A stretch of 64,000 nucleotides of DNA from IMG/VR virus record IMGVR_UViG_3300006919_000042, positions 24,236 to 88,235 of that record. One strand, written 5' to 3'. The notes below the pieces were generated by a model that had not been told where the DNA came from, searched no databases, and was given only the letters and a program-made list of their open reading frames with translations. The stretch is from a virus. The number at the start of each line of letters is the position of its first letter. Position 1 is the first letter of the stretch. Position numbers and translations under genes: made by a program. Of this stretch, positions 1 to 64,000 are shown piece by piece.

Positions 1-2
1 AA

Positions 3-356
3 CCTAACAGTTTTATTGATGGACCTGAGAAAGTCGAGACTCACAAAACTGAGGCAACGACTGAGAAAGTTTCGCCATTGAAAGCACCAACATTAGAAGA
101 GATGAGTTTAGACCAGTTAGCAGCATATGTTGACAAGCAAGGTTTAGATGTAACCATTCTTCCAGATGATGCTGAGGCAGATGTCATTCAAGCAATTCGT
201 GACGAAGAAGCAGATCAAATTGGAGACGTTGCAGCAACTACACCAAATGCAGAAGCAGACGGTGAAAAAGCATGGGAGGATTTAACTAGTGATTCTGCAG
301 AAGAAGTTGTAGAGACTAGAAAAGCAAGAGGTACAAGAAGTACTCAACTAGATTAA
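3..356 (+). CDS. C-terminal part of an acidic phage protein (5' end outside window)
   Basis: The reading frame is open from the first bases of the window, so this is the tail of a longer gene and the TTG at 78 need not be its start. The visible 117 residues are rich in Glu, Asp and Ala. A short helical stretch (EEMSLDQLAAYVDKQG and following) resembles the HeH/LEM-type helix-loop-helix often found at the ends of phage head or neck proteins. A similar C-terminal arrangement occurs in the protein at 58169-58648. A strong terminator follows directly, so this gene closes a transcription unit unrelated to the recombination operon downstream. Function unknown. Confidence 0.6.
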   Translation, partial: PNSFIDGPEKVETHKTEATTEKVSPLKAPTLEEMSLDQLAAYVDKQGLDVTILPDDAEADVIQAIRDEEADQIGDVAATTPNAEADGEKAWEDLTSDSAEEVVETRKARGTRSTQLD

Positions 357-371
357 GAGTAGGAACCCTGG

Positions 372-405
372 AAAATGCCACCGCTGATTCATGTGGCATT
401 TTTTT
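372..405 (+). terminator. Rho-independent terminator
   Basis: A perfect 9-bp stem (AAATGCCAC at 373-381 with GTGGCATTT at 393-401) is followed by a run of T. It separates the acidic partial gene from the recombination operon. Confidence 0.85.
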
Positions 406-416
406 AAACTATCGTT

Positions 417-1454
417 ATGAGCAAACCGGTATTTACAATTATTACAGATTTACATCTTCAAGACGATAACGTCAATGAGGTTGTTTCAGTTGTTGAACAA
501 GCAATTGAAAAGACAGCACAATTAGGACTTCACTGGATTTTCTGTGCAGGAGACATTTTCAATTCAAGAAAGAGTCTGAGCTTCACAGTACTACAAGCGT
601 GGAGTAACCTATTAGAATACTGTATGTCACATGATGTGTGTATGGTAGGTATTCCAGGAAACCATGATAAATTAGATTACACTTCAAAAAGCAGCTATTT
701 AGACATCTTCAAGGACCATCCCAACTTTATGTTGTATGATGAGTACGGATGTAAGGAGATAGTTGATCAAGAAATATATGTTCATTTAATACCATACTTT
801 GATGAGAAATCAGAGTTTGCAAATCAATTTGCAAAAGTAAAGATGCAACCAAACGCAATGAACTACCTAATAACTCACATTGCAATAAACGGAGTAAGTA
901 ACAACGATGGTAGTGTAGTAGATACTGCAATCACACCAAACTCATTTCATAAATTTAAGAAGGTATTTGTTGGACATTATCACAACAAACAAGATGTACT
1001 ATCCAACATACATTACATTGGATCTATTAGACAGAATAATTACGGAGAGGACACTGATAAAGGAATGATAGTGATATATGAGAATGGATTTCATGAACAA
1101 ATCAAACTTAATTCAATTGAATATCACACAGTAAAGATTGATATTGATAAAGCAAGTGACGAAGAGATTACCAAACTATGCACCAAATGGGGAGATTCAC
1201 AAAACAATGTTAGGTTCAAGTTTGAAGGAACTAAAGCAAAAATTGACGCACTAGATAAAACCAAGTTCGATTTACTCGATATCGATGTTAAGTGCACTTA
1301 CAACGATCCGAATGTAGATTTGTCATATAAAGATGCTGTGACATTCACTGGATTTGATAAGGAAAGTATAATTGAAGAATGGGACGGATTCTGTAAAGAG
1401 AATCTTGAATTGGATCATAAATTAGGAACCGAATACTTACAAAAAATATTATGA
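417..1454 (+). CDS. sbcD: SbcD/Mre11/T4 gp47-like recombination nuclease subunit
   Basis: This is a calcineurin-type metallophosphoesterase of 345 residues. The metal-binding motifs appear in order: D11-x-H13 (TDLHL), GD at 45-46, GNHD at 81-84, a TH pair in ITHIAING, and GHYH near residue 190. With the SbcC-like ATPase encoded two genes downstream it should form a two-subunit nuclease that processes DNA ends in recombination-dependent replication, as T4 gp46/gp47 do. Its stop overlaps the start of the RecA gene by 4 bp (ATGA), so the two are translationally coupled. It is the first gene of the operon after the terminator at 372-405. I saw no clear promoter. Confidence 0.9.
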   Translation: MSKPVFTIITDLHLQDDNVNEVVSVVEQAIEKTAQLGLHWIFCAGDIFNSRKSLSFTVLQAWSNLLEYCMSHDVCMVGIPGNHDKLDYTSKSSYLDIFKDHPNFMLYDEYGCKEIVDQEIYVHLIPYFDEKSEFANQFAKVKMQPNAMNYLITHIAINGVSNNDGSVVDTAITPNSFHKFKKVFVGHYHNKQDVLSNIHYIGSIRQNNYGEDTDKGMIVIYENGFHEQIKLNSIEYHTVKIDIDKASDEEITKLCTKWGDSQNNVRFKFEGTKAKIDALDKTKFDLLDIDVKCTYNDPNVDLSYKDAVTFTGFDKESIIEEWDGFCKENLELDHKLGTEYLQKIL

Positions 1455-2416
1455 GTAAAGAATCAGCAATTGCAGACCTAGAAAAAAGATACGGTAAAGG
1501 GTCGATTGGAAAGGTCAAGGACTTTGAGAAGATTGATATACCGCGCATAAACTCAGGTCTATTGTCATTAAATCATCACACTGGTGGAGGATATCCTAGA
1601 GGAAGAATCATTGAAATTTATGGTCCTGAGTCATCAGGTAAGACCACACTATGTCTACATGCAATGGCAGAAGAACAGATGCTTGGCAATACCGTAGCAT
1701 TCATAGATGCAGAGCACAGTTTTGATAGAGACTACGCAGAAGCATTAGGTATGGATGTTGATGAGATGATTTTAGGTATCCCTAGTAATGGTGAAGAAGC
1801 AATGGAGCAAGTTCGTGGATTGATTGCTGGAGGAGGAGTAAGTTTAATTGTGGTTGATTCTGTAGCAGCAATGATACCTAAAGCTGAAATGGAAGGAGAA
1901 GTTGGTGATTCTAAGATGGGTCTTCATGCAAGACTAATGTCCCAAGCATGTAGAATGATATCGGGACCTGCTGAGAAAACTAAAACTACAGTAATGTTCA
2001 TTAATCAATTACGTATGAAGATTGGTGTGATGTTCGGCAATCCTGAGACTACCACTGGTGGTAATGCACTAAAGTTCTACGCATCAATTAGATTAGATGT
2101 CCGTGGAAGTACTCAGATAAAAGACAAAGAGGGAACATCAATTGCACGTAAAACTAGAATCAAAGTAGTTAAGAATAAAGTAGGTAAACCATTCGGAGGA
2201 TGTGAAATAGACATGACTTTCGGTCAAGGATTTGATGTTATTGCTGAGATGCTCGATATGGCAGTTGAGGCTAAAATCATAAATAAAAGTGGATCTTGGT
2301 TCAGTTATCAAGAGACTAAACTTGGACAGGGTCGTAATGCAGTAATAGAATTACTGCGAGACAACATCGAGCTTCAAGATGAAATAAGAGAACAAGTAGT
2401 AAAAGCAATCGTATAA
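1451..2416 (+). CDS. recA: RecA/UvsX-like recombinase
   Basis: A 321-residue RecA-family strand-exchange ATPase. The Walker A motif GPESSGKT is at residues 58-65. A Walker B-type strand (LIVVDSVAAM) leads into a loop-1 region, and VMFINQLR with the following Gly-rich, TTTGGNALKF segment is a good RecA loop-2 signature. The length matches a RecA core lacking the long C-terminal tail. Sitting between SbcD- and SbcC-like genes, it is the phage equivalent of UvsX, forming filaments on ssDNA during recombination and repair. Start and stop overlap both neighbours (ATGA, TAATG). Confidence 0.93.
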   Translation: MSKESAIADLEKRYGKGSIGKVKDFEKIDIPRINSGLLSLNHHTGGGYPRGRIIEIYGPESSGKTTLCLHAMAEEQMLGNTVAFIDAEHSFDRDYAEALGMDVDEMILGIPSNGEEAMEQVRGLIAGGGVSLIVVDSVAAMIPKAEMEGEVGDSKMGLHARLMSQACRMISGPAEKTKTTVMFINQLRMKIGVMFGNPETTTGGNALKFYASIRLDVRGSTQIKDKEGTSIARKTRIKVVKNKVGKPFGGCEIDMTFGQGFDVIAEMLDMAVEAKIINKSGSWFSYQETKLGQGRNAVIELLRDNIELQDEIREQVVKAIV

Positions 2417-4308
2417 TGTGGCATGTTAAAAAATTATCGTTAATAGACTTCATGTCTCATCGTGATACCGTCCTGGAAATAGTCCAGGACCAAGCGACAA
2501 TGATATATGGAATCAACAAAACTAACAAAGGTCAGAGTAGTAATGGAAGTGGCAAAAGTGCAGTTCTTGAGGGAATTGTCATAGGTGTATTTGGAGAGCC
2601 ATTACGAAAAGTATCAACAAAAGTAATGGTAAGACGAGGAGGTCCTACTCATGCAAATGTGATACTAGAACTACATAACGACAAGTTAGATCACACCGTA
2701 ATCATTACAAGAACAGTATTCAAGAATACCAAGTCAAGTGAGGTAGACATTACAATCAATGGTATAGCACCACAAGGACTTCAACGTAATGGAGCAAACA
2801 AGTATGATGTTCGTGAAGCGAATAAGTGGATATTGAATCAAATTGGAATATCAAAAGAAGACTTATTGAATTACTTTTTGGTTAGTAAAAAGCAATATAA
2901 ATCATTCTTTGCATTAGGAGACGTTGCTAAGAAGGAAGTGATAGGAAGATTCAGTCAATCAAATCAGATTGAACCAGTGTTTGAAGTAATTAAATCAGAG
3001 ATCGATCATATAACTTCGAGTAAAACGCTGATAGAACAGAAAATTACCGCGAATAAAACAAAGATCGACGTGTACCAGGAGCAATTGGATAGATTTGATC
3101 TAAACGCGTTGCAAATCAACGATAAACAAGCCGAACTAACTTTGCAAGATAATCTACTTACACTTAAAGAGAAAACTAAGCCGCTTGAAATATTAATTCA
3201 AACACTGAATGGTACGTTAGATCAACTTAATTTGCAACTCAATACAATTCCAAAGGTTGAAGGCGATAGTACTAAGGATGAACAAACATTGAAAGAGTAT
3301 AACGCTGAGCTTGCTGGATTTACTACAGAGGCAAATGAGGTAATGAATAAACTGACTGAGTATGAGAATAATTTAAGAGGAGCAATCAACTGTCCGAAAT
3401 GTCAACATAAATTTAATCCAGGAAAGGTTGATGTCGATATGGAGAAGCAAGAAGAGCTTAAAGCAAAGGCGATTAAATTAGTTGGTGAGATTAATGTTGA
3501 TGTAACTGCAGTTAAGGCGGACATTAAAAAGGTTGGAGAAGCAATTAGTGTTCGTGATCAAAAATTGGCCGCTAGAAGAGCGATTGTCCGCGCGAAGCAG
3601 TTAGAAATTGATGATAAGACTGCAGAGATCACTCGTGAGACTAGAAACTTGACAAATAATAAAGCGTCAATAAAGTCAGTTGAAGACCAGATAGCAATCT
3701 TGAAGAATAAGGTAATAACTGATCCAACTGCAGATTTGGAAAAGAGTATTAGAGATCACACTAACGCTAATATGGAGCATCAAGGTAAAATTGATGCACT
3801 AGACATTAAGTTAGGTGATAAGAAGCAGTGGGAGAGTCATTTCATTCGATTTAAAACGCACTTATCGAACAAAACAATAGGTGTAATGCAGGCTCATTGT
3901 AATGAATACCTAGATAGAATAGGGACAGACCTATCACTGAACATTGAGGGGTACAAAGTTAATCGCGATAAAAGTATCCGAGAAAACATAACAACCAATG
4001 TTTTGAGAGATGGCGTTGATGAAGGAGTATTGGATGCTTTCTCAAGTGGAGAAGAAGCTAAAATCATCGTTAGTATGATATTGACGCAGCAGAAGTTAAT
4101 TAACTCAAGTTGCGCAAATGGAGGATTTGGCTTATGTTTCCTAGATGAAATAATCGAATCAGTCGACACCGTAGGTATATCTGGATTGATGACAGCACTA
4201 AACAGTTTAGGGCAAACAATTGTAGTTATCACGCACGGAACGTTCGACCAACAGTATGAAAATACACTAAGCGTAGTTAAGAAAAATGGAATCTCCGAAA
4301 TTAGTTAG
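2416..4308 (+). CDS. sbcC: SbcC/Rad50/T4 gp46-like ATPase
   Basis: An SMC/Rad50-type ATPase of 630 residues. The N-terminal Walker A (NGSGKS, about residues 43-48) and C-terminal Walker B (CFLDEI, about 575-580) flank a long coiled-coil region broken near the middle by a zinc-hook CPKC at about 326-329. An ABC signature-like FSSGEEAK precedes Walker B. It is the partner of the SbcD-like nuclease upstream. It overlaps the recA stop by one base. A short unknown gene starts inside its last 23 bp in another frame. Confidence 0.92.
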   Translation: MWHVKKLSLIDFMSHRDTVLEIVQDQATMIYGINKTNKGQSSNGSGKSAVLEGIVIGVFGEPLRKVSTKVMVRRGGPTHANVILELHNDKLDHTVIITRTVFKNTKSSEVDITINGIAPQGLQRNGANKYDVREANKWILNQIGISKEDLLNYFLVSKKQYKSFFALGDVAKKEVIGRFSQSNQIEPVFEVIKSEIDHITSSKTLIEQKITANKTKIDVYQEQLDRFDLNALQINDKQAELTLQDNLLTLKEKTKPLEILIQTLNGTLDQLNLQLNTIPKVEGDSTKDEQTLKEYNAELAGFTTEANEVMNKLTEYENNLRGAINCPKCQHKFNPGKVDVDMEKQEELKAKAIKLVGEINVDVTAVKADIKKVGEAISVRDQKLAARRAIVRAKQLEIDDKTAEITRETRNLTNNKASIKSVEDQIAILKNKVITDPTADLEKSIRDHTNANMEHQGKIDALDIKLGDKKQWESHFIRFKTHLSNKTIGVMQAHCNEYLDRIGTDLSLNIEGYKVNRDKSIRENITTNVLRDGVDEGVLDAFSSGEEAKIIVSMILTQQKLINSSCANGGFGLCFLDEIIESVDTVGISGLMTALNSLGQTIVVITHGTFDQQYENTLSVVKKNGISEIS

Positions 4309-4588
4309 AGAAAAATTATATGTTCATGCAGGGACGTTTGCTGAGTTTCAGCGCTACGCGAAAGCTAACATTGACTATGATTGTGAATATATTGTAGATG
4401 ACAATACTCTTCGTGGCAAGCAGCCTGGAAGAGTTATTCGTATTGACACCTATCAAGAGAAATGGAACGACCAGGCAATTGAAGAATCAATACAAACAGC
4501 ACTAGAACAGTGGGAAGCTAACGCACCACAAGGACCAATTCAAACTAATGAAGATGGTGAAGACATGACAAGTTATGGAGTCTCATAG
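4286..4588 (+). CDS. Hypothetical protein in recombination operon
   Basis: A 100-residue soluble acidic protein that I do not recognise. It overlaps the end of the SbcC-like gene by 23 bp and the start of the resolvase gene by 14 bp, so it is embedded in the recombination operon and probably translated by coupling. No signal peptide or membrane segment. The C-terminus is Gln/Glu-rich. Confidence 0.75.
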   Translation: MESPKLVREKLYVHAGTFAEFQRYAKANIDYDCEYIVDDNTLRGKQPGRVIRIDTYQEKWNDQAIEESIQTALEQWEANAPQGPIQTNEDGEDMTSYGVS

Positions 4589-5135
4589 ATATATAGGAAT
4601 AGATCCAGGAAAGTCCGGTTATTGGGTAATGCTTGATGGAACTGGTAAGGTTGTTAATCACGACAAAACACCACTAGTTGGTAGAGCTTACGATAAACAA
4701 TCAATGGTACAATTACTTCAAGAATGTGCTGCTCTAACTAAGTATGTCAGAGTTCATGCAGTACTTGAAGATGTTCATGCGAATGTAATTGGAGGGAAGG
4801 CAAGTAACTTTGATTTAGGAAATGGCAAAGGACTCTGGGAGATGGCGCTGATGGCACTTAAAATACCTCATACAATGGTCACTCCAAAAGAGTGGCAGAA
4901 ATATATGTTTCAAGGAGCCAAGACTCAGTATCAACCAACCAAAAGAATAACCAAAAAAGGCACTGCAGTTAAAAAGGTAGACACCAAAGCAACCGCCCTA
5001 CTCGCAGCAAAAATGCTTATGCCGCAGCAAGACTGGAGAGTGGTAGGTAAGACTGGAAAATTTACAACAAAAATCGACGATGGATTTGTAGATGCGTATT
5101 TAATGGCGGAATATTGTAGAAGAAAATTTAAGTAA
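4575..5135 (+). CDS. ruvC: RuvC-like Holliday junction resolvase
   Basis: A 186-residue RNase H-fold nuclease. The first catalytic Asp is in GIDPGKSG (D10), a Glu is in VLEDVHA (E65), and the C-terminal acidic pair is in DGFVDAYLMAEY (D169, D173), preceded by the helical KVDTKATALLAAK segment. This is the classic RuvC layout. It should cut four-way junctions made by the RecA/SbcCD system encoded just upstream and clear branches before packaging. Length is typical for RuvC. Confidence 0.88.
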   Translation: MESHRYIGIDPGKSGYWVMLDGTGKVVNHDKTPLVGRAYDKQSMVQLLQECAALTKYVRVHAVLEDVHANVIGGKASNFDLGNGKGLWEMALMALKIPHTMVTPKEWQKYMFQGAKTQYQPTKRITKKGTAVKKVDTKATALLAAKMLMPQQDWRVVGKTGKFTTKIDDGFVDAYLMAEYCRRKFK

Positions 5136-5137
5136 AA

Positions 5138-5443
5138 ATGATTACATATAACTATTGTTGTATTCAAGATGATTGTGAAGTGTCTGGAATTATTCCTATT
5201 AAGAAGGAAGAAGAGCATGAAGACCGCGTAGAGTACTGTTATGGCTGCGATAAACCATTAAAGCATGTAGGTCAACTGTGTAATGTAGCTATTCGAGGAG
5301 ACATTCAAAGTAGAATGTTACGCAACCAAGCACACTTCAAGAGAAGAGCTAAAAGGCACTCAGCTAGTGAAGACCAACAGGCATTAAAAAAGAAACGTCA
5401 AGACGAGGAGTTCGCAACAATGGGACTTCATAAAAAGAAATAG
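5138..5443 (+). CDS. Small zinc-ribbon-like hypothetical protein
   Basis: A 101-residue protein whose N-terminal half has paired cysteines (YCC...DDC, then YCYGC, then C near residue 48) consistent with a zinc ribbon. The C-terminal half is very basic (FKRRAKRH, KKKRQ). A nucleic-acid-binding role is an inference from these two traits. It starts 2 bp after the resolvase stop and belongs to the same operon. Confidence 0.7.
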   Translation: MITYNYCCIQDDCEVSGIIPIKKEEEHEDRVEYCYGCDKPLKHVGQLCNVAIRGDIQSRMLRNQAHFKRRAKRHSASEDQQALKKKRQDEEFATMGLHKKK

Positions 5444-5444
5444 T

Positions 5445-5756
5445 ATGCAACACGTAAAGAACAACGAGCACAGAACAATGATTGATTTCCTTGAGTTGCT
5501 CAACAGTATTGGTTATAATATCGTATCAATCGACAACACATTTTATATATTTACTGCCTTTCAAGAGGTAGATGATGTAATTAATGAAATTGAACTTACT
5601 GGCAAGAATGCTACATTCTTAATCGAGAATACAGTAGCAACTGCAGCAGCCAATATTTTAAAGAAGAACGAGCTTATTAGCAGAATCGACGAGATTCCTA
5701 GTAGAAGAAGAGTTTTTCATCCAAACACCTTATACGTAAAATATTTATCAAGCTAG
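5445..5756 (+). CDS. Hypothetical protein
   Basis: A 103-residue soluble protein with alternating beta and helical stretches and no recognisable motif. It is one base from the upstream stop and one base from the downstream start, so it is part of the same operon. Function unknown. Confidence 0.65.
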   Translation: MQHVKNNEHRTMIDFLELLNSIGYNIVSIDNTFYIFTAFQEVDDVINEIELTGKNATFLIENTVATAAANILKKNELISRIDEIPSRRRVFHPNTLYVKYLSS

Positions 5757-5757
5757 A

Positions 5758-6030
5758 ATGCAAGATATTGTTATTAGGAATGTCCTAATTATTCAAAAGT
5801 CACAGTTAAAAGCATACGTTAGAAGAGAGATGTTAAAACGACCTGGCTTAATGAGTCATGTCACTAATCGATCAGTGTTAGAAGCACTTATATTCATTAA
5901 GGGATATGCTAGTGCAATTGAAAAGGACATAATGTTACCCGTAATCAAAGCTGAAGTTCAACAACTATTGTTGGAGCAAGGCCTAAAATATATAATACAA
6001 AAAATTGAATCGACACTTAAAAATTCCTAA
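5758..6030 (+). CDS. Hypothetical helical protein
   Basis: A 90-residue, mostly helical, lightly basic protein with no recognised family. Its end overlaps the start of the winged-helix gene by 26 bp. Confidence 0.65.
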   Translation: MQDIVIRNVLIIQKSQLKAYVRREMLKRPGLMSHVTNRSVLEALIFIKGYASAIEKDIMLPVIKAEVQQLLLEQGLKYIIQKIESTLKNS

Positions 6031-6853
6031 AGACTGTTTCCGTCGCTCTAAGGACCGCAATATCTTAACAGATGTTTGCTTCTACTATGAGCTTAAAACG
6101 ATCTCAGACAATGGCTTTTTCGCCAAAGGAACGTTGAATTCACTTCATAAAGAGCTAGAATATTCTCAATCTAATATATGGAAGAGACTTGCCCGTCTAG
6201 TTAAACTTAAACTAATAAAACAAAACGCCAATGGATATCAGGTCGTATCATACGACCAATTGTTTGAAGTGTTAGGATATGACCTAACACCAACCGAAAC
6301 ACGTAGAGGAACGTTTAAAATACATAGGGTTCCGCTACAACAATGCAAACATATAAAGGACTTGCTAGCTTTCTTAGAGATAAGAGACAACTTAAAAAGC
6401 CAAGTTTACAGAGCCTTCAATAATCTGAGACGAACGGATCAGTACACAGGACAAAAACTTTACTGCGCTAATAATGAGGATAGAAAGAAATATCTGAATG
6501 AATATGCGAACAAAAATTACGTACAGATGATTGTCAGTAACGATCAGAATATCGAACTTTGTAATATGTTAGAAGCATTTGGGAAAGGAAAGAGTACACA
6601 TTGTAATCCAGACGTTACATTATCCCTACAAGGGATTTGTAATCTATTAGGGTTATCTAATACTTCTTGCGCCCATTTAATTATCAACCGTTTAGTTGCT
6701 CAGAAGAGATTGACTAGTACTAGGAGAGAAGCGTTCATCGAAACCACTACTTTAACCTACACTGAATTCAAAGCAAAATATTCTGATCAATATACTATGA
6801 GAAACGGAATGATATTTAGAACTTTAAGTAATCAACTTACTTGTATCAATTAA
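6005..6853 (+). CDS. Putative winged-helix DNA-binding protein
   Basis: A 282-residue protein beginning at a TTG; no in-frame ATG lies near the start. Residues about 10-80 have a helix-turn-helix pattern (NSLHKELEYSQSNIWKRLAR, then a beta wing). A second similar segment lies at about 205-250 (LSLQGICNLLGLSNTSCAHL, then a hairpin). Two winged-helix units in a protein of this size recall replication-initiator-type proteins, but I see no family-specific motif and the role is inferred. It is the last gene of the recombination operon. Confidence 0.65.
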   Translation: MNRHLKIPKDCFRRSKDRNILTDVCFYYELKTISDNGFFAKGTLNSLHKELEYSQSNIWKRLARLVKLKLIKQNANGYQVVSYDQLFEVLGYDLTPTETRRGTFKIHRVPLQQCKHIKDLLAFLEIRDNLKSQVYRAFNNLRRTDQYTGQKLYCANNEDRKKYLNEYANKNYVQMIVSNDQNIELCNMLEAFGKGKSTHCNPDVTLSLQGICNLLGLSNTSCAHLIINRLVAQKRLTSTRREAFIETTTLTYTEFKAKYSDQYTMRNGMIFRTLSNQLTCIN

Positions 6854-6863
6854 TAACACTACT

Positions 6864-6878
6864 TACCTCCCTGAGGTA
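6864..6878 (+). other. Short perfect hairpin after the recombination operon
   Basis: TACCTC at 6864-6869 pairs with GAGGTA at 6873-6878 across a 3-nt loop. There is no T run, so it may be a processing or RNA-stability element rather than a terminator. Confidence 0.35.
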
Positions 6879-6905
6879 GATAATAAAAGCTATATATAAA
6901 TCTAT

Positions 6906-7052
6906 ATGAATGATTTAGAATCAAAATATATATTTTTACCAGAACCAGAGAAGCCATTTGTTAGGTGTATACTCAACGAGACTATTCTAGTGCGCTACAA
7001 CACCAAAGCATGGGAACATCCAATCGAAATGAACACACTTTGTTTGAATTAA
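6906..7052 (+). CDS. Small hypothetical protein (48 aa)
   Basis: An ATG-started frame of 48 residues (MNDLESKYIFLPEPEKPF and onward). It lies between the winged-helix gene and the first AGATA-type promoter and fills an otherwise empty gap of about 220 bp. No family recognised. Coding status rests on the ATG, the size and the lack of competing frames. Confidence 0.45.
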   Translation: MNDLESKYIFLPEPEKPFVRCILNETILVRYNTKAWEHPIEMNTLCLN

Positions 7053-7075
7053 TTAGGAAATAATGCACCAAAAAG

Positions 7076-7105
7076 TTGCACCATAGATATATAATGGGTA
7101 TCTTT
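7076..7105 (+). promoter_or_regulatory. Bacteroidota-type promoter with AGATA spacer element
   Basis: TTG at 7076-7078, 20-nt spacer, TATCTTT at 7099-7105. AGATA (7085-7089) sits exactly 9 nt before the -7 box. It drives the small membrane gene at 7160. The transcribed leader holds a GC/GC hairpin and an ATCGGAAT leader just before the ATG. Confidence 0.8.
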
Positions 7106-7159
7106 ATCTCAGAATAAAGCACGAAGCCTTATTTGAATCACAACTTAAATCGGAATATT

Positions 7160-7300
7160 ATGAAAACTTTAAACAACATTTTAAACACAGACACAGTAAC
7201 AAAAGTAGGTTATTTAATCGCTGCTACATTAATCACATTAGCTATTACAGCTGCAATCTTTGCAGTAAACAACCCTGAAAGAATTTCACTTTCATTTTAA
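7160..7300 (+). CDS. Small single-pass membrane protein (46 aa)
   Basis: A 46-residue peptide with one hydrophobic segment (VGYLIAATLITLAITAAIF) and short polar ends. It is preceded by its own promoter and by an AATCGGAATATT leader directly before the ATG, which supports real expression. It probably sits in the inner membrane. Role unknown. Confidence 0.65.
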   Translation: MKTLNNILNTDTVTKVGYLIAATLITLAITAAIFAVNNPERISLSF

Positions 7301-7328
7301 TACTGCACTAAAATAATGCACTTAAATG

Positions 7329-7357
7329 TTGCATAGAGATATAAAATGTGTATCTTT
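7329..7357 (+). promoter_or_regulatory. Bacteroidota-type promoter with AGATA spacer element
   Basis: TTG at 7329-7331, 19-nt spacer, TATCTTT at 7351-7357, AGATA at 7337-7341 (9 nt before the -7 box). This promoter lies inside what would be the first codons of an extended frame, so the gene downstream must start at 7389. Confidence 0.8.
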
Positions 7358-7388
7358 ATGCAACATTAATCGTTTAAATACATATATT

Positions 7389-8237
7389 ATGTCACTACAA
7401 ATCGGATTCGCAACACAGTTCTTCACTCTTTGGAGCGTAGGAGAACCTTTCAAACATTTTTTTAATAAGTATGACTTTGAGTACAGAACAAGTATTCAAT
7501 ACCTTAGAAACCTTTCTAAGGATGAAGCTAAAGCAATTGACAAAGCAGTTAAATTTGGTGCTACAGATACATCAGTACATGAGTACCTAAGAGGTAAGAG
7601 TCAATCATTCACAGTTAGTGGATCAAAAGGAACTGATCGTCCAGATTGGGAATTTCCTGATGGGATTCATAGACATGGATTTGGTGATATCAGAAAATTT
7701 GGTATTGCTCAGGAAGGTGAAGATCCGATGACTAGGGGATTCGTTGAGAGAAAAGCTGATAAGATCAAAGCTCTATGGACTTTGTACTTGAAGAAAGAGA
7801 TACTTTTCGGTGAGAATAGTGCTCGTCCTGATTGGATTCGTCCATGCGTATATGCTAGAAGACAACTTATTAACTTAGGTGTAATCGTTAAGCATGATGG
7901 TCAGTATATGACTCCAGCACAAGTTGAGAAACATGATGCTAGAAAAGCACTTGAGGTAATAAAGAATACTGCAACTGCAGGTCATCACGAGAATGATGGT
8001 GATAAAGTTCAATTGAACCTGAAACAGATTGATTCATTTGGATTTGAAAGTCAATTCGGATACACTCACATCATTACTTATATCGACGACCAAAACCGTC
8101 TATTCAAATATATGGGAGCTTCTGCACCAGGAATATCTACGGAGAATTTCTCAACAATAAAATGTACAATTAAGCACGCTGAATATAAAGAGGTCAAAGA
8201 GACTAAGATTCAGAGAGCTAGAGTATTAACTAAATAA
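7389..8237 (+). CDS. Hypothetical protein with C-terminal OB-fold-like domain
   Basis: A 282-residue protein starting at the ATG at 7389, because an upstream in-frame ATG at 7326 lies within the promoter. The last 65 residues (FGYTHIITYIDDQNRLFKY, a loop, then TIKHAEYKEVKETKI) match a recurring C-terminal module of phage and plasmid proteins that looks like a small OB fold; this is recognised by eye only. The N-terminal part is unknown. It is likely cytoplasmic and may bind nucleic acid. Confidence 0.75.
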   Translation: MSLQIGFATQFFTLWSVGEPFKHFFNKYDFEYRTSIQYLRNLSKDEAKAIDKAVKFGATDTSVHEYLRGKSQSFTVSGSKGTDRPDWEFPDGIHRHGFGDIRKFGIAQEGEDPMTRGFVERKADKIKALWTLYLKKEILFGENSARPDWIRPCVYARRQLINLGVIVKHDGQYMTPAQVEKHDARKALEVIKNTATAGHHENDGDKVQLNLKQIDSFGFESQFGYTHIITYIDDQNRLFKYMGASAPGISTENFSTIKCTIKHAEYKEVKETKIQRARVLTK

Positions 8238-8248
8238 AATCGGAAATC

Positions 8249-9073
8249 ATGTCAGACGAAAAATTATTAGACAAAATTAAAAAATTAATCACCCTTGCAA
8301 ATGATGCAGGGGCAACGGAAGCAGAGGCAGATACTGCAATGAGTATGGCCAACAGACTGTTATTAATGCACAACCTTACAATGGCTGATGTCAAGTTAAA
8401 GCCTGATGCTAAGTTTGAACGTAAGGATGGCGCAATCATCATTGGTGAGGGTCATCACGAAGGTAGTTGGGAAGATGCATTGATGGCAGTATTATGTCAA
8501 TTCAATATGTGTTCAAGTATTATTCATAGAACAAAAGGTCTTCGTAGAGCTGGCATTACTATTATTGGTGCCAAAGCTAATGTTGAGATCGTACTATACT
8601 TATTTGATAGTGCACGTAATATGTATAGAGGACTTGCAAGTAAACGTTACAGTGAATACAGTAAGGCTATTGTTAATTTGTTCAAGCCACATGGTTATGA
8701 TAGAAAATCACTTTACAAATTGACTCACAACGACCTTTATTCTAACGGTAATAAGGACCGAGTTTTAGAACGTAGAGGTGTTTGGAGACCACAATACCTA
8801 AAAGGATGTGTATGTGGCCTGCAAAACAAGTTACAAGCGCAAAAAGATGAGATGATGCAACAAGAATATGCTGGAGGTATGGAATTAATGTTAGTTGATA
8901 ACATGAAAGAGCTTGAAGAATTTGTTAAAATGGAATTTGACAATCTTAAACAAGGTAAGTCAAGACAGATGCCAACTAGAAAACAGGCATTCTCAAAAGG
9001 AGTTAGAGATGCTCGTGAAACTGAATTGGTTCAAGGACTAGGAGACTTCACTCCATCAGAAAAAATTGCATAA
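8249..9073 (+). CDS. DUF2786-containing protein
   Basis: A 274-residue protein. The N-terminus (KIKKLITLANDAGATEAEAD, then a second helix with MANRLLLMHNL) is the DUF2786 signature. The middle part resembles the beta/alpha domain that usually follows it, and the C-terminal helix is Lys/Glu-rich. DUF2786 proteins are common in phages, mobile elements and bacteria and have no known activity. The ATG is directly preceded by the AAAATCGGAAATC leader, without its own promoter, so it is co-transcribed with the gene at 7389. Confidence 0.82.
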   Translation: MSDEKLLDKIKKLITLANDAGATEAEADTAMSMANRLLLMHNLTMADVKLKPDAKFERKDGAIIIGEGHHEGSWEDALMAVLCQFNMCSSIIHRTKGLRRAGITIIGAKANVEIVLYLFDSARNMYRGLASKRYSEYSKAIVNLFKPHGYDRKSLYKLTHNDLYSNGNKDRVLERRGVWRPQYLKGCVCGLQNKLQAQKDEMMQQEYAGGMELMLVDNMKELEEFVKMEFDNLKQGKSRQMPTRKQAFSKGVRDARETELVQGLGDFTPSEKIA

Positions 9074-9078
9074 AAAAG

Positions 9079-9108
9079 TTGCACTAAAGATATAGGATGT
9101 GTATCTTT
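9079..9108 (+). promoter_or_regulatory. Bacteroidota-type promoter with AAAGATA/TATCTTT dyad
   Basis: TTG at 9079-9081, 20-nt spacer, TATCTTT at 9102-9108. AAAGATA at 9086-9092 forms a perfect 7-bp inverted repeat with the -7 box. It drives the 9133 gene and probably rIIA. Confidence 0.82.
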
Positions 9109-9132
9109 CCGTAGAATTAAAATCGGAATATC

Positions 9133-9384
9133 ATGGAATACATTGTAATTTTAGGAAAAGGATCAGTTAAAGGAACAACAATTCCCACGTCATTAAAGGT
9201 GTGGTCATCTAAATTCAATCGTGAGGTTGGAGATAAGATCACATTTGAAGGAGAAGTTTGGACAGTGCAACAAGCAGAGCTTTCATCTAAACAAGAAGCT
9301 ATTGAATTGAAGAATAGCATCATCGAACTCTTTATCGAGAAAGGATATTGGAAATCAGTAAGAACATTTAGAACAAAATTTTAA
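9133..9384 (+). CDS. Hypothetical protein upstream of rIIA
   Basis: An 83-residue mainly beta N-terminal protein ending in a helix; no family recognised. Preceded by promoter 9079-9108 and the ATCGGAATATC leader. The rIIA-like gene follows 18 bp later. Confidence 0.7.
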   Translation: MEYIVILGKGSVKGTTIPTSLKVWSSKFNREVGDKITFEGEVWTVQQAELSSKQEAIELKNSIIELFIEKGYWKSVRTFRTKF

Positions 9385-9402
9385 TAATAAAATCGGAAAA
9401 TC

Positions 9403-11580
9403 ATGAAATTAGTACAAGAATCGTTTAATGACACAGTAATGGGATCTGAAAAAGAGATGAATTTCTCTATCAGTGACGATAATCCTATCATCTTCGAAAT
9501 CCTTAGAGATAAGATGTATAGCAATAAGATCGGTAGTATCTGTAGAGAAGTATCTTCAAACTCACGTGATGCTAATAGAGAAGCTGGAAATGCTGATCTA
9601 CCAATTGAGATCACAATTATCAAACCATCAGATAAGATTAATATCAACGCATTAGTTGGTCACTTGAGTATATCATTCAAGGATTATGGTGTTGGAATTA
9701 CTCCTGACCGTATGGAAAACGTATTCGTAAAGTATGCTGCGTCAACTAAAAGAGATACAAATTCACAAACCGGTGGATTCGGATTAGGTGCAAAGACACC
9801 ATTCGCATATACTGACACTTTCACAATCGTTACAATTTGTAATTGGGAAGGAAAACTTCAGAAATTCACATATACTGCAATGATTGATGCTAGTAGAAAA
9901 GGTAAGATGATACTTTTTGAAACTGAGGATGCTCCAGATCAATCTACTGGAACTCAGATAATTATACCAATTAACACTCCAAATGACAGAGCACAATTTG
10001 AGAGAGAATGTGTAAACTACACATCATTCTGGGGAGTTGGTCAGGTTAAGTACAATGGATTTGAGAATGAGCCTAGTGTAAATGCAATCATTCAAGACAC
10101 AGATCAGTTCACGATATATTATAATGAAGACCTTGACAAAAGGTATAAGTTACTTATTGATGGTGTGCCTTATCCACTTGACAGAGACTACGTTAAAGTT
10201 AGTCGTTTAGGATTAGGTAGTGGATATTGCTTAGCTCTAAAATTTGGAGTTGGTCAACTGAATATCAGTGCAAATCGTGAGTCAATCCAATATGATGACG
10301 CTACAGTTAAGAAAATCAACAAGTTATATGCTGATATCAAAGCTGATATCCTTAAAATGTTTGTTGAGAAATTAAGTAGTGCAGACAACTATTTAGAGGC
10401 TTGTATCAAACATGCTACAGTTAATGCTAAGTTTCATGATATCAGATACATTGAAGATATTGACACTCGATTAATCGCATATGCATTTGCTGATGGTGGA
10501 TATGGTAGTGAGAGAGGAATTCTTTGGGATTGTAAAAGACAAGTGTTGAAATCAAATGATTATGAAGGGAAGAAGATAATCACTAGATTTCAATTCAAAC
10601 ACCATAAGGTGATCTTTGTTAAGAATCCAGGCACTTATGATAAAGTGAAGTACGCAGAGACTTCATCATTTGGAATTAGCCCACGTAATATCAAGATTGC
10701 AAAATACTACGGGGACAAGAAGAGAAACATCAGAAGAAACCGCACTATTTGGGATGAGCAGATTGCCAATGAAATGGATACATTTATGTTAATCGTTCCA
10801 ACCGGCGATGATGTTAAAGGTCAGAATAATGAAATGCTTGCATTTCAAGATGTTGGATTTGAATTCAAGATGTATGGTGATGTGCCAATGAAGAAGGGTG
10901 ATTCAACTTACAGTAAGTACGTTAAACAACCTAACGTTTGGGTTAAATGTAGAGAATTCAACAGTAGCATTTATAACGATAATGAGAGCTTTGATTTAGA
11001 TATAGACAGAGCAACGTTGAAAATTAATCCCACACAAGGAAAAACCAAAGATTTTGTGTACTATATGATTGATACATTGAAGGACGCAAATGAGGTTTGT
11101 TCGTGGAGAAAACATACTATGTTCAAAGCGCTAACTAAGTTAGGTGGAAAAAGAGTGATATTAGTCAATGAGAGATCACATAGAAACTATATTTCTAAGA
11201 TGAAGATGCAAAGTGCAGACGATGCATTTAAGGCTCTTAGAACGAAGCATTTGGCTGCTTGGACGGTACAGAGAGATTTGAAAGCAATCAAACGATTCTC
11301 AAGAGATTGTGGCTTTCCTGAGAAAGGAATTGAGAAGCTCCCTGAGCTGTTTCCAAAAGTATTGGTTGAAGCACTAACAACTGATACAGATAAACATCAC
11401 AATTTCAATGAGTTATGTGGAGATAAGATTCCAGCATTAGATATCAATAAGATGAAAGAGGACATTAATGCAATGAATAAAAAGTATCCAATGTTGAAGC
11501 CATTCATATATAACAGAGGAAGTGGAATCACAGCAGAAGAATTAACTCACGTCAGAAATTACATTAAGACAGTTGTGTAG
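9403..11580 (+). CDS. rIIA: rIIA-like protein with GHKL ATPase domain
   Basis: A 725-residue protein with an N-terminal GHKL (HATPase) fold. The N-box is REVSSNSRDA (E49, N53, D56), the G1 box is DYGVGI (about residues 92-97) and the G2 box is GGFGLGAKTP (about 125-134). Large phage proteins of this type adjacent to an rIIB homologue are the rIIA family. In T4, rIIA/rIIB allow growth in the presence of the Rex exclusion system, and their biochemical role is still uncertain. The ATG follows an AAAATCGGAAAATC leader. The promoter for rIIB overlaps its stop codon. Confidence 0.85.
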   Translation: MKLVQESFNDTVMGSEKEMNFSISDDNPIIFEILRDKMYSNKIGSICREVSSNSRDANREAGNADLPIEITIIKPSDKININALVGHLSISFKDYGVGITPDRMENVFVKYAASTKRDTNSQTGGFGLGAKTPFAYTDTFTIVTICNWEGKLQKFTYTAMIDASRKGKMILFETEDAPDQSTGTQIIIPINTPNDRAQFERECVNYTSFWGVGQVKYNGFENEPSVNAIIQDTDQFTIYYNEDLDKRYKLLIDGVPYPLDRDYVKVSRLGLGSGYCLALKFGVGQLNISANRESIQYDDATVKKINKLYADIKADILKMFVEKLSSADNYLEACIKHATVNAKFHDIRYIEDIDTRLIAYAFADGGYGSERGILWDCKRQVLKSNDYEGKKIITRFQFKHHKVIFVKNPGTYDKVKYAETSSFGISPRNIKIAKYYGDKKRNIRRNRTIWDEQIANEMDTFMLIVPTGDDVKGQNNEMLAFQDVGFEFKMYGDVPMKKGDSTYSKYVKQPNVWVKCREFNSSIYNDNESFDLDIDRATLKINPTQGKTKDFVYYMIDTLKDANEVCSWRKHTMFKALTKLGGKRVILVNERSHRNYISKMKMQSADDAFKALRTKHLAAWTVQRDLKAIKRFSRDCGFPEKGIEKLPELFPKVLVEALTTDTDKHHNFNELCGDKIPALDINKMKEDINAMNKKYPMLKPFIYNRGSGITAEELTHVRNYIKTVV

Positions 11581-11602
11581 AACATATATAGTAAGTATCT
11601 TT
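11573..11602 (+). promoter_or_regulatory. Promoter of rIIB, overlapping the rIIA stop
   Basis: TTG at 11573-11575, 20-nt spacer, TATCTTT at 11596-11602. The spacer has ACATA at 11582-11586, the position where other promoters have AGATA. The -33 box lies in the last codons of rIIA. Confidence 0.75.
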
Positions 11603-11631
11603 AAACAATAATAATCGTAAAATAATTCACC

Positions 11632-13137
11632 ATGAGTAAAAAAATCAAAGCAATCGTAAGTGAGAAAACAATCGTTATCCACTACGACGGGAAAAAAGTT
11701 AACATCCAAAAACAGACGGATCAAACACTATTCCAAGAAGTATCTCTGTTGATTGACAACAAAGATGAAAAGGCATTAATTGCCAAATTCAAATCGATCA
11801 AAGAGATCGCAGAAAAATTCTCCAACAAGATGATTGAAGTTGATAATGATGGCAAAGCCACTCTGAAAGGAAGTGACCGAGTTATTCCACCTGCAGTGAT
11901 TAAGAAGATGTTAGAGCTTGAAAAAGACCAACAAGACTTCTTACCACTAATCAGATTCTGGAGAAAACTTCAAAAGAACCCTAGTACTAATTCACGTGAA
12001 CAACTTTATGGATTCATGCTTGCCAATCATATTCCGATTACAGAGCAAGGTGACATAGTTGTTGAAAAAGGAGTTAGTCAAAAACGAGGTGGAGTTCCAG
12101 GTCATTTAATTGACGGACACTCAGGAACAGTTGATAATAGTGTTGGACAGACTGTAGAAATGCCTAGAAGTGGTGTCGTTGATGATCCAAAACAAACTTG
12201 TAGTCGAGGACTTCATGTTGGAGCACCTGACTTCGTTAGAAATCACTGGAACCAAAAGATCATCATTGAATGTGTAGTTAATCCTGAGGACGTAGTATCT
12301 GTTCCAGTTGATTATAGGAACACCAAGATGAGAGTTTGTAAGTATAAAGTAATGGGATATAGTTCTAAGAGTGAGAGAACTAATCAAGTCGTTGCAGTAT
12401 CCGATTTTGTTACACTACCAAGTGAGGCTGTATTGAAACTTCTTAAAGATGGTGTTGAAGGTGGAAAAGAGCAGAATGAGCCTAATGAGAAGCAGGCTGT
12501 AGTTACTAGCATTAAAGTCAATAAATCAATTACAACTACCAATGAGTATGTTGAAACATTGAGTAAGATGACTGCAGGTAAAATCATCACACACGTTGAG
12601 GAGGTTACAGGAACGAAGATTACCCTTAATCCTAAGAACAAGAAAGCCATCATCAAGAAAGGTGCTGAGTTACTTGAGATATTCCACACCACTAAACAGA
12701 TTGCTGCGACGCAAGAAACTCAAGATGAAGTAATTGCTACTGTCAAGAAGCAAGAAACTGGTCCTTGGAGTGTAAGAATGACAAGTGCTGGTAGCAGTAA
12801 ACTTGCAGTAGCTAAACTATATGTTGAACAATTCAATTGTGGTTTAAGAGCTGGTAAGCAGATGATTGATAAAGCACCATTCGTTATGATATCAGGTGCT
12901 AGTAAAAGATTTGCTGAAAGATATGTAAAGCTGTTTACTGAGGTTGGTGCTAAGATGGAGACGTTCAAACCGAATGTTGATAAGAAAGAGATCGTTCTTT
13001 CAAACCACACAATTCCTCAACTAATTGGAATGGTACAAGCTAAATTCAATGAGAGAATTAAGAGTAGAGCGCCTAGAACAGAGGTTGAATCTATCACAAG
13101 AAAGCTGTATGAAAGTGCAGGTTATAAAGTAATCTAA
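11632..13137 (+). CDS. rIIB: rIIB-like protein with L7/L12-like C-terminal domain
   Basis: A 501-residue protein. Its central part (LPLIRFWRKLQKNPST, YGFMLANHIPIT, then QTCSRGLHVGA and VVSVPVDY) is the conserved rIIB region. Unusually, residues about 380-455 (WSVRMTSAGSSKLAVAKLY, CGLRAGKQMIDKAPF, then FTEVGAKMETF) closely follow the ribosomal protein L7/L12 C-terminal domain, which binds translation factors on the ribosome. It has its own promoter (11573-11602) and ends at a strong terminator, so it is a single-gene unit. The N-terminus resembles a short beta domain. The L7/L12 likeness is by eye. Confidence 0.85.
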   Translation: MSKKIKAIVSEKTIVIHYDGKKVNIQKQTDQTLFQEVSLLIDNKDEKALIAKFKSIKEIAEKFSNKMIEVDNDGKATLKGSDRVIPPAVIKKMLELEKDQQDFLPLIRFWRKLQKNPSTNSREQLYGFMLANHIPITEQGDIVVEKGVSQKRGGVPGHLIDGHSGTVDNSVGQTVEMPRSGVVDDPKQTCSRGLHVGAPDFVRNHWNQKIIIECVVNPEDVVSVPVDYRNTKMRVCKYKVMGYSSKSERTNQVVAVSDFVTLPSEAVLKLLKDGVEGGKEQNEPNEKQAVVTSIKVNKSITTTNEYVETLSKMTAGKIITHVEEVTGTKITLNPKNKKAIIKKGAELLEIFHTTKQIAATQETQDEVIATVKKQETGPWSVRMTSAGSSKLAVAKLYVEQFNCGLRAGKQMIDKAPFVMISGASKRFAERYVKLFTEVGAKMETFKPNVDKKEIVLSNHTIPQLIGMVQAKFNERIKSRAPRTEVESITRKLYESAGYKVI

Positions 13138-13142
13138 TTCAC

Positions 13143-13170
13143 AAAAGGGCCATTAACGTGGCCCTTTTTA
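13143..13170 (+). terminator. Rho-independent terminator after rIIB
   Basis: AAAAGGGCC (13143-13151) pairs with GGCCCTTTT (13160-13168), followed by T. This is a clear stem and T tract. Confidence 0.88.
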
Positions 13171-13182
13171 AATTCACAAAAC

Positions 13183-13395
13183 ATGATAGTTTATAGAGAA
13201 GAGAAAGGTGGACTGATTACATTAGATGTATCAACACTGACGGCTGAGGAACTGACTGAGGAAGTCTTAGACAGATTCTATGTAATAGTAAGAAAGAAGT
13301 GGTGGGAGTCTCATCGTAGATTCTTGAAGAGAATTGCTAAAGTTTATAAGCAAAAGTCAAACACAATGGTAACATATAAAGGAAAAGTATTATGA
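13183..13395 (+). CDS. Small basic hypothetical protein
   Basis: 70 residues, acidic in the first half (TAEELTEEVLDRF) and basic in the second (KKWWESHRRFLKRIAKVYKQ). No family recognised. Its stop overlaps the dNMP kinase start by 4 bp (ATGA). Confidence 0.65.
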   Translation: MIVYREEKGGLITLDVSTLTAEELTEEVLDRFYVIVRKKWWESHRRFLKRIAKVYKQKSNTMVTYKGKVL

Positions 13396-14003
13396 TAATA
13401 GCAATCTCCGGTAAGGCTGGATCAGGAAAGGATGAAGTAGGTAAGATTATTCAATATCTTACAAGTCCAAGTGCAATATCAAAAGGAACTTATACACATT
13501 GTCAACAGTACGGTCACGTATATGACGTTGACTTTGTAATTCATAAGTTCGCTGCAAAGCTCAAATCAAGTATCGAGCATAAGTTTCCAAACGATTTCAA
13601 TGCATTCTTGTGGGAGACCTCAGGATCTGAATATCGTGATGAAGTAATTAAATGCTTAGGAATGACTCGTAGAGAGTTGTTGATTGATGAAGCAATGGCA
13701 CTCAGAGGGATTAATAAGGATTATTGGGTAGCAGCATTGATGGGAGAATACACTCTAGCAAGAAAGTGGTTGATAACAGATATGAGATTTCCAAACGAAC
13801 TTGAAGCTGTTGTTGAGAAACAAGGGTTCTGCTTACGTGTAGAACGTCCAGGAGCAAAGTTAATCGACTCAATCTCAGAAACTAGCTTAGACCACATCGT
13901 AGGTCAAGGAAAAGGCTTAGATGACGTAATCATCAATGATGGAACTATTGAGCAATTAGTTCAGTGCGTTCGTCATTGGATGATAGAGAGAGAGTTGCTT
14001 TGA
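13392..14003 (+). CDS. Deoxynucleoside monophosphate kinase-like protein
   Basis: A 203-residue P-loop kinase. The Walker A motif GKAGSGKD is at residues 7-14 and the ITDMRFPNEL strand-loop near residue 137 is typical of phage dNMP kinases. The enzyme would phosphorylate dNMPs released from host DNA to dNDPs and so feed the dNTP pool together with the ribonucleotide reductase two genes on. The LID and substrate region differ from adenylate kinases, so the specificity is inferred. Confidence 0.78.
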   Translation: MIIAISGKAGSGKDEVGKIIQYLTSPSAISKGTYTHCQQYGHVYDVDFVIHKFAAKLKSSIEHKFPNDFNAFLWETSGSEYRDEVIKCLGMTRRELLIDEAMALRGINKDYWVAALMGEYTLARKWLITDMRFPNELEAVVEKQGFCLRVERPGAKLIDSISETSLDHIVGQGKGLDDVIINDGTIEQLVQCVRHWMIERELL

Positions 14004-14494
14004 ATTTAGTGACAATACATACTGACGGAAGCGCAGTCAATAACAAGACTGTACACAACTCAGGCCATGGAGGGGCTGGTGTGGTATTTCATCATGGTGA
14101 AAGAGAAGTGACTCGACATTTTGGGTCATTCAGAAATACCACATCCGCACGCATGGAAATCTTCGCAATCATTAAAGCACTCGAACTAACACGTCCAGGA
14201 GTTTTGATTAAATTATTCACAGATAATCAATACTGTAGTAATACAATAAATCATGATTGGTACAATAAATGGATCACTACTCAAGCTGATAAAGCCAATA
14301 TGGATCTGTGGAGACGATTCAAAAAGATATATCAAACACATACATGCAACGGTAGTAGGATTGAAGTGACTTGGATAAAAGGTCACGCAAAGGGAAAGTA
14401 TATTCATAATGAGACAGCAGACCGTTTGGCCACTAAGGGTCGCCTAAAAGTCCGCGAGATTGTTGACAACCGAGATGGATTCAAAAATTGTTAA
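14000..14494 (+). CDS. rnhA: Ribonuclease HI
   Basis: A 164-residue RNase H with the four acidic residues in place: D9 (HTDGSA), E53 (ARMEIFA), D75 (FTDNQ) and D141 (NETADRLA). A Gly/His-rich WIKGHAKGKY loop precedes the last. I chose the TTG at 14000, which overlaps the kinase stop as TTGA in the same way as the ATGA overlaps elsewhere; an upstream GTG at 13964 is less likely. It would remove RNA primers and RNA:DNA hybrids during replication. Confidence 0.87.
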   Translation: MNLVTIHTDGSAVNNKTVHNSGHGGAGVVFHHGEREVTRHFGSFRNTTSARMEIFAIIKALELTRPGVLIKLFTDNQYCSNTINHDWYNKWITTQADKANMDLWRRFKKIYQTHTCNGSRIEVTWIKGHAKGKYIHNETADRLATKGRLKVREIVDNRDGFKNC

Positions 14495-14578
14495 AAAATA
14501 CAATCGAATAACCCATTCAAGAACTAAAGATTGTTAGTATTTTTATACTTCAATTTCAAAAAAATAACACCCACCAAC

Positions 14579-16573
14579 ATGGCGAGAAAATTCAAACTCA
14601 AGCAAGCATTTATAGAGCAATACAAAACCAAAAAGCCTCCATTCGGATTTAATGGCTTGGGAGAATTAACATACATCAGGACATATTCAAGAGTAAAAGC
14701 AGATGGGACCAACGAGGTTTGGTATGAAACAGTAAGAAGAGTAGTCGAAGGTACGTACAGAATTCAGCAGCGACATATTGAAAAGTATGGACTTGGCTGG
14801 AGTGAGTGGAAAGCTAATAATTCAGCTGAGGAGATGTATGATCGAATGTTCTCAATGAAGTTCCTTCCTCCTGGAAGAGGACTTTGGGCAATGGGAACAG
14901 CACTAACTGAGGAGCGAGATTTGTTTGCAGCATTAAACAACTGTGCATTCGTATCGACTGAGAATATTGGTTATAGTGGCGATGAAGCAGTTAAGCCATT
15001 TACATTCCTGATGGATATGAGTATGTTGGGAGTAGGAGTAGGATTTGATGTTCATGGAGAAAATAAGATTATTCTTGAAACACCTGATACAGAACAAATT
15101 ACCTATAAGATTCCAGATACACGTGAAGGTTGGGTAGAGTCAGTTTCAATACTACTCAAGAATTATTTCATGAAAGGACAGAAGCAAGTAGAATTTGATT
15201 ATTCAGACATTCGTCCATATGGAACGCTAATTAAAACGTTTGGAGGTACTGCCTCAGGACCAGATCCATTAATAGAACTACACAATCAGATCCGCAAGAC
15301 ATTCTCAGATAGACAAGATGAAAGAATCACTCAAACAGATATCGTTGATATCATGAACCACATTGGTTGCTGCGTAGTTGCAGGTAATGTCAGACGTACA
15401 GCTGAAATAGTATTTGGAAGTCCTAAAAGTGATGAGTATTTGAAGCTTAAAAGTTACACATACAATGCAGAAAAGGGTATTTATGAAGGAGAAATGGCTC
15501 ACAGAGCTGATTATGGTTGGACATCAAACAATAGCGTTTATGCTGAATTAGGAATGGATTATTCCAAAGTAGCTAATCAAACAGCACGTAACGGAGAACC
15601 AGGATATGCATGGCTACAGAATATGCAAAAGTTTGGAAGAATGGTTGATCCACCAAACTGGAAAGATAAGAAAGCTAAGGGAGCAAATCCTTGTGTAGAA
15701 CAAACACTAGAATCATTTGAACTATGTTGTTTGGTTGAAACTTTTCCTACACTACATACTGACATGGAAGATTACCTAAAGACGTTAAAATACGCTTATT
15801 TATATGCCAAAACAGTAACATTAGGGAAGACTCACTGGAGTGAAACTAATAAAGTGATGCTACGTAACAGAAGAATTGGAACATCACAAAGTGGAATTGC
15901 ACAATTTGTTGAGAAGCACGGATTAGAAACTTACAGACAATGGTGTAATAATGGATACAATACAATTCAAGCATACGATGAAGAGTACAGTGATTGGTTA
16001 TGTATTCCAAGATCGATCAAAACAACTAGTGTAAAGCCAAGTGGAACAGTAAGTCTGTTGCCAGGAGTTACACCAGGAATGCACTATCCTGAGGCAGCTT
16101 GGTATAAGAGAAGAATCAGAATAGCTACAACCAGCGCACTTGTACAGAAATGTATTGATGCTGGATATCACGTTGAGCCTGATGTAGTTAGTAGTAAAAC
16201 AATGGTAGTTACAGTTCCTGTTCACATTCCAGGAGTGAGAACAATTGATCAAGTGTCGATGTGGGAACAACTGTCATTAGCTGCATTCATACAGCATTGG
16301 TGGGCAGACAATCAGGTAAGTTGTACAGTAACTTTCCAAAAAGAAGAGGGATCGCAGATTAAAGCTGCGTTGAACTACTTTCAATACAAGCTAAAAGGGA
16401 TCAGTTTTCTACCAAAGACGGAAGCAGGTGCGTTTGCACAGATGCCTTACGAAGAGATAACAGAACAAGAGTATGAAGATAGCGTCAAAGGGATTAAAGC
16501 ACTAGACTTTAGTGGTGTTGGAGAGGATAGTACTCCAGAGAAGTATTGTGACTCAAGCAGTTGTGAGATATAA
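14579..16573 (+). CDS. nrdJ: Class II (adenosylcobalamin-dependent) ribonucleoside-triphosphate reductase
   Basis: A 664-residue monomeric class II ribonucleotide reductase. Residues matching the Lactobacillus enzyme are C122 (NNCAF) and C383, the redox pair; C372 in NPCVEQ, the thiyl-radical cysteine, with the usual 11-residue gap to C383; and the C-terminal relay pair C657 and C662 (CDSSSC), spaced by five. It reduces NTPs to dNTPs using B12 and does not need oxygen, so the host must make or import cobalamin. I start at the ATG at 14579; the in-frame TTG at 14531 lies in a likely leader. It follows the dNMP kinase and RNase H genes. Confidence 0.93.
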   Translation: MARKFKLKQAFIEQYKTKKPPFGFNGLGELTYIRTYSRVKADGTNEVWYETVRRVVEGTYRIQQRHIEKYGLGWSEWKANNSAEEMYDRMFSMKFLPPGRGLWAMGTALTEERDLFAALNNCAFVSTENIGYSGDEAVKPFTFLMDMSMLGVGVGFDVHGENKIILETPDTEQITYKIPDTREGWVESVSILLKNYFMKGQKQVEFDYSDIRPYGTLIKTFGGTASGPDPLIELHNQIRKTFSDRQDERITQTDIVDIMNHIGCCVVAGNVRRTAEIVFGSPKSDEYLKLKSYTYNAEKGIYEGEMAHRADYGWTSNNSVYAELGMDYSKVANQTARNGEPGYAWLQNMQKFGRMVDPPNWKDKKAKGANPCVEQTLESFELCCLVETFPTLHTDMEDYLKTLKYAYLYAKTVTLGKTHWSETNKVMLRNRRIGTSQSGIAQFVEKHGLETYRQWCNNGYNTIQAYDEEYSDWLCIPRSIKTTSVKPSGTVSLLPGVTPGMHYPEAAWYKRRIRIATTSALVQKCIDAGYHVEPDVVSSKTMVVTVPVHIPGVRTIDQVSMWEQLSLAAFIQHWWADNQVSCTVTFQKEEGSQIKAALNYFQYKLKGISFLPKTEAGAFAQMPYEEITEQEYEDSVKGIKALDFSGVGEDSTPEKYCDSSSCEI

Positions 16574-16598
16574 CTGTGGAAGTCTGATGTAGGATCCG

Positions 16599-16606
16599 TA
16601 TATTTA
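16599..16606 (+). promoter_or_regulatory. Possible -7 box before metallophosphoesterase gene
   Basis: TATATTTA fits TANNTTTA and lies 20 bp before the ATG at 16627, but no good TTG is found about 20 nt upstream. Weak. Confidence 0.3.
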
Positions 16607-16626
16607 AGCTCTTTAAAACATAACCT

Positions 16627-18165
16627 ATGAGTCGTTATACAACGAAAGCAAAGGAATTATCGAATGAGATAAAACCGCTAGTAGAAGCAAATCCACTCTT
16701 ATCAAATGTTAAAATAGCACAACTGATGGTCCTTAACGGGAATACATCAGGAGCTCAATACTTACGACACATCGTAGGAGCATGGAAAGCAATGCAAGGG
16801 CTGTCAGATCAGGCACTACCACAAGCAAAAGCAATACCACCTGATACAATTGGTAAAGTAGCTTCACCAACAGCTCCGAAGAAAGGAATTGAGATTAGAG
16901 GAGACCATATTGTTGTCAATTGGGATACTCAAACAATTATAACAACACTAGGAGATTGGGGTACTTACGTATCATCCTTCGATAGACATAGTTTAATTCA
17001 GAGAAAATATGTGTATTCGCATGGCAACGAGACAGCTGCGATTGTTGCAATGGAATTTGACTTTCCTCACACCAAAGCAGTTTATGTCTATGCAAGACTC
17101 CACGGATTTAGTAAAGCGTCTCCAGGACAAACTGACCTAGAATTTGAATTAGGTAAGAGTGTAGAGGACGCAGTTGAGGAGAATATCCAGACAATTAAGC
17201 GTAGAGTTTATAAAGGGACCAAAAAAGCTGAGTGGAAACAGACTCAAGAAGCTGCAACTAAGTGGTGGAACTTAGAGAATACATTACTAGAATCAATTGA
17301 AGTACTAGCTGCAGAACTTAAAGCTGAGAAGCCGAAACAACTACAATTCATCATACCTGAGACTGACTATCAATTCGCAGCATTTGTAGGAATTACAGAC
17401 GTACATTATCTCAAGATGTGCTATGACCATGCTGGAGGAATCACTTACAACAGAGAAATAGCAAAGACCAGACTTGAAGACCATGTAGTTAAATTAGCTG
17501 CAGAGGCTTCGCGTTACGGAAGACCTGAGAAGTTCTTTGTTACGTTAGGTAATGACAATATTCATGTAGATGGTATTCATCAATCAACAACTAGATTAAC
17601 AAGTCAACATGAAGCGAGTGATGGGATTTGGAGATTGGAGTTGAAGAACTACATACGTATTCAAATCGACCTAATTAATTACTACAAACAAATAGCACCA
17701 GTCACTGTGATTCCAGTTAAAGGTAATCACGATTACGAAACATCAATAGCAATCCAAGCATTCATTGACCTATATTATGAAAATGATGACCAAGTTGATG
17801 TGATTACCTGTCATGATGCACGTGCATATGTTCAGTATCATCAAGTATGTTTAATAACTACACATGGAGATGAGCTCAAATCTATAAATAACTTGGAAAG
17901 CCAAATACACAAGTTAATAATGGGTGAGGCTAAGAATCAAGGAATTGATGTGATGGAGGTTGAGTATTACATCATATTTCACGGACACGAGCACGTTGGA
18001 TCTACAAGAGATCTTAATGGTAGAGTACAGAGAATAGGACTAAGCTCATTGAGTGACATAGATGATTTCTGGCACAAAGCTAACGGGTATGTTGGTCGTC
18101 AACAAGAAAGTCAGATTATAATTATAGATCCAAAAAGAGGAAGAAAAGCAATTATGTACGCTTAA
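16627..18165 (+). CDS. Large calcineurin-like metallophosphoesterase
   Basis: A 512-residue protein. The first 60 residues form an HTH-like helical region (NVKIAQLMVLNGNTSGAQYL). A beta-rich middle follows, and the C-terminal half is a metallophosphoesterase: D-x-H in ITDVHYL (about 258), LGNDN (about 308), GNHD (about 366), THGDE (about 413) and HGHEH (about 452). It is not the SbcD homologue, which lies at 417-1454. The N-terminal HTH suggests it acts on nucleic acid, but the substrate is unknown. Confidence 0.8.
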   Translation: MSRYTTKAKELSNEIKPLVEANPLLSNVKIAQLMVLNGNTSGAQYLRHIVGAWKAMQGLSDQALPQAKAIPPDTIGKVASPTAPKKGIEIRGDHIVVNWDTQTIITTLGDWGTYVSSFDRHSLIQRKYVYSHGNETAAIVAMEFDFPHTKAVYVYARLHGFSKASPGQTDLEFELGKSVEDAVEENIQTIKRRVYKGTKKAEWKQTQEAATKWWNLENTLLESIEVLAAELKAEKPKQLQFIIPETDYQFAAFVGITDVHYLKMCYDHAGGITYNREIAKTRLEDHVVKLAAEASRYGRPEKFFVTLGNDNIHVDGIHQSTTRLTSQHEASDGIWRLELKNYIRIQIDLINYYKQIAPVTVIPVKGNHDYETSIAIQAFIDLYYENDDQVDVITCHDARAYVQYHQVCLITTHGDELKSINNLESQIHKLIMGEAKNQGIDVMEVEYYIIFHGHEHVGSTRDLNGRVQRIGLSSLSDIDDFWHKANGYVGRQQESQIIIIDPKRGRKAIMYA

Positions 18166-18168
18166 TGG

Positions 18169-18198
18169 TTGCTAGATAGATATATAATATGTATCTTT
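18169..18198 (+). promoter_or_regulatory. Bacteroidota-type promoter with AGATA spacer element
   Basis: TTG at 18169-18171, 20-nt spacer, TATCTTT at 18192-18198, AGATA at 18178-18182. It opens the long accessory operon. Confidence 0.82.
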
Positions 18199-18228
18199 GA
18201 CCATTATAAACAATTAAAATCGGAAATC

Positions 18229-18762
18229 GTGAACAAAAATGTAATAGTTATCACAAAAAAAGAGCAAGTACTGTTGAACAACTTTCCACAGTATCAGCCA
18301 ATTAAAGGAGATCAATTTCATGGAGCAGTAACTGTTGCTTCTGCTAATCCAGCAAAATTTATTGTCAGTGTAGACGACGATGTAGTAATGTCTGAGGAGA
18401 CATTCACTTCAATCTACGACAAAAGTAGTCTTAGAGCTGGATGGATTGATAGTACATTAACTATTCGCAGTCTTGAATTAATTAGACAAGAACTGATATC
18501 ACTTCAAACAAAATACATCAACAACGACATCGATATAATTATATTGACTTACGGTTATAATGAGTTATTTGCAGACGTTAAGAATGCAGACATCATCAAA
18601 CAAACCGGAGATTTAGTTCGTTTATGGAAGAAACAAACCAAACAATTAATGGGATTTGATATTCCTGTAGTTATTCAGATCAAACGTAGAGTAAGTTTGC
18701 TGTCAACTGAGGAAGAACAGAAGATAGATCGGTTGTTATTAACACATTTGAGTCATGAATAA
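18229..18762 (+). CDS. Hypothetical protein (GTG start)
   Basis: A 177-residue soluble alpha/beta protein that I do not recognise. The start is set by the leader AAAATCGGAAATC placed directly before GTG at 18229. An in-frame TTG at 18169 is really the -33 box of the promoter. It is the first gene of the accessory operon and overlaps the next by 8 bp. Confidence 0.75.
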   Translation: MNKNVIVITKKEQVLLNNFPQYQPIKGDQFHGAVTVASANPAKFIVSVDDDVVMSEETFTSIYDKSSLRAGWIDSTLTIRSLELIRQELISLQTKYINNDIDIIILTYGYNELFADVKNADIIKQTGDLVRLWKKQTKQLMGFDIPVVIQIKRRVSLLSTEEEQKIDRLLLTHLSHE

Positions 18763-18979
18763 ACTGTATTTAAAAGCACTATGTACAGTTAATAGCTGTA
18801 GAAATAGAGAACAATTAGTTAGTGCATTGAGATATGTTGAGCTAATTAGAAAGATAGATCACTTTACGTGGATTAGAGCAAAGGCTTATGCAGAGTCGGT
18901 GTTAAAATCATATGACAAGACATATAAAGGAAAAATACATTCACAAACAAAAACACATGATAATAGCAATAGATTTTGA
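18755..18979 (+). CDS. Hypothetical helical protein
   Basis: 74 residues, basic, mostly helical, with no recognised family. The 3' end overlaps the HAD hydrolase gene by 23 bp. Confidence 0.6.
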   Translation: MNKLYLKALCTVNSCRNREQLVSALRYVELIRKIDHFTWIRAKAYAESVLKSYDKTYKGKIHSQTKTHDNSNRF

Positions 18980-19352
18980 TGGAACGATATTTGAGGCTGA
19001 GTGGCCTGAGGTAGGATCTATAAGACTCAACGCAAAGAGAATTATAAACAGACTATTCAAAGAAGGTCACACAATTATTATCAACACGTGTAGAAGTGGT
19101 AGAGCAGAAGAATTAGCTATATTAGCACTAAACAAGAATGACATTGACTATCATCATATTAATGAGAACTGTCCAATTAGGCAGGCTGAATATCAAGGTG
19201 AAGATTGTAGAAAAATCAGCGCTGATGTATATATTGACGACAAGTGTGTAGGAGGATTGCCAACATGGAATCAAATCTACTCAATAATAGATAAATTAGA
19301 AAATCCTGAGAATTATAAGACCTCAGGTAAGCGTAAAATGAATAAATTATGA
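18957..19352 (+). CDS. HAD-family phosphatase-like protein
   Basis: A 131-residue HAD-superfamily protein. Motif I is DFDGT at residues 6-10, motif II is NTCRSG (Thr/Ser position), and the C-terminal acidic motif is in ADVYIDDK. The short length and HHINEN loop fit the capless hydrolases often carried by phages and Bacteroidota, which may act on nucleotides or phosphorylated ends. I start at ATG 18957 because the DFDGT strand normally begins near the N-terminus; ATG 18912 would add 15 basic residues. Confidence 0.78.
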   Translation: MIIAIDFDGTIFEAEWPEVGSIRLNAKRIINRLFKEGHTIIINTCRSGRAEELAILALNKNDIDYHHINENCPIRQAEYQGEDCRKISADVYIDDKCVGGLPTWNQIYSIIDKLENPENYKTSGKRKMNKL

Positions 19353-19936
19353 AAAAAATCGTAACATTGGCACTAATCCTATTATGGATAGGACCTGTCA
19401 CAGCACAGTTTAAGTATGGAAAGAAAGATCCAGCACACTACTTTTACACAAACCTATCAGTTGATGCCAATATGGCATTTGGCTTGAAAGACAATAGCAA
19501 TACAGCAGCACCTGATCGAGGATTTGATTGGGACTTAGAGGTAGGAGTTAGAACAGATGAAATCGTTGGAGTATATATATTCTATGGTAGATTCAATGAA
19601 TTTGATTACCAAAACTATGGAGCTGGTGTTGATGTATATATTCAACCACTGAGAGACTTTGGCATTGACCTACACAATCCGTTTAATGGCAAGAGACTAT
19701 TCAAAGTATTTGATGGCATTGAAGCTAGTATAGGAGCTTACTACTCAGCAATACTTAGAAAAGACGGTAATGGTAATTGGGCAAGTGGTACATCATGGAT
19801 AAGTCCCAAAGCTCAAATAATCTTTTGGAATGGTGACTTAGGTTTCACATTGAGTGGAAAGTTTCAAGGAAGACCTGAGCTTGGTAAGAGAGTGTTTGAA
19901 GGTCAGTTTGGACTAACACTAAAATTCGATAGGTAA
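19349..19936 (+). CDS. Secreted outer-membrane-like protein
   Basis: 195 residues with a classical signal peptide (KKIVTLALILLWIGPVTAQ, cleavage expected after TAQ). The mature part alternates aromatic, beta-strand-like segments (DWDLEVGVRTDEIVGVYIFY, FGLTLKFD) ending in an aliphatic/basic pair. This pattern suggests a small outer-membrane or periplasmic beta-barrel. A role in superinfection exclusion or envelope change is an inference. Coupled to both neighbours (ATGA, TAATG). Confidence 0.7.
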   Translation: MKKIVTLALILLWIGPVTAQFKYGKKDPAHYFYTNLSVDANMAFGLKDNSNTAAPDRGFDWDLEVGVRTDEIVGVYIFYGRFNEFDYQNYGAGVDVYIQPLRDFGIDLHNPFNGKRLFKVFDGIEASIGAYYSAILRKDGNGNWASGTSWISPKAQIIFWNGDLGFTLSGKFQGRPELGKRVFEGQFGLTLKFDR

Positions 19937-20166
19937 TGGATATCAGACAACAAATATGGGAGGCTCGTAATGCACACTTCAACAAGAATAGGCACGATCC
20001 GACAATAGTAATAATGACACCAAAGAATTACGCTGAACTTATCAGAGAACTTGCTGGCGATCAAAGAATTGGAAGTGATATGATTAATGGAGAACTCACT
20101 CAAATTTTTGGACTAGAACCATTCAGATCACACGACGTTGAACAAAATAAATTTATAATAAAATGA
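19936..20166 (+). CDS. Hypothetical protein
   Basis: 76 residues, soluble. TPKNYAELIRELAGDQRIG resembles the strand-loop of phage capsid-like or SAM-fold proteins but is too short to assign. Starts on TAATG with the upstream stop. Confidence 0.6.
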   Translation: MDIRQQIWEARNAHFNKNRHDPTIVIMTPKNYAELIRELAGDQRIGSDMINGELTQIFGLEPFRSHDVEQNKFIIK

Positions 20167-20462
20167 TTACACAATTAATTAAGATTTTAGTATTAGCGTT
20201 CATCCAGAACATTAGCTTCACGTTAGTAAGTAGAAGTAGAAACCGTGACAACAAGAGATACCATGTAATTGCTGCAGTATTTTCAAACAGTATATGGTTC
20301 TTAACGTTTAGGGAATTAATCCTGGGAGACATGAACTACATCCTTTTTGTGCCGTATGTAATTGGTACAGTACTTGGAAGTGTATATGGAATGACCTTAT
20401 CAATGAAGATTGAGAAGTGGTTAGGAGCATCTGCAGATGGACATTTATCAAAGAAAAAGTAG
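20163..20462 (+). CDS. Integral membrane protein
   Basis: 99 residues with about three hydrophobic segments (LIKILVLAFIQNISFTLV, HVIAAVFSNSIWFLTF, YILFVPYVIGTVLGSVYG) and a basic C-terminus. No family recognised. ATGA overlap with the upstream gene. Confidence 0.65.
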   Translation: MITQLIKILVLAFIQNISFTLVSRSRNRDNKRYHVIAAVFSNSIWFLTFRELILGDMNYILFVPYVIGTVLGSVYGMTLSMKIEKWLGASADGHLSKKK

Positions 20463-20466
20463 AAGT

Positions 20467-20622
20467 ATGACTCAAGTAAAGAGCTTTACTGAAATTAACG
20501 CAGAACAGAAATGTAATGAGTTTCTCAAGAAGATAGGAGACGATGTCATTGCAGTATTTCCACAGTATAGCGCACTGTTAGGAAGATTAGTTTACACAGT
20601 ACATTACACAGTAACACAATAA
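20467..20622 (+). CDS. Small hypothetical protein (51 aa)
   Basis: Starts at ATG 20467 just after the upstream stop; an earlier in-frame ATG at 20437 lies inside the membrane-protein gene. 51 residues, no motif. Confidence 0.5.
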   Translation: MTQVKSFTEINAEQKCNEFLKKIGDDVIAVFPQYSALLGRLVYTVHYTVTQ

Positions 20623-20625
20623 AAG

Positions 20626-20787
20626 ATGTATCACACATTAGGACAATTATTAGTATTAGGATTGCTTGCAGTATTCATACTGATTTGTGCTTTGATAGTT
20701 ATTCAAGTTGTCAAAGGAATCATTCAAATCCTTTATGAGATAATTGACCTTATCAAGTATCTAATCAAAGCGATAGTAGGAAGATAA
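20626..20787 (+). CDS. Small membrane protein (53 aa)
   Basis: 53 residues with a strong N-terminal hydrophobic segment (LLVLGLLAVFILICALIVIQ) and an amphipathic C-terminal half. It starts 3 bp after the previous stop and shares TAATG with the next gene, which supports translation. Role unknown. Confidence 0.6.
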   Translation: MYHTLGQLLVLGLLAVFILICALIVIQVVKGIIQILYEIIDLIKYLIKAIVGR

Positions 20788-20912
20788 TGGCAGATCCAAA
20801 TAGACCACCACTATCATTAAAGGTAGAAAAGAAACTAGAGCCGAAACTCACTCGTAGACAAAGAAGAGAGCTCGGACGCAAACTAAATAAGAAAATACGT
20901 GATGGAAGATAG
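20787..20912 (+). CDS. Small basic protein (41 aa)
   Basis: 41 residues, strongly basic C-terminal half (LTRRQRRELGRKLNKKIRDG). TAATG start coupled to the upstream membrane protein. Possibly binds nucleic acid or membranes. Confidence 0.5.
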   Translation: MADPNRPPLSLKVEKKLEPKLTRRQRRELGRKLNKKIRDGR

Positions 20913-20985
20913 AATAAAAGGTAAAATAATAGCAATAGCAATCTGGATGATTGCACTGTTAGTAGCAGCAATCTGGATAGGATGA
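20902..20985 (+). CDS. Membrane micropeptide (27 aa)
   Basis: A 27-residue frame (MEDRIKGKIIAIAIWMIALL and seven more) that is a single transmembrane helix. It overlaps the preceding gene by 11 bp and the next by 4 bp (ATGA). The overlap chain is the main support. Confidence 0.45.
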   Translation: MEDRIKGKIIAIAIWMIALLVAAIWIG

Positions 20986-21155
20986 TACAAACAATTCAAG
21001 ACGTAAAAGTAGGAGATTCAGTTAGTAATGCAATCAAAGGAGATGGTATAGTGATTAAGACAACTCCAAGAACAATAACAATCAAATTCGATAAGAGTAC
21101 GTCTAAGCTGACATACAGACATAAAGACGCATACTTTTATCCATCAGACTTTTAA
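20982..21155 (+). CDS. Small SH3/KOW-like beta protein (57 aa)
   Basis: 57 residues with the pattern VKVGDSVSN, GDGIVIKTTPRTITIKF, typical of small SH3- or KOW-like beta barrels. ATGA overlap with the upstream micropeptide. Function unknown. Confidence 0.6.
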   Translation: MIQTIQDVKVGDSVSNAIKGDGIVIKTTPRTITIKFDKSTSKLTYRHKDAYFYPSDF

Positions 21156-21157
21156 TT

Positions 21158-21415
21158 ATGGAAGCAATAACAATTGAATTACCATTATGGGCACACTTAC
21201 TGGTATTAAGTGCATGTGGATATACTATTTTTTCGTTGGTACGTTCGTTAGTAAAGAGAGATCAGCCGGCCGATGCACTGGAGACATTGGAGACGGTAAC
21301 CAGAGTAGAGGTCATCGATAAGAGCGGAAGAGCATATGTTAAGATGAATACTGGAAAGGTGCAGTTGAGTATGCAAGATAGAGATAAGACGCTAAAGGTA
21401 TTCATATCAAATTGA
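21158..21415 (+). CDS. Single-pass membrane protein (85 aa)
   Basis: 85 residues: N-terminal transmembrane helix (LWAHLLVLSACGYTIFSLV) followed by a soluble acidic/beta tail. Last gene of the run of small membrane genes. Confidence 0.6.
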   Translation: MEAITIELPLWAHLLVLSACGYTIFSLVRSLVKRDQPADALETLETVTRVEVIDKSGRAYVKMNTGKVQLSMQDRDKTLKVFISN

Positions 21416-21418
21416 CCC

Positions 21419-21487
21419 TAGGGACATACCAAAAGGTCCCATAGGGACATAAAATTAATGCGTATCTTTATTTGGTAAATAGGGACA
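21419..21487 (+). repeat. Three direct TAGGGACA repeats
   Basis: TAGGGACA at 21419-21426, 21442-21449 and 21480-21487, with an inverted GGTCCC between the first two. They surround a TATCTTT -7-like box (21463-21469) that lacks a -33 TTG, just before the gene at 21507. They could be operators or a binding site for that gene's product. Confidence 0.55.
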
Positions 21488-21506
21488 CACCATAACAATA
21501 GGCACC

Positions 21507-22658
21507 ATGCAAGAAGAGGTACATAAAGATGTAGATAAAAGGGAGCAAGAAATACTTGCTAAGCCTGAGGGCGCACTATTAGTGGTGCCAGAGTCGGTTA
21601 TCGATGTAGAATCATATAAGAAATATAGGGCACTCAAGGATAGTAAAGCGTTATTGTTACCTGAGCGCTTGATAGAAACCAGCGACATTCATACGGTGAT
21701 TGACCCGATGGCACATTACGTTGCCAACACCAAGAAGATAGCACACCTACCGAGTGATGAACAAGATAACATCATCAAACGTATGAAGTCAATCAAGGTG
21801 TTATACCTGCGAATTGGCGCGTTGAAGAAGTCTGCGTTTGGTTTAAAAAGAAGAAAGCACCATCCGTCCCTACTTATGGGACTACTTGATGAAAGAGGTG
21901 GGGAGCTGATTGAATACTTCGGACAGATGTTAACCGACGAAGAGGTGCATAAGATTGTCAATAAGGAATGGGGTTATGAAGCGTCCCTACATTCGATTAA
22001 GAAATTCCGGTTAGGGAACAAAGAGTTAATTGACCAAGCTAAAGATAAATTTGTAAAAGACTTCAGTTCTCTGCGACTATCGCATAAGAGAGGACGGTTA
22101 GAAGAGCTTCAAAAGATATTCATTGCACGAAAGTTAAAGTGGGAAACCACCAAGAATCGTGAGGATGAGAAGATGTTGGTTGGGATACTTAGGGAGATCC
22201 GTAATGAGACTGAAGACAAGACCCTACGCATTGATGCTAACATAAATGCAAACATCAATGTATCAATTCAGCACCACATTGAGAAAGAAGTTATGAATGG
22301 CCTGACCATCAATGATATCATACTGGCTAGGGCAGCGAGTAGAATGCAAGTCAACCCAGGATTCTTAATAAGTAGGTTACACAATTCAATTTATGCTAAG
22401 TTCAGTGGTTTCGCACCAAAAGACGAAGGTGTGGTAGAGTACCCATCTGCAATGGTGTATAATTGGAAAGAGATTAAAAAGCAGCATGATGAAGTTGGTG
22501 ACTCTGACACAGAACTTACTGAGTGGGAAGATGTAACTGACGAAAAGAAAACTGAGGCACTAGATATTAAAGATGTCCTACTTGCAAAATTACGTCAGAA
22601 AAAGGACGATGTTAGTATCGCCAAAGATAGAGTACAACAAGCTAAAAAGAATCAATAA
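21507..22658 (+). CDS. Putative DNA-binding protein, small-terminase-like architecture
   Basis: 383 residues, soluble and highly charged. An HTH-like region lies near residues 150-180 (GYEASLHSIKKFRLGNKEL). A long helical region follows (RLEELQKIFIARKLKWETT, LREIRNETEDK). This order of HTH then coiled coil recalls small terminase subunits, but no large terminase follows, so I cannot assign it firmly. Codons include unusual GTCCCTA words, and three TAGGGACA repeats lie upstream. It may bind those sites. Confidence 0.55.
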   Translation: MQEEVHKDVDKREQEILAKPEGALLVVPESVIDVESYKKYRALKDSKALLLPERLIETSDIHTVIDPMAHYVANTKKIAHLPSDEQDNIIKRMKSIKVLYLRIGALKKSAFGLKRRKHHPSLLMGLLDERGGELIEYFGQMLTDEEVHKIVNKEWGYEASLHSIKKFRLGNKELIDQAKDKFVKDFSSLRLSHKRGRLEELQKIFIARKLKWETTKNREDEKMLVGILREIRNETEDKTLRIDANINANINVSIQHHIEKEVMNGLTINDIILARAASRMQVNPGFLISRLHNSIYAKFSGFAPKDEGVVEYPSAMVYNWKEIKKQHDEVGDSDTELTEWEDVTDEKKTEALDIKDVLLAKLRQKKDDVSIAKDRVQQAKKNQ

Positions 22659-22837
22659 TGGAAGCAATACCATATCAAAAGTGCCCTAAATGTGATGGGC
22701 AAGGCTGTGTAAGCAAACCACCACACGTTGCTGGTGATGTTTATCAATGGACTAGTACAGCAACATCATTCATTTGTGATGTGTGTGCTGGAAGTAAAGT
22801 AATTTTAATGTTTAAACCACAAGAAGATGTGGGATAA
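22658..22837 (+). CDS. Small zinc-finger protein (59 aa)
   Basis: 59 residues with CPKCDGQG and CDVCAG, the paired CxxCxGxG pattern of DnaJ-type zinc fingers. TAATG start. Likely a metal-binding protein or adaptor. Confidence 0.6.
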   Translation: MEAIPYQKCPKCDGQGCVSKPPHVAGDVYQWTSTATSFICDVCAGSKVILMFKPQEDVG

Positions 22838-22955
22838 TCCATTTTATAGCAATCCAGCAGTAGATCTACTTGAACGTAAACGTATTGCTGCCAAGAAAAA
22901 GCATAATGCAACTTGTGCTCGCAACCGAGCTAAACGAAAAAACAAACGCAAATGA
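22827..22955 (+). CDS. Small basic protein (42 aa)
   Basis: 42 residues with a Lys/Arg-rich C-terminus (RNRAKRKNKRK). It overlaps the zinc-finger gene by 11 bp and the next gene by 4 bp (ATGA). Confidence 0.5.
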   Translation: MWDNPFYSNPAVDLLERKRIAAKKKHNATCARNRAKRKNKRK

Positions 22956-23407
22956 GCCGTTCAATAGACATACCTACTGATAAGTTCCAAGATTTATATT
23001 TGGAGTACTTACAAGACGGATTTAACTCATTCAATGGATGGTTGCTAACACTAAGTGATGAAGAGTTCTTAGAACTACACCCTAAACTTAATTTAGATCC
23101 AGATAATTCAACTGATGATGAGGTAGATTATCAAGGCAACTTCATTTACATCACGTTGACTAAAAGTTCAGTAGTAACCGAAGATATGGTTCAGCGACTG
23201 TCATATGGCGACTTAATTGACAAATGGGACGAATTGTATGGAATAATAATGGCATCAGTTAATTTGATCTACTTATTAAAGAATGGGTATATTAAAACAG
23301 TACACAGATCAGATATCGATAATGATTGGAAGTTCGAGTTGACTGACTTAGGACACAATCAATTAAATCTTCCTGGAGAAGGTTTTCTCAAATTTAGCAA
23401 AAATTAG
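22952..23407 (+). CDS. Hypothetical protein
   Basis: 151 residues, acidic N-terminal part, helical C-terminal part ending with a wing-like segment (LLKNGYIKTVHRSDIDNDW). It resembles a single winged-helix unit but lacks a clear recognition helix. Function unknown. Confidence 0.65.
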   Translation: MSRSIDIPTDKFQDLYLEYLQDGFNSFNGWLLTLSDEEFLELHPKLNLDPDNSTDDEVDYQGNFIYITLTKSSVVTEDMVQRLSYGDLIDKWDELYGIIMASVNLIYLLKNGYIKTVHRSDIDNDWKFELTDLGHNQLNLPGEGFLKFSKN

Positions 23408-23408
23408 C

Positions 23409-23513
23409 ATGAAATTAACAATCGTAGTAATAATAGTTGGAGTGATTATAAACATATGGTTACTATCACAAGCAGAAGATTATGATGATGATATACAAGA
23501 CAGACATAAGTAA
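23409..23513 (+). CDS. Membrane micropeptide (34 aa)
   Basis: 34 residues: one hydrophobic helix (LTIVVIIVGVIINIWLL) and an acidic tail (EDYDDDIQD). It sits between two well-spaced genes. Confidence 0.45.
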   Translation: MKLTIVVIIVGVIINIWLLSQAEDYDDDIQDRHK

Positions 23514-23514
23514 T

Positions 23515-23652
23515 ATGCAGAAGATCCGAGCGATCTTCAGTGGTTATATCTTCAGGAGAACAGCTGATGGAGTAGGATACGTTAAATGCTCACAGAAACA
23601 GCATGACAGAATACTTCGACACAACATTTCATTAGAACTGGTTGCTCAATAG
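23515..23652 (+). CDS. Small basic protein (45 aa)
   Basis: 45 residues, basic (FRRTADGVGYVKCSQKQHDR). Its last codons overlap the promoter at 23642-23671. Confidence 0.45.
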   Translation: MQKIRAIFSGYIFRRTADGVGYVKCSQKQHDRILRHNISLELVAQ

Positions 23653-23671
23653 ATATAAAGTAAGTATCTTT
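23642..23671 (+). promoter_or_regulatory. Bacteroidota-type promoter with AGATA spacer element
   Basis: TTG at 23642-23644, 20-nt spacer, TATCTTT at 23665-23671, AGATATA at 23651-23657. Followed by the AAAATCGGAAAATC leader and ATG 23696. Confidence 0.83.
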
Positions 23672-23695
23672 GTGTCATATTAAAATCGGAAAATC

Positions 23696-24052
23696 ATGAA
23701 AAATGCAATACACCACATCATCAACGTACGGTCAGGACAACAACCTTTGTACTACGACCATTTAGGTAACGACTACATCCCAACAATCAAAGAGCTACAC
23801 ACAGACGTGCAGAGTATGATATGGGGAATAGAGTTTAAAGAAGGTTACTTCTTTTCAATGATCGGAATCGCTGATCAGAGAGACTTGACTAAAGCTGAGT
23901 TTAACAAGCTATCACACGATTTTAGACACTACGAAAGAGAGATGCACCTTCACAATGAAGAACAAGGATTTGAGATGGATATGTCAGGTGATTGTAGAGA
24001 GCCAGACTTGAATCCTGGAGGAGGACCATATAACGTTGCAGATTGTATATAA
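23696..24052 (+). CDS. Hypothetical protein
   Basis: 118 residues, soluble, His/Glu-rich in the middle (HYEREMHLHNEEQGFEMDM). No family recognised. Preceded by the full promoter and leader cassette. Confidence 0.7.
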   Translation: MKNAIHHIINVRSGQQPLYYDHLGNDYIPTIKELHTDVQSMIWGIEFKEGYFFSMIGIADQRDLTKAEFNKLSHDFRHYEREMHLHNEEQGFEMDMSGDCREPDLNPGGGPYNVADCI

Positions 24053-24055
24053 ACG

Positions 24056-24193
24056 ATGAAAGCACGAACTAGAACATTATCACCCAAACAGATGAGAGAG
24101 AAGCTCGCAACTAAAATGAGGCATGCTGAAATGCTATCAATTAGTGAAGTGAGAGCTCATTATCATAACCTATTCAAATCATTAAACCAGTAA
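24056..24193 (+). CDS. Small basic hypothetical protein (45 aa)
   Basis: 45 residues, basic and helical (LSPKQMREKLATKMRHAEML). It starts 3 bp after the previous stop. A second frame without an ATG overlaps its end. Confidence 0.5.
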   Translation: MKARTRTLSPKQMREKLATKMRHAEMLSISEVRAHYHNLFKSLNQ

Positions 24194-24312
24194 CATTAGA
24201 AACATTAATAGCAGATCAGAAAGATCGAATCGATAGATGTAATGCCAAACCAGGAGACAATGCTGTGATGGACTACATCAACGATATAAATGATGAATTA
24301 AAACAATCGTAA
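24181..24312 (+). CDS. Possible small gene with non-ATG start or -1 frameshift product
   Basis: An open frame of 43 codons from ATT 24181 to TAA 24312 encodes a plausible peptide (VTLETLIADQKDRIDRC, VMDYINDINDELKQS). Its stop overlaps the next ATG as TAATG, the pattern seen for coupled genes here. It has no ATG, GTG or TTG near its beginning. It is in the -1 frame relative to 24056-24193, so either an ATT start or a frameshift would be needed. Confidence 0.3.
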   Translation: MKPVTLETLIADQKDRIDRCNAKPGDNAVMDYINDINDELKQS

Positions 24313-24593
24313 TGAAAAAACTAACAACACTATTCGTATTAGCACTAGCATTGAGCTGTGCACCCGACTCATTAGATGACCCGACAATATTCGAAAGGTT
24401 TGATCAGTCATATATTTCAGTAAGTGATGTATCTAATCAAGAAGGTCTTTGGACAGGGACAATGCAAGAATTTATTCAATCACCACTATATGTGTCAGGT
24501 AACAGTTATCACTTCGACATATACACGTTAGATTGTATACAACCGTGTGAAAGCTACAAATATTGCTGTTCATTCATAGAAACCATACAGTAA
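24312..24593 (+). CDS. Putative lipoprotein
   Basis: 93 residues with a signal peptide and lipobox (LTTLFVLALALSCAPD, lipidated Cys expected at residue 16). The mature part has several Cys (CIQPCESYKYCC). It is likely anchored in the outer membrane, and superinfection exclusion is an inferred possibility. TAATG on both sides. Confidence 0.68.
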   Translation: MKKLTTLFVLALALSCAPDSLDDPTIFERFDQSYISVSDVSNQEGLWTGTMQEFIQSPLYVSGNSYHFDIYTLDCIQPCESYKYCCSFIETIQ

Positions 24594-24757
24594 TGGCACG
24601 CAACTATCATGGTAAACCGAACTATGACAATGATGGCTTTGAACCAAGTGTCATACCAGCATTGAAGCGTATGAACATACCACACCGCACAATAAAGGTG
24701 GGCAATAAGACTAGAGTAAGAGTAAAAGTAAGATTATCAGATGAAGAATTTTATTAA
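24593..24757 (+). CDS. Small basic hypothetical protein (54 aa)
   Basis: I start at ATG 24593 (TAATG with the lipoprotein stop) rather than an in-frame ATG 30 bp upstream. 54 residues, basic, no motif. Confidence 0.55.
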   Translation: MARNYHGKPNYDNDGFEPSVIPALKRMNIPHRTIKVGNKTRVRVKVRLSDEEFY

Positions 24758-24766
24758 CAAATTCTA

Positions 24767-24877
24767 ATGAATCAGCGATATAAAACAAAATACAGACCAC
24801 GTAAACCAAAGAACGTAAATAAAGGTTCTAATGCTGCATTTCAATTGAGCATAGCTGAAAAAATGGTAAAGAAATGA
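24767..24877 (+). CDS. Small basic protein (36 aa)
   Basis: 36 residues, Lys/Arg-rich N-terminus (QRYKTKYRPRKPKNVNKG). ATGA overlap with the next gene supports it. Confidence 0.45.
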   Translation: MNQRYKTKYRPRKPKNVNKGSNAAFQLSIAEKMVKK

Positions 24878-25146
24878 ATGATCTAAAATACATAATCGTA
24901 AACATGAAAGGATGGCGCAAAGACCAAGCGAGAGCAATCATCTTCAATGGAATGGTTACACACAGTACAGTGGTACCTCAAGACTTTGAGTGCATTGGTG
25001 CTGGATTTATGATATTAGGTAACATAGATGGAAAGCTCGCAGCAAAGTGTTGGGGTAAGTCAGTGAGTTTAGATATCAAGAGCGACCCTATATTTGATGC
25101 ACAGATCATTAGAAAGACATTAACAAGAACACACCCATACATATAA
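24874..25146 (+). CDS. Hypothetical protein
   Basis: 90 residues, beta-rich, soluble, no recognised family. Coupled by ATGA to the upstream small gene. Confidence 0.65.
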   Translation: MNDLKYIIVNMKGWRKDQARAIIFNGMVTHSTVVPQDFECIGAGFMILGNIDGKLAAKCWGKSVSLDIKSDPIFDAQIIRKTLTRTHPYI

Positions 25147-25148
25147 TC

Positions 25149-25295
25149 ATGAGTAGAGTATTCAAAGATGAAAAGGAAAAAGAGTTTGTTTGTAGGCAAT
25201 GCGCCACTTTCTTAAACGCGAATGAATTGATGAAAGGGAAATGTCCTAATTGTGACAACGATGAAGATGTGTTTTTAAACGAAAATGAGGGATAA
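25149..25295 (+). CDS. Small zinc-ribbon protein (48 aa)
   Basis: 48 residues with CRQC and CPNC separated by about 15 residues, a rubredoxin-like zinc ribbon. Shares TAATG with the next gene. Confidence 0.6.
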   Translation: MSRVFKDEKEKEFVCRQCATFLNANELMKGKCPNCDNDEDVFLNENEG

Positions 25296-25492
25296 TGGCA
25301 TTTTACACAGGAAGAGGAGTACCAGGCGACCCAGACTTTGAAATTGAAGAATTCAAAGGATTTCCGGTTAGTAAGTGTGGCAATTATTGGGGCAGCACTC
25401 AGGAGATTGCAGATAATGCATGGAGATCGGATGTTAAGTTGACAAGACGTGAAAGAAGAGCTCGTCAAAGAGCAAAAATATTTGGTAAATAG
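25295..25492 (+). CDS. Hypothetical protein (65 aa)
   Basis: 65 residues ending in a basic helix (VKLTRRERRARQRAKIFGK). The promoter at 25482-25511 begins in its last codons. Confidence 0.55.
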   Translation: MAFYTGRGVPGDPDFEIEEFKGFPVSKCGNYWGSTQEIADNAWRSDVKLTRRERRARQRAKIFGK

Positions 25493-25511
25493 ATATGAAC
25501 AACATATCTTT
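25482..25511 (+). promoter_or_regulatory. Promoter with AGATA spacer element, overlapping a stop codon
   Basis: TTG at 25482-25484, 20-nt spacer, TATCTTT at 25505-25511, AGATA at 25491-25495. The leader AAAATCGGAATT leads to ATG 25532. Confidence 0.8.
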
Positions 25512-25531
25512 AAAACATTAAAATCGGAATT

Positions 25532-25741
25532 ATGAATACACAAGCATTATTATCATTGTACGACTACTTAGGCCACGCAGCTGGATCTGAATTAGGTAAA
25601 AGAGTAAATAACTTCGCAATGTCTCGAAATGAAGAGAATGAAACACGAGATGTTAAGACACAGAGCTATGAAGGTAAGATTCAACTATACCGTAGAGAGT
25701 TCTTAGATGAGTTCTTCGCAGCAAATCCACAAGACAGATGA
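25532..25741 (+). CDS. Hypothetical protein (69 aa)
   Basis: 69 residues, helical, soluble, no family recognised. Preceded by the promoter and leader cassette, ATGA overlap with the next gene. Confidence 0.65.
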   Translation: MNTQALLSLYDYLGHAAGSELGKRVNNFAMSRNEENETRDVKTQSYEGKIQLYRREFLDEFFAANPQDR

Positions 25742-26064
25742 TACTCAAAGCAACATTAATAAAATATAATCAAGTAGATAGTGATGGCAACATCTTCTTA
25801 CCAGGAAGCATCAACTGCGGTAAAACGTGTTTTCCGATTACGTTAGCATTTGATGCTGGTAAGATGATTGGCATTGGTATGGAGCTTGAGAACACTAAAG
25901 ATGGTGTAGAAGGAGAGCTTCACATAACTGACGCAGATCAATATAGGTTCGCACACCTACTTGAGCCAGCAATTGGAGGAATAGTCAGAGAAAGAGATGG
26001 AAACAAGATTGCCAAATTCGACTTGAGAACAGTTGGTATGGTACCTAAACAAGATAAGTCATGA
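25738..26064 (+). CDS. Hypothetical protein
   Basis: 108 residues, beta-rich. The opening (VDSDGNIFLPGSI) recalls the first strands of phage prohead-protease-like folds, but no catalytic His/Ser is visible, so I leave it unassigned. Coupled on both sides. Confidence 0.62.
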   Translation: MILKATLIKYNQVDSDGNIFLPGSINCGKTCFPITLAFDAGKMIGIGMELENTKDGVEGELHITDADQYRFAHLLEPAIGGIVRERDGNKIAKFDLRTVGMVPKQDKS

Positions 26065-26552
26065 AAAAGAATATTGGATCATTATTAGCAATGGCGCTGA
26101 TGGCAGAGGGAATAGGAATGGGTATGGAAGGTGGAATACCAAATACATCATCAAAACGTGTTCGTGACCATAATAGAGTGAGAGTACCAGCCAAGAAAGT
26201 GATTCCAAAAGGATGTAAACAATATTTCTTCAATCAAAATGGATATTGGGACAATACAAGTGGTGAGAAGAACAGCTACTTTACATGCATTGCATCAAGT
26301 GATAAGGTTGCACACAAGAAATTCAACAAGTATCAACTAATCTTAATTAAACAATCATTTGATAATCTGATACACATTGAGTGCTTACGTACTGGTAAGT
26401 GTCAGGAGACAGAAGGTCTAGTTGGCACCGAATACGAAGGAATATCTGTGTGTGACGATGGCTGTGTTCAGTTCAATCCAAGAACGAAAGGAGCAATATA
26501 TATGCAAGCATTAGGAGATCGAGTATATTATTGCAATAATGTAAAGGACTGA
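26061..26552 (+). CDS. Hypothetical protein
   Basis: 163 residues. The N-terminus is hydrophobic and Gly/Met-rich (IGSLLAMALMAEGIGMGM), possibly a weak membrane or export segment; the rest is soluble with six Cys. No family recognised. Confidence 0.6.
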   Translation: MKKNIGSLLAMALMAEGIGMGMEGGIPNTSSKRVRDHNRVRVPAKKVIPKGCKQYFFNQNGYWDNTSGEKNSYFTCIASSDKVAHKKFNKYQLILIKQSFDNLIHIECLRTGKCQETEGLVGTEYEGISVCDDGCVQFNPRTKGAIYMQALGDRVYYCNNVKD

Positions 26553-26647
26553 CAAAATCGACGGTATGTGAGAACCCATCATGTCCAGATATGCCGTGCT
26601 GTGGGCAACCAAGAGAGATATGTGAAACTAATTGTAAAGGCAAATAG
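26549..26647 (+). CDS. Possible Cys-rich micropeptide with CTG start
   Basis: A 32-codon frame beginning at CTG that overlaps the upstream TGA as CTGA, matching the ATGA/TTGA coupling seen elsewhere. The peptide has six Cys (VCENPSC, PCCG, ICETNC), a metal-binding or disulfide pattern. There is no ATG except an internal one giving 18 residues. Confidence 0.3.
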   Translation: MTKSTVCENPSCPDMPCCGQPREICETNCKGK

Positions 26648-26649
26648 AT

Positions 26650-26877
26650 ATGGCAATTCAAACAATTGAAATCAGAGATGTTGGTGATGAGGTAGTCGTT
26701 TTATCAAAAAATGGAGTTGAGAGAGGGATAGTTGCACATCGTGATGTACAGAAAGACAATGCAGTCAAATATGCTATTAGAACTGAATCTCAACGTAATA
26801 ACACACACCGATTATCACAAGAGGTGTTTGATGACATAGATCAATTATTAACGTACTATAAAGACAAATTTGCATGA
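26650..26877 (+). CDS. Hypothetical protein (75 aa)
   Basis: 75 residues with an SH3-like opening (VGDEVVVLSKNGVERGIVAH) and a helical end. No family recognised. Confidence 0.6.
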   Translation: MAIQTIEIRDVGDEVVVLSKNGVERGIVAHRDVQKDNAVKYAIRTESQRNNTHRLSQEVFDDIDQLLTYYKDKFA

Positions 26878-26930
26878 AAACAATCGCAGATCACAATTAC
26901 TCTGCAATCGATGTTCGCAACAGAAAATAA
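26874..26930 (+). CDS. Possible 18-aa micropeptide
   Basis: An ATGA overlap with the previous stop opens an 18-codon frame (MKTIADHNYSAIDVRNRK). Only the overlap supports it. Confidence 0.2.
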   Translation: MKTIADHNYSAIDVRNRK

Positions 26931-26971
26931 GGTGTAGAGTTTTTTTTCCGATTTCTTTACATTTACATTAG

Positions 26972-27002
26972 TCCCTGCGATTTTAAGTTGTGGGGATTTT
27001 TG
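26972..27002 (+). terminator. Rho-independent terminator
   Basis: TCCCTGC (26972-26978) pairs with GTGGGGA (26990-26996, with G-T pairs) and is followed by T6. It closes the 25.5-26.9 kb operon. Confidence 0.75.
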
Positions 27003-27032
27003 TTGTTTAATAGATATATATAAGTTATCTTT
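27003..27032 (+). promoter_or_regulatory. Bacteroidota-type promoter with AGATA spacer element
   Basis: TTG at 27003-27005, 20-nt spacer, TATCTTT at 27026-27032, AGATA at 27012-27016. It starts immediately after the terminator. Confidence 0.8.
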
Positions 27033-27062
27033 AGTCATTATTAACATATTAAATCGGAAATT

Positions 27063-27824
27063 ATGCCAAGAAAATCAATTGTTACACCAGAGAACATCGC
27101 AGCATTGCGAGACTTCCTATTGAAGGTTAGAGCGACTAACCACGATGGCTTAAAGCCAAAAGTAACATCTCAGCAAGGAAGAGACTTCCTTAAAGAGTAT
27201 GACATTCCAAATCCACAAGGAGTATGGAAAATCTTAGTTAGTGAAGGATTCGTTAGAAAACGTTTGAAGTCACTTAGAGGTGGTATAGTATGGATCAATC
27301 CAGTAGTGCCATGTAATCAAATGGCTAAGAAAATCTACAAAGAAGCCACTGCATTTAGAGCTACTCAGAATCAGAAATCTCTTCAGAAGAAGAACACACC
27401 AGTTGTAGTTGTTCAAGGGAATCAAAAGCAGCCACTTACTATCTTAGATCAGAGAGTGTTAGATGTATTGTCACAATCATTCACTATTGAGCAAGCATAT
27501 GAATGTGGACAAATTTTCAACCTTAATCGTTCGTCAATTGATCGATTAGTTCGTAAATTAATTGACGCAAGTAAGATTGTAAGTAATGGTACACGCTCAT
27601 GGGTTAAAGTTCCAAAAGACGTTGAGGTGGAGGCAACGGGAACATTAGTATCTAACCAAGAGGTTGAAAGTGTTGATCTAAACACTACTTACAAACAATC
27701 ATTGAAGAATTCAATCAAGGTACTATCTGACAAGATGGAGAAGGACAAAATCCTAATCGAAGAACTCAAGTTGGAGTATATTAATAACCAGATTGCATTG
27801 CTTCAATTGAAAAAGTTGCAATAA
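27063..27824 (+). CDS. Protein with two winged-helix-like domains
   Basis: 253 residues. The N-terminal unit (residues about 30-80, DIPNPQGVWKILVSEGFV then GGIVWI) and a second unit at about 125-185 (YECGQIFNLNRSSIDRLVRK then SWVKVP) both fit winged-helix DNA-binding domains. A C-terminal coiled coil (DKMEKDKILIEELKLEYIN) could mediate dimerisation. It is a monocistronic unit bounded by terminators and a candidate transcriptional regulator of the phage, by inference. Confidence 0.7.
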   Translation: MPRKSIVTPENIAALRDFLLKVRATNHDGLKPKVTSQQGRDFLKEYDIPNPQGVWKILVSEGFVRKRLKSLRGGIVWINPVVPCNQMAKKIYKEATAFRATQNQKSLQKKNTPVVVVQGNQKQPLTILDQRVLDVLSQSFTIEQAYECGQIFNLNRSSIDRLVRKLIDASKIVSNGTRSWVKVPKDVEVEATGTLVSNQEVESVDLNTTYKQSLKNSIKVLSDKMEKDKILIEELKLEYINNQIALLQLKKLQ

Positions 27825-27889
27825 GCTCCGCAAAGCTACTTGCTGGCCACAGACGTGTGTAGATCAGTATTGTTAGCCTAAGAGTTTAA

Positions 27890-27922
27890 GTCCCTACATT
27901 ATATCGATGTAGGGATTTTTTT
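27890..27922 (+). terminator. Rho-independent terminator
   Basis: TCCCTACAT (27891-27899) pairs with ATGTAGGGA (27907-27915), then T7. It closes the winged-helix gene. Confidence 0.88.
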
Positions 27923-27929
27923 ATTAAAG

Positions 27930-27959
27930 TTGCTAAAGAGATGTAAAGACCATATCTTC
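27930..27959 (+). promoter_or_regulatory. Promoter, AGATG spacer variant
   Basis: TTG at 27930-27932, 20-nt spacer, TATCTTC at 27953-27959, AGATG at 27939-27943 in the place of AGATA. Confidence 0.72.
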
Positions 27960-27988
27960 GAGCCTCATTAATATAAAACAATGTAAAA

Positions 27989-28456
27989 ATGAAAAAAGTA
28001 TTATTAGTATTAGCATTGTGCTTCTCTGCGATGATCGTAGTAGCACAAGAAACAGTAAACAAGGCAGATATAATTGATCTAGCTGTGTACAAAACGTTAG
28101 ATGCCGGAATGGGTACAGATATCTTCTTAGCTGAAGTAGATGTGACTTTAGTAGGTATCAATACATCGGTAGGTTATATGTTTGCTGGTGGAGAGTCTAC
28201 CAAGCAGATATCGCTAGGTTTAGGTAAATCAATTGATGTAGGAACATTAACTCTTACACCGTCTATTTATGGAGCAACTCTTATCAATACCGGAGGAGGC
28301 GACTACATTTACGGTTTAGATGGAGAACTCGACGTCAAAGTATTTAATTGGTTGGCAGCAACTGGTAAGTATCAATGGACACAAAACAACAGTCAACCCT
28401 TTGCGCTGGATAACTTTGGAGCCAATTATTTGGTAGGAGTTAAGGTCACGTTATAA
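27989..28456 (+). CDS. Secreted beta-rich protein
   Basis: 155 residues with a signal peptide (KKVLLVLALCFSAMIVVAQ, cleavage expected after VAQ). The mature region has repeated short beta strands with Gly turns (VDVTLVGINTSVGYMFAGG, LGLGKSIDVG) ending in NYLVGVKVTL, compatible with an eight-stranded outer-membrane barrel. Monocistronic. An envelope role, such as receptor masking, is inferred. Confidence 0.7.
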   Translation: MKKVLLVLALCFSAMIVVAQETVNKADIIDLAVYKTLDAGMGTDIFLAEVDVTLVGINTSVGYMFAGGESTKQISLGLGKSIDVGTLTLTPSIYGATLINTGGGDYIYGLDGELDVKVFNWLAATGKYQWTQNNSQPFALDNFGANYLVGVKVTL

Positions 28457-28476
28457 AGAGAGACATAAATTATTTG

Positions 28477-28511
28477 AAATCCCACATCTTAATTGGTGTG
28501 GGATTTTTTTT
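28477..28511 (+). terminator. Rho-independent terminator
   Basis: AAATCCCACA (28477-28486) pairs with TGTGGGATTT (28497-28506), followed by T. Confidence 0.88.
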
Positions 28512-28522
28512 GCACTAAAAAG

Positions 28523-28552
28523 TTGCTCAATAGATATAAGTTGGTTATCTTT
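28523..28552 (+). promoter_or_regulatory. Bacteroidota-type promoter with AGATA spacer element
   Basis: TTG at 28523-28525, 20-nt spacer, TATCTTT at 28546-28552, AGATA at 28532-28536. Confidence 0.82.
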
Positions 28553-28577
28553 AGGCATAATTAAAATCGGAAAAATT

Positions 28578-29132
28578 ATGAAAACTCAATTAACACCTCA
28601 AGAAAGAAAAGCAGCCAAAGCTGCAAAAGAACGTCAACATCAGTTAGATAAAGCGTTCAAATTCCTTAGCAAACAGACCACTTTAATGAGAGAGCGTTAT
28701 TATAACGCTGCTATCTCATTTGGTACACGTCAGATCGAGAATGCAATTACTGATATGGAACAGCAGATCGCAGAGCATGGTATGACAGATAATAGAAAAC
28801 ATTGGTTGAAACTACGTATGGATAGAAGAAACTACATTACTACTTCAAGTTGTGGTTGGTTGAAAGACGCAGAGGAAGTGTTCGACTCACGTTTAATTAA
28901 GATGTCAACAAGATTAGAAGAATTCGGATTCTTGAACAGTAGATTATATATGAAAGTAGCTAACGTTAATAGTGAAGACTCAAGAGAATTCAGTTTCGAG
29001 ATTGATATCACTAAGTACGAACATGGTAAGACAGAACCAACTAAGGTAGGTACAGCTCACGCTCGTTTAATTTGGGTTGAGTGTACTGAGAAGACTTCAC
29101 ATTGGAGATTCATCTGCACAAAAAGAAAATAA
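28578..29132 (+). CDS. Hypothetical protein
   Basis: 184 residues. N-terminal basic helix (TPQERKAAKAAKERQHQLDK), then helical and C-terminal beta segments (TAHARLIWVECTEKTSHWRF). No family recognised. Full promoter and ATCGGAAAAATT leader upstream. Confidence 0.7.
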   Translation: MKTQLTPQERKAAKAAKERQHQLDKAFKFLSKQTTLMRERYYNAAISFGTRQIENAITDMEQQIAEHGMTDNRKHWLKLRMDRRNYITTSSCGWLKDAEEVFDSRLIKMSTRLEEFGFLNSRLYMKVANVNSEDSREFSFEIDITKYEHGKTEPTKVGTAHARLIWVECTEKTSHWRFICTKRK

Positions 29133-29147
29133 TATTTATTATTAATC

Positions 29148-29171
29148 GAGTGCATCCTATAAGATGCACTC
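29148..29171 (+). other. Perfect 9-bp intergenic hairpin
   Basis: GAGTGCATC (29148-29156) pairs with GATGCACTC (29163-29171) across a 6-nt loop. No T run follows and the next gene begins 18 nt later, so it is more likely an RNA processing, stability or translation-control element than a terminator. Confidence 0.55.
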
Positions 29172-29188
29172 ACAATACATCGGAAATT

Positions 29189-29551
29189 ATGAACAAAAAG
29201 ATGATTTTAGTAAGATTCGCATTCGGTCCAAGTATCGAGGTGAATAAAGTGTTGGTAGAGCACATGACACAGAGAGGAAGTATGACAGTACTTCCAGGAG
29301 TTGTAGTAACTGTTTTTGACACAGATAGTACAATTGCTCAGATTGATACAGATCTACGTGCAATCGACGTATTTTACACTTTAAGTGAAATGAATGATGA
29401 AACATTCAAAGGTAACGTTCCAGGATTGGATGAAGGACCAGATCAAATCGGTGCACCTGAGATGTCACTTGAAGATCAACTTGCAGCTGCAGTTGCAGAA
29501 CAAGATTATGAGAAGGCTGCATTACTACAAAAGCAGATATCTGCGCAGTAA
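29189..29551 (+). CDS. Hypothetical protein with UVR-like C-terminal motif
   Basis: 120 residues. The start at 29189 is fixed by the ATCGGAAATT leader; an upstream in-frame ATG at 29102 lies in the previous gene. Residues about 92-118 (LEDQLAAAVAEQDYEKAALL) match the UVR helix-turn-helix motif seen in UvrB/UvrC, ClpC and Mcs proteins, which mediates protein contacts. The N-terminal domain is unknown. Confidence 0.7.
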   Translation: MNKKMILVRFAFGPSIEVNKVLVEHMTQRGSMTVLPGVVVTVFDTDSTIAQIDTDLRAIDVFYTLSEMNDETFKGNVPGLDEGPDQIGAPEMSLEDQLAAAVAEQDYEKAALLQKQISAQ

Positions 29552-29566
29552 TCAGTAAGTTAAGTA

Positions 29567-29597
29567 TAAAAGGCTCCACATTGGGGCCTTTTTTTTG
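29567..29597 (+). terminator. Rho-independent terminator
   Basis: AAAAGGCTCC pairs with GGGGCCTTTT (one G-T pair) across ACATT, then a T run that merges into the next -33 box. Confidence 0.85.
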
Positions 29598-29627
29598 TTG
29601 CAAGAAAGATATATAAAGTGTATCTTT
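29598..29627 (+). promoter_or_regulatory. Promoter of deacetylase-like gene, AAAGATA/TATCTTT dyad
   Basis: TTG at 29598-29600, 20-nt spacer, TATCTTT at 29621-29627. AAAGATA at 29605-29611 makes a perfect dyad with the -7 box. The leader AAAATCGGAAATC precedes ATG 29658. Confidence 0.85.
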
Positions 29628-29657
29628 ATGTATTATTAACAGTTAAAATCGGAAATC

Positions 29658-30800
29658 ATGAGAAAATCAGTTAAATTTTTATACAATCACAAGCAAGTTT
29701 GCGTTGAGAACATCGCAGATAGTAGTTTTAGTAAATCACCATTGAAGCCTATGCTTTATATGAAGGATGTTGTAGCACGTTTAGGTAAGTCAGGACTAAT
29801 TGACATTATATCGAACTTCAAGCCATTCAGAACACGTGACTTTAAGAACGCACACACAGATGAGTATGTCAACGATTTCTTCACAGGAGGTCCTAAAAGA
29901 GAGTCGAACAGTATTCCTTGGAGCAAGAAACTTGCCAATTCAGTTAAGTGGACAAACAGTAGTCTTTACAATGCAGTTGAACAATCATATTTAGATCCAA
30001 ACAATCTTTATGTTAGTCCTACAAGTGGCTTTCATCATGCTGGACCAAACGGAGGTATGGGATTCTGTACATTTAGTGGTCAGGTGATTGCTAGTTTGAA
30101 GATGTACCGTAAATATGGTGTTAAAGGTGCTTATTTAGATTTAGATGGTCACTATGGTAACAGTATCGGTGATTCAAGAGAATTTGTTCAAAACAAATAT
30201 GGTTGGAACCTAGATGATATCATTCAAATGAACATCAACCCAAGAGGAACGGGATCTCAATATATTGATGATTTCGTGATGAGCTTAGGTACATTAGCTA
30301 ATAAGATCCGTCAAGGTGACGTTGATTATATCGTATGGTGTCATGGTGCTGATTCTCACAAGGATGATGACTTAGGTAGCCAATTAACTACCAATGAGTG
30401 GAAGAGCGTTAGTTCAATATTCTATACTTGGTTAAACAAATTAGAGCTTGAACTTGGACGTAAGATTCCTTTGACATTATCGTTATTTGGTGGGTACAGA
30501 AGAGATGATTATCAAAGTGTTATCAACTTACATCTTAGTGATTTGATGATAGGTATATCAGTATTGCTTGGGAAGTTCATGCCAATCGATGATTTAGAGA
30601 TTAAAGATAAAGTCAGAGTAGTTGACACTACCATCTACATAGATGAAGGTGACTTAGCTGATATGATTGATATCACAGGATTGAGTAGAAGCGTTTGTAA
30701 ATCAGCTCTAGTGAATGCTAAAGGTGATTTCGAAGATGCATTCAAAGCTCTTGATGAAAACAAAGTTGAAGGCAAGCAAACAAAATTGGTGTTATTTTAG
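29658..30800 (+). CDS. Zinc-dependent histone-deacetylase-family enzyme fused to UBA-like domain
   Basis: 380 residues. The arginase/deacetylase (HDAC) fold shows HTDEYV (66-71), the tandem His of SGFHHAG (H126, H127), the zinc ligands D163 and H165 in YLDLDGHYGN, a third ligand in HGADSH (D232), and the Gly-Gly-Tyr with the catalytic Tyr (GGY, Y280). All key residues are present. Family members remove acetyl groups from lysines, polyamines or other amides; the phage substrate is unknown. Residues about 328-366 (GDLADMIDITGLSRSVC, ALVNAKGDFEDAFKAL) resemble the UBA/EF-Ts N-terminal helical bundle. It has its own promoter and precedes a GNAT-domain gene by 24 bp. The fold call is firm by motif; physiology is inference. 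Confidence 0.85.
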   Translation: MRKSVKFLYNHKQVCVENIADSSFSKSPLKPMLYMKDVVARLGKSGLIDIISNFKPFRTRDFKNAHTDEYVNDFFTGGPKRESNSIPWSKKLANSVKWTNSSLYNAVEQSYLDPNNLYVSPTSGFHHAGPNGGMGFCTFSGQVIASLKMYRKYGVKGAYLDLDGHYGNSIGDSREFVQNKYGWNLDDIIQMNINPRGTGSQYIDDFVMSLGTLANKIRQGDVDYIVWCHGADSHKDDDLGSQLTTNEWKSVSSIFYTWLNKLELELGRKIPLTLSLFGGYRRDDYQSVINLHLSDLMIGISVLLGKFMPIDDLEIKDKVRVVDTTIYIDEGDLADMIDITGLSRSVCKSALVNAKGDFEDAFKALDENKVEGKQTKLVLF

Positions 30801-30805
30801 TAAAT

Positions 30806-30825
30806 TGCCGAAAATTAATTCGGCA
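30806..30825 (+). promoter_or_regulatory. Hairpin abutting the start codon of the GNAT gene
   Basis: TGCCGAA (30806-30812) pairs with TTCGGCA (30819-30825), whose last base is the A of the ATG. No T run. It could block ribosome access or be a binding site, making the downstream gene conditional. Confidence 0.45.
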
Positions 30826-32555
30826 TGAATATTGACAACATACAAAAAGGAGATTACATTTTCATTGATGGTCCGCTAGATAGTAAAGCTGTAGTAAACA
30901 GACTTGCCAATTTAGGGGACCTTCCGACGTTCATTGAGAGCGTCGATGTAATAAAGGCATTTGGAGATATGAATCAAGATGTCACAGATCTTGTATCAAA
31001 GGCTAGAAACATCGGAAATCTAGTTGCAGTTAAGCGTATGATGGTTAGTAAGAATGGCCGAGCATACATGAAGACTGTTTATGTCAAGAAAGAAGAGATT
31101 GAAGAAAGTCCGAAAACCAAACGATTCTTAGAGCAACATGAAGCTGAAATGGGATTGAGTGCTGGAGATAAGGTTACAGCTAAGTTCGTTGGATACAGCA
31201 CTGGAACTAAATATGAATTTGAGCACTTCAAAGTAAAAACAATCACTGCAGATAAAGTGACGTTAGAATTCACTAAGCCATTTACAGCAAACAGAAACTA
31301 CACATATTCAGTAGGAGCAGAAATAGTAGTACCAAGATCGAGTTCTCCTGATTGGAACCCAGACACATCATTCGCTAAACCTAAAGTGGTGGCACCAACA
31401 CCAGTTGTAGCTGATATGAAGGTAGTTGAGTCGATTGATGATATATCAGTAGGTGACGAAGTATTAGTTAAACAAAGAGGTGATGCACCAGATGTACCAG
31501 GAGAGATCCGCTACATACATCCTGCAGGTAATTTTATCGACATCAAAGTAGGCACCAAAGTATTGCGTAGAAAACTAGGTAGATTTTCAATTGGTAATAT
31601 ACCAACAGCACAGCCATTAACCATTGCTGGAATAAGTGATTTAACACAACATGGAATTGTTGTTAGTTTACCAGGTGTGCGAACCATTCCACGTATTGAT
31701 AGAAATCGCGTTATAGGAACAGAAGATTATCAAGCAACAATTCGCGTTGACAGATTCGGCAATCCAAATGATAGAGGGAGAAGTAGAGCAACGGTTACTA
31801 GACAACGAAACACATACTATTCAAGAACAGATGCTGAGATGGCAGCACTACAAGGTTCACAGACCTCTGATGCACTTGATAAATTCAATGAAGCATTTCC
31901 AGGAATCAACCTAGAGCAATATGCAAACGAAACCAAAGCCGCTTTTAGAGCAGCTTATCCTGGTATCAGTGATAGTTCAATTGGTGAGATTAAGATTGAT
32001 ATCAACAGAGACGGTGGGTTTGGATTAGCTATTGATAATAGCAAAATAAGAATGACGCGTAAGTTTAATGCTACAGCTAAGTCAGTATATCATTCATACT
32101 TCGTAGTTAAAGGTGGCACATCTGCACAAGGAAATGGAGTAGGTAAAGGTTTATTTAGAGCACTTTATAAACAATATAAGAATATGGGAATCAAGAAAAT
32201 CTCAGTTAGTGCTAATATTAATGTTGGTGGTTATGCTTGGGGAAGATATGGTTTCACAGCAGGAAATGCACAAGCAGAAAGGTATGTTCGATCATTTGAA
32301 CAAAATGTTGGTCGTGAGAAAGCTGGATACACAATCACTCGAGAAGATGCTCAGACAGCAAGACGTGTTTATGAGGATTGGACCAATGCAAATGGATCTG
32401 ATGCTAGATTTCCAATGAACTTACTGTGTTGTATAGGAACGAATAATAAAGCAGGGAAAGGAATACTACTTAACACAAGTTGGAGTGGTGAATTAAACCT
32501 AACTAACACCAGACAGAGAACACACTTTGAGAATTACATAGGATTTAGTGGCTAG
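30825..32555 (+). CDS. Large protein with C-terminal GNAT acetyltransferase-like domain
   Basis: 576 residues. Residues about 1-260 contain several SH3/KOW-like openings (IQKGDYIFIDG, LSAGDKVTAKFVG, ISVGDEVLVKQRG). A GNAT-type domain lies at about 385-480: strand KSVYHSYFVVKG, acetyl-CoA loop AQGNGVGKGLF (434-444), helix FRALYKQYKNMGIKKI, and the final AWGRYGFTAG element. GNAT enzymes transfer acyl groups from acyl-CoA to amines. It is in one operon with the deacetylase-family gene, so the two may act on the same target in opposite directions. Its C-terminal 100 residues are unknown. Confidence 0.75.
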   Translation: MNIDNIQKGDYIFIDGPLDSKAVVNRLANLGDLPTFIESVDVIKAFGDMNQDVTDLVSKARNIGNLVAVKRMMVSKNGRAYMKTVYVKKEEIEESPKTKRFLEQHEAEMGLSAGDKVTAKFVGYSTGTKYEFEHFKVKTITADKVTLEFTKPFTANRNYTYSVGAEIVVPRSSSPDWNPDTSFAKPKVVAPTPVVADMKVVESIDDISVGDEVLVKQRGDAPDVPGEIRYIHPAGNFIDIKVGTKVLRRKLGRFSIGNIPTAQPLTIAGISDLTQHGIVVSLPGVRTIPRIDRNRVIGTEDYQATIRVDRFGNPNDRGRSRATVTRQRNTYYSRTDAEMAALQGSQTSDALDKFNEAFPGINLEQYANETKAAFRAAYPGISDSSIGEIKIDINRDGGFGLAIDNSKIRMTRKFNATAKSVYHSYFVVKGGTSAQGNGVGKGLFRALYKQYKNMGIKKISVSANINVGGYAWGRYGFTAGNAQAERYVRSFEQNVGREKAGYTITREDAQTARRVYEDWTNANGSDARFPMNLLCCIGTNNKAGKGILLNTSWSGELNLTNTRQRTHFENYIGFSG

Positions 32556-32578
32556 AAAGATATAAAAGATGTATCTTT
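32549..32578 (+). promoter_or_regulatory. Promoter with AAAGATA/TATCTTT dyad, weak -33
   Basis: TATCTTT at 32572-32578 with AAAGATA at 32556-32562 (9 nt between). The -33 position reads TGG (32549-32551) instead of TTG. It overlaps the end of the GNAT gene. Confidence 0.65.
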
Positions 32579-32602
32579 ATTGATTATAAATACAATACAA
32601 TT

Positions 32603-32809
32603 ATGAATAACAATGAAGTTTCAGTTGAACTCGCTGGCGACAATGGGTTTACGATAGAGACACAAGCAGCAGAAAGCTACGCTGACTATGAGGCGTACTT
32701 AGAATTGAAGAAATTGCAGTTTTCCGATGAAGATGCAGCAGCCCATATGGGTATGACTGTAAAGAAATTAAACATCATTATAGAAGCATACGATCCAGGA
32801 ACAGAATAA
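32603..32809 (+). CDS. Small HTH-like protein (68 aa)
   Basis: 68 residues, acidic, with a helix-turn-helix-like stretch (FSDEDAAAHMGMTVKKLNII). May be a small regulator. Role unknown. Confidence 0.6.
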   Translation: MNNNEVSVELAGDNGFTIETQAAESYADYEAYLELKKLQFSDEDAAAHMGMTVKKLNIIIEAYDPGTE

Positions 32810-32813
32810 TTAC

Positions 32814-32821
32814 TATCTTTG
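32814..32821 (+). promoter_or_regulatory. Possible -7 box
   Basis: TATCTTTG matches the -7 consensus but no TTG is seen about 20 nt upstream. It lies 24 bp before the ATG at 32845. Confidence 0.3.
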
Positions 32822-32844
32822 AGACAAAATTAAAATAGAAACAG

Positions 32845-33309
32845 ATGACAGACCAACAATTATTTTATCAGTTGATTCAATCAATATCTTCCGAGACTAG
32901 CGTTTCAGTCAACACAACAGAAGCAGAGCAGCTTTCAGTAGTAGCTCAATTTTTATCGAAGTTAAAACCACAAAAGACAATTGCAATGAACATAAGTCAA
33001 AGTGGTGGAGCAGTTGCTCCGGATATGATTATGGTACTCAACGAAACAGAATATCAAGTTACGTGGACCTATGTAGCGGTAGGCTCGTATGCCTTCGTAT
33101 TACCAGGAGACCTAACAAGTAAGGCGTTGTGGATAGTTGGAGGAGGATATGAAAGTTCTCAATCTCAAATCACAGCATCAATAGTCTATTCTTCAAAAAC
33201 CGACGAGACATCCTTTGGGGTATCGACGAGAGAGGGCGCTGGTTGGCCGTTAACGTCAGCAGAAGGTCTGTTAGACCTACTTTCTTGTAAGTTAGAAATC
33301 TACGAGTAG
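32845..33309 (+). CDS. Hypothetical protein
   Basis: 154 residues, beta-rich (MIMVLNETEYQVTWTYVAVG), no signal peptide, resembles a small Ig- or jelly-roll-like structural domain without a recognised family. Stop and methyltransferase GTG start overlap by one base. Confidence 0.62.
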   Translation: MTDQQLFYQLIQSISSETSVSVNTTEAEQLSVVAQFLSKLKPQKTIAMNISQSGGAVAPDMIMVLNETEYQVTWTYVAVGSYAFVLPGDLTSKALWIVGGGYESSQSQITASIVYSSKTDETSFGVSTREGAGWPLTSAEGLLDLLSCKLEIYE

Positions 33310-33794
33310 TGGATTATAGTGAAAACAGTCGTAGGTATAAAGAGTACTTAAAACAAACATCACACTTAATAGATAACAATAGAGAAACTACGTATTGGGG
33401 CAATATTCCAGTACGTAGTCGCTTTTTAAGACCACTACACTTAGCATATAAGAGTGGAATGCGATTCGTTGATTTAGGATGCGGAGCAGGCAATGTATTG
33501 CGATTTGCACACAATATTGGCTATCAAGTTACAGGAGTGGAGATTGACGGTAAATTTATTGAATATATTGATGATTTTGAGTGGTACATTACCAACATGG
33601 AAGACTTAGAGCCAGCGTTTTATAAAAGGTTTGATGTAATATACAGCTACTTACCAATTAAGGAGGGAAAGCAACAATATTTAGACAAGATAGTCACTCA
33701 CATGAACGTCGGATCATTCATACTTACACCTGACACACACATTAAAGATAAAAGATTGATTAGATTAGAGGAGTATTTTTACAAAAGGATCTAA
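33309..33794 (+). CDS. Class I SAM-dependent methyltransferase
   Basis: 161 residues, starting at GTG 33309. Motif I is VDLGCGAGN (54-62), the acidic end of strand 2 is VEIDG, and motif IV-like DVIYSYLPI follows. No DPPY or other DNA-methylase catalytic motif is seen, so the substrate is not predicted. The short length means no separate target-recognition domain. Confidence 0.78.
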   Translation: MDYSENSRRYKEYLKQTSHLIDNNRETTYWGNIPVRSRFLRPLHLAYKSGMRFVDLGCGAGNVLRFAHNIGYQVTGVEIDGKFIEYIDDFEWYITNMEDLEPAFYKRFDVIYSYLPIKEGKQQYLDKIVTHMNVGSFILTPDTHIKDKRLIRLEEYFYKRI

Positions 33795-33823
33795 TTTACC
33801 ACTGAACTCGTGGGGACTTTTTT

Positions 33824-33854
33824 TTGGGTCGCAATCCAATAATAAGTACCTTTA
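33824..33854 (+). promoter_or_regulatory. Late-type promoter without AGATA
   Basis: TTG at 33824-33826, 20-nt spacer, TACCTTTA at 33847-33854. The spacer lacks AGATA. It drives the three-gene shared-module cluster. A weak hairpin and T run (about 33800-33825) precede it. Confidence 0.75.
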
Positions 33855-33871
33855 GACAAATTATCACACAC

Positions 33872-35167
33872 ATGGACTTAGAACAACAAATCAGGAATCA
33901 AAGAGTAGAACGAGCAAATCAATTACGCAAATCAATGTCATCTGACATATCCAAAGGAGGGGCCTTAGGTCAGGAAGGTGAAGTAAGAACATACGCAAAT
34001 GGGAAAAAGTATAAGAAAACGGGTAATAAGTGGGTTGAAGTGGGCTCTGATAAGAAGTCTAAGAAGCAAGATGAAAAGGGCGGTGAGAAGAATAAAGCGC
34101 AGGCTGGAGAATCTTCTGTAGATCGACACGAGACAGCTCAACTTACGCACATGAAATCATTAGTTGAGAGTGGAGATCATGCAAAAGCATATGAAATCTA
34201 CCAATCACTATCTCCAGAAGCTCAGAACGCTGTGCCTCAAAATATTGTCAATGATATGGTTAAGGATGGTCACTCTGAAAAGACTGATCCAGCTAAAGAG
34301 ATATTTGAAGACAAAAAAGACGTAAAGAAGGAAGAGAAGCCTGCTGAAAAACCTACTGAGAAGAAAGAATCTCTCAAAGTAGGAGATACATTTGATATGT
34401 ATGGAAGAGAAGCTAAAATTCTTTCAATTGATGGAGATAAAGCTACAATTCAATGGGGTAATGGAGATCCTATGACGCAAGATAAAGCAGGTTTAGAAAA
34501 AATGAAGAATGAAGGACCTGAGTTACAAAAAAAGATTGATGCGATAGATGAGAAGAATAAGCAAAAAGAGCAACAGAAAAAAGAAATACAAGCATCTGTA
34601 AAAAATGTAATAAAAGAAGCTCTTGGAGGCGATTTGAGATTAAGTTCAGTTTCAGAAAGAGGAGGAAGATATAGTCAAGGAAGCGTCACTCCAGAACAGA
34701 GAGCTAAGGTATTATCTGCGTTCAAGAATGCAGATAATTCAGTTAAAACAGATGCAAAAGGAACGTATGATGGAGATACTGGATATTTAGATTTTGGATC
34801 TCATACAGTACATTTAATAAATGCACGAAATAAACCAGAGGAGAGAATTGCATTTGAGATAAGGCCTAAGCGAGACGTTCAAATCAAAAAGGCTTGGGAT
34901 ACATTAGGTTTTACTAAAGCAGAAGACCTTAAAGGTGGTCTTGCAGACGGAATGTCATGTGGAGATATAGCTAAGAAGCATGGTGTAACAAAAGAGGCTA
35001 TTGAAGCGCAATTAGCAATGGGGATTAAAGTGGAAATGGAACACACCAACGATAAGAGTAAAGCATCAGAGATTGCACACGATCACTTATTTGAAGATCC
35101 AAAATACTACACCAAACTCGCTAAGATGGAGAGTGTAAAGAAATCATTTAAAATACTAGGACTATAA
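33872..35167 (+). CDS. Shared-module protein 1, with DUF5661-like C-terminus
   Basis: 431 residues from ATG 33872; an in-frame TTG at 33824 is the -33 box. Residues about 1-60 carry the module shared with the next two genes (helical start, then a YANGKKYKKTGNKWVEVG beta hairpin). A Lys/Glu-rich linker follows. The C-terminus (VEMEHTNDKSKASEIAHDHL, EDPKYYTKL) matches DUF5661, found in phage virion-associated proteins. A virion or injected protein is inferred. Confidence 0.72.
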   Translation: MDLEQQIRNQRVERANQLRKSMSSDISKGGALGQEGEVRTYANGKKYKKTGNKWVEVGSDKKSKKQDEKGGEKNKAQAGESSVDRHETAQLTHMKSLVESGDHAKAYEIYQSLSPEAQNAVPQNIVNDMVKDGHSEKTDPAKEIFEDKKDVKKEEKPAEKPTEKKESLKVGDTFDMYGREAKILSIDGDKATIQWGNGDPMTQDKAGLEKMKNEGPELQKKIDAIDEKNKQKEQQKKEIQASVKNVIKEALGGDLRLSSVSERGGRYSQGSVTPEQRAKVLSAFKNADNSVKTDAKGTYDGDTGYLDFGSHTVHLINARNKPEERIAFEIRPKRDVQIKKAWDTLGFTKAEDLKGGLADGMSCGDIAKKHGVTKEAIEAQLAMGIKVEMEHTNDKSKASEIAHDHLFEDPKYYTKLAKMESVKKSFKILGL

Positions 35168-36363
35168 TGGACCAAATTAGAAAAGCGATATTACAACAAC
35201 AGCTTGAAAGAGCTGAGAACATAGCTGAAACCTTCGAGAAGGGTCAGGCACTTCCTAATGGTACTATACGTAGAAGACCTAATGGCAACTTCATCAAAAC
35301 ACCTGCAGGGTGGAAGTATCATTCAAGTTTGAGTGCTAATAGTTCAAATGCTGTTGAGAGTGCTAATAATGCACAAGCAGTGAGAAATGCACCAGCACCA
35401 CAACCACAATTGTTGGGGATAGTTGATAATCAAAAAGTTTATAATATGCCATCTAGTCCGGAAAAAGAGTCCGCTGAATATGTTGGATTAGTAGAAAGTC
35501 AGAGAGCATATAAAAGAATAGCAACTAAACCTTCAATGCCTAAAGTAGGCGCTAGTGTTAAAATCAGTCAGCAAGGAGCTAAGCTGATATCACTACAGCC
35601 ATTTGAAGGAAAAACTCTTACAGTAGAAAAGATTGTTGATACCGGACTGATAAGTGAACCTCAACAAGTTAAGGTGACTGATGGTAAGGGAAGTTCGATC
35701 ATTGTTAGTGTAAAAGACCTTCAACCAGTAAAGGAGGCTACTAAAGCTGCATCAAAAGAAAAGATTACTACATTCGCTAATATGAGTGATGAAGGCAAGA
35801 AGGAATTAACAAAAATTGTTACCGATCCAAGTTTAGAGAAATTAAGCTCTTGGAATGGTGACCGAAACAATAAGATAATAGAGATGGTCTCAGCTAAATT
35901 TAAGCTCGATCCATCAAGAGAAGCTAAAGAGCAGGTTGTTGCTTTATATAAAGAAAGAAGTGCTGTAAAGAAACTTGCAATAAGTGCAATTTTAGATAAG
36001 TATCGACCTAATCACGGTAAGCCTATAACTAAACAAGCTGTTAAAGAGGCTATGCAAATCGACCCAAAAACTGCTCAGACGTTGATGAATCATAAGCTCA
36101 GAGCGGCGAATTGGGAATCGAGTGGCAATCCATCAAGTCATCAAACAATCAAAGGAGACAAATTAATAATCAGAATGCCAAGAGGATCTCGTGATTGGGA
36201 TAGACCGAAAGGGAATGATAAGACTCAGATGAAAACAATTATGAGTGACTTAGGATTTAAGTTGTTGAAGGAAGATTTGACTGATCCGTATGAATGGCAA
36301 GATGATAAGGGAGGTTCGGGAACGTCGAGAGATGATCAATTCACATTCAAAATGCCTAAATAA
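35167..36363 (+). CDS. Shared-module protein 2
   Basis: 398 residues. The N-terminal module is helical, then LPNGTIRRRPNGNFIKTPA and GWKYH. The centre has an SH3-like segment (MPKVGASVKISQQGAKL). The rest is helical and basic, with no catalytic motif recognised. Start and stop overlap the neighbours by one base (TAATG). Confidence 0.65.
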   Translation: MDQIRKAILQQQLERAENIAETFEKGQALPNGTIRRRPNGNFIKTPAGWKYHSSLSANSSNAVESANNAQAVRNAPAPQPQLLGIVDNQKVYNMPSSPEKESAEYVGLVESQRAYKRIATKPSMPKVGASVKISQQGAKLISLQPFEGKTLTVEKIVDTGLISEPQQVKVTDGKGSSIIVSVKDLQPVKEATKAASKEKITTFANMSDEGKKELTKIVTDPSLEKLSSWNGDRNNKIIEMVSAKFKLDPSREAKEQVVALYKERSAVKKLAISAILDKYRPNHGKPITKQAVKEAMQIDPKTAQTLMNHKLRAANWESSGNPSSHQTIKGDKLIIRMPRGSRDWDRPKGNDKTQMKTIMSDLGFKLLKEDLTDPYEWQDDKGGSGTSRDDQFTFKMPK

Positions 36364-36809
36364 TGGACGATATACAAAAAGCAAACCAAGCACAACGATT
36401 ACAAGTACAAGAAAACGTAGAGACGATGTCTAAGGGCGAATCTCTACCCGTTGGCACAACTCGTACTCATGGAGGTAGAACTTTCATTAAAACGCCAGGA
36501 GGATGGAAATATCATGGTAAAGGAGCTGCAAGTGTAAAGTCAGGTACTGATGCGAAAGCAGCTAGTACATCACATACATCTTCAGTTGAGAAAGTAAATG
36601 ACATTACATTTGTGGTTGATATTAAAAGTCAATATGGAACAACTCGTCAAACATATTCAAACGTTCAAGAAGCGAATAGAGCTAAGAAGCAAGTTGATGA
36701 TGCATTCAGATCAGGTAGCATCAAATCAACAGGTGATGTAGGTAAAGTACTTAACAGTAGTGGTAATTCAGATAAAATATACGGCGATTTATACAAATTG
36801 AAATCATAA
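36363..36809 (+). CDS. Shared-module protein 3, N-terminal part (interrupted gene)
   Basis: 148 residues ending at TAA 36807-36809. It begins with the same module (ESLPVGTTRTHGGRTFIKTP then GGWKYH). The same reading frame continues directly after the stop with protein-like sequence to 37625. The full frame of about 420 codons matches the lengths of the two preceding paralogues (431 and 398). So the stop is a nonsense change, a read-through site or a sequencing error. Confidence 0.65.
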   Translation: MDDIQKANQAQRLQVQENVETMSKGESLPVGTTRTHGGRTFIKTPGGWKYHGKGAASVKSGTDAKAASTSHTSSVEKVNDITFVVDIKSQYGTTRQTYSNVQEANRAKKQVDDAFRSGSIKSTGDVGKVLNSSGNSDKIYGDLYKLKS

Positions 36810-37625
36810 GGAAAGATCACTCAACAAGAATGGGCTGGAATGAAGAATGACGTTGCTGCTGGAAAGAGTGAGAAGGTCAATAAGATGATTGCTGCGATTA
36901 ACACTAAATCTAAGGGAGCTGGTCAAGGAAAGCATATAGGTGATATGACTCCAGCTGACAAACAGAAGTGGGCAGCTCAATTAGGAGTTGATACTAAAGG
37001 CAAAAGTGCATCTCAAATCAATAAACTACTTGTTGAAAAGAATGTCGACAGACAGATTGCTAATTTCAAAGCAAGTAAGAACGATAAGATGTTGGATGGA
37101 TTATCTATGGCAGCGAGAATGAGAGGAGATAAAGATTCAGCAGCTCAATATCAAGCTAGAAAAAACAGACCTGCAAGTGAACGTAGGCCAGTTGGTAAAC
37201 GTGAACCAATGACATTCAGAGAGATACTTGCTGACCCTAAAGGGAAAGCGATATTTGAATCAATTGAAGAATATATTGTTGATCTACGAGATGACCCAAC
37301 AAGAAAAGAGCATTTAGATGGTTTAAAAGATGCGGTACAAGAACTTGAAAGAGGTAGTGGTTACAAATACGACATCTCAGAGCAATTAGCAGCAGCTAAA
37401 GACAGTAAAACTAAAAGTAGGACTGAATTAGATAGAATCAGATCAGTCTCTCACAATCTATCTGCTGGAAATCATGCAAGTAGTGCCAATAACTTGACTA
37501 GAAAGATAAAGAACCTTCAAAGAGAAGATAAGACGAGACCATCAGGTCAGAAGAGAACACTTCACATTAAAGAATTACAAGCAAAGCTGAAAATTCAGAC
37601 AGCACTTTATAACGAGAAGAAGTAG
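36810..37625 (+). CDS. Shared-module protein 3, C-terminal part after in-frame TAA
   Basis: Same frame as 36363-36809, separated only by one TAA. The first ten codons (GKITQQEWAG) precede the first ATG at 36840, and the whole stretch is highly charged and helical (KQKWAAQLGVDTKGKS, KNLQREDKTRPSGQK). If translated separately, ATG 36840 gives 261 residues. No family recognised. Confidence 0.55.
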   Translation, partial: GKITQQEWAGMKNDVAAGKSEKVNKMIAAINTKSKGAGQGKHIGDMTPADKQKWAAQLGVDTKGKSASQINKLLVEKNVDRQIANFKASKNDKMLDGLSMAARMRGDKDSAAQYQARKNRPASERRPVGKREPMTFREILADPKGKAIFESIEEYIVDLRDDPTRKEHLDGLKDAVQELERGSGYKYDISEQLAAAKDSKTKSRTELDRIRSVSHNLSAGNHASSANNLTRKIKNLQREDKTRPSGQKRTLHIKELQAKLKIQTALYNEKK

Positions 37626-37657
37626 GTTAGGGACATTTGGTTGATTAGTTGATTGAA

Positions 37658-37691
37658 GTAGGGACATCTTTCGGGACGTCCCTACTTTTTT
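37658..37691 (+). terminator. Rho-independent terminator
   Basis: GTAGGGAC (37658-37665) pairs with GTCCCTAC (37678-37685), followed by a T run. The stem contains two copies of the TAGGGAC word. Confidence 0.85.
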
Positions 37692-37696
37692 GTTGG

Positions 37697-37704
37697 TACC
37701 TTTA
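37697..37704 (+). promoter_or_regulatory. Possible -7 box
   Basis: TACCTTTA fits the -7 consensus just downstream of the terminator, but no -33 TTG is in place. Weak. Confidence 0.3.
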
Positions 37705-37708
37705 CCGA

Positions 37709-38164
37709 ATGAATTTAACCACGAAACAACTTGAGCTCGCTGTGATCAGTTATGAGAAGCAGGCTGAGCTGAAAAGCGTTAGAACGTCCCTACCATGGGA
37801 GTGTGACGTTTTAACTGTTTCAAAAAGTAGGTATGCAACCGAATGGGAGATCAAGAGGTCCCGCTCAGATTTCAAAAGTGATTTCAAGAAACCAAAGCAC
37901 ATCAAGTTCAAGAGAGGGCAAGGTGGTCACATCAAGTATTTCTGGTTTGTGGTACCTAAAGGATTGGTTCGTGAGAGTGAAGTACCATCGTATGCTGGCC
38001 TAATGTATGTTAATGATGAGATGGTGTGTAGTATAGTTAGAAGACCTAAGCGACTGAAGTGCAAGAAGATAGGTGATGCTACTATGAGAAAATTGTACAG
38101 ATCTATGATGTTTCGATTTTTAAAGTTGAACTTCGATGGAATGAAAACAAACTTTTTATTTTAG
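37709..38164 (+). CDS. PD-(D/E)xK nuclease-like protein
   Basis: 151 residues from ATG 37709; an in-frame GTG-type start upstream lies in the terminator. ECDVLTVSK (D33) followed by ATEWEIKRS (E47, K49) is the D...ExK core of PD-(D/E)xK nucleases. FKSDFKKPKH and WFVVPKGL continue the fold as in MmcB-like phage proteins. It is likely a DNA nuclease for repair, recombination or host DNA breakdown. It is the only gene between a terminator and an AGATA promoter. Confidence 0.72.
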   Translation: MNLTTKQLELAVISYEKQAELKSVRTSLPWECDVLTVSKSRYATEWEIKRSRSDFKSDFKKPKHIKFKRGQGGHIKYFWFVVPKGLVRESEVPSYAGLMYVNDEMVCSIVRRPKRLKCKKIGDATMRKLYRSMMFRFLKLNFDGMKTNFLF

Positions 38165-38194
38165 TTGCATAAGAGATATAACTTAGTTATCTTT
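38165..38194 (+). promoter_or_regulatory. Bacteroidota-type promoter with AGATA spacer element
   Basis: TTG at 38165-38167, 20-nt spacer, TATCTTT at 38188-38194, AGATA at 38174-38178. The leader variant AAAACCGTAATT precedes ATG 38225. Confidence 0.82.
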
Positions 38195-38224
38195 ATGTCA
38201 TGTTAATCATTTAAAACCGTAATT

Positions 38225-38464
38225 ATGTTTACCAAAGTAATAGGAAAATTCAAGAAAAGCAGAGAAGACGAAAGGAACATGGTCATTGCAGGTATTGTCA
38301 CGACAATAACTGACAACGTAGTACAGTTCACTCACGAAGAGATCGCAGATATTATTCAGAGATCAACTGATAGAGTGATTCAAGTACAGAAGGATAGAAG
38401 AGCTGCAGTTAGAGCAGAGCTTAATTCACTAAACTCAACAATCAAACAAATACAAAACAAATAA
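38225..38464 (+). CDS. Hypothetical helical protein
   Basis: 79 residues, helical, with FTHEEIADIIQRSTDRVIQ resembling a short HTH and a C-terminal coiled coil. Forms an operon with the macro-domain gene 2 bp downstream. Confidence 0.62.
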   Translation: MFTKVIGKFKKSREDERNMVIAGIVTTITDNVVQFTHEEIADIIQRSTDRVIQVQKDRRAAVRAELNSLNSTIKQIQNK

Positions 38465-38466
38465 TC

Positions 38467-38949
38467 ATGAAAACCATAAAAGGAGATTTAATCAAACTAG
38501 CACTTCAAGGTGAGTTTGATGCAATAGTGCACGGATGCAACTGTCACAATGTGATGGAAGCTGGAATTGCTGCACAGATAAAAAGATACTTTCCAGCAGC
38601 ATATCAGGCTGATGAGGTGTTTGCAGATGGTATCTCAAACTATAACAAATTAGGATGCTTATCATTTGCAGACATTGAGGTTCATGGCGATGAAGATGAT
38701 ATTACTACAGTAACCGAAAGATTCACTGTTGTAAATGCATACACACAATATGATTTGGGACGTAATCTTGATGAAGATGCACTAATAATGTGTTTGAAGA
38801 AGATTAATCACTACTATAAAGGAAAGAGTGTAGGGTTGCCTCAAATAGGTTGTGGAATTGCAGGAGGCAATTGGGCAGTAGTTAGTCAACTAATAGATAA
38901 ATATACACCGGATTGTGATGTCACAGTAGTGATGTACGATCCGAAATAG
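38467..38949 (+). CDS. Macro-domain protein (ADP-ribose binding or hydrolase)
   Basis: 160 residues, a complete macro domain: the opening KGDLIKLA, the loop HGCNCHNVMEAGIAAQI (about 22-38) and the second phosphate loop LPQIGCGIAGGNW (about 120-132). Family members bind or hydrolyse ADP-ribose, ADP-ribose-1''-phosphate or O-acetyl-ADP-ribose. In a phage this may reverse ADP-ribosylation or process NAD-derived products of host defence or of tRNA repair; this is inference. The NCHN and GCGIAGG loops are intact. Confidence 0.83.
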   Translation: MKTIKGDLIKLALQGEFDAIVHGCNCHNVMEAGIAAQIKRYFPAAYQADEVFADGISNYNKLGCLSFADIEVHGDEDDITTVTERFTVVNAYTQYDLGRNLDEDALIMCLKKINHYYKGKSVGLPQIGCGIAGGNWAVVSQLIDKYTPDCDVTVVMYDPK

Positions 38950-39139
38950 CATAACAGTGAGGGTGATGGATGCAGTAGAACCTGGTCAAGTTCACATCAG
39001 GTCTGAAATACGTCTGCTACGATCAACAAAGAGTTCCCTAACAGCCCATTGTGGGTGATTTAATTACTCGTTGATTCATGGTCAAGGAAGATTCATCAGG
39101 AGAGAGCATAACTTCTAAAGACGTTTTAAGTGAATATTT
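38950..39139 (+). ncRNA. Possible structured RNA or 3' UTR
   Basis: 190 bp between the macro gene and a strong terminator, with no convincing gene. Local G+C (about 45% over the first 110 bp) is above the surroundings. Nested pairs GCAG/CTGC and ACCTG/CAGGT can form, and a second GGTCAAG...CATCAGG block repeats the first. A 30-codon frame (38966-39058) exists, but its codon use is atypical. Could be an sRNA, an untranslated tail, or a small gene. Confidence 0.35.
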
Positions 39140-39165
39140 GCCCCTGAGAAATCAGGGGCATTTTT
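39140..39165 (+). terminator. Rho-independent terminator
   Basis: GCCCCTGA (39140-39147) pairs with TCAGGGGC (39152-39159) across GAAA, then T5. Confidence 0.88.
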
Positions 39166-39166
39166 A

Positions 39167-39199
39167 TTGGTGTGAATTCAACTTAGTTTCGTATCTTTG
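39167..39199 (+). promoter_or_regulatory. Late-type promoter without AGATA
   Basis: TTG at 39167-39169, 22-nt spacer, TATCTTTG at 39192-39199. No AGATA in the spacer. It drives the fibre and membrane gene cluster. Confidence 0.72.
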
Positions 39200-39222
39200 C
39201 AACGAATAAAATTCAGAAAAGA

Positions 39223-39591
39223 ATGAAACCACAAGTTAGAAATTCCGGAAATATAAGCACTGGAGAACATCACTCGTTTGAGTTCAACCTTGCAGATGAA
39301 GCTCCGAACAAAAGCATATCAATTCCAGCATTAGGATTCAATCAAGCATCATTGAGTTTACTTACAATAGGTGCTACAGGAACAAGTGGTACTGCAGTAG
39401 TTGAACAAACAGTAACTAATGGAGGTGTTCAAGGAGCATTGCCAACGCCAGTATCATTGATATTAGGAGCTGGTGTAAGTTTACAAGCATTCGGAATAGC
39501 TTTTAGTGGACAAAATCTTGTGATTGATTTCACACCTTGCACATTTGGGGTTGTTGGGAAGATTAAGTTTGACGTAGTATTGAAACGATAA
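39223..39591 (+). CDS. Putative virion-associated beta-rich protein
   Basis: 122 residues, Gly/Ser/Thr-rich, mostly short beta strands (GNISTGEHHSFEFNLAD, SISIPALGFNQASLSLL), without signal peptide. Composition and position before the fibre gene suggest a structural or decoration protein. No family recognised. Confidence 0.65.
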   Translation: MKPQVRNSGNISTGEHHSFEFNLADEAPNKSISIPALGFNQASLSLLTIGATGTSGTAVVEQTVTNGGVQGALPTPVSLILGAGVSLQAFGIAFSGQNLVIDFTPCTFGVVGKIKFDVVLKR

Positions 39592-39616
39592 TAATTTTTA
39601 ATCCCTACAAGTATCT

Positions 39617-39937
39617 ATGGATGAAGGTAACAACACTATGTTAATCATAGGCGCAATTGCTACGATTGTCGGAATAGTAGCAGCACTATTAAAGATTTAC
39701 TCCGACAATAAAACTCAAATCAGAAAAGCAGCTGAAGTTGAGCAAAGAACGAAAAATGAAATCTATAACAATAAAATAAAGGTTGAGAGACTTGAAAAAG
39801 ATGTGGATAAGTTAGAAGTGCAAATAACATCAAACAATTCAAATTTACTACAGAAGTTTAGTCAGATGGAGCTACGCATAGAAGCTAAGTTTGATAAACT
39901 TCAAGAGACACTAATAGATATTTTAAAAGAAAAATAA
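39617..39937 (+). CDS. Membrane-anchored coiled-coil protein
   Basis: 106 residues: N-terminal transmembrane helix (TMLIIGAIATIVGIVAALLK), then a long coiled coil (IKVERLEKDVDKLEVQI). The topology is like small phage lysis-accessory or XhlA-like proteins. Role not proven. Confidence 0.68.
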   Translation: MDEGNNTMLIIGAIATIVGIVAALLKIYSDNKTQIRKAAEVEQRTKNEIYNNKIKVERLEKDVDKLEVQITSNNSNLLQKFSQMELRIEAKFDKLQETLIDILKEK

Positions 39938-39938
39938 A

Positions 39939-40289
39939 ATGGAAAAGTTTTTAGAACAGTTGTTAGGTCAACACGGATGGGAGATTTGGATCGCAGGATT
40001 GATTTGGTCACTATTAGGAATAGCTTTGATAAAAATATACTTCTATGATAAGACTGTTAGGTTTAGCTTGAAGTTCTGGTTGAACGATAATTTCCGAGAT
40101 GTATTGTTAGGCATTGTAGCGAATTTAATCTTATTAAGATTGGGTGATTATGGTATTCAGCTTCTGACCGAGAGGTTTGGATATGATATAGGTACCACTA
40201 GTGACTTTGTTGGATTGATGATTGTCGTTAGTGCATTCATTCAATACAAATTACATAAGAATAGAGAAAAATTGAAAAAATCAAAATAA
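39939..40289 (+). CDS. Multi-pass membrane protein, holin-like topology
   Basis: 116 residues with about three hydrophobic segments (WIAGLIWSLLGIALIKIYF, FRDVLLGIVANLILLRLG, FVGLMIVVSAFIQY) and a very basic C-terminus. The size and charged tail fit holins but no family is recognised. Confidence 0.6.
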   Translation: MEKFLEQLLGQHGWEIWIAGLIWSLLGIALIKIYFYDKTVRFSLKFWLNDNFRDVLLGIVANLILLRLGDYGIQLLTERFGYDIGTTSDFVGLMIVVSAFIQYKLHKNREKLKKSK

Positions 40290-40290
40290 C

Positions 40291-43200
40291 ATGAAAAAGC
40301 ATATTCTATTACTTGCTCTGCTTTTAGCTACTACATTTGGCTTTTCGCAGGCAAAGAAGACTTTCAAGACTGAAGTAGCAATTGAACAAACGCCCGCAGC
40401 TGTACCAGCTACGGATTTTGTGTTATCAATACAAGCTGATGGAACATTAACTAAAACAGCAATTTTAGTAACTGATGTACAAACTGGCGCATTTTCCTTA
40501 GAAGGATATGATGAGAGTGGCACTAAGGCTGGATTGAACTTGATTGTAGGATTAGGTGATTATAGCTTAGCTGGTAATGGTACTGGAATCACACTAACTG
40601 ATGCAACTGGACTTACCCAATTACGTAGTAATATATGGGAGTTCCTTTCAAATGTTTCTGGATTTAAGACAGATATAGATGGTGATGGCCTCACAGCAAA
40701 TAGGACATTTACACTTCCTAACGCAAGTGGGATCCCAGCATTAGATGTTAATGGTGTTGCTTCTAGTACAGTAGGAAGTATAACATTAACCACACAAAAT
40801 TTAACTAATGATGGTGAAGATGGTATTAATAAGTACATAACACTTTCAGACATCTATCAAGGAAATACGTTAATCAACGGTGATTATTATCATGATACAG
40901 GATTTACTTATCAAGCATGGGCTGATTTATATATAATTGACGGAGTAGTTTATAACACACTGATTTCAGATGCAGTGACACTATCGCCTGCACACGCTAC
41001 ATTAGATAGGATTGACGTAATTGTTGTTAATAATAATGGAACCATTACAGCAGTAACTGGCACAGCAGCAGCTAATCCAGTTAAGCCTGAGATTGATTTA
41101 GATACTCAAGTCGAGATGACATTCGTGTTGGTTCAAGCCAATACAACTACACCAGCCTCAGTTACAGAGTTATTGGTATATGATGAGAATGCTGGTGATC
41201 CAACAGAGTGGGACTCAGCAACTTCAGACGGATCAATTACTTTAGCAGCTACTGGAACAACACAAAGTGGCACTAATGCAATTCGATTCAATACAGCAGC
41301 AGTTGGTGATCAATTAACTTTAACAGACCTAACAACAATATCTTCTAGTGATTACAATAAAATAATCTTCTACGTCAAATTAGACAATGTACTTGATCAT
41401 AGAATACGACTAACTCTTAGTAATACTGGTGGTTCAGATGTATCTAATACAGCTACACTTCAACATGGTAGTTATGGATTAGACACATCAAACACATCAA
41501 CATATCAATTGATAATTATTCCAGTCAGTGATTTGGCGATAGGAGTTCAAACATATGATAGGTTAACAATTTACAATGACAAAGCAACTGCATCATTTTA
41601 TGTAGATAATATGATACTGCAGACTGGAACTAATCCAGTTGCTGGACCTACAATTACAAACACATCACAGTTAATCAATGACGGTCCTGATGGAGTCAAT
41701 CCATACTTAACGTCACTAACTGAAAGTAACATATATAACTCAGATGGCACAATTACAGTAAACAGAGTAATTGATGCTGATGGCAATTCCATCTCAATTG
41801 ATAATGCGAACGGAGATACGATGTTATTAATTGATACGACCCTTGATGCAGAGGTAGCAAAGATCGGCGCAATAAACCCTGCAAATGGAGGAAATGACGC
41901 TAGCTTTGAAGGAAGTACTTCAGCAACATTATCGACATCTACAACACAAGCAGATTATGATAACGGAACTCAGACGGCAAGTCAAACTTTAGCAGCCAAT
42001 GCAGGAAGTTCTTCAATAACAGCACAAGCAACCAACATAACAATTCAAAATGAAGCTGGATTAAATAAGGTTGAGATTGACGGAACTAAAGTCAATGCAT
42101 TAGCTGGGGCTAATGGACTGAAGGCATTAAGTGCAGGGACAACTGATCTCGTTGGTTTGAATGGATTGAGACTTAAAATTGGTACTGGAGGAGTAGAAAC
42201 ACCTTCAGTGGTAGGATATGTACCAACAGCAACTAATGTCAATGGCAATGTTACATGGCAGCCTGGTGGAGCAAGTTCAATATACAATGCAGATGGATCA
42301 TTAGCTGGTAATAGAATAATGTCACTAAACGGCAATACATTAAGGGTGAATGATGCAGCTGGTAATTCAGCATTAGAAATCGACCCTACAATAAATACAG
42401 AAACAACAGTAGTAAGTGCAAATAACGCAACTGGTGGAGGGAATGAAGCAAGTGTAGATCTTTCTACCACAGACACAGACGTAGTAAGTGAACTCAAAGC
42501 ACAGTTCAATGGTGGAGCTAAGCAGGCTAGTATATTACAGCAAGTAGATGTAACCGAATCATCAACTGAAATAACAACAGATGTATTGAAAGTGGTGTTG
42601 CCAACACCACCAACAGTTGGACAATTCCTTCAAGCAACAAATGTTGATGGCACAGTAGATTGGACCACATCATTAATACGTGAAACATCAAATAATTTAT
42701 TTGGAGGGTCAACAGCAGGTGCAAACATCGTTATTGATGGTGGTAATACAGGGTTTGGAGTTGCTGCTTTAGAAAGTTCAAATGCTATAAATAATAGTGG
42801 ATTTGGGTTTGAAGTACTACGAGAAAATGCAGGTCAAAGAGTTAATGGATTTGGGTTATGGGCTGGTAAGCGGAATACTGCAGATGATGGTAATTTCTTT
42901 GGTCAAGAATCAGGACAATTTAATAAAGGAGCTAGAGTTGTAGGATTTGGTGGAGAAACAGTACAGAATAACCAAGGAGACGATGTTGTAGGCATTGGAA
43001 ATGACGCTTTAATTTATAATGAAGAAAATCAAAATACAGCAGTAGGTTCTGAATCGTTTGTATTTTTAACAAATGTAGCTGGATTAAAAAGTTTCGTATC
43101 TGGTGATGTTACAGCAGGTACCGATAGAATAGCAATAACCGCTCATAACTTTGGCACAACGGGTGCTTTTGTTAATCTATTATATTCAGGAGTTACTGGA

Positions 43201-46200
43201 GGTATTACTAATGGAAAGATATATCAATTTGAAATAATAGATGCTAATACCATTGAATTAATAACAGATTCAACATTAGATTTAGACGGCACAGAAGATG
43301 GTGATTTAACACCTCAATACACTTATACAAATGCAACTACAATAGGCTACAACTCACAACCAACTGCTTCTAATCAAGTAACTTTAGGAAACGCGACAGT
43401 AACGGAGGTTGATACATATGGAGCATTAAGAGCAAGAGCATACGGTGCTGGCACACAAACTGGAACAGCGACTTATAATTTAGTAGTTGATGTTGATGGA
43501 AATGTAATTGAAGAAGTGTTAACACCACAGCCAATATTAGCCATTGATGAAGGAAATGGAGTTGGATATGTGTTGGGAGACTCAGATAGAGCTAATTATG
43601 GAAATGTAGGATTAAGTGCAGTAGATTTAAGCTATAATGGCTCACCTTCTACTACTAAAGGAGCAGGAGGAGATTATTCATTCGTTGCAGGAGAAGCTCA
43701 ACAAATAACGGGAGGAGTTGCTAGTTGGGGCGCCTATACAATAGGTACTGAAAATACAATAGGTGGTACAAATACAACAGCTGCAGGGGCATTAGGTGCT
43801 TACAATACAATATCTAATGGGTATGCTACTACAGCAATAGGGGCTTATAATACAATAAACACTGCTGACAACGGGTTTGGAGCAGCAATTGGAATGAATA
43901 ACGTTCTATCTAATACAAATCCAGCAGGGACTTTCGGAACAGCATTAATTTCTAAGTCAAGACACACACTTGCTGTTGGAGTAGCAAATGTAGATTACAC
44001 TGAAACAGGAAACGAAGCAACTAGACCAATATTTGTAGTGGGAAATGGAACAACAACCACACCTGCAGGCGCATGGGCTGCATCAGTTAGAAGTGATGCT
44101 CTTAGAGTTGATTGGGATGGTACAATTACAGCACCTAGCTTTTCAACTGCTGAAATAACTACTGCAGGAAATGCCTCATTAATCACAAAAGAATACGCAG
44201 ATGCGAATTACTCAACTGGTGGTGATGTAACCGCAGCCTCTAATTTCTCAGCAGATAATACTGTTATATTGAGTGATGGAACTGGTAAAGGAGTAAAGAA
44301 TAGTACAATTGCAAATTCTACTTATAATATAGCTGATGCTTGGGATGGATATGCTGCAGTTCCTGATACATATGGATGGAATGGAATAGCTGGAGGTGAT
44401 GGTGCATGGGTAGCTACTTCTTATAATGGAACAAACAGAGTTATGTGGTCTGATGATAATGGGCAAACATGGACTAATGTAGCTTCATCTAACGATGCTA
44501 ATCAATGGAGGCACGTATCTTACGGTGGTGGAGTATTTATAGCTTTGTCTACTAGTGGAACTAATAGAGTTATGAGATCTACAGATGGAGGCTTAACCTG
44601 GACAGGGATAGCTGCAGCAGTAGATACTAGTTCATGGAATTCTGTAGCATATGGTAATGGAGTATTTGTGGCAGTAGCTAGTTCTGGAACTAATAGAACT
44701 ATGTATTCTACCGACTTAGGATTAACTTGGACAGCAGTAGCTGCAGCTGTTGATACTAGTTCATGGCAAGCAATAGCTTATGGTGGAGGTGTATTTGTAG
44801 CAGTATCTAGTGATGGAACCAATAGAACTATGTGGTCTGACGATTTAGGTTTATCTTGGACTGCTGTAGCTTCGGCAGTTGAGACTAATCAATGGTTTTC
44901 TATAGCCTATGGAGATGGGAACTTTGTGTCTGTTTCAATAGATGGAACCAATAGAGCTATGATATCAGATGACCTAGGATTAACTTGGAGCTCTTCAACT
45001 ACAACACCTTCAAATACTAATGTATGGAGAGATGTTGTATATGGTAACGGAACTTGGATAGCAGTAGCTAACTCAGGCACTAATAAAGTATCTAGGTCGG
45101 TTGATAATGGTGACACTTGGACTGCAATAACTCCTAGTGATGATTTGAATACGTGGAGAAACGTAGCTTATAGTGGAGGAGTTTTTGTATCAGTTGCAGA
45201 TAGTGGGACTAATAGAGTTATGACATATTCTCCTGGAGCTAATGCTTTACTGAACACAAATAGTACTGTAGATGATATAAACGCCTCAGCTACTGGATTT
45301 GAATACACTACAGTTGATTGGGTCAATGCTAAGATAACAGAGACAAGCCCAGATTTATCTAGCCACGTAACCAAAACAGGAACACCAGCAGCTAATCAAT
45401 TGTCTAGATGGACAGGAGATGGAGTATTAGGTGCCATCCCTGAAGCAACTTGGGACGGTTCTAATTTTACTTTTGGAGATATAAATGGAATACTTACACT
45501 TAGAAACCTAACTGGTTACTCAGACATATATGCTTCTAATAGGTTAGATATAGAAAGTAATGAAGGGCTTAGAGTAAACAACATAGGAAAAACTCAGCAC
45601 GTAACAATAATTCCTGGAGCAGGAACATCTACCTTAACAGCACCCACTTCTAATGGAATTATAGCAACTACTGCATACGTAACCTCAAATAGTATAGATA
45701 ATGTACTAGAAGACATCACTCCTCAATTAGGAGGGAATTTAGATGTATTGACAAGAGAGATAACTACAAGCACAGTTAACGGAGACATTGAATTATCTCC
45801 AAATGGTACCGGTAGAGTCTTCATAAACACTGGAAGTGATTTAGAAATAGGAGACGGTGGAAGTCTTTCAGTATCAAATCTAGGAACAGGAGATGCAGTA
45901 GCATCATTCACAGCACCTAACTTTGATACATGGGCTATTGGTAATGATGATAGTGCAGCTGCTTTTGTAATTGATAATGGGTTTACTTTAGGAACAAATC
46001 CTCCACTTTCAATAGATCACACAACTGGAGATGCTACTTTTAATGGAGACCATACTATTATTAAGAATGATGTAGAAACTACTACACCTATTCTATTATT
46101 AGATCAAACTAGTACTGGAGATGCTTTTCAAACATGGACTAATGCTACTAAGTCTTATTCAATGGGAATTGATAATTCAGCAACAGAAAATTTCTTCATA

Positions 46201-46809
46201 TCACATGGAACTGATCTAAGCACTAATCCTATGTTAGAGTTTGGTGATAATGGAGAGGAGGCTTATTTTAGAGTTAATAACATCTATCATTTTACCGATA
46301 GATCAAATACAACGACAGGATGGTATATGAGCAATGTTGGAACGGGAGACATAAAAGTGACTTTAAATGCTGGAGCTGAAACATACAGTTTTGGTGTTGA
46401 CAATAGTGATGGAGACAAGTTTAAAATATCAAACACAAATGTTGTAGGAACAGAAGATATGTTATCATTTACTCCAGGTACATATGACGCAGAGTTTACA
46501 GGCGAGCTAGAATACTCTAAAGGAGTTGCAGACGACACAACGACAGCTTATGAATTAGTATTGGGCGATAGATCTGGAATAGTGACGATGAACAACGCCG
46601 CTGCTAACACGCTAACAATCCCAGCAAATGCATCTGTAGCATTTCCAATAGGAACTGAAATAGTGATTATTAATAAGGGAGCTGGAGTCACAACTGTAGC
46701 AATTACCACAGATACATTAAATCAAAATGTAGGAGGATTAACTCTTGCTCAATATGATAAGAGAACATTGACTAAAATAACAGCTACTAGCTGGATACTA
46801 GGTTACTAA
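40291..46809 (+). CDS. Giant fibre/spike-like protein with signal peptide, head repeats and Asp-box propeller
   Basis: 2172 residues. The N-terminus (KKHILLLALLLATTFGFSQ) is a flavobacterial-type secretion signal, unusual for a phage fibre. Next come repeated LTxDGxxG/NADGSxxGNRxxS segments. A region at about 850-1240 has YadA-head-like short repeats (VVGIGNDAL, TTAIGAYNTI, AAIGMNN). Six Asp-boxes at about 1387-1620 (SDDNGQTW, STDGGLTW, STDLGLTW, SDDLGLSW, SDDLGLTW, SVDNGDTW) indicate a beta-propeller. The C-terminus (IPANASVAFPIGTEIVII, ITATSWILGY) is a common tail-fibre tip. It is likely a receptor-binding or surface adhesin. Overlaps the next gene by one base. Confidence 0.78.
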   Translation: MKKHILLLALLLATTFGFSQAKKTFKTEVAIEQTPAAVPATDFVLSIQADGTLTKTAILVTDVQTGAFSLEGYDESGTKAGLNLIVGLGDYSLAGNGTGITLTDATGLTQLRSNIWEFLSNVSGFKTDIDGDGLTANRTFTLPNASGIPALDVNGVASSTVGSITLTTQNLTNDGEDGINKYITLSDIYQGNTLINGDYYHDTGFTYQAWADLYIIDGVVYNTLISDAVTLSPAHATLDRIDVIVVNNNGTITAVTGTAAANPVKPEIDLDTQVEMTFVLVQANTTTPASVTELLVYDENAGDPTEWDSATSDGSITLAATGTTQSGTNAIRFNTAAVGDQLTLTDLTTISSSDYNKIIFYVKLDNVLDHRIRLTLSNTGGSDVSNTATLQHGSYGLDTSNTSTYQLIIIPVSDLAIGVQTYDRLTIYNDKATASFYVDNMILQTGTNPVAGPTITNTSQLINDGPDGVNPYLTSLTESNIYNSDGTITVNRVIDADGNSISIDNANGDTMLLIDTTLDAEVAKIGAINPANGGNDASFEGSTSATLSTSTTQADYDNGTQTASQTLAANAGSSSITAQATNITIQNEAGLNKVEIDGTKVNALAGANGLKALSAGTTDLVGLNGLRLKIGTGGVETPSVVGYVPTATNVNGNVTWQPGGASSIYNADGSLAGNRIMSLNGNTLRVNDAAGNSALEIDPTINTETTVVSANNATGGGNEASVDLSTTDTDVVSELKAQFNGGAKQASILQQVDVTESSTEITTDVLKVVLPTPPTVGQFLQATNVDGTVDWTTSLIRETSNNLFGGSTAGANIVIDGGNTGFGVAALESSNAINNSGFGFEVLRENAGQRVNGFGLWAGKRNTADDGNFFGQESGQFNKGARVVGFGGETVQNNQGDDVVGIGNDALIYNEENQNTAVGSESFVFLTNVAGLKSFVSGDVTAGTDRIAITAHNFGTTGAFVNLLYSGVTGGITNGKIYQFEIIDANTIELITDSTLDLDGTEDGDLTPQYTYTNATTIGYNSQPTASNQVTLGNATVTEVDTYGALRARAYGAGTQTGTATYNLVVDVDGNVIEEVLTPQPILAIDEGNGVGYVLGDSDRANYGNVGLSAVDLSYNGSPSTTKGAGGDYSFVAGEAQQITGGVASWGAYTIGTENTIGGTNTTAAGALGAYNTISNGYATTAIGAYNTINTADNGFGAAIGMNNVLSNTNPAGTFGTALISKSRHTLAVGVANVDYTETGNEATRPIFVVGNGTTTTPAGAWAASVRSDALRVDWDGTITAPSFSTAEITTAGNASLITKEYADANYSTGGDVTAASNFSADNTVILSDGTGKGVKNSTIANSTYNIADAWDGYAAVPDTYGWNGIAGGDGAWVATSYNGTNRVMWSDDNGQTWTNVASSNDANQWRHVSYGGGVFIALSTSGTNRVMRSTDGGLTWTGIAAAVDTSSWNSVAYGNGVFVAVASSGTNRTMYSTDLGLTWTAVAAAVDTSSWQAIAYGGGVFVAVSSDGTNRTMWSDDLGLSWTAVASAVETNQWFSIAYGDGNFVSVSIDGTNRAMISDDLGLTWSSSTTTPSNTNVWRDVVYGNGTWIAVANSGTNKVSRSVDNGDTWTAITPSDDLNTWRNVAYSGGVFVSVADSGTNRVMTYSPGANALLNTNSTVDDINASATGFEYTTVDWVNAKITETSPDLSSHVTKTGTPAANQLSRWTGDGVLGAIPEATWDGSNFTFGDINGILTLRNLTGYSDIYASNRLDIESNEGLRVNNIGKTQHVTIIPGAGTSTLTAPTSNGIIATTAYVTSNSIDNVLEDITPQLGGNLDVLTREITTSTVNGDIELSPNGTGRVFINTGSDLEIGDGGSLSVSNLGTGDAVASFTAPNFDTWAIGNDDSAAAFVIDNGFTLGTNPPLSIDHTTGDATFNGDHTIIKNDVETTTPILLLDQTSTGDAFQTWTNATKSYSMGIDNSATENFFISHGTDLSTNPMLEFGDNGEEAYFRVNNIYHFTDRSNTTTGWYMSNVGTGDIKVTLNAGAETYSFGVDNSDGDKFKISNTNVVGTEDMLSFTPGTYDAEFTGELEYSKGVADDTTTAYELVLGDRSGIVTMNNAAANTLTIPANASVAFPIGTEIVIINKGAGVTTVAITTDTLNQNVGGLTLAQYDKRTLTKITATSWILGY
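44440..45240 (+). repeat. Six-copy Asp-box (BNR) repeat array
   Basis: Six repeats of about 43-46 codons, each containing a WxxVAYGxGxFVAVxxxGTNR-like strand set followed by S-x-D-x-G-x-x-W. They code for blades of a beta-propeller inside the giant protein. Confidence 0.75.
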
Positions 46810-47231
46810 TGAAAGATCAAATCAAAAACATATCAGTTACAATAGGAGCGTGCGTTACCATAATAACTGGTATATGGTACTTTACTCAACCTATATTTGA
46901 ACAAAAGGTCGAAGACGTTGTGATTGAGTACATTGATAGCAATGAATTCAAGATCACAGAAAGACAGATTATCAAAGAAGTATCAAAAGAGATATTCATT
47001 GAATTTCTCAAGAGTGAAGAATTTAATACTAAGCTAGATGAATACTTAGATCGAGTTAATTCCAATAGTGTAAGTCTAAGAAAACTCCTTTCAATCAAGA
47101 TGGGAGTGCCTCAGGAGACTGTAGCAGACAAGTTATCTGATTTATATACCAAGGACGCCAAGCGACTTAGAAACCTCCTTAGAGGGATTAATAATATGTA
47201 TCCCGAACTTAATGTTTGGGAAATTGATTGA
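46809..47231 (+). CDS. Membrane-anchored hypothetical protein
   Basis: 140 residues with an N-terminal hydrophobic segment (ISVTIGACVTIITGIWYFT) and a soluble, charged, helical tail. Starts on the stop of the giant protein gene. Confidence 0.62.
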   Translation: MKDQIKNISVTIGACVTIITGIWYFTQPIFEQKVEDVVIEYIDSNEFKITERQIIKEVSKEIFIEFLKSEEFNTKLDEYLDRVNSNSVSLRKLLSIKMGVPQETVADKLSDLYTKDAKRLRNLLRGINNMYPELNVWEID

Positions 47232-47264
47232 TATTTACAGAAACCCAAATAAAACCCAAATAAA

Positions 47265-47465
47265 ATGACAGTAAAAGAAATTTTCAGAACGATTGAAGGG
47301 ATAGCAATGTTAGTAGCTTTTGGAATGGTGATCTTCACAGGAGCAAAGATGTTCGCGTGGTTAGGTTTAGCAGCATACGTTATTATCAACTTACCAGGAG
47401 GAATCAAGAAATTTATTTCTGTGATCAAGTGGATAGGACGCAAGTTGGAAATAATTAAAGCATGA
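47265..47465 (+). CDS. Small membrane protein
   Basis: 66 residues with two hydrophobic segments (EGIAMLVAFGMVIFTGAKMF, WLGLAAYVIINL) and a basic end. It overlaps the next gene by 4 bp (ATGA). Confidence 0.6.
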   Translation: MTVKEIFRTIEGIAMLVAFGMVIFTGAKMFAWLGLAAYVIINLPGGIKKFISVIKWIGRKLEIIKA

Positions 47466-48190
47466 TCAAATTCCTAATATATTTCGCAGCGTTTTATCTA
47501 ATAACGATTTTAACGCTGTTTTTAACGCATTCAAAAAGAGACGCACTTACTCATATCAGATTCATTAATAGACACGTCTTATTTCAGATAATCGCGTTGT
47601 CGGCTTATGTAATAGCTCCAATTGCAATACAATTTTATAGATGGAACATAAATGTGCTTACTTGGTACATGGATGATTCGAGATATGATAGATTTCGTGA
47701 AAGTGGGTATGCAGTAGACTATGAGAGTTGGTTGAATGATAGGGGTGGTAAAGAAACGTTTTGGGTACTTTATCAATGGCACACTCGTAATAGAATGTGG
47801 AATGTGTATAAGTTCATCAATATTCCTATTGATAAAGAGTACATCGAGCGCATCATTACAAACACAGCAATACTTAGAGACAAACCAATACAAATTGCAG
47901 ATGCAACTGGATTTATTAGACATGAGAATTCACCAGGACTAAAGTTTTTTGATAAAGCTGGTAATAGTGGATGGAGTATTAATTCAGGAACAGTAATTGC
48001 ATGGGACTATACAATAGTAGGGACAATCAAATACTATTTTACAATAAATGATCAATTATTTTTTAGATACGGCACTTGCTTCAAGCTAGTCACAGCATTT
48101 AAAAGGGATTGGTATATCAATTTTGGGTACGGTACTGGTAGAGAACGATATAAAATATCATTTAAAATTCAGCCTACGAAGAAAATATAG
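47462..48190 (+). CDS. Multi-pass membrane protein
   Basis: 242 residues. The first 70 have two transmembrane helices (FLIYFAAFYLITILTLFL, LFQIIALSAYVIAPIAIQF); the rest is soluble and Trp/Tyr-rich (YQWHTRNRMWNVYKF). A similar membrane-plus-aromatic layout recurs in phages of unknown function. Possibly part of lysis or envelope remodelling. Confidence 0.6.
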   Translation: MIKFLIYFAAFYLITILTLFLTHSKRDALTHIRFINRHVLFQIIALSAYVIAPIAIQFYRWNINVLTWYMDDSRYDRFRESGYAVDYESWLNDRGGKETFWVLYQWHTRNRMWNVYKFINIPIDKEYIERIITNTAILRDKPIQIADATGFIRHENSPGLKFFDKAGNSGWSINSGTVIAWDYTIVGTIKYYFTINDQLFFRYGTCFKLVTAFKRDWYINFGYGTGRERYKISFKIQPTKKI

Positions 48191-48235
48191 TATGTTTATC
48201 ACTTAATAGTAAAACAACAATTTAAAACCGTTAAA

Positions 48236-48619
48236 ATGGAAAAAGTAAAAGATGACGTGGTAGGCACAGTTGATGAAGTAAAAGACATCAAGCAACCTTC
48301 AAAAGAAATTAAAGTAGAAATCGTTCAATCAGAGAATGGAATGATTACACTACAAACTTTTAGTGATTTGCCAGTTAGTGTAGCTCATTTGGTTGGTATC
48401 ATGGAAATTGCAAAAGTAGATTTGCTACACAATACAGTTGATAGTCAAAAAGAAGATGTAGTTGAAATGACAGTTGATGAACTTGACATAAAGTTAAATC
48501 CTGGAGCTGAATTAGTGTTGGGAGATACAATTAAAATTCCAAGAACATCAGCACTTTTAAGAGATCAGATGCGTAGAGAGGCGTTATCAAATACAGAAGG
48601 ACCTAAGGTAGAAGCATAA
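48236..48619 (+). CDS. Hypothetical acidic protein
   Basis: 127 residues, acidic, soluble, no family recognised. The leader TTTAAAACCGTTAAA resembles the ATCGGAAAT family weakly. Followed directly by a terminator, so it ends the fibre and membrane unit. Confidence 0.65.
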   Translation: MEKVKDDVVGTVDEVKDIKQPSKEIKVEIVQSENGMITLQTFSDLPVSVAHLVGIMEIAKVDLLHNTVDSQKEDVVEMTVDELDIKLNPGAELVLGDTIKIPRTSALLRDQMRREALSNTEGPKVEA

Positions 48620-48640
48620 AAATCAAATAGATAAATATTT

Positions 48641-48668
48641 AAAAGACCTCATTTGAGGTCTTTTTTTT
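48641..48668 (+). terminator. Rho-independent terminator
   Basis: AAAAGACCTCA (48641-48651) pairs with TGAGGTCTTTT (48654-48664), then a T run that forms the next -33 box. Confidence 0.87.
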
Positions 48669-48696
48669 GCTTAATAGATAAGGAATTAATATCTTC
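48667..48696 (+). promoter_or_regulatory. Promoter with AGATA spacer element before the head operon
   Basis: TTG at 48667-48669, 20-nt spacer, TATCTTC at 48690-48696, AGATA at 48676-48680. It is the most downstream AGATA promoter seen. Confidence 0.75.
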
Positions 48697-48713
48697 ACAT
48701 AAAATCATATTAA

Positions 48714-49061
48714 ATGAAAGAACAAATCGAACCGGTTGTTAAAGACCAAATTAAAATTGTAGCTCAAAAGGAAGTTGATAAGAAGCAAAAGTACGTTGGG
48801 AAAATTAGAGTAATCAAAGGACTTACAATGTATAAGTTGAATTTGAAAACTGGTCATATAACTAAAGTACAATTCGACTCCGCAGTTATCGATATCAACA
48901 ATCCTGACAAGATTAAGAAGAAAATGATTCAAGAGCCAGGATTCATATATACTCAAGCATTAAATGACAAGAATGCTAAACGCAAATTTACTAAACAAGT
49001 AGCACAAATAATCGCAGCAAATAAATCGAAACATGAAAACCCTATTCGCCCTACCCTTTGA
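48714..49061 (+). CDS. Hypothetical basic protein
   Basis: 115 residues, Lys-rich, soluble (QIKIVAQKEVDKKQKYVGK). No family recognised. Overlaps the next gene by 29 bp. Confidence 0.62.
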   Translation: MKEQIEPVVKDQIKIVAQKEVDKKQKYVGKIRVIKGLTMYKLNLKTGHITKVQFDSAVIDINNPDKIKKKMIQEPGFIYTQALNDKNAKRKFTKQVAQIIAANKSKHENPIRPTL

Positions 49062-49401
49062 GACATATGAGAGTTCTAAGACTGAAACTGGTGTAATCTA
49101 CAATTTAGTGGATCACGAAATGACAGCAGTACTACAAATTTGGGTCACTCACAGACCATATGCAGATCATGATTTGTGCATCAAAGAGATGACACAATGC
49201 CCTAGTAATGTTCGTAATGCAGCAATTGCTATTTTAGACGTCCTATTCGATAAGAAGTGGAGAGTGCTTACTAAATTTACTGCATCTCAAGTGAGACAGT
49301 CAACTAGATTACAAGCATTGCAGTATGGTGAACGTTGTGTATCGCTATCGTATAGTAAAGACGCACGAAAGTTAATCCAAGGACCACCAAAAATGCGATG
49401 A
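49033..49401 (+). CDS. Hypothetical protein
   Basis: 122 residues, alpha/beta, soluble, no family recognised. ATGA overlap with the next gene. Confidence 0.6.
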   Translation: MKTLFALPFETYESSKTETGVIYNLVDHEMTAVLQIWVTHRPYADHDLCIKEMTQCPSNVRNAAIAILDVLFDKKWRVLTKFTASQVRQSTRLQALQYGERCVSLSYSKDARKLIQGPPKMR

Positions 49402-49589
49402 AAATAGTTCTTGTTCGATATCGATTACACCTTGAGATATTCTACAAAGACCTTAGATTGTCGATAAAAAAGTCTACAGTTGAAGATGAGGAATTACTCA
49501 ATAAGTATATTAAAAGATACTTTGAGCTTAACTACAGAAATCCAGTAGTAACAGCCTTCTTCGTATTGAAAATTTTGCGCAGTAGGTAA
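49398..49589 (+). CDS. Hypothetical basic protein (63 aa)
   Basis: 63 residues, basic and helical, coupled by ATGA to the upstream gene. No family recognised. Confidence 0.5.
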   Translation: MKIVLVRYRLHLEIFYKDLRLSIKKSTVEDEELLNKYIKRYFELNYRNPVVTAFFVLKILRSR

Positions 49590-49602
49590 ATTGCTTGGTA
49601 GT

Positions 49603-49626
49603 CTAAATCAAAAAGCTGAGATTTAG
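49603..49626 (+). other. Short inverted repeat before the portal operon
   Basis: CTAAATC (49603-49609) pairs with GATTTAG (49620-49626). No T run. A possible operator or RNA hairpin in the 58-bp gap before the gene at 49648. Confidence 0.3.
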
Positions 49627-49647
49627 GTACTCTAAATAACATTCACA

Positions 49648-50214
49648 ATGGATCAAATTAAAAAACATCACAACGCCGTATTACAGTCAATTACTAAAGA
49701 TTTCAAAGTAGAAGACACAGACACCAACATTGAGAAAGGCACCGTTGCTGAGATGTTAACGTACGGAGGAGCTGCAATTCCAATGAGCAAAACTGGCAAA
49801 GATATTTTGGCAGGTGTCGATAAAAAGATCGCTGAATGTAAGGTAAAGAAAGAGCATTGTCTCAAAGAGATGTTGGAATATTTAGCTAAATGCAATAAGG
49901 TCCCTACTCAGTCAGTAGATGACTATCAACTTAAAGGATGTACTTTAGAGAATGCTCCAAAATCATTTCCGTGGAGAGATGTTGAATCTTACGATTCGCC
50001 AAAAAACAAGCAGTATGTTGATACTGTAGTAATCTCAGAAACTAAGGAGTCAGAAGAAAAATCTGAAAATCCATTCAGAGAGTATAATAAGTATCAAAGA
50101 AAATATATCGAGCATTGTGTTGATGTTTGTTATTTAGAAACAATTCAAGGTGGATTAGATCCAAAGAAGCAATATCAATTAACGATTAAGCAGTGTGTTC
50201 AATTAGGTCTATAA
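49648..50214 (+). CDS. Hypothetical protein preceding the portal gene
   Basis: 188 residues, soluble and charged, no recognised family. Its opening (MDQIKKHHNAVLQ) loosely resembles the helical start of the shared-module proteins at 33.8-37.6 kb. It lies 13 bp upstream of the portal gene, so it may be a head or packaging component. Confidence 0.62.
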   Translation: MDQIKKHHNAVLQSITKDFKVEDTDTNIEKGTVAEMLTYGGAAIPMSKTGKDILAGVDKKIAECKVKKEHCLKEMLEYLAKCNKVPTQSVDDYQLKGCTLENAPKSFPWRDVESYDSPKNKQYVDTVVISETKESEEKSENPFREYNKYQRKYIEHCVDVCYLETIQGGLDPKKQYQLTIKQCVQLGL

Positions 50215-50227
50215 ATCACTAAGTTAA

Positions 50228-51916
50228 ATGTCATACATTAATAGCAATCAAATTATAAACACTCAGCCACTAAGCTCAATTGATGAGCAGCTTAAACAGT
50301 TGCAGATTGAGAAGGGTAGAGTTGCTCAGAAAGAATATCAGATTGTCAGTAAAGCATTATCATCGGATAATCCAAATGACATCATGAAAGCCAATACGTA
50401 TTGGGAAGATGTTCAAACCAGACAGTCAAGTGGACTGAAGACTGAATTAGTTGATCCAACTCAATGGACACAAGGTGCTGGTTACAAATACAAAAGATTT
50501 ACATTAAGCTACGATATGATGAGACGTATGGTTTCTACCACACCAATCATCAAATCAATCATAGGAACACGTCAAGCTCAAGTTAGTGCGTTTAGTTCGC
50601 CTCAAAAGAGTAAGTTTGATACTGGATTTGTTGTTCGTAAGAAACGCGCATACTATTCAGATGAAGACCCTACAACAACTGCAAAAGACAAAAAGCAGAT
50701 TGACTACATAACAAAATTCCTACTTGATGGTGGTGATAAGTCAAATGCGTGGAGTGGAGATACTTTCGATATGTTCTTGAAGAAATTAACCGCTGATAGT
50801 TTAACGCTGGATCAAGGAACGTTTGAAGTGGTAAGAAATAGAGGTGGTGCACCAGTTGAATATCTTGCAGTAGATGGTGCAACAATGAGAATGGCAGATA
50901 GTATTAATGACGATGACAATTCATTCAACGAACAATCGAATTATATGGGTGAACCACGTAAGAAGATTCGTGGATACTATCCATCATACGTTCAAGTAAT
51001 TGATGGAATCATAGAGAATGAATACTACCCATGGGAATTGTGTTTAGGTATCAGAAATGCTACTACAGACATTCGTTCAAATGGATACGGTAAGAGTGAG
51101 ATTGAAGAGTTAGTAAGCATAATCACATGGATGTTATATGGAGATACATACAATGGGAAATTCTTCTCACAAGGAAGTAGCCCAAAAGGTATGTTGAAAG
51201 TCGCAAGTGGCGTTAATAGAAACAGATTAAATGAATTCAGACAACAATGGTTAGCTATGGTTGCTGGAGTTCAGAATGCGTGGAAAGTGCCAATTGTTGA
51301 AGGTGACGTTGAGTGGATTGATATGCAGAAAGGTAATAAGGACATGGAATTTAGTAAGTGGCAAGAGTATTTGATTCGCGTTGCTTGTGCTGTGTTTAAG
51401 ATTGCACCTGATGAGATTGGATTCAAACTAGACAACGGAAGTGGTGGTTTAGGTGGAGAGAATGATACTGATGTTAAAATCAGATATTCAAAAGATAAAG
51501 GATTAAAGCCATTATTGAAATCAATGGAGTTTTGGATCAACAAGTGGATTGTTCAAGCAATCGACGATGAGTTTGAATTCAAATTTGTTGGTTTGGATCA
51601 AGATGGCGAAGACAGAGAAACTGACTTACTCAACAAGAAAGTTGGTATGGGTATGGGAGTTAAAGAGTGGAGAAAAGCACAAGGACTTGATCCAGAATTC
51701 GATGAAGGTGATTTCCCATTAAATGCAGTATGGGTTCAGCAACAAGCTGCAGCCGCATTTGGAGAGCAAAGTGAAGATAATACACAAGGAATTGATGAAG
51801 GTCAAGTAGAGGATATGTGGTCAGATCTTGGCAAAGCTACTCTATCGTCACAATTTACACAGTATGAGGACAATCCAATGATGAAAGATGCAATGGATTT
51901 GCTACTAAAAGGATAA
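50228..51916 (+). CDS. Portal protein
   Basis: 562 residues with the usual portal order: an N-terminal helical region, the LSYDMMRRMVSTTPIIKSII helix with GTRQAQVSAF, a wing region (ADSLTLDQGTFEVVRNRGGA, PVEYLAVDGATMRM), the stem and clip (SEIEELVSIITW, SPKGMLKVASGVN) and a Glu/Gln-rich C-terminus (WVQQQAAAAFGEQ). It forms the 12-fold ring for DNA entry. The assignment rests on this layout plus its place upstream of MuF, protease and capsid genes. Confidence 0.83.
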   Translation: MSYINSNQIINTQPLSSIDEQLKQLQIEKGRVAQKEYQIVSKALSSDNPNDIMKANTYWEDVQTRQSSGLKTELVDPTQWTQGAGYKYKRFTLSYDMMRRMVSTTPIIKSIIGTRQAQVSAFSSPQKSKFDTGFVVRKKRAYYSDEDPTTTAKDKKQIDYITKFLLDGGDKSNAWSGDTFDMFLKKLTADSLTLDQGTFEVVRNRGGAPVEYLAVDGATMRMADSINDDDNSFNEQSNYMGEPRKKIRGYYPSYVQVIDGIIENEYYPWELCLGIRNATTDIRSNGYGKSEIEELVSIITWMLYGDTYNGKFFSQGSSPKGMLKVASGVNRNRLNEFRQQWLAMVAGVQNAWKVPIVEGDVEWIDMQKGNKDMEFSKWQEYLIRVACAVFKIAPDEIGFKLDNGSGGLGGENDTDVKIRYSKDKGLKPLLKSMEFWINKWIVQAIDDEFEFKFVGLDQDGEDRETDLLNKKVGMGMGVKEWRKAQGLDPEFDEGDFPLNAVWVQQQAAAAFGEQSEDNTQGIDEGQVEDMWSDLGKATLSSQFTQYEDNPMMKDAMDLLLKG

Positions 51917-51919
51917 ATT

Positions 51920-52546
51920 ATGTTAGCATTATTGAAAATTGAGAATCTCAAAACGTTTTTGATCGTAGGAGCAATCATAGCAGCTGTGATCTTCTGGAAG
52001 GACTACCAATATCAAATCGGAGAGAATAATCGTCAAACTGAGAATATGGAACAAGTGCGTAAGTTCGATAGCTTGAAGTTTGCTAGTCAGACATACACCA
52101 AAAAAGAGATTGATGAATATCTTGAATACAATAGAAGCGATTTAAAGGACTTTCTTAATAAGTACGACATAAAGACAAGGAGACTAGAAAAGATCATTAC
52201 ACAATCATTAGAGTACCGTGATACAACGTCAAACAACATTGATTTGAGTCCTATATTACAAGCAATCAAAAATAACACTAGAGAAATTTCAGTTCCGGTG
52301 ATTGATAGTACCGACTGTTTAATTGTAAAAGGATTTGTTATATTCAAGAATGATACACTATCACTAAACATAACTGATCGTAAATTCAAAAATAAGAGTG
52401 ATGTTGTTCAATATTGGGAAAGAAACCAATGGAACTTTCTAGGAATAAAAACTAGACTGTTCGGTAAGAAGAGTACAACAGTAATCATCAAAGATAGTTG
52501 TGGAAACACAGAAACATTTATTATTGATGCTAAAAAGAAATCGTAA
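51920..52546 (+). CDS. Membrane-anchored protein, Rz/i-spanin-like
   Basis: 208 residues: N-terminal transmembrane helix (FLIVGAIIAAVIFWKDYQY), coiled-coil middle (DIKTRRLEKIITQSLEYRD), and a C-terminal part with FLGIKTRLFGKK. Bacteroidota phages often carry this type of protein near portal or lysis genes. A spanin-like role is a guess by topology. Confidence 0.6.
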   Translation: MLALLKIENLKTFLIVGAIIAAVIFWKDYQYQIGENNRQTENMEQVRKFDSLKFASQTYTKKEIDEYLEYNRSDLKDFLNKYDIKTRRLEKIITQSLEYRDTTSNNIDLSPILQAIKNNTREISVPVIDSTDCLIVKGFVIFKNDTLSLNITDRKFKNKSDVVQYWERNQWNFLGIKTRLFGKKSTTVIIKDSCGNTETFIIDAKKKS

Positions 52547-53160
52547 TGGCAAGAACCACACCAAAGAAGCTCAAGGGAGATAAGAAATATGTCGACGCTC
52601 CTAGATTAAAGGCAATCTACGGTTATGAAGATCTGTTCAAGAAACAGTTTGGCAATGCACTTTCATTAGGTCTTTCAGACGTCAAGAAACAAATTCAAAA
52701 ACAAAGTAAACCACAATTACTATTTAAAGCAATGAATACACCTACATTCTCAGGGTGGAAGTTGCAAAAGAAGTATTGGTGGCAAGGACTACAAATATCA
52801 ATTGAGAATAAGAAGGGTAGTGTGCGTAAGTGGGAGACTGACACAGATAGTGGCAAGACTAAAATGTTGTATGATTATGGATACATTCGTCGTACATTAG
52901 GAGCAGATGGTGACCACATTGATTGCTACGTTAATAAAGATAATGAAAGTGAGAAAGTGTTTGTGGTACATCAAAATGACCCTACGACAGGAAAGTATGA
53001 TGAAGACAAAGTGATGTTGGGATTTGATACAGCTGCACAAGCAAAGAAAGCATATCTAGCACATTATGATTCTAATAAGTTTTTCGGTAGTATGATTGAG
53101 ATGACCCTAACCGAACTCAAAGCACAAGTAATTGGCAAAACAACTAAGAAGATAAAATGA
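52546..53160 (+). CDS. Phage inorganic-pyrophosphatase-domain protein (InPase)
   Basis: 204 residues. Residues about 65-165 (GLQISIENKKGSVRKW, YGYIRRTLGADGDHIDCYV, VFVVHQNDPTTGKYDEDKVM) match the phage inorganic pyrophosphatase domain of polyvalent and Mu-like proteins. The acidic residues of GADGDHID are kept. It could remove pyrophosphate or be a structural use of the fold. It is coupled to both neighbours in the head operon. Confidence 0.75.
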   Translation: MARTTPKKLKGDKKYVDAPRLKAIYGYEDLFKKQFGNALSLGLSDVKKQIQKQSKPQLLFKAMNTPTFSGWKLQKKYWWQGLQISIENKKGSVRKWETDTDSGKTKMLYDYGYIRRTLGADGDHIDCYVNKDNESEKVFVVHQNDPTTGKYDEDKVMLGFDTAAQAKKAYLAHYDSNKFFGSMIEMTLTELKAQVIGKTTKKIK

Positions 53161-54122
53161 TATTCACTGCAGGCCAAATAGAACAGATCACTGGAGTACT
53201 TGATAGGTACCTCTTGACATTTGCTGCACATCATATTGGTATAAATGTATTGAGTGCTGTAGAGGTAGCTCAACTACAATCAGCCGGAGTCAATACTGCA
53301 GCAATCACAGCAGCTACATCAAATGTGTCCCAAGCATTCAAACTAGGACTACTCAGTAATGCGTTAGGTGATGCAGCAACCAAGAATATGACATATGATC
53401 AGTTCTTAAATTATTTGAGTACTGGTAAGATGTTCAAGTTAAATGCATTAGAATCATCTGCACTTCAAACATTACAGTACCAAGCGCTGAAAGACACCAA
53501 GAGAATGGGAGCTAAGATTAAAGATCAGATTGCTGATCGGTTGGTCCATGCAAACAAAACAGCAAACACAGTGACCCATAGCAAGTTGGTTACTGACGCT
53601 GCAAAAAAATCAATATTAGAGAGAAAGGGTATAGCCAGTGTGATATCAGACATAGGTCACGCAGAACCTAATTGGAACCGAGACTTCGGTAGAATAGCTG
53701 ATTTTGTATTACACTCAGCATTCGATGAAGGTCGCGCTAATGGGATACTAACAAGAACAGGACCCCAAGCGTTGGTTTACAAAGATGTTTATGCCGGTGC
53801 ATGTAAGCACTGTATAGAGAAATACCTCAAGGGAGGGATAATGAGTGAGCCGAAAGTATTTCAGCTGTCTGTACTACAAGCAAATGGCACAAATGTTGGT
53901 AAAAAAGTAGCTGATTGGCTGCCAGTTATCGGTCCTTTACATCCTTGGTGTAGATGTACCCTAATGAGTGTCCCTAATGGAATGACCCTAGTTGATTTAG
54001 CAAATGGCAAATGGGTATGGCAGAATGGTGACTTTGTTAGGGACCCGAAAAAGTGGGAGCGTAAAGTTCAACGTAAAAGTAAAGTGAGAGTAACTGTTAA
54101 TAATAAAACTACGGAAATATGA
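53157..54122 (+). CDS. MuF-like head morphogenesis protein
   Basis: 321 residues. The C-terminal third carries the MuF signature: FDEGRANGI, CKHCIEKYLKG, then LHPWCRCTLM with paired Cys/His. Such minor head proteins are bound to the portal and may enter the cell with DNA. The N-terminal helical part is unknown. ATGA overlaps on both sides. Confidence 0.8.
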   Translation: MIFTAGQIEQITGVLDRYLLTFAAHHIGINVLSAVEVAQLQSAGVNTAAITAATSNVSQAFKLGLLSNALGDAATKNMTYDQFLNYLSTGKMFKLNALESSALQTLQYQALKDTKRMGAKIKDQIADRLVHANKTANTVTHSKLVTDAAKKSILERKGIASVISDIGHAEPNWNRDFGRIADFVLHSAFDEGRANGILTRTGPQALVYKDVYAGACKHCIEKYLKGGIMSEPKVFQLSVLQANGTNVGKKVADWLPVIGPLHPWCRCTLMSVPNGMTLVDLANGKWVWQNGDFVRDPKKWERKVQRKSKVRVTVNNKTTEI

Positions 54123-54337
54123 AAAAAGTAATTTTTAACTTCATGTATTGGTTACATGAAAGATCGTTTTTGAGAGCTAAGGTAGCAAAGCTAGAGGAGC
54201 AACTTGTTGAGAAAGACAAGATAATTATTAAAGCAGCTGCGATGTTAGATAGTGAAAGAATAAAAAGGACAGCAGATGTGTTGTCCCTACAAGTACACAA
54301 CAATTTATTAAAAGATAAGCTGAACGGTGTATCGTAG
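54119..54337 (+). CDS. Small coiled-coil protein
   Basis: 72 residues, largely one coiled coil (VAKLEEQLVEKDKIIIKAAA). No family recognised; last gene before a 56-bp gap. Confidence 0.6.
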   Translation: MKKVIFNFMYWLHERSFLRAKVAKLEEQLVEKDKIIIKAAAMLDSERIKRTADVLSLQVHNNLLKDKLNGVS

Positions 54338-54393
54338 AAATTATTATTGTACATTTAACAACTGAATATTCAAGTTTAAATAAATATTATAAT

Positions 54394-54888
54394 ATGAAAA
54401 CATTAATCTTTCAAGACCCAGCACAAACCTTACGAGTAGAGGCTAAAGTTGACATTATGGCGACTAACGCTGAATTACAAACAGCAGGATTCGATACTCG
54501 TTTCACCAACATGGAGATTGTTGACAATGATGCATCTAAGATTGCAGGTATTGATTTGACTGAGGTTGAATATAGTTGGATTGCAATAAGACAATTTGCT
54601 GAGGACAACGGATTTTCTCTTACTGTCATTGACATTAATGAGAACGCATCTGATGACATTGTTACTTGGACAGCAATCACTGGTACAGTAGCCGGAACAA
54701 TAGGATTGGCTGCAATCACTGGTACTGCTACTGATTTTGACCCTGAGTTAGATGTCGATGACGTTGTTAGTATAGACGGGTTCGTTTACACAATAGCAAC
54801 AAGAGCCGGTGCAGCTGATACAGCAGCAACGATCAATGAGACTTTCCAGACAACATTTACTGGAGTTCCATTATACATCAAGAACTAA
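54394..54888 (+). CDS. Hypothetical structural-region protein
   Basis: 164 residues, acidic. The C-terminal half is beta-rich and Thr/Ala-rich (DDIVTWTAITGTVAGTIGLA). Possibly a head decoration or accessory protein, inferred from its place just before the protease gene. A TACATTTA -7-like box (54350-54357) lies upstream but lacks a -33 TTG. Confidence 0.62.
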   Translation: MKTLIFQDPAQTLRVEAKVDIMATNAELQTAGFDTRFTNMEIVDNDASKIAGIDLTEVEYSWIAIRQFAEDNGFSLTVIDINENASDDIVTWTAITGTVAGTIGLAAITGTATDFDPELDVDDVVSIDGFVYTIATRAGAADTAATINETFQTTFTGVPLYIKN

Positions 54889-54889
54889 T

Positions 54890-56437
54890 ATGAACAAAGA
54901 TTTCAAAATACACATCCCGATTGAGCTAATCAAGGGGAAGGATAAGTCTGGAGCAGCTACCATGAAAATGAGAGGTATAGCTTCAACCCCTTCGTTAGAC
55001 GCTGACGGTGAGTATCTTGATCCGAAAGGATTCCAGTCCGACTATTTTCTTAAACATGGGTTTATGAATTGGAATCATCAAACAAATAATGACCCATCTT
55101 CTATTGTAGGTCGACCTACATCAGCCAATGTAAAAGGAAAGGATTACGTTATAGGCTTTGATCTATTCCCCGAAAGCAAAAAAGCACAACAAGTATTCGA
55201 GTTACAACAAGTATTGGAAACACAAGGACTTGCGTTAGGCCTTTCTATTGAAGGAAAGGTTGTCGAACGAGACGCTAACAATAAGTCAAAGGTGACCAAA
55301 GCGCTAATTACTGGATGCGCTATTACTCCAAACCCAAAAAACAGGGATACAGTTGCTGAGATTATCAAAGGCAATACCACGTATAGTGCGTTGGTTGATG
55401 AAGACGAGAACGAGGACGACGACGAAGACAAGGAAGAAGAAAAGTCAATGTCTGCAGGCTCTTCAAGTGGTCAGGCATTGGCTTTGGAGTCATTAAATAG
55501 CGACACAAAAACGCTGGCATACAAGAAAAAAATTAAAAAGGGTGACATCTTAGAGAAAATTTCCCGAGATTTACCATTAATTAATAACCAGATGGTTTCT
55601 ACCATCTATGATTTAACAACAAAAATTCAAAAAGCGATGGATAACGCCAAAACAAACAACGAGGTTCCTGAAGTTACAGTAGAAAGTCTTGAGAAGGCAT
55701 ACGAAATTTTAGGTCTGACAGAAACAACCGAAGAAATAGTGCAAGAAGTCGTAAAAGGTGAAGACTCTACAGTATTGAATGAAATGACACCTGAGGCAAT
55801 AGCAGCTAAAAAAGCTGAACTTCAAAAATCTCTTGCAGATATCGAAGCACTTGAAAAAGGTGAAGAGGTTGAGGTAGTAGCGGAAGCTGCTGCAGAAGTG
55901 GTTCAAGAAATCATTAAAGGTGAAGAGGTTGTAGCAGAAGAAGTTGCAGAAGTTGTTGCAGAAGTTGTTACAGCACCAGTTGTTACAGCGCCAGTTGTTG
56001 AACCAACTGCACAAAATGAAGTAGTAAAAGCTATGACAGAAGTTTTCAAAGGAGAACTTGCTGGTGTAGCAGAAGCAAATAAAGAAAAATTCAAAGCCGT
56101 TGGAATGCTTGTTAAAGGTTTCCAAGAAGAGGTACAAGAGCTGAGAGGCCAAGTACAAGAAATGGCAGATGAAACTCCTGGAAAGAAAACAATCACTAAA
56201 GCACAAGTACTTAAAAAGTCATTTGATAATGGTGAAGGTGACGATAAAGGACTCAACTATGTGAGTATCAAAGCAAACAAATCATCTATTGCAAAAGCAT
56301 TGACAGATGATTTCTTCAAAGGTGAAGTTCAAGACGAGAAATTCAGAAAGAGCTTATTGAAGTTTGATCAATCAAGTGTTGCTGATCCAGCAGTAGTTGC
56401 AAAAGCAAAAGAATTAGGAATGACTCTTGTACCATAA
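54890..56437 (+). CDS. Prohead protease fused to scaffold
   Basis: 515 residues from ATG 54890. An upstream in-frame start at 54809 lies inside the previous gene. Residues about 1-170 form the caudovirus prohead serine protease: KMRGIASTPSLDADGE, the His in FMNWNHQTN, and the Ser strand GLALGLSIEGKVV. A very acidic linker (DEDENEDDDEDKEEEKS) and a long Glu/Ala/Val coiled-coil (about 240-400) follow, which look like an internal scaffold. The C-terminal 60 residues are basic. Maturation would cleave the scaffold. Confidence 0.83.
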   Translation: MNKDFKIHIPIELIKGKDKSGAATMKMRGIASTPSLDADGEYLDPKGFQSDYFLKHGFMNWNHQTNNDPSSIVGRPTSANVKGKDYVIGFDLFPESKKAQQVFELQQVLETQGLALGLSIEGKVVERDANNKSKVTKALITGCAITPNPKNRDTVAEIIKGNTTYSALVDEDENEDDDEDKEEEKSMSAGSSSGQALALESLNSDTKTLAYKKKIKKGDILEKISRDLPLINNQMVSTIYDLTTKIQKAMDNAKTNNEVPEVTVESLEKAYEILGLTETTEEIVQEVVKGEDSTVLNEMTPEAIAAKKAELQKSLADIEALEKGEEVEVVAEAAAEVVQEIIKGEEVVAEEVAEVVAEVVTAPVVTAPVVEPTAQNEVVKAMTEVFKGELAGVAEANKEKFKAVGMLVKGFQEEVQELRGQVQEMADETPGKKTITKAQVLKKSFDNGEGDDKGLNYVSIKANKSSIAKALTDDFFKGEVQDEKFRKSLLKFDQSSVADPAVVAKAKELGMTLVP

Positions 56438-56512
56438 GAGTAGTACCACACAATAACACCATCGTAAGTTAAAGCATCGGAAGAAATTTAATAACAAAAA
56501 CAATTTTTTCTA

Positions 56513-58036
56513 ATGGAAAATCTATCAGTAAACTTAGATTCCTACAATCACGGAAGCGGTTTCGCAGGAGAAGCTAGCCAACAAGCAGACATTTCTTCTG
56601 AGCAATTAGCTGAGTTAGCAAAAGCTCTTGAAGCTGGCGCTCTACAAGGTGGTGATTTAGTAGGGTCACAAACAAATGGTGGCGCTTTAAAGACAGAGTC
56701 TTTGGAGAGTTCACTTAAATTAATCACGTTCCGTGAGTCGGATATTCGTTTTTGGAAGAGATTCCCAAAAACAGCTGCGTATAACACAGTTGAAGAATAT
56801 AACCAACACACTAGCTACGGTACAGAAAGAGGTGGTTTCAACAACGAAGGCGAATTGCCGGAAGAAGAAGATTCTAGCTATGTACGTAAGGCAGAGCACG
56901 TTAAGTACTTAGGTGTAACTAAATCAGTTACTCACCCAATGCAATTGGTTAGTACTAACGTTGGAAACATTGTTCAAAAAGAAACCACTAATGGAATTAT
57001 GTGGATCTTACGTAAAGCAGACAGAGCTTTGTTTTACGGTGATGAGAAAGTGATCGGCCAGGAATGGAACGGACTTTATGCTCAGCATTTGAATAACGAT
57101 CAATTCGCTAACTTAGAAGAGTATTATGCTTCTAACTTAGTAATCGATTTAAGAGGGGCAGCTTTAACTGAAGCGAACATTGAGACTGGTGCTCAAACGC
57201 TTTTAACTAAGTTCTCTCAACCTGATTTACTTGTTGGTCCTCCAATAGTATTCAGTGAATTTGCTAAAGGATTCTATGCTCGTCAAAGAATTCAAATGGG
57301 TGGAACTCAAAACGCTAATGTTTCCGGTGCAACAACTGGTCAGCACATTAGTAACTTCCAATCTATGTACGGCAAAATCGATTTCGAATATGATATCTTT
57401 GCAGCTAAGGGAGTAGGGAAATTATCTAGTACAGGAGCAAGTTCGCCAAAAGCCCCAGCGTCTCCGAACGTTGCAGGTGGTGTAGTAGTTGCTACTGGAG
57501 ATGGTTTATCAGCTTTCGCAGATGGAATTGGCGATTATTTTTATGCAATCGCAGCAACTAACCGATATGGTGAGTCAGCAATGGCACAGATTGGCGCTAC
57601 AATTACAGTAGCAAATGCAGATGATGCAGTTGATTTGACTTTCCTTGCAGGAGCAGGAGCTTATACTCCTAATGCATATACAGTTTACAGATCAGAAAAG
57701 AATCCAGGAAGTACTTTCGCTAACACAGTGATGTATCCAATCGCAACAGTTCCAGCTACTGGTACTGACGTTAAGAGAGGATCATTAGCAAATGGTGTTG
57801 ACGGTGGTGCAGCAGGAACAGTAAGAGATAGAAACAGAGTTTTACCAAACACTCAAGAAGCACTTTTACTTCAAGGTGACACAGACGTTATAGAGTTCAA
57901 GCAATTAGCTCCATTAATGAAAATGCCATTAGCGAAGTTAAGTCCAGCTGACAGATTCATGGTATTACTTTATGGTACTCCAATAGTGTACGCACCATCA
58001 AAAATGGTACGTTACGTAAACATTGGTTTAGCATAA
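56513..58036 (+). CDS. Major capsid protein (SU10-like, HK97 fold) with Ig/FN3-like insertion
   Basis: 507 residues. The N-terminal helical arm (SEQLAELAKALEAGALQGG) and ESSLKLITFRESDIRFWKRF, then EYNQHTSYGTERGGFNNEGE and KADRALFYGDEKVIG, are typical of the SU10-type capsid family. Residues about 305-440 (APASPNVAGGVVVATGDGLS, YFYAIAATNRYGESA, AYTVYRSEKNPGSTF) look like a fibronectin-III/Ig-type beta insertion. The C-terminus (MKMPLAKLSPADRFMVLLYG) returns to the capsid fold. It ends at a strong terminator. Confidence 0.87.
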   Translation: MENLSVNLDSYNHGSGFAGEASQQADISSEQLAELAKALEAGALQGGDLVGSQTNGGALKTESLESSLKLITFRESDIRFWKRFPKTAAYNTVEEYNQHTSYGTERGGFNNEGELPEEEDSSYVRKAEHVKYLGVTKSVTHPMQLVSTNVGNIVQKETTNGIMWILRKADRALFYGDEKVIGQEWNGLYAQHLNNDQFANLEEYYASNLVIDLRGAALTEANIETGAQTLLTKFSQPDLLVGPPIVFSEFAKGFYARQRIQMGGTQNANVSGATTGQHISNFQSMYGKIDFEYDIFAAKGVGKLSSTGASSPKAPASPNVAGGVVVATGDGLSAFADGIGDYFYAIAATNRYGESAMAQIGATITVANADDAVDLTFLAGAGAYTPNAYTVYRSEKNPGSTFANTVMYPIATVPATGTDVKRGSLANGVDGGAAGTVRDRNRVLPNTQEALLLQGDTDVIEFKQLAPLMKMPLAKLSPADRFMVLLYGTPIVYAPSKMVRYVNIGLA

Positions 58037-58059
58037 GAAAAAATCTTAAGCATATATCA

Positions 58060-58090
58060 AAAAGCCTTCCAATTCGGAAGGCTTTTTTTT
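58060..58090 (+). terminator. Rho-independent terminator after capsid gene
   Basis: AAAGCCTTCC (58061-58070) pairs with GGAAGGCTTT (58076-58085), followed by T. Confidence 0.9.
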
Positions 58091-58106
58091 GTTAGCTCAA
58101 AAAGTT

Positions 58107-58137
58107 TTGTTACCAATCATACTTTCAGTATATTTAG
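58107..58137 (+). promoter_or_regulatory. Late-type promoter without AGATA
   Basis: TTG at 58107-58109, 19-nt spacer, TATATTTAG at 58129-58137. It drives the neck and tail operon. Confidence 0.68.
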
Positions 58138-58168
58138 TGTCTATAAATAACATAAACAAACAATTGTC

Positions 58169-58648
58169 ATGGCAAAAGTAAAAACAAAACACTCGTGGGA
58201 ATTTGGTGGTACGCGAACTACTGGTTCTGGAGAAATCAAATTCGACAAAGAAGGATTGTCACAAGAGATTGATGATAACGTCGCACAAGCATTAGCAAAT
58301 GCATCTCCTTCATTAGTTGTCGATGGAGAAATTGAAAAACAAATTGAAGATATCAAACCGAAAGCAATCGTCGTTGAGACAAAGGATGATCCAGCAGACG
58401 ATTTAACTGGGGCTGATTTAGCTGCAGACGTTGATCCAGAAGATGTTGTAGTGCCAGGAGTAGATGCACCACAAGATGATGTAGTAGAGCACAAATCTGC
58501 ATTCACAAAAGAAGATTTAGTAGAGTTAAATATTGGTGAGATTAGAGCAATTCTAGTTCAAGCTGAAATTCCAGAATCAGAGTGGGAACACTTCAAAGGA
58601 AAAGACGCAAAAGATCCATTAATTGACTTTGTATTAACAAAAGTATAA
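58169..58648 (+). CDS. Acidic protein with HeH/LEM-like C-terminus
   Basis: 159 residues, very acidic middle (DDPADDLTGADLAADVDPED). The last 50 (FTKEDLVELNIGEIRAILVQ then AEIPESEWEHF) look like a helix-extension-helix (HeH/LEM) domain, often present just after capsid genes in phages. The partial gene at the window start ends similarly. Confidence 0.65.
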   Translation: MAKVKTKHSWEFGGTRTTGSGEIKFDKEGLSQEIDDNVAQALANASPSLVVDGEIEKQIEDIKPKAIVVETKDDPADDLTGADLAADVDPEDVVVPGVDAPQDDVVEHKSAFTKEDLVELNIGEIRAILVQAEIPESEWEHFKGKDAKDPLIDFVLTKV

Positions 58649-58649
58649 T

Positions 58650-59432
58650 ATGGCCCAAATAGCATATTCATTACAATCAAGTAAGAATGATTTGTCAATT
58701 TCTCCCGAGGAGTTGGCAAATCGCTATTTCTTTGGCATTCCTATCAAGGACCAGTCAGGGAATGTGATGAGCAGTGATAATATCTCGTTCTACATAAGAG
58801 CGGCAACTGAATCAATGGAAGGGTTATTGAACCTCAAACTGACTAAACAAGTTGTTGCAGAGAACCTATCGTATATGCTAAATGAGTATAGAAGTTGGGG
58901 ATTCATCTCGACTTCATTTCCAGTATTAGCTGTAGGCGCTTTGTCCGGTTTCTTAGGGAAGACAGAACAAATCAAATTCCCAATTGGTTGGTTAGCAATC
59001 AAAACCAGTACAGATCCAACAGCAGCACAACGAATAGTCAATATTGTACCTACAGTCGGTCAAGTAGAATCAACAAGTGTAGTGTACAGTGGAATATCGC
59101 CACACGTAGGATGGTTCGGTCAACAAACCATTCCACGATATTGGACACTAACCTATTGTACATCATTTGATGTATTGCCTGAGGATATTCTTGATGCTAT
59201 TGGAAAATTAGCAGCGATGAACATATTTCATCAATTAGGAGATATCATTTTAGGTGCTGGTATAGCATCACAATCACTAGGAATCGACGGGTTAAGTCAA
59301 TCAATATCAACAACATCTTCTGCAACTAACGCTGGTTACGGTGCTAGAATTACAGGATACATCACCGACTTAAAGCAAGCCCGTACTGATCTAAAGAACA
59401 AGTATGATGGAATAGCTTTTACAGTAGGATAA
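58650..59432 (+). CDS. Putative neck / head-tail connector protein
   Basis: 260 residues, soluble, helical ends and beta-rich middle (FPVLAVGALSGFLGKTEQI), with no catalytic motif. Position right after the capsid operon and its size fit a head-completion or adaptor protein. Family not recognised. Confidence 0.55.
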   Translation: MAQIAYSLQSSKNDLSISPEELANRYFFGIPIKDQSGNVMSSDNISFYIRAATESMEGLLNLKLTKQVVAENLSYMLNEYRSWGFISTSFPVLAVGALSGFLGKTEQIKFPIGWLAIKTSTDPTAAQRIVNIVPTVGQVESTSVVYSGISPHVGWFGQQTIPRYWTLTYCTSFDVLPEDILDAIGKLAAMNIFHQLGDIILGAGIASQSLGIDGLSQSISTTSSATNAGYGARITGYITDLKQARTDLKNKYDGIAFTVG

Positions 59433-59433
59433 G

Positions 59434-60642
59434 ATGTCAGAACACAAAAAGAACGATAACGTATTAGTTTCTCAAACAGAGAATACAATCTTGAAGAAGA
59501 CCGGTAGGGTCGATCTTGTCAAGAGTAGCTTTGATGACTTAGTTCTTCAAAAGGGTTATGCTGCGTACGTAGATAAAGCTCTGAGATGTCCTTGTAGAAA
59601 TAAATTAGATTCACAACCATTAAGTGACTGTAAGAATTGCGGTGGTAGTGGATATATTTTTATTAACAGAACAAAGACCAGAATTGTCCTTCAAGGGATG
59701 GGTTCTAATGTTGATTACAAAGAGTGGAGTGAAACTGAAATGGGTACCGCAAAAATTACTGCGTTACAAGAACTTGAATTAGCATACATGGATAGAGTTA
59801 CTATCATGAATGGATTTGCAATTCACAATCAATCAGTATTCTGTCAAATAGTAGATGCGAAAGTTAAAGGAAAATTGATTTATACGCCGTTAGAGATTTC
59901 TGAGATCTATTTGTTCGAGGGATCTGCTGTTAAATTAAAGTTCTTACTACCTGAGACAGACTTTACTGTTAATGATAATGTAATTACATTAAATGATTCT
60001 TATATACCCTCTCACAGCGATGATAATCCTTTAACGCTATCTGTAAGATATAAACATAATCCTCAATATCATATAATTGATATCCCTAGGGACACAATTG
60101 CATCATATAAAAGAGATGCTGGTTCAGAAGTTAATCAAACGCTTCCTAACCACGCAATTGCGAGAAAGGCACATTATGTATTAGATGAGACTAATTACGG
60201 TGTAGAATGGTTGTTCAATAACGATTACACGCCAGAATGTAGTATTTGGCAAGCAAGCAATGATATTGTTACGATCATAAGAAAGACAATTAATGTTGAG
60301 AATAGTGATCAAACATTAGAAGAGCTGTTGTCGTCAGGTGCATTTTTGACAATAGTGTCAGAAGATACAGCAACTCAAACACTATTAAGTCAATATACAG
60401 TTGATCAAGTAGATGATGTCACTTCAGATGTAGTGATTTATGTAGGTAAGCTCAAAGGAGATTATCTTACAAGTGGTAAGTGGTTGATTGAGAAAATTAC
60501 AGTAGCAGAAAGTGGTGATGAGGATGAGGATGTAATTACAATTGAATATTTCAATGGAGATGTCATTGGTGATTATGCAACAAATTGGGATAATAGAGTA
60601 GGATTAACATATGTCGCTGATACAGCATTAACAAACTTATAA
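59434..60642 (+). CDS. Putative neck/tail protein with zinc-finger motif
   Basis: 402 residues. Near residue 50, CPCRNKLDSQPLSDCKNC followed by GGSGYIF is a CxC...CxxC zinc motif found in structural neck proteins of long-tailed phages. The remainder is beta-rich. Starts 1 bp after the connector gene's stop and overlaps the next gene by 1 bp. Confidence 0.6.
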   Translation: MSEHKKNDNVLVSQTENTILKKTGRVDLVKSSFDDLVLQKGYAAYVDKALRCPCRNKLDSQPLSDCKNCGGSGYIFINRTKTRIVLQGMGSNVDYKEWSETEMGTAKITALQELELAYMDRVTIMNGFAIHNQSVFCQIVDAKVKGKLIYTPLEISEIYLFEGSAVKLKFLLPETDFTVNDNVITLNDSYIPSHSDDNPLTLSVRYKHNPQYHIIDIPRDTIASYKRDAGSEVNQTLPNHAIARKAHYVLDETNYGVEWLFNNDYTPECSIWQASNDIVTIIRKTINVENSDQTLEELLSSGAFLTIVSEDTATQTLLSQYTVDQVDDVTSDVVIYVGKLKGDYLTSGKWLIEKITVAESGDEDEDVITIEYFNGDVIGDYATNWDNRVGLTYVADTALTNL

Positions 60643-62282
60643 TGGCAGCACCAAGCTATACAGAAGACTTAACAGACATTGATTTAGCAGAATCAGGAAG
60701 TACTGGATGGACAGCATTCAACATCTCAGGTGGTGGTGGTGGAGCACCAGCATTTGGAGCGGATTTAGGTATGCAAGGAGCTGGATGTTGGGATAAAGCT
60801 GCATCTAATGCAGAAAGAGGCTTGGCAGTTAATAAAACTCCAGGAGCAGGAACGGTAGCAGCAGGAGTTCACATATTTCAATGGGGGTTCGTAGCAACTC
60901 CAGGTATTACAGATGTTTATGCAACTAGAGGAGTTTATATTATAATAGGAACAAGCACAACTAACTTCATGCAATTTACTGTTGAAGGAAAAGATACAAT
61001 TGGAGCTGGTGGTAGAGTTGGGAAATGTTATCCAATTAGATATGTGACCACATCTAACACAGGAAGTGTTCCTTATAGAACTGTTAATGGTACACCTGGA
61101 GCAACACCTACTTATTTTGGGTATGGAATTAAGACAACAGCAACAGCTAAAGGATCTAATATGGGTGCGGATGCTGTAAGATATGGTACTGGTGCTTATT
61201 TAACTGCGGGAGAATTAATATCTGCAGGAGATGCTTCGGATGATCCTTGTACATTTACAGGATTTGCTACTCAAAACGATGCTGTAGCGAATAGATGGGG
61301 TATCTTATCACTTATTGGTGGATCATTTGAACTTCAAGGTACTTTTGCAATAGGACAAAATAACGCAGGAACAGCTACTTTAGCAAGATTTTTGGATTCT
61401 GACAAGAATGTCATTGTAGTTGATACAGTTCATAGTGAAGCTACATTCACTAAGATTATCATCGATCACGCATCTACAAGATGTGAGTGGAACTATATCT
61501 CAATTACAGCTTTAGGGACACATAATAGAGGAAGCATACTAGTAAACAATGCATCTACAACCTTTTTAGTGGTAGGTGGAATATGGACTGGTTTAAGTAC
61601 GGTAGTACTTGCAGCAGCTGCTGTACTTACGGGCGTTACGCTGAGAAGTACTGATTTAATTACCTTAGCTGGAGCAGAGCTTACAGATTGTAATATAGAG
61701 AACAGTCGAAACGCAACTTCAGTTCTTGCAACTACTTTAGATGATATCACTGGATGTAATTTTATCAGCGATGGATCTAATCACGCAGTTGAACTTAATT
61801 CTATTGGTGGAGGAGCAATGAGTTGGGGAAATACATTAGAAGGATACGTAGCAGGAACTGCAGCAAGTCCAGTAACACCAACATCAACTGGTAATGAAGC
61901 AATTTATGTCAATGTAGCAACCGCTTCAGACTTGACAATTAATGTAGGAACGGGAGCAACAATACCGAGTATAAGAGTAGGAGTAAGTTTTACAGGAAAT
62001 GTAAATGTTGTAAGTTCATTTACTCTTACAATTACAGATGTCCCTAGTGGAGTACAAGTAACGATAGTAAATAGTAGCACAAGAACAGAGTTGCAGAACA
62101 CAACATCAACCGGAGTAGACATCACGTATGCGCACGGAGGAGGAGAAACTGTAGATATTTTACTAATGTCTAATGATTATGACCCTAATTCTTCGGATAT
62201 TTATGATCTAACTCTGCCAAGTGCAGATACAAGTATCAAGATTGCAGTTAGTGATGACTTAAATTACGATAACCCAACATAA
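60642..62282 (+). CDS. Putative tail-associated beta-helix-like protein
   Basis: 546 residues, very rich in Gly, Ala, Thr and Ser, with many short beta segments (TGWTAFNISGGGGGAPAFG, VVLAAAAVLTGVTLRSTD) as in right-handed beta-helix or tail structural proteins. No lyase or hydrolase motif is evident. Confidence 0.6.
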   Translation: MAAPSYTEDLTDIDLAESGSTGWTAFNISGGGGGAPAFGADLGMQGAGCWDKAASNAERGLAVNKTPGAGTVAAGVHIFQWGFVATPGITDVYATRGVYIIIGTSTTNFMQFTVEGKDTIGAGGRVGKCYPIRYVTTSNTGSVPYRTVNGTPGATPTYFGYGIKTTATAKGSNMGADAVRYGTGAYLTAGELISAGDASDDPCTFTGFATQNDAVANRWGILSLIGGSFELQGTFAIGQNNAGTATLARFLDSDKNVIVVDTVHSEATFTKIIIDHASTRCEWNYISITALGTHNRGSILVNNASTTFLVVGGIWTGLSTVVLAAAAVLTGVTLRSTDLITLAGAELTDCNIENSRNATSVLATTLDDITGCNFISDGSNHAVELNSIGGGAMSWGNTLEGYVAGTAASPVTPTSTGNEAIYVNVATASDLTINVGTGATIPSIRVGVSFTGNVNVVSSFTLTITDVPSGVQVTIVNSSTRTELQNTTSTGVDITYAHGGGETVDILLMSNDYDPNSSDIYDLTLPSADTSIKIAVSDDLNYDNPT

Positions 62283-62304
62283 TAATTAATAAACAACAAA
62301 AAAG

Positions 62305-64000
62305 ATGGCAAAGTTAATAGATCCGGATTCGTATTCAATTGCAGTAAATGCAACTGCTACGACCGAAGAAGTCGAAGTTCAGACTGGTGCAAAAACCGTT
62401 GAACTGAGAATTGCAGGAAATTTAGATGACACAGCCCCTGGAAAGACTTCGGGTGGAACTGCTAAATCTGTCTATTCCTTTTTAAAAGAAGAATGGTTGG
62501 CTAATTCAACCCTAAGACGATTCAGATTCCCAATCAAAATGATTTTTGAGGGGTCTTTCATTTGGATCAACGGATGGGCACCAGCTGGTCAACAAACAAG
62601 AGATTTATTCAGAGATGCAGGTTTCCAAGAACAAGTTTCAGGAAACATTAATGCATGTATGATTTCTCTTGGTGCGATTAATGCACCAGGTAGTGATTTA
62701 CCTTATTACACTGGAGTGTTTGGTCCGACAGCAGCTGTAACCAACTATGATAAGACGGGAGAGTTAAATGAAAACATTGATATCACTGGTAAAACAACAT
62801 ATCAAAAATCATTTTTAAGAATTCAAGGAAAAACTTATTCTGAGTACGAGCTACTTGCAGAACAAGGTTTATCTGTAATTGGATTCCAAGCATACTCGTT
62901 CCCACTTACAAACTTGATTGATTCTAAGATTGTAGAAACTGATGGAAACATTGATACTCTTACTCCTTACACTAATATGGAGATCAACTATGTTAAAGGT
63001 GTAGGATTTACAACATTTGCTGATGCTACAGTATATCCAGCAGCAGCAGTTGTACTTGATGCCGCTACTGGACGTTGGTTCTTTACAGCAGCTGGTGGTA
63101 CTTCAAACAATACTACAGTAGCAACCGACACTGGAGTTACTGATTGGGTAGCATACGCAGGAGAGATTCTTATTGGATCTACATATTATGCATTCAACAG
63201 ATTAATTGATGCAGGCACTGGTACAGACACTGAAGCATATTCTTTTATGCAACGTGAATTACGTCAGACAGGAGATATTAATGATGATACAGTTACGCCA
63301 GTAGCACAAGGTGCTTTTGGATCTGTTAACGGTAACGTTGCTGAGCTATTAGCTGAATACGTAGGAGATACATTAAAAATGAAACCTGGAGTTGCGATCA
63401 TTAATTTTGATGCAAATTCAACAAACAACATTAATCACCAACCTATCACAGTTGATGCGGGTGGTCTTGACGCCAATGGAGTTCCATTAGGTTCTAGTCT
63501 TGTTTTATTCCCGTTTGTATCTGCAGGTAATTTTGTATTCTCTGCAAACTACGTTAGTCAACCTGATGTAGATACAGTTTATACAGTATATTTTGATTAC
63601 ACGAAAATACAGACAGAAACGACAATAGCAACCACAGCTTCAGCTTCAGACGTAACAACATTTACAGATTCAGGAAGTGGAATGAATATTGGAGTAGGAG
63701 AATATTTCTTAGTTTCAGGATTCACTACAAATCCAACAAATAACGGATTATATCTAGAAACTGGTGGTTCTCCAACAAATGCTTCAGTAACAGCAACTAA
63801 ACAAGATGGCGTTACTGTAATTGATGAAGTTGCAGGCGATTCTGTGACGATTAAAGGAAATCCATTTGAATCTCCAGGAGCAGTTATTGTGAACAATAAT
63901 GCAGGATCTCCATTAGATGCTCAAATCACAGCAGGAACAATTGCTTGGGATTTTGACTTCACTAATAATGTTCAAGGAGGAAGAACAGCAGCAACACCAG
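62305..64000 (+). CDS. Tail structural protein, N-terminal part (runs off window)
   Basis: Open from ATG 62305 to the end of the window, at least 565 codons without a stop. The sequence is beta-rich and Thr/Gly/Ala-rich with an early helical stretch (SVYSFLKEEWLANSTLRRFR) and later repeats of small beta domains (TTATASASDVTTFTDSG-like). It could be a tail tube, sheath or fibre component. The 3' end is missing. Confidence 0.65.
   Translation, partial: MAKLIDPDSYSIAVNATATTEEVEVQTGAKTVELRIAGNLDDTAPGKTSGGTAKSVYSFLKEEWLANSTLRRFRFPIKMIFEGSFIWINGWAPAGQQTRDLFRDAGFQEQVSGNINACMISLGAINAPGSDLPYYTGVFGPTAAVTNYDKTGELNENIDITGKTTYQKSFLRIQGKTYSEYELLAEQGLSVIGFQAYSFPLTNLIDSKIVETDGNIDTLTPYTNMEINYVKGVGFTTFADATVYPAAAVVLDAATGRWFFTAAGGTSNNTTVATDTGVTDWVAYAGEILIGSTYYAFNRLIDAGTGTDTEAYSFMQRELRQTGDINDDTVTPVAQGAFGSVNGNVAELLAEYVGDTLKMKPGVAIINFDANSTNNINHQPITVDAGGLDANGVPLGSSLVLFPFVSAGNFVFSANYVSQPDVDTVYTVYFDYTKIQTETTIATTASASDVTTFTDSGSGMNIGVGEYFLVSGFTTNPTNNGLYLETGGSPTNASVTATKQDGVTVIDEVAGDSVTIKGNPFESPGAVIVNNNAGSPLDAQITAGTIAWDFDFTNNVQGGRTAATP

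What the first reader, a model, noticed from the sequence alone, without database searches (positions are those of the whole stretch)
29598..32555. Phage operon pairing a complete HDAC-family deacetylase/UBA-like fusion with a GNAT acetyltransferase-like protein
Seen: the 29658 gene carries every catalytic element of zinc-dependent deacetylases (tandem His 126-127, D163/H165, D232, Y280) plus a C-terminal UBA/EF-Ts-like bundle. The next gene has a GNAT acetyl-CoA loop (AQGNGVGKGLF) and terminal GNAT elements. Known: these families remove and add acyl groups on amines. Inference: the pair could write and erase acetylation on a host or virion protein, a polyamine or a modified nucleic acid. The deacetylase could equally detoxify a host-made acyl modification. 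I know of no described phage system with this pairing.
Basis: partly seen in the sequence, partly recalled or inferred. Interest (0 to 1): 0.88.

Follow-up and report, generated by a model that had tools for sequence, protein, structure and literature searches.

The report
Phage deacetylase beside head-linked acetyltransferase-like protein
A virus of bacteria carries a complete gene for an enzyme of the histone-deacetylase type, taken from bacteria, directly in front of a gene for an acetyltransferase-like protein whose relatives belong to virus head proteins; the two keep company in a few related viruses, but whether they work as a pair is not shown.

Summary
ORF 29658-30800 is a genuine HDAC-family enzyme (Pfam E 4.5e-18; AlphaFold pLDDT 88.5; Foldseek E 4e-16) with the full zinc and catalytic site, invariant in 42 homologs. 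It belongs to an unstudied subfamily found in Bacteroidota, Leptospiraceae, Myxococcota and many large phages; phages acquired it repeatedly. Its nearest solved relatives are class-IV/HDAC11-like long-chain deacylases. The C-terminal UBA/EF-Ts-like bundle is weak and not conserved. The next gene has a divergent GNAT fold. Its relatives sit directly before head protease and major capsid genes, or form the C-terminal domain of MuF-type minor head proteins (also in a cultured Alteromonas phage). The GNAT is best read as a head-linked, probably injected effector, and the HDAC as a deacylase made in the infected cell. The pair is not a fixed operon: adjacent here, five small genes apart in one relative, 34-46 kb apart in two, absent in the nearest relative. 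Still, within this phage clade all four HDAC carriers also carry the GNAT, against 1 of 25 without HDAC, and their HDACs are not one clade. A writer/eraser link is possible but unproven. Phage HDACs and phage GNATs are each already known.

The parts
29568..29592 (+). intrinsic-terminator-like hairpin (11 pairs, then T-run) upstream of the HDAC gene; the HDAC-GNAT unit starts after it
   Evidence: sequence; region has 11 terminator-like sites against 2.5 expected in shuffles
29658..30800 (+). zinc-dependent deacylase of the HDAC family, 380 aa; H126-H127, D161, D163/H165, D232, Y280; foot-pocket motif TSGFHH and FGGY
30654..30758 (+). C-terminal three-helix UBA/EF-Ts-like tail of the deacylase (residues 333-367), weak and not conserved
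30825..32555 (+). 576-aa protein: beta-rich N-terminal part plus C-terminal GNAT-like domain (about residues 360-575) with acyl-CoA motif QGNGVG and GGYAWGRYGF
29102..29551 (+). 149-aa protein with a UVR-motif tail, upstream of the HDAC; homolog directly upstream of the HDAC in the relative G001
32603..32809 (+). 68-aa protein after the GNAT gene; homolog directly after the GNAT gene in G001
50228..51916 (+). portal protein (context)
   Evidence: phrog_12 E 3.4e-38
54809..56437 (+). head maturation protease (context); its homologs directly follow the GNAT gene in G002 and G005
56513..58036 (+). major head protein (context); used to define the phage clade

Best explanation
Two accessory genes that act at different stages of infection. 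The first encodes an active zinc-dependent lysine deacylase (HDAC fold), acquired from a bacterial, most likely Bacteroidota, source and made in the infected cell. There it would remove acetyl or longer acyl groups from host or phage proteins, probably reactivating enzymes or transcription and translation factors silenced by acylation. The second encodes a head-associated polyvalent-type protein with a GNAT domain. It is probably packaged with the DNA and delivered into the host, where it would transfer an acyl group to a host protein, in the way proposed for MuF/polyvalent effectors. Shown: family, intact active site, recurrent HDAC acquisition by phages, head-gene context and MuF fusion of the GNAT's relatives, and co-occurrence within this phage clade. 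Inferred: enzymatic activity, packaging, targets, and any functional link between the two.
For: HDAC: PF00850 E 4.5e-18; catalytic residues invariant in 42 homologs; model pLDDT 88.5; closest solved structures Leptospira HDAC11-like 9gz5 and V. cholerae HdaH 9gkv by both sequence and fold. VcHdaH has an SGGYHH foot-pocket motif, and the phage has TSGFHH. Related loci: 49 in IMG/VR and 80 in prokaryote contigs. Phage HDACs are not one clade (AU p 8.6e-42). GNAT: homologs lie directly before the head protease and major head protein in G002 and G005. The same domain ends MuF-type head-morphogenesis proteins that directly follow the portal gene (L145, L147), the minor head protein of Alteromonas phage R7M and is repeated in a 4547-aa polyvalent protein. 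Literature: GNATs in polyvalent proteins (PMC5512222); GNATs of jumbo phages predicted to modify host proteins (PMC7824862).
Against: No activity was measured. The GNAT domain is below Pfam cut-off in this protein and its model is poor overall (pLDDT 62.4). In this phage the GNAT gene lies about 22 kb from the head protease gene, and the protein lacks a MuF domain, so packaging is inferred from relatives only. Acyl-CoA motifs are worn in some relatives (WGGGLA, QGKNLT). FGGY puts an invariant Phe at the foot pocket where cluster-5 enzymes have Gly or Ser, which may exclude long chains.
Confidence: 0.55

Rival explanations
1. Writer/eraser pair: the deacylase removes the mark made by the phage's own GNAT, as an antidote or timer that limits the injected effector.
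For: Adjacent and co-directional, with no terminator between them on that strand. Same block (29102-like, HDAC, GNAT, 32603-like) in G000 and G001. In the clade, 4 of 4 HDAC carriers have the GNAT against 1 of 25 others (Fisher p 2.1e-4). The four HDACs are not one clade (AU p 0.003), so they were gained more than once in GNAT-bearing phages.
Against: Five small ORFs apart in G001, and 34-46 kb apart in G002 and G005. G045 has the GNAT alone. R7M and other MuF-GNAT records show no HDAC. Thirty other HDAC phages show no such GNAT. Only 4 independent pairs on the MCP tree, sign test p 0.125. The GNAT profiles were built partly from HDAC-bearing phages, which biases detection.
Confidence: 0.18
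2. Small-molecule deacetylase: the HDAC frees polyamines (N-acetylspermidine) or removes an acyl group from a host-made metabolite or modified nucleotide; the GNAT is unrelated.
For: Giant-virus HDAC-family enzymes are proven N-acetylspermidine amidohydrolases, and phages encode spermidine acetyltransferases (PMC9992855). Some HDAC-family enzymes act on small molecules.
Against: Nearest solved relatives are cluster 5, not the polyamine cluster 4; residue 239 is Leu at the gatekeeper position, not the Glu of HDAC10 (the equivalence of position is my own reading of the sequence). No polyamine gene was recognised among the window genes scanned.
Confidence: 0.2
3. The GNAT domain is a catalytically dead structural or interaction domain of a head protein, and the HDAC is ordinary host-metabolism cargo; their proximity is chance.
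For: Weak GNAT scores, eroded motifs in some relatives, nearest relative G044 lacks both.
Against: QGxG motif kept in 5 of 7 aligned homologs; a copy in L149 passes PF00583; association within the clade.
Confidence: 0.17

Closest known systems
Bacterial cluster-5 / class-IV HDACs: V. cholerae HdaH (9gkv, 9gky) and Leptospira interrogans HDAC11-like (9gz5)
   Same: fold, zinc site, HH dyad, SGGYHH-like motif (here TSGFHH) in place of RPPGHH before and at the dyad
   Different: about 19-20% identity; FCTFSGQ and invariant FGGY signatures; phage-borne; variable C-terminal tails
Rhodococcus phage E3 gp202, annotated 'putative histone deacetylase protein', and Microbacterium phage Magritte gp204
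   Same: phage-encoded HDAC with the same catalytic residues
   Different: 21-26% identical, other branch, no GNAT neighbour annotated
Huge-phage HDAC genes in LR756504 and LR756501/LR756503
   Same: same subfamily, 46-48% identical
   Different: no relative of the 30825 GNAT found in these genomes; records unannotated
Polyvalent proteins and MuF polymorphic toxins (PMC5512222, PMC5576092)
   Same: GNAT-like domain at the C-terminus of head-associated proteins, encoded near portal, protease and capsid genes
   Different: 30825 itself lacks the MuF domain and lies away from the portal-capsid cluster; a different N-terminal part
Giant-virus acetylpolyamine amidohydrolases (PMC9992855)
   Same: virus-encoded HDAC-fold enzymes
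   Different: different cluster and hosts; substrate proven there, unknown here
Phage sirtuins (Sir2/CobB) of T5, KVP40 and Vibrio phages (PMC5107563)
   Same: phage-encoded deacylase activity (predicted)
   Different: unrelated NAD-dependent fold

Membership tests
HDAC (classical zinc-dependent deacylase) family | PF00850 above gathering score | tested here: met
   66 bits against cut-off 27.9, E 4.5e-18
HDAC (classical zinc-dependent deacylase) family | HH dyad, Asp-x-His plus Asp zinc ligands, catalytic Tyr in GGY | tested here: met
   invariant in 42 homologs
HDAC (classical zinc-dependent deacylase) family | arginase/deacetylase fold | tested here: met
   AlphaFold pLDDT 88.5, Foldseek E 4.3e-16 to 9gz5, TM by target 0.75
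HDAC (classical zinc-dependent deacylase) family | deacylase activity | not testable with these tools
   needs purified enzyme
cluster 5 / class IV (HDAC11-like) deacylases | nearest in sequence and structure to VcHdaH / HDAC11-type | tested here: met
   first hits; no tree with reference HDACs could be built here
cluster 5 / class IV (HDAC11-like) deacylases | open foot pocket: SGGYHH/GGGFHH and [GS]GGY motifs (PMC11532494) | tested here: inconclusive
   TSGFHH fits; FGGY does not
acetylpolyamine amidohydrolase (cluster 4) | closest relatedness to cluster 4 enzymes; polyamine-specificity L2 loop and dimer | tested here: inconclusive
   APAH (6pi8) ranks only 29th in the fold search; the loop was not examined
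GNAT superfamily | Pfam GNAT model above cut-off | tested here: not met
   13.6 bits against 23.6 for the window protein; met for a homologous domain in L149
GNAT superfamily | Q/R-x-x-G-x-G/A acyl-CoA motif and GNAT strand/helix order | tested here: met
   QGNGVG; strands 389-428, helix 435-454, strand 458-463; nearly all best Foldseek hits are GNATs, but E 0.015 or worse
MuF / polyvalent head-associated effector | MuF domain in the same protein | tested here: not met
   no MuF or head-protein PHROG hit in 30825; present in homologs L145 and L147
MuF / polyvalent head-associated effector | encoded among portal-protease-capsid genes | tested here: inconclusive
   true for homologs in G002, G005, L145, L147 and R7M; in the window the gene lies about 22 kb before the head protease gene
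MuF / polyvalent head-associated effector | packaged in the virion and injected | not testable with these tools
   needs virion proteomics
conserved HDAC-GNAT operon | the two genes adjacent in related phages | tested here: not met
   five small ORFs apart in G001, 34-46 kb apart in G002/G005, both absent in G044

The most novel reading that the evidence does not exclude
A head-delivered acyltransferase effector is offset by a cell-expressed HDAC-type eraser encoded by the same phage: a writer/eraser or effector/antidote module built on acylation, analogous to ADP-ribosyltransferase/ADP-ribosylhydrolase pairs. HDACs would have been recruited more than once into phages that carry the GNAT effector.
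Probability: 0.13. Interest if true: 0.85.

Novelty: new variant of a known kind. Interest (0 to 1): 0.5.

Why it matters
HDAC-type deacylases in phages have hardly been described: one phage gene is annotated so, PHROGs has no matching family, and the viral structure library returns only giant-virus HDACs with significant scores. The finding uncovers a subfamily shared by Bacteroidota and large phages that moves repeatedly between them. It gives a concrete candidate for phage control of host protein acylation, and separates it from a head-linked GNAT effector that can be tested on its own.

Tried and rejected
Single-sequence scans of IMG/VR for either protein found nothing; alignments were needed. 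I tested whether the huge-phage neighbour 'c1' (about 654 aa, LRGTGLGYKLYR motif, near the HDAC in about 30 loci) is the same GNAT: not shown (hhalign probability 5.9, one short motif), so it is not used as a second pairing. Defence-system function for the HDAC, the GNAT or the common neighbours: no PADLOC hit. Writer/eraser as a general rule for phage HDACs: rejected by 0 of 30 other HDAC phages having the GNAT (that call had no positive control, but the same profile finds G045). Conserved operon: rejected. UBA tail as a defining feature: rejected, since tails vary between homologs.

Full report
Check of the observation. ORF 29658-30800 encodes 380 aa and matches PF00850 with E 4.5e-18. AlphaFold with these homologs gives mean pLDDT 88.5, and Foldseek finds HDACs throughout (E 4.3e-16 for 9gz5). 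The C-terminal bundle is a weak match to UBA/EF-Ts domains, modelled at low confidence, and missing in the nearest homolog L007, which has 324 aa. Other phage HDACs have different tails. ORF 30825-32555 begins 24 bp after the HDAC stop on the same strand. A terminator-like hairpin lies before the HDAC at 29568-29592, and none on that strand lies between the two genes. The GNAT assignment is weak by direct Pfam score but supported by fold and by a homologous domain that passes the PF00583 cut-off.

Where the HDAC comes from. Searches with a three-member profile found 49 IMG/VR loci and 80 loci in prokaryote contigs, mostly Bacteroidota with some Leptospiraceae, Myxococcota and Planctomycetota, including isolates (Xanthocytophaga flavus, Candidatus Uabimicrobium amorphum). 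Some 'cellular' contigs are phages binned with a host (L064 shares the phage gene order), so host/phage labels are noisy. Phage members are intermixed with cellular ones: at least 7 label changes are forced by well supported branches, and one phage clade is rejected (AU p 8.6e-42). The subfamily is marked by FCTFSGQ, DLDGH[FY]GN and FGGY. The closest solved structures are V. cholerae HdaH and a Leptospira HDAC11-like enzyme, both by sequence and by fold. VcHdaH belongs to the class-IV-like cluster 5, with which action on longer acyl chains has been reported (PMC11532494); the HDAC11 name of the Leptospira enzyme is from its PDB title. The phage motif TSGFHH agrees with that group, but the invariant Phe of FGGY does not, so chain-length preference is left open.

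What the GNAT protein is. Homologs were found in the records G001, G002 and G005 and in IMG/VR. In G002 and G005 the gene lies directly before the head maturation protease and the major head protein. In L145 and L147 the same domain is the C-terminus of a protein whose N-terminal part is a MuF-type head-morphogenesis protein, directly after the portal gene. In L149 it is repeated within a 4547-aa polyvalent protein with zeta-toxin domains. In the cultured Alteromonas phage vB_AcoS-R7M it lies in the annotated minor head protein between portal and scaffold. Iyer et al. (PMC5512222) describe GNATs in polyvalent proteins injected with phage DNA, and PMC7824862 proposes that jumbo-phage GNATs modify host proteins. 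I therefore read 30825 as a head-linked effector-type protein. It lacks MuF itself and ends about 22 kb upstream of the head protease gene, so packaging is inferred.

Is it a pair? I collected relatives by major head protein and tested 28 records of at least 34 kb plus the window's own. HDAC is present in four: G000, G001, G002, G005. The GNAT domain is present in the same four plus G045. Fisher p is 2.1e-4, but it ignores kinship, uses fragments, and used GNAT profiles partly built from HDAC-bearing phages. On the MCP tree there are only four independent contrasts, p 0.125. The four HDACs are not one clade (AU p 0.003), which argues for repeated gain in GNAT-bearing phages. Against a fixed pair: the genes are separated by five small ORFs in G001 and by 34-46 kb in G002 and G005; the nearest relative G044 lacks the whole block; 30 other HDAC phages show no such GNAT. 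In that last call nothing matched, so it had no internal positive control, although the same profile finds G045.

Mechanism. Most likely the HDAC is an active lysine deacylase made during infection, and the GNAT protein an effector delivered with or made for the virion; both alter acylation of host proteins independently. The alternatives (writer/eraser pair, polyamine or other small-molecule deacylase, inactive GNAT) remain open. Giant-virus HDAC-family proteins are proven N-acetylspermidine amidohydrolases (PMC9992855), which keeps the small-molecule rival alive.

Novelty. Phage HDACs exist in annotation (Rhodococcus phage E3 gp202), phage GNATs are well known, and phage sirtuins are described (PMC5107563). 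What is new here is the HDAC subfamily shared with Bacteroidota, its repeated transfer into phages, and its unexplained company with a MuF-type GNAT in one phage clade. I file it as a new variant of known kinds.

Noticed in passing
window 38467-38949: Macro-domain protein (PF01661, E 2.1e-6, above cut-off), conserved in the relatives G044 and G045; possible ADP-ribose or O-acetyl-ADP-ribose chemistry in the same phage.
   Followed up: partly
window 33824-36809: A run of genes sharing an N-terminal module (helix, then ...NG.FIKTP.GWKYH); similar modules recur in G044 and G045. Possibly head- or DNA-associated accessory proteins.
   Followed up: no
window 32603-32809: Small gene kept directly after the GNAT gene in G000 and G001; in MuF toxin systems such small downstream genes are proposed immunity genes.
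   Followed up: partly
L149:3048-16689: 4547-aa MuF-type polyvalent protein with several copies of the GNAT domain, zeta-toxin domains and apparent RelA-like stretches.
   Followed up: partly
L009-L055 (for example L015:7173-9134 and L003:15934-17211): In about 30 large-phage loci the HDAC lies near a 425-660-aa protein with LRGTGLGYKLYR and an N-terminus reminiscent of T4 capsid-targeting sequences (from memory); GNAT identity not shown.
   Followed up: partly
L071:6005-7836 and about 20 other Flavobacteriales loci: Cellular HDACs of this subfamily often lie next to a VWA-like protein and a 380-aa protein of unknown family (no Pfam or PADLOC hit for the latter).
   Followed up: partly
L072 HDAC 7962-9197 and L011 HDAC 9968-11143: Different C-terminal tails on HDACs of this subfamily (a winged-helix-like one in L072), suggesting exchangeable targeting tails.
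   Followed up: no
L064: 254-kb contig binned as a Bacteroidetes MAG carries the gene order of the HDAC-bearing large phages; probably a mis-binned phage.
   Followed up: no
L004:14956-15866: HDAC of the 595-kb phage LR756511 is split by a frameshift, real or an assembly error.
   Followed up: no
window 40291-46809: 2172-aa protein with BNR/Asp-box repeat hits only; large virion or surface-binding protein of unknown type.
   Followed up: no
window 52546-53160: Inorganic pyrophosphatase-like domain (PF18823, E 3.1e-41) encoded between portal and head protease.
   Followed up: no
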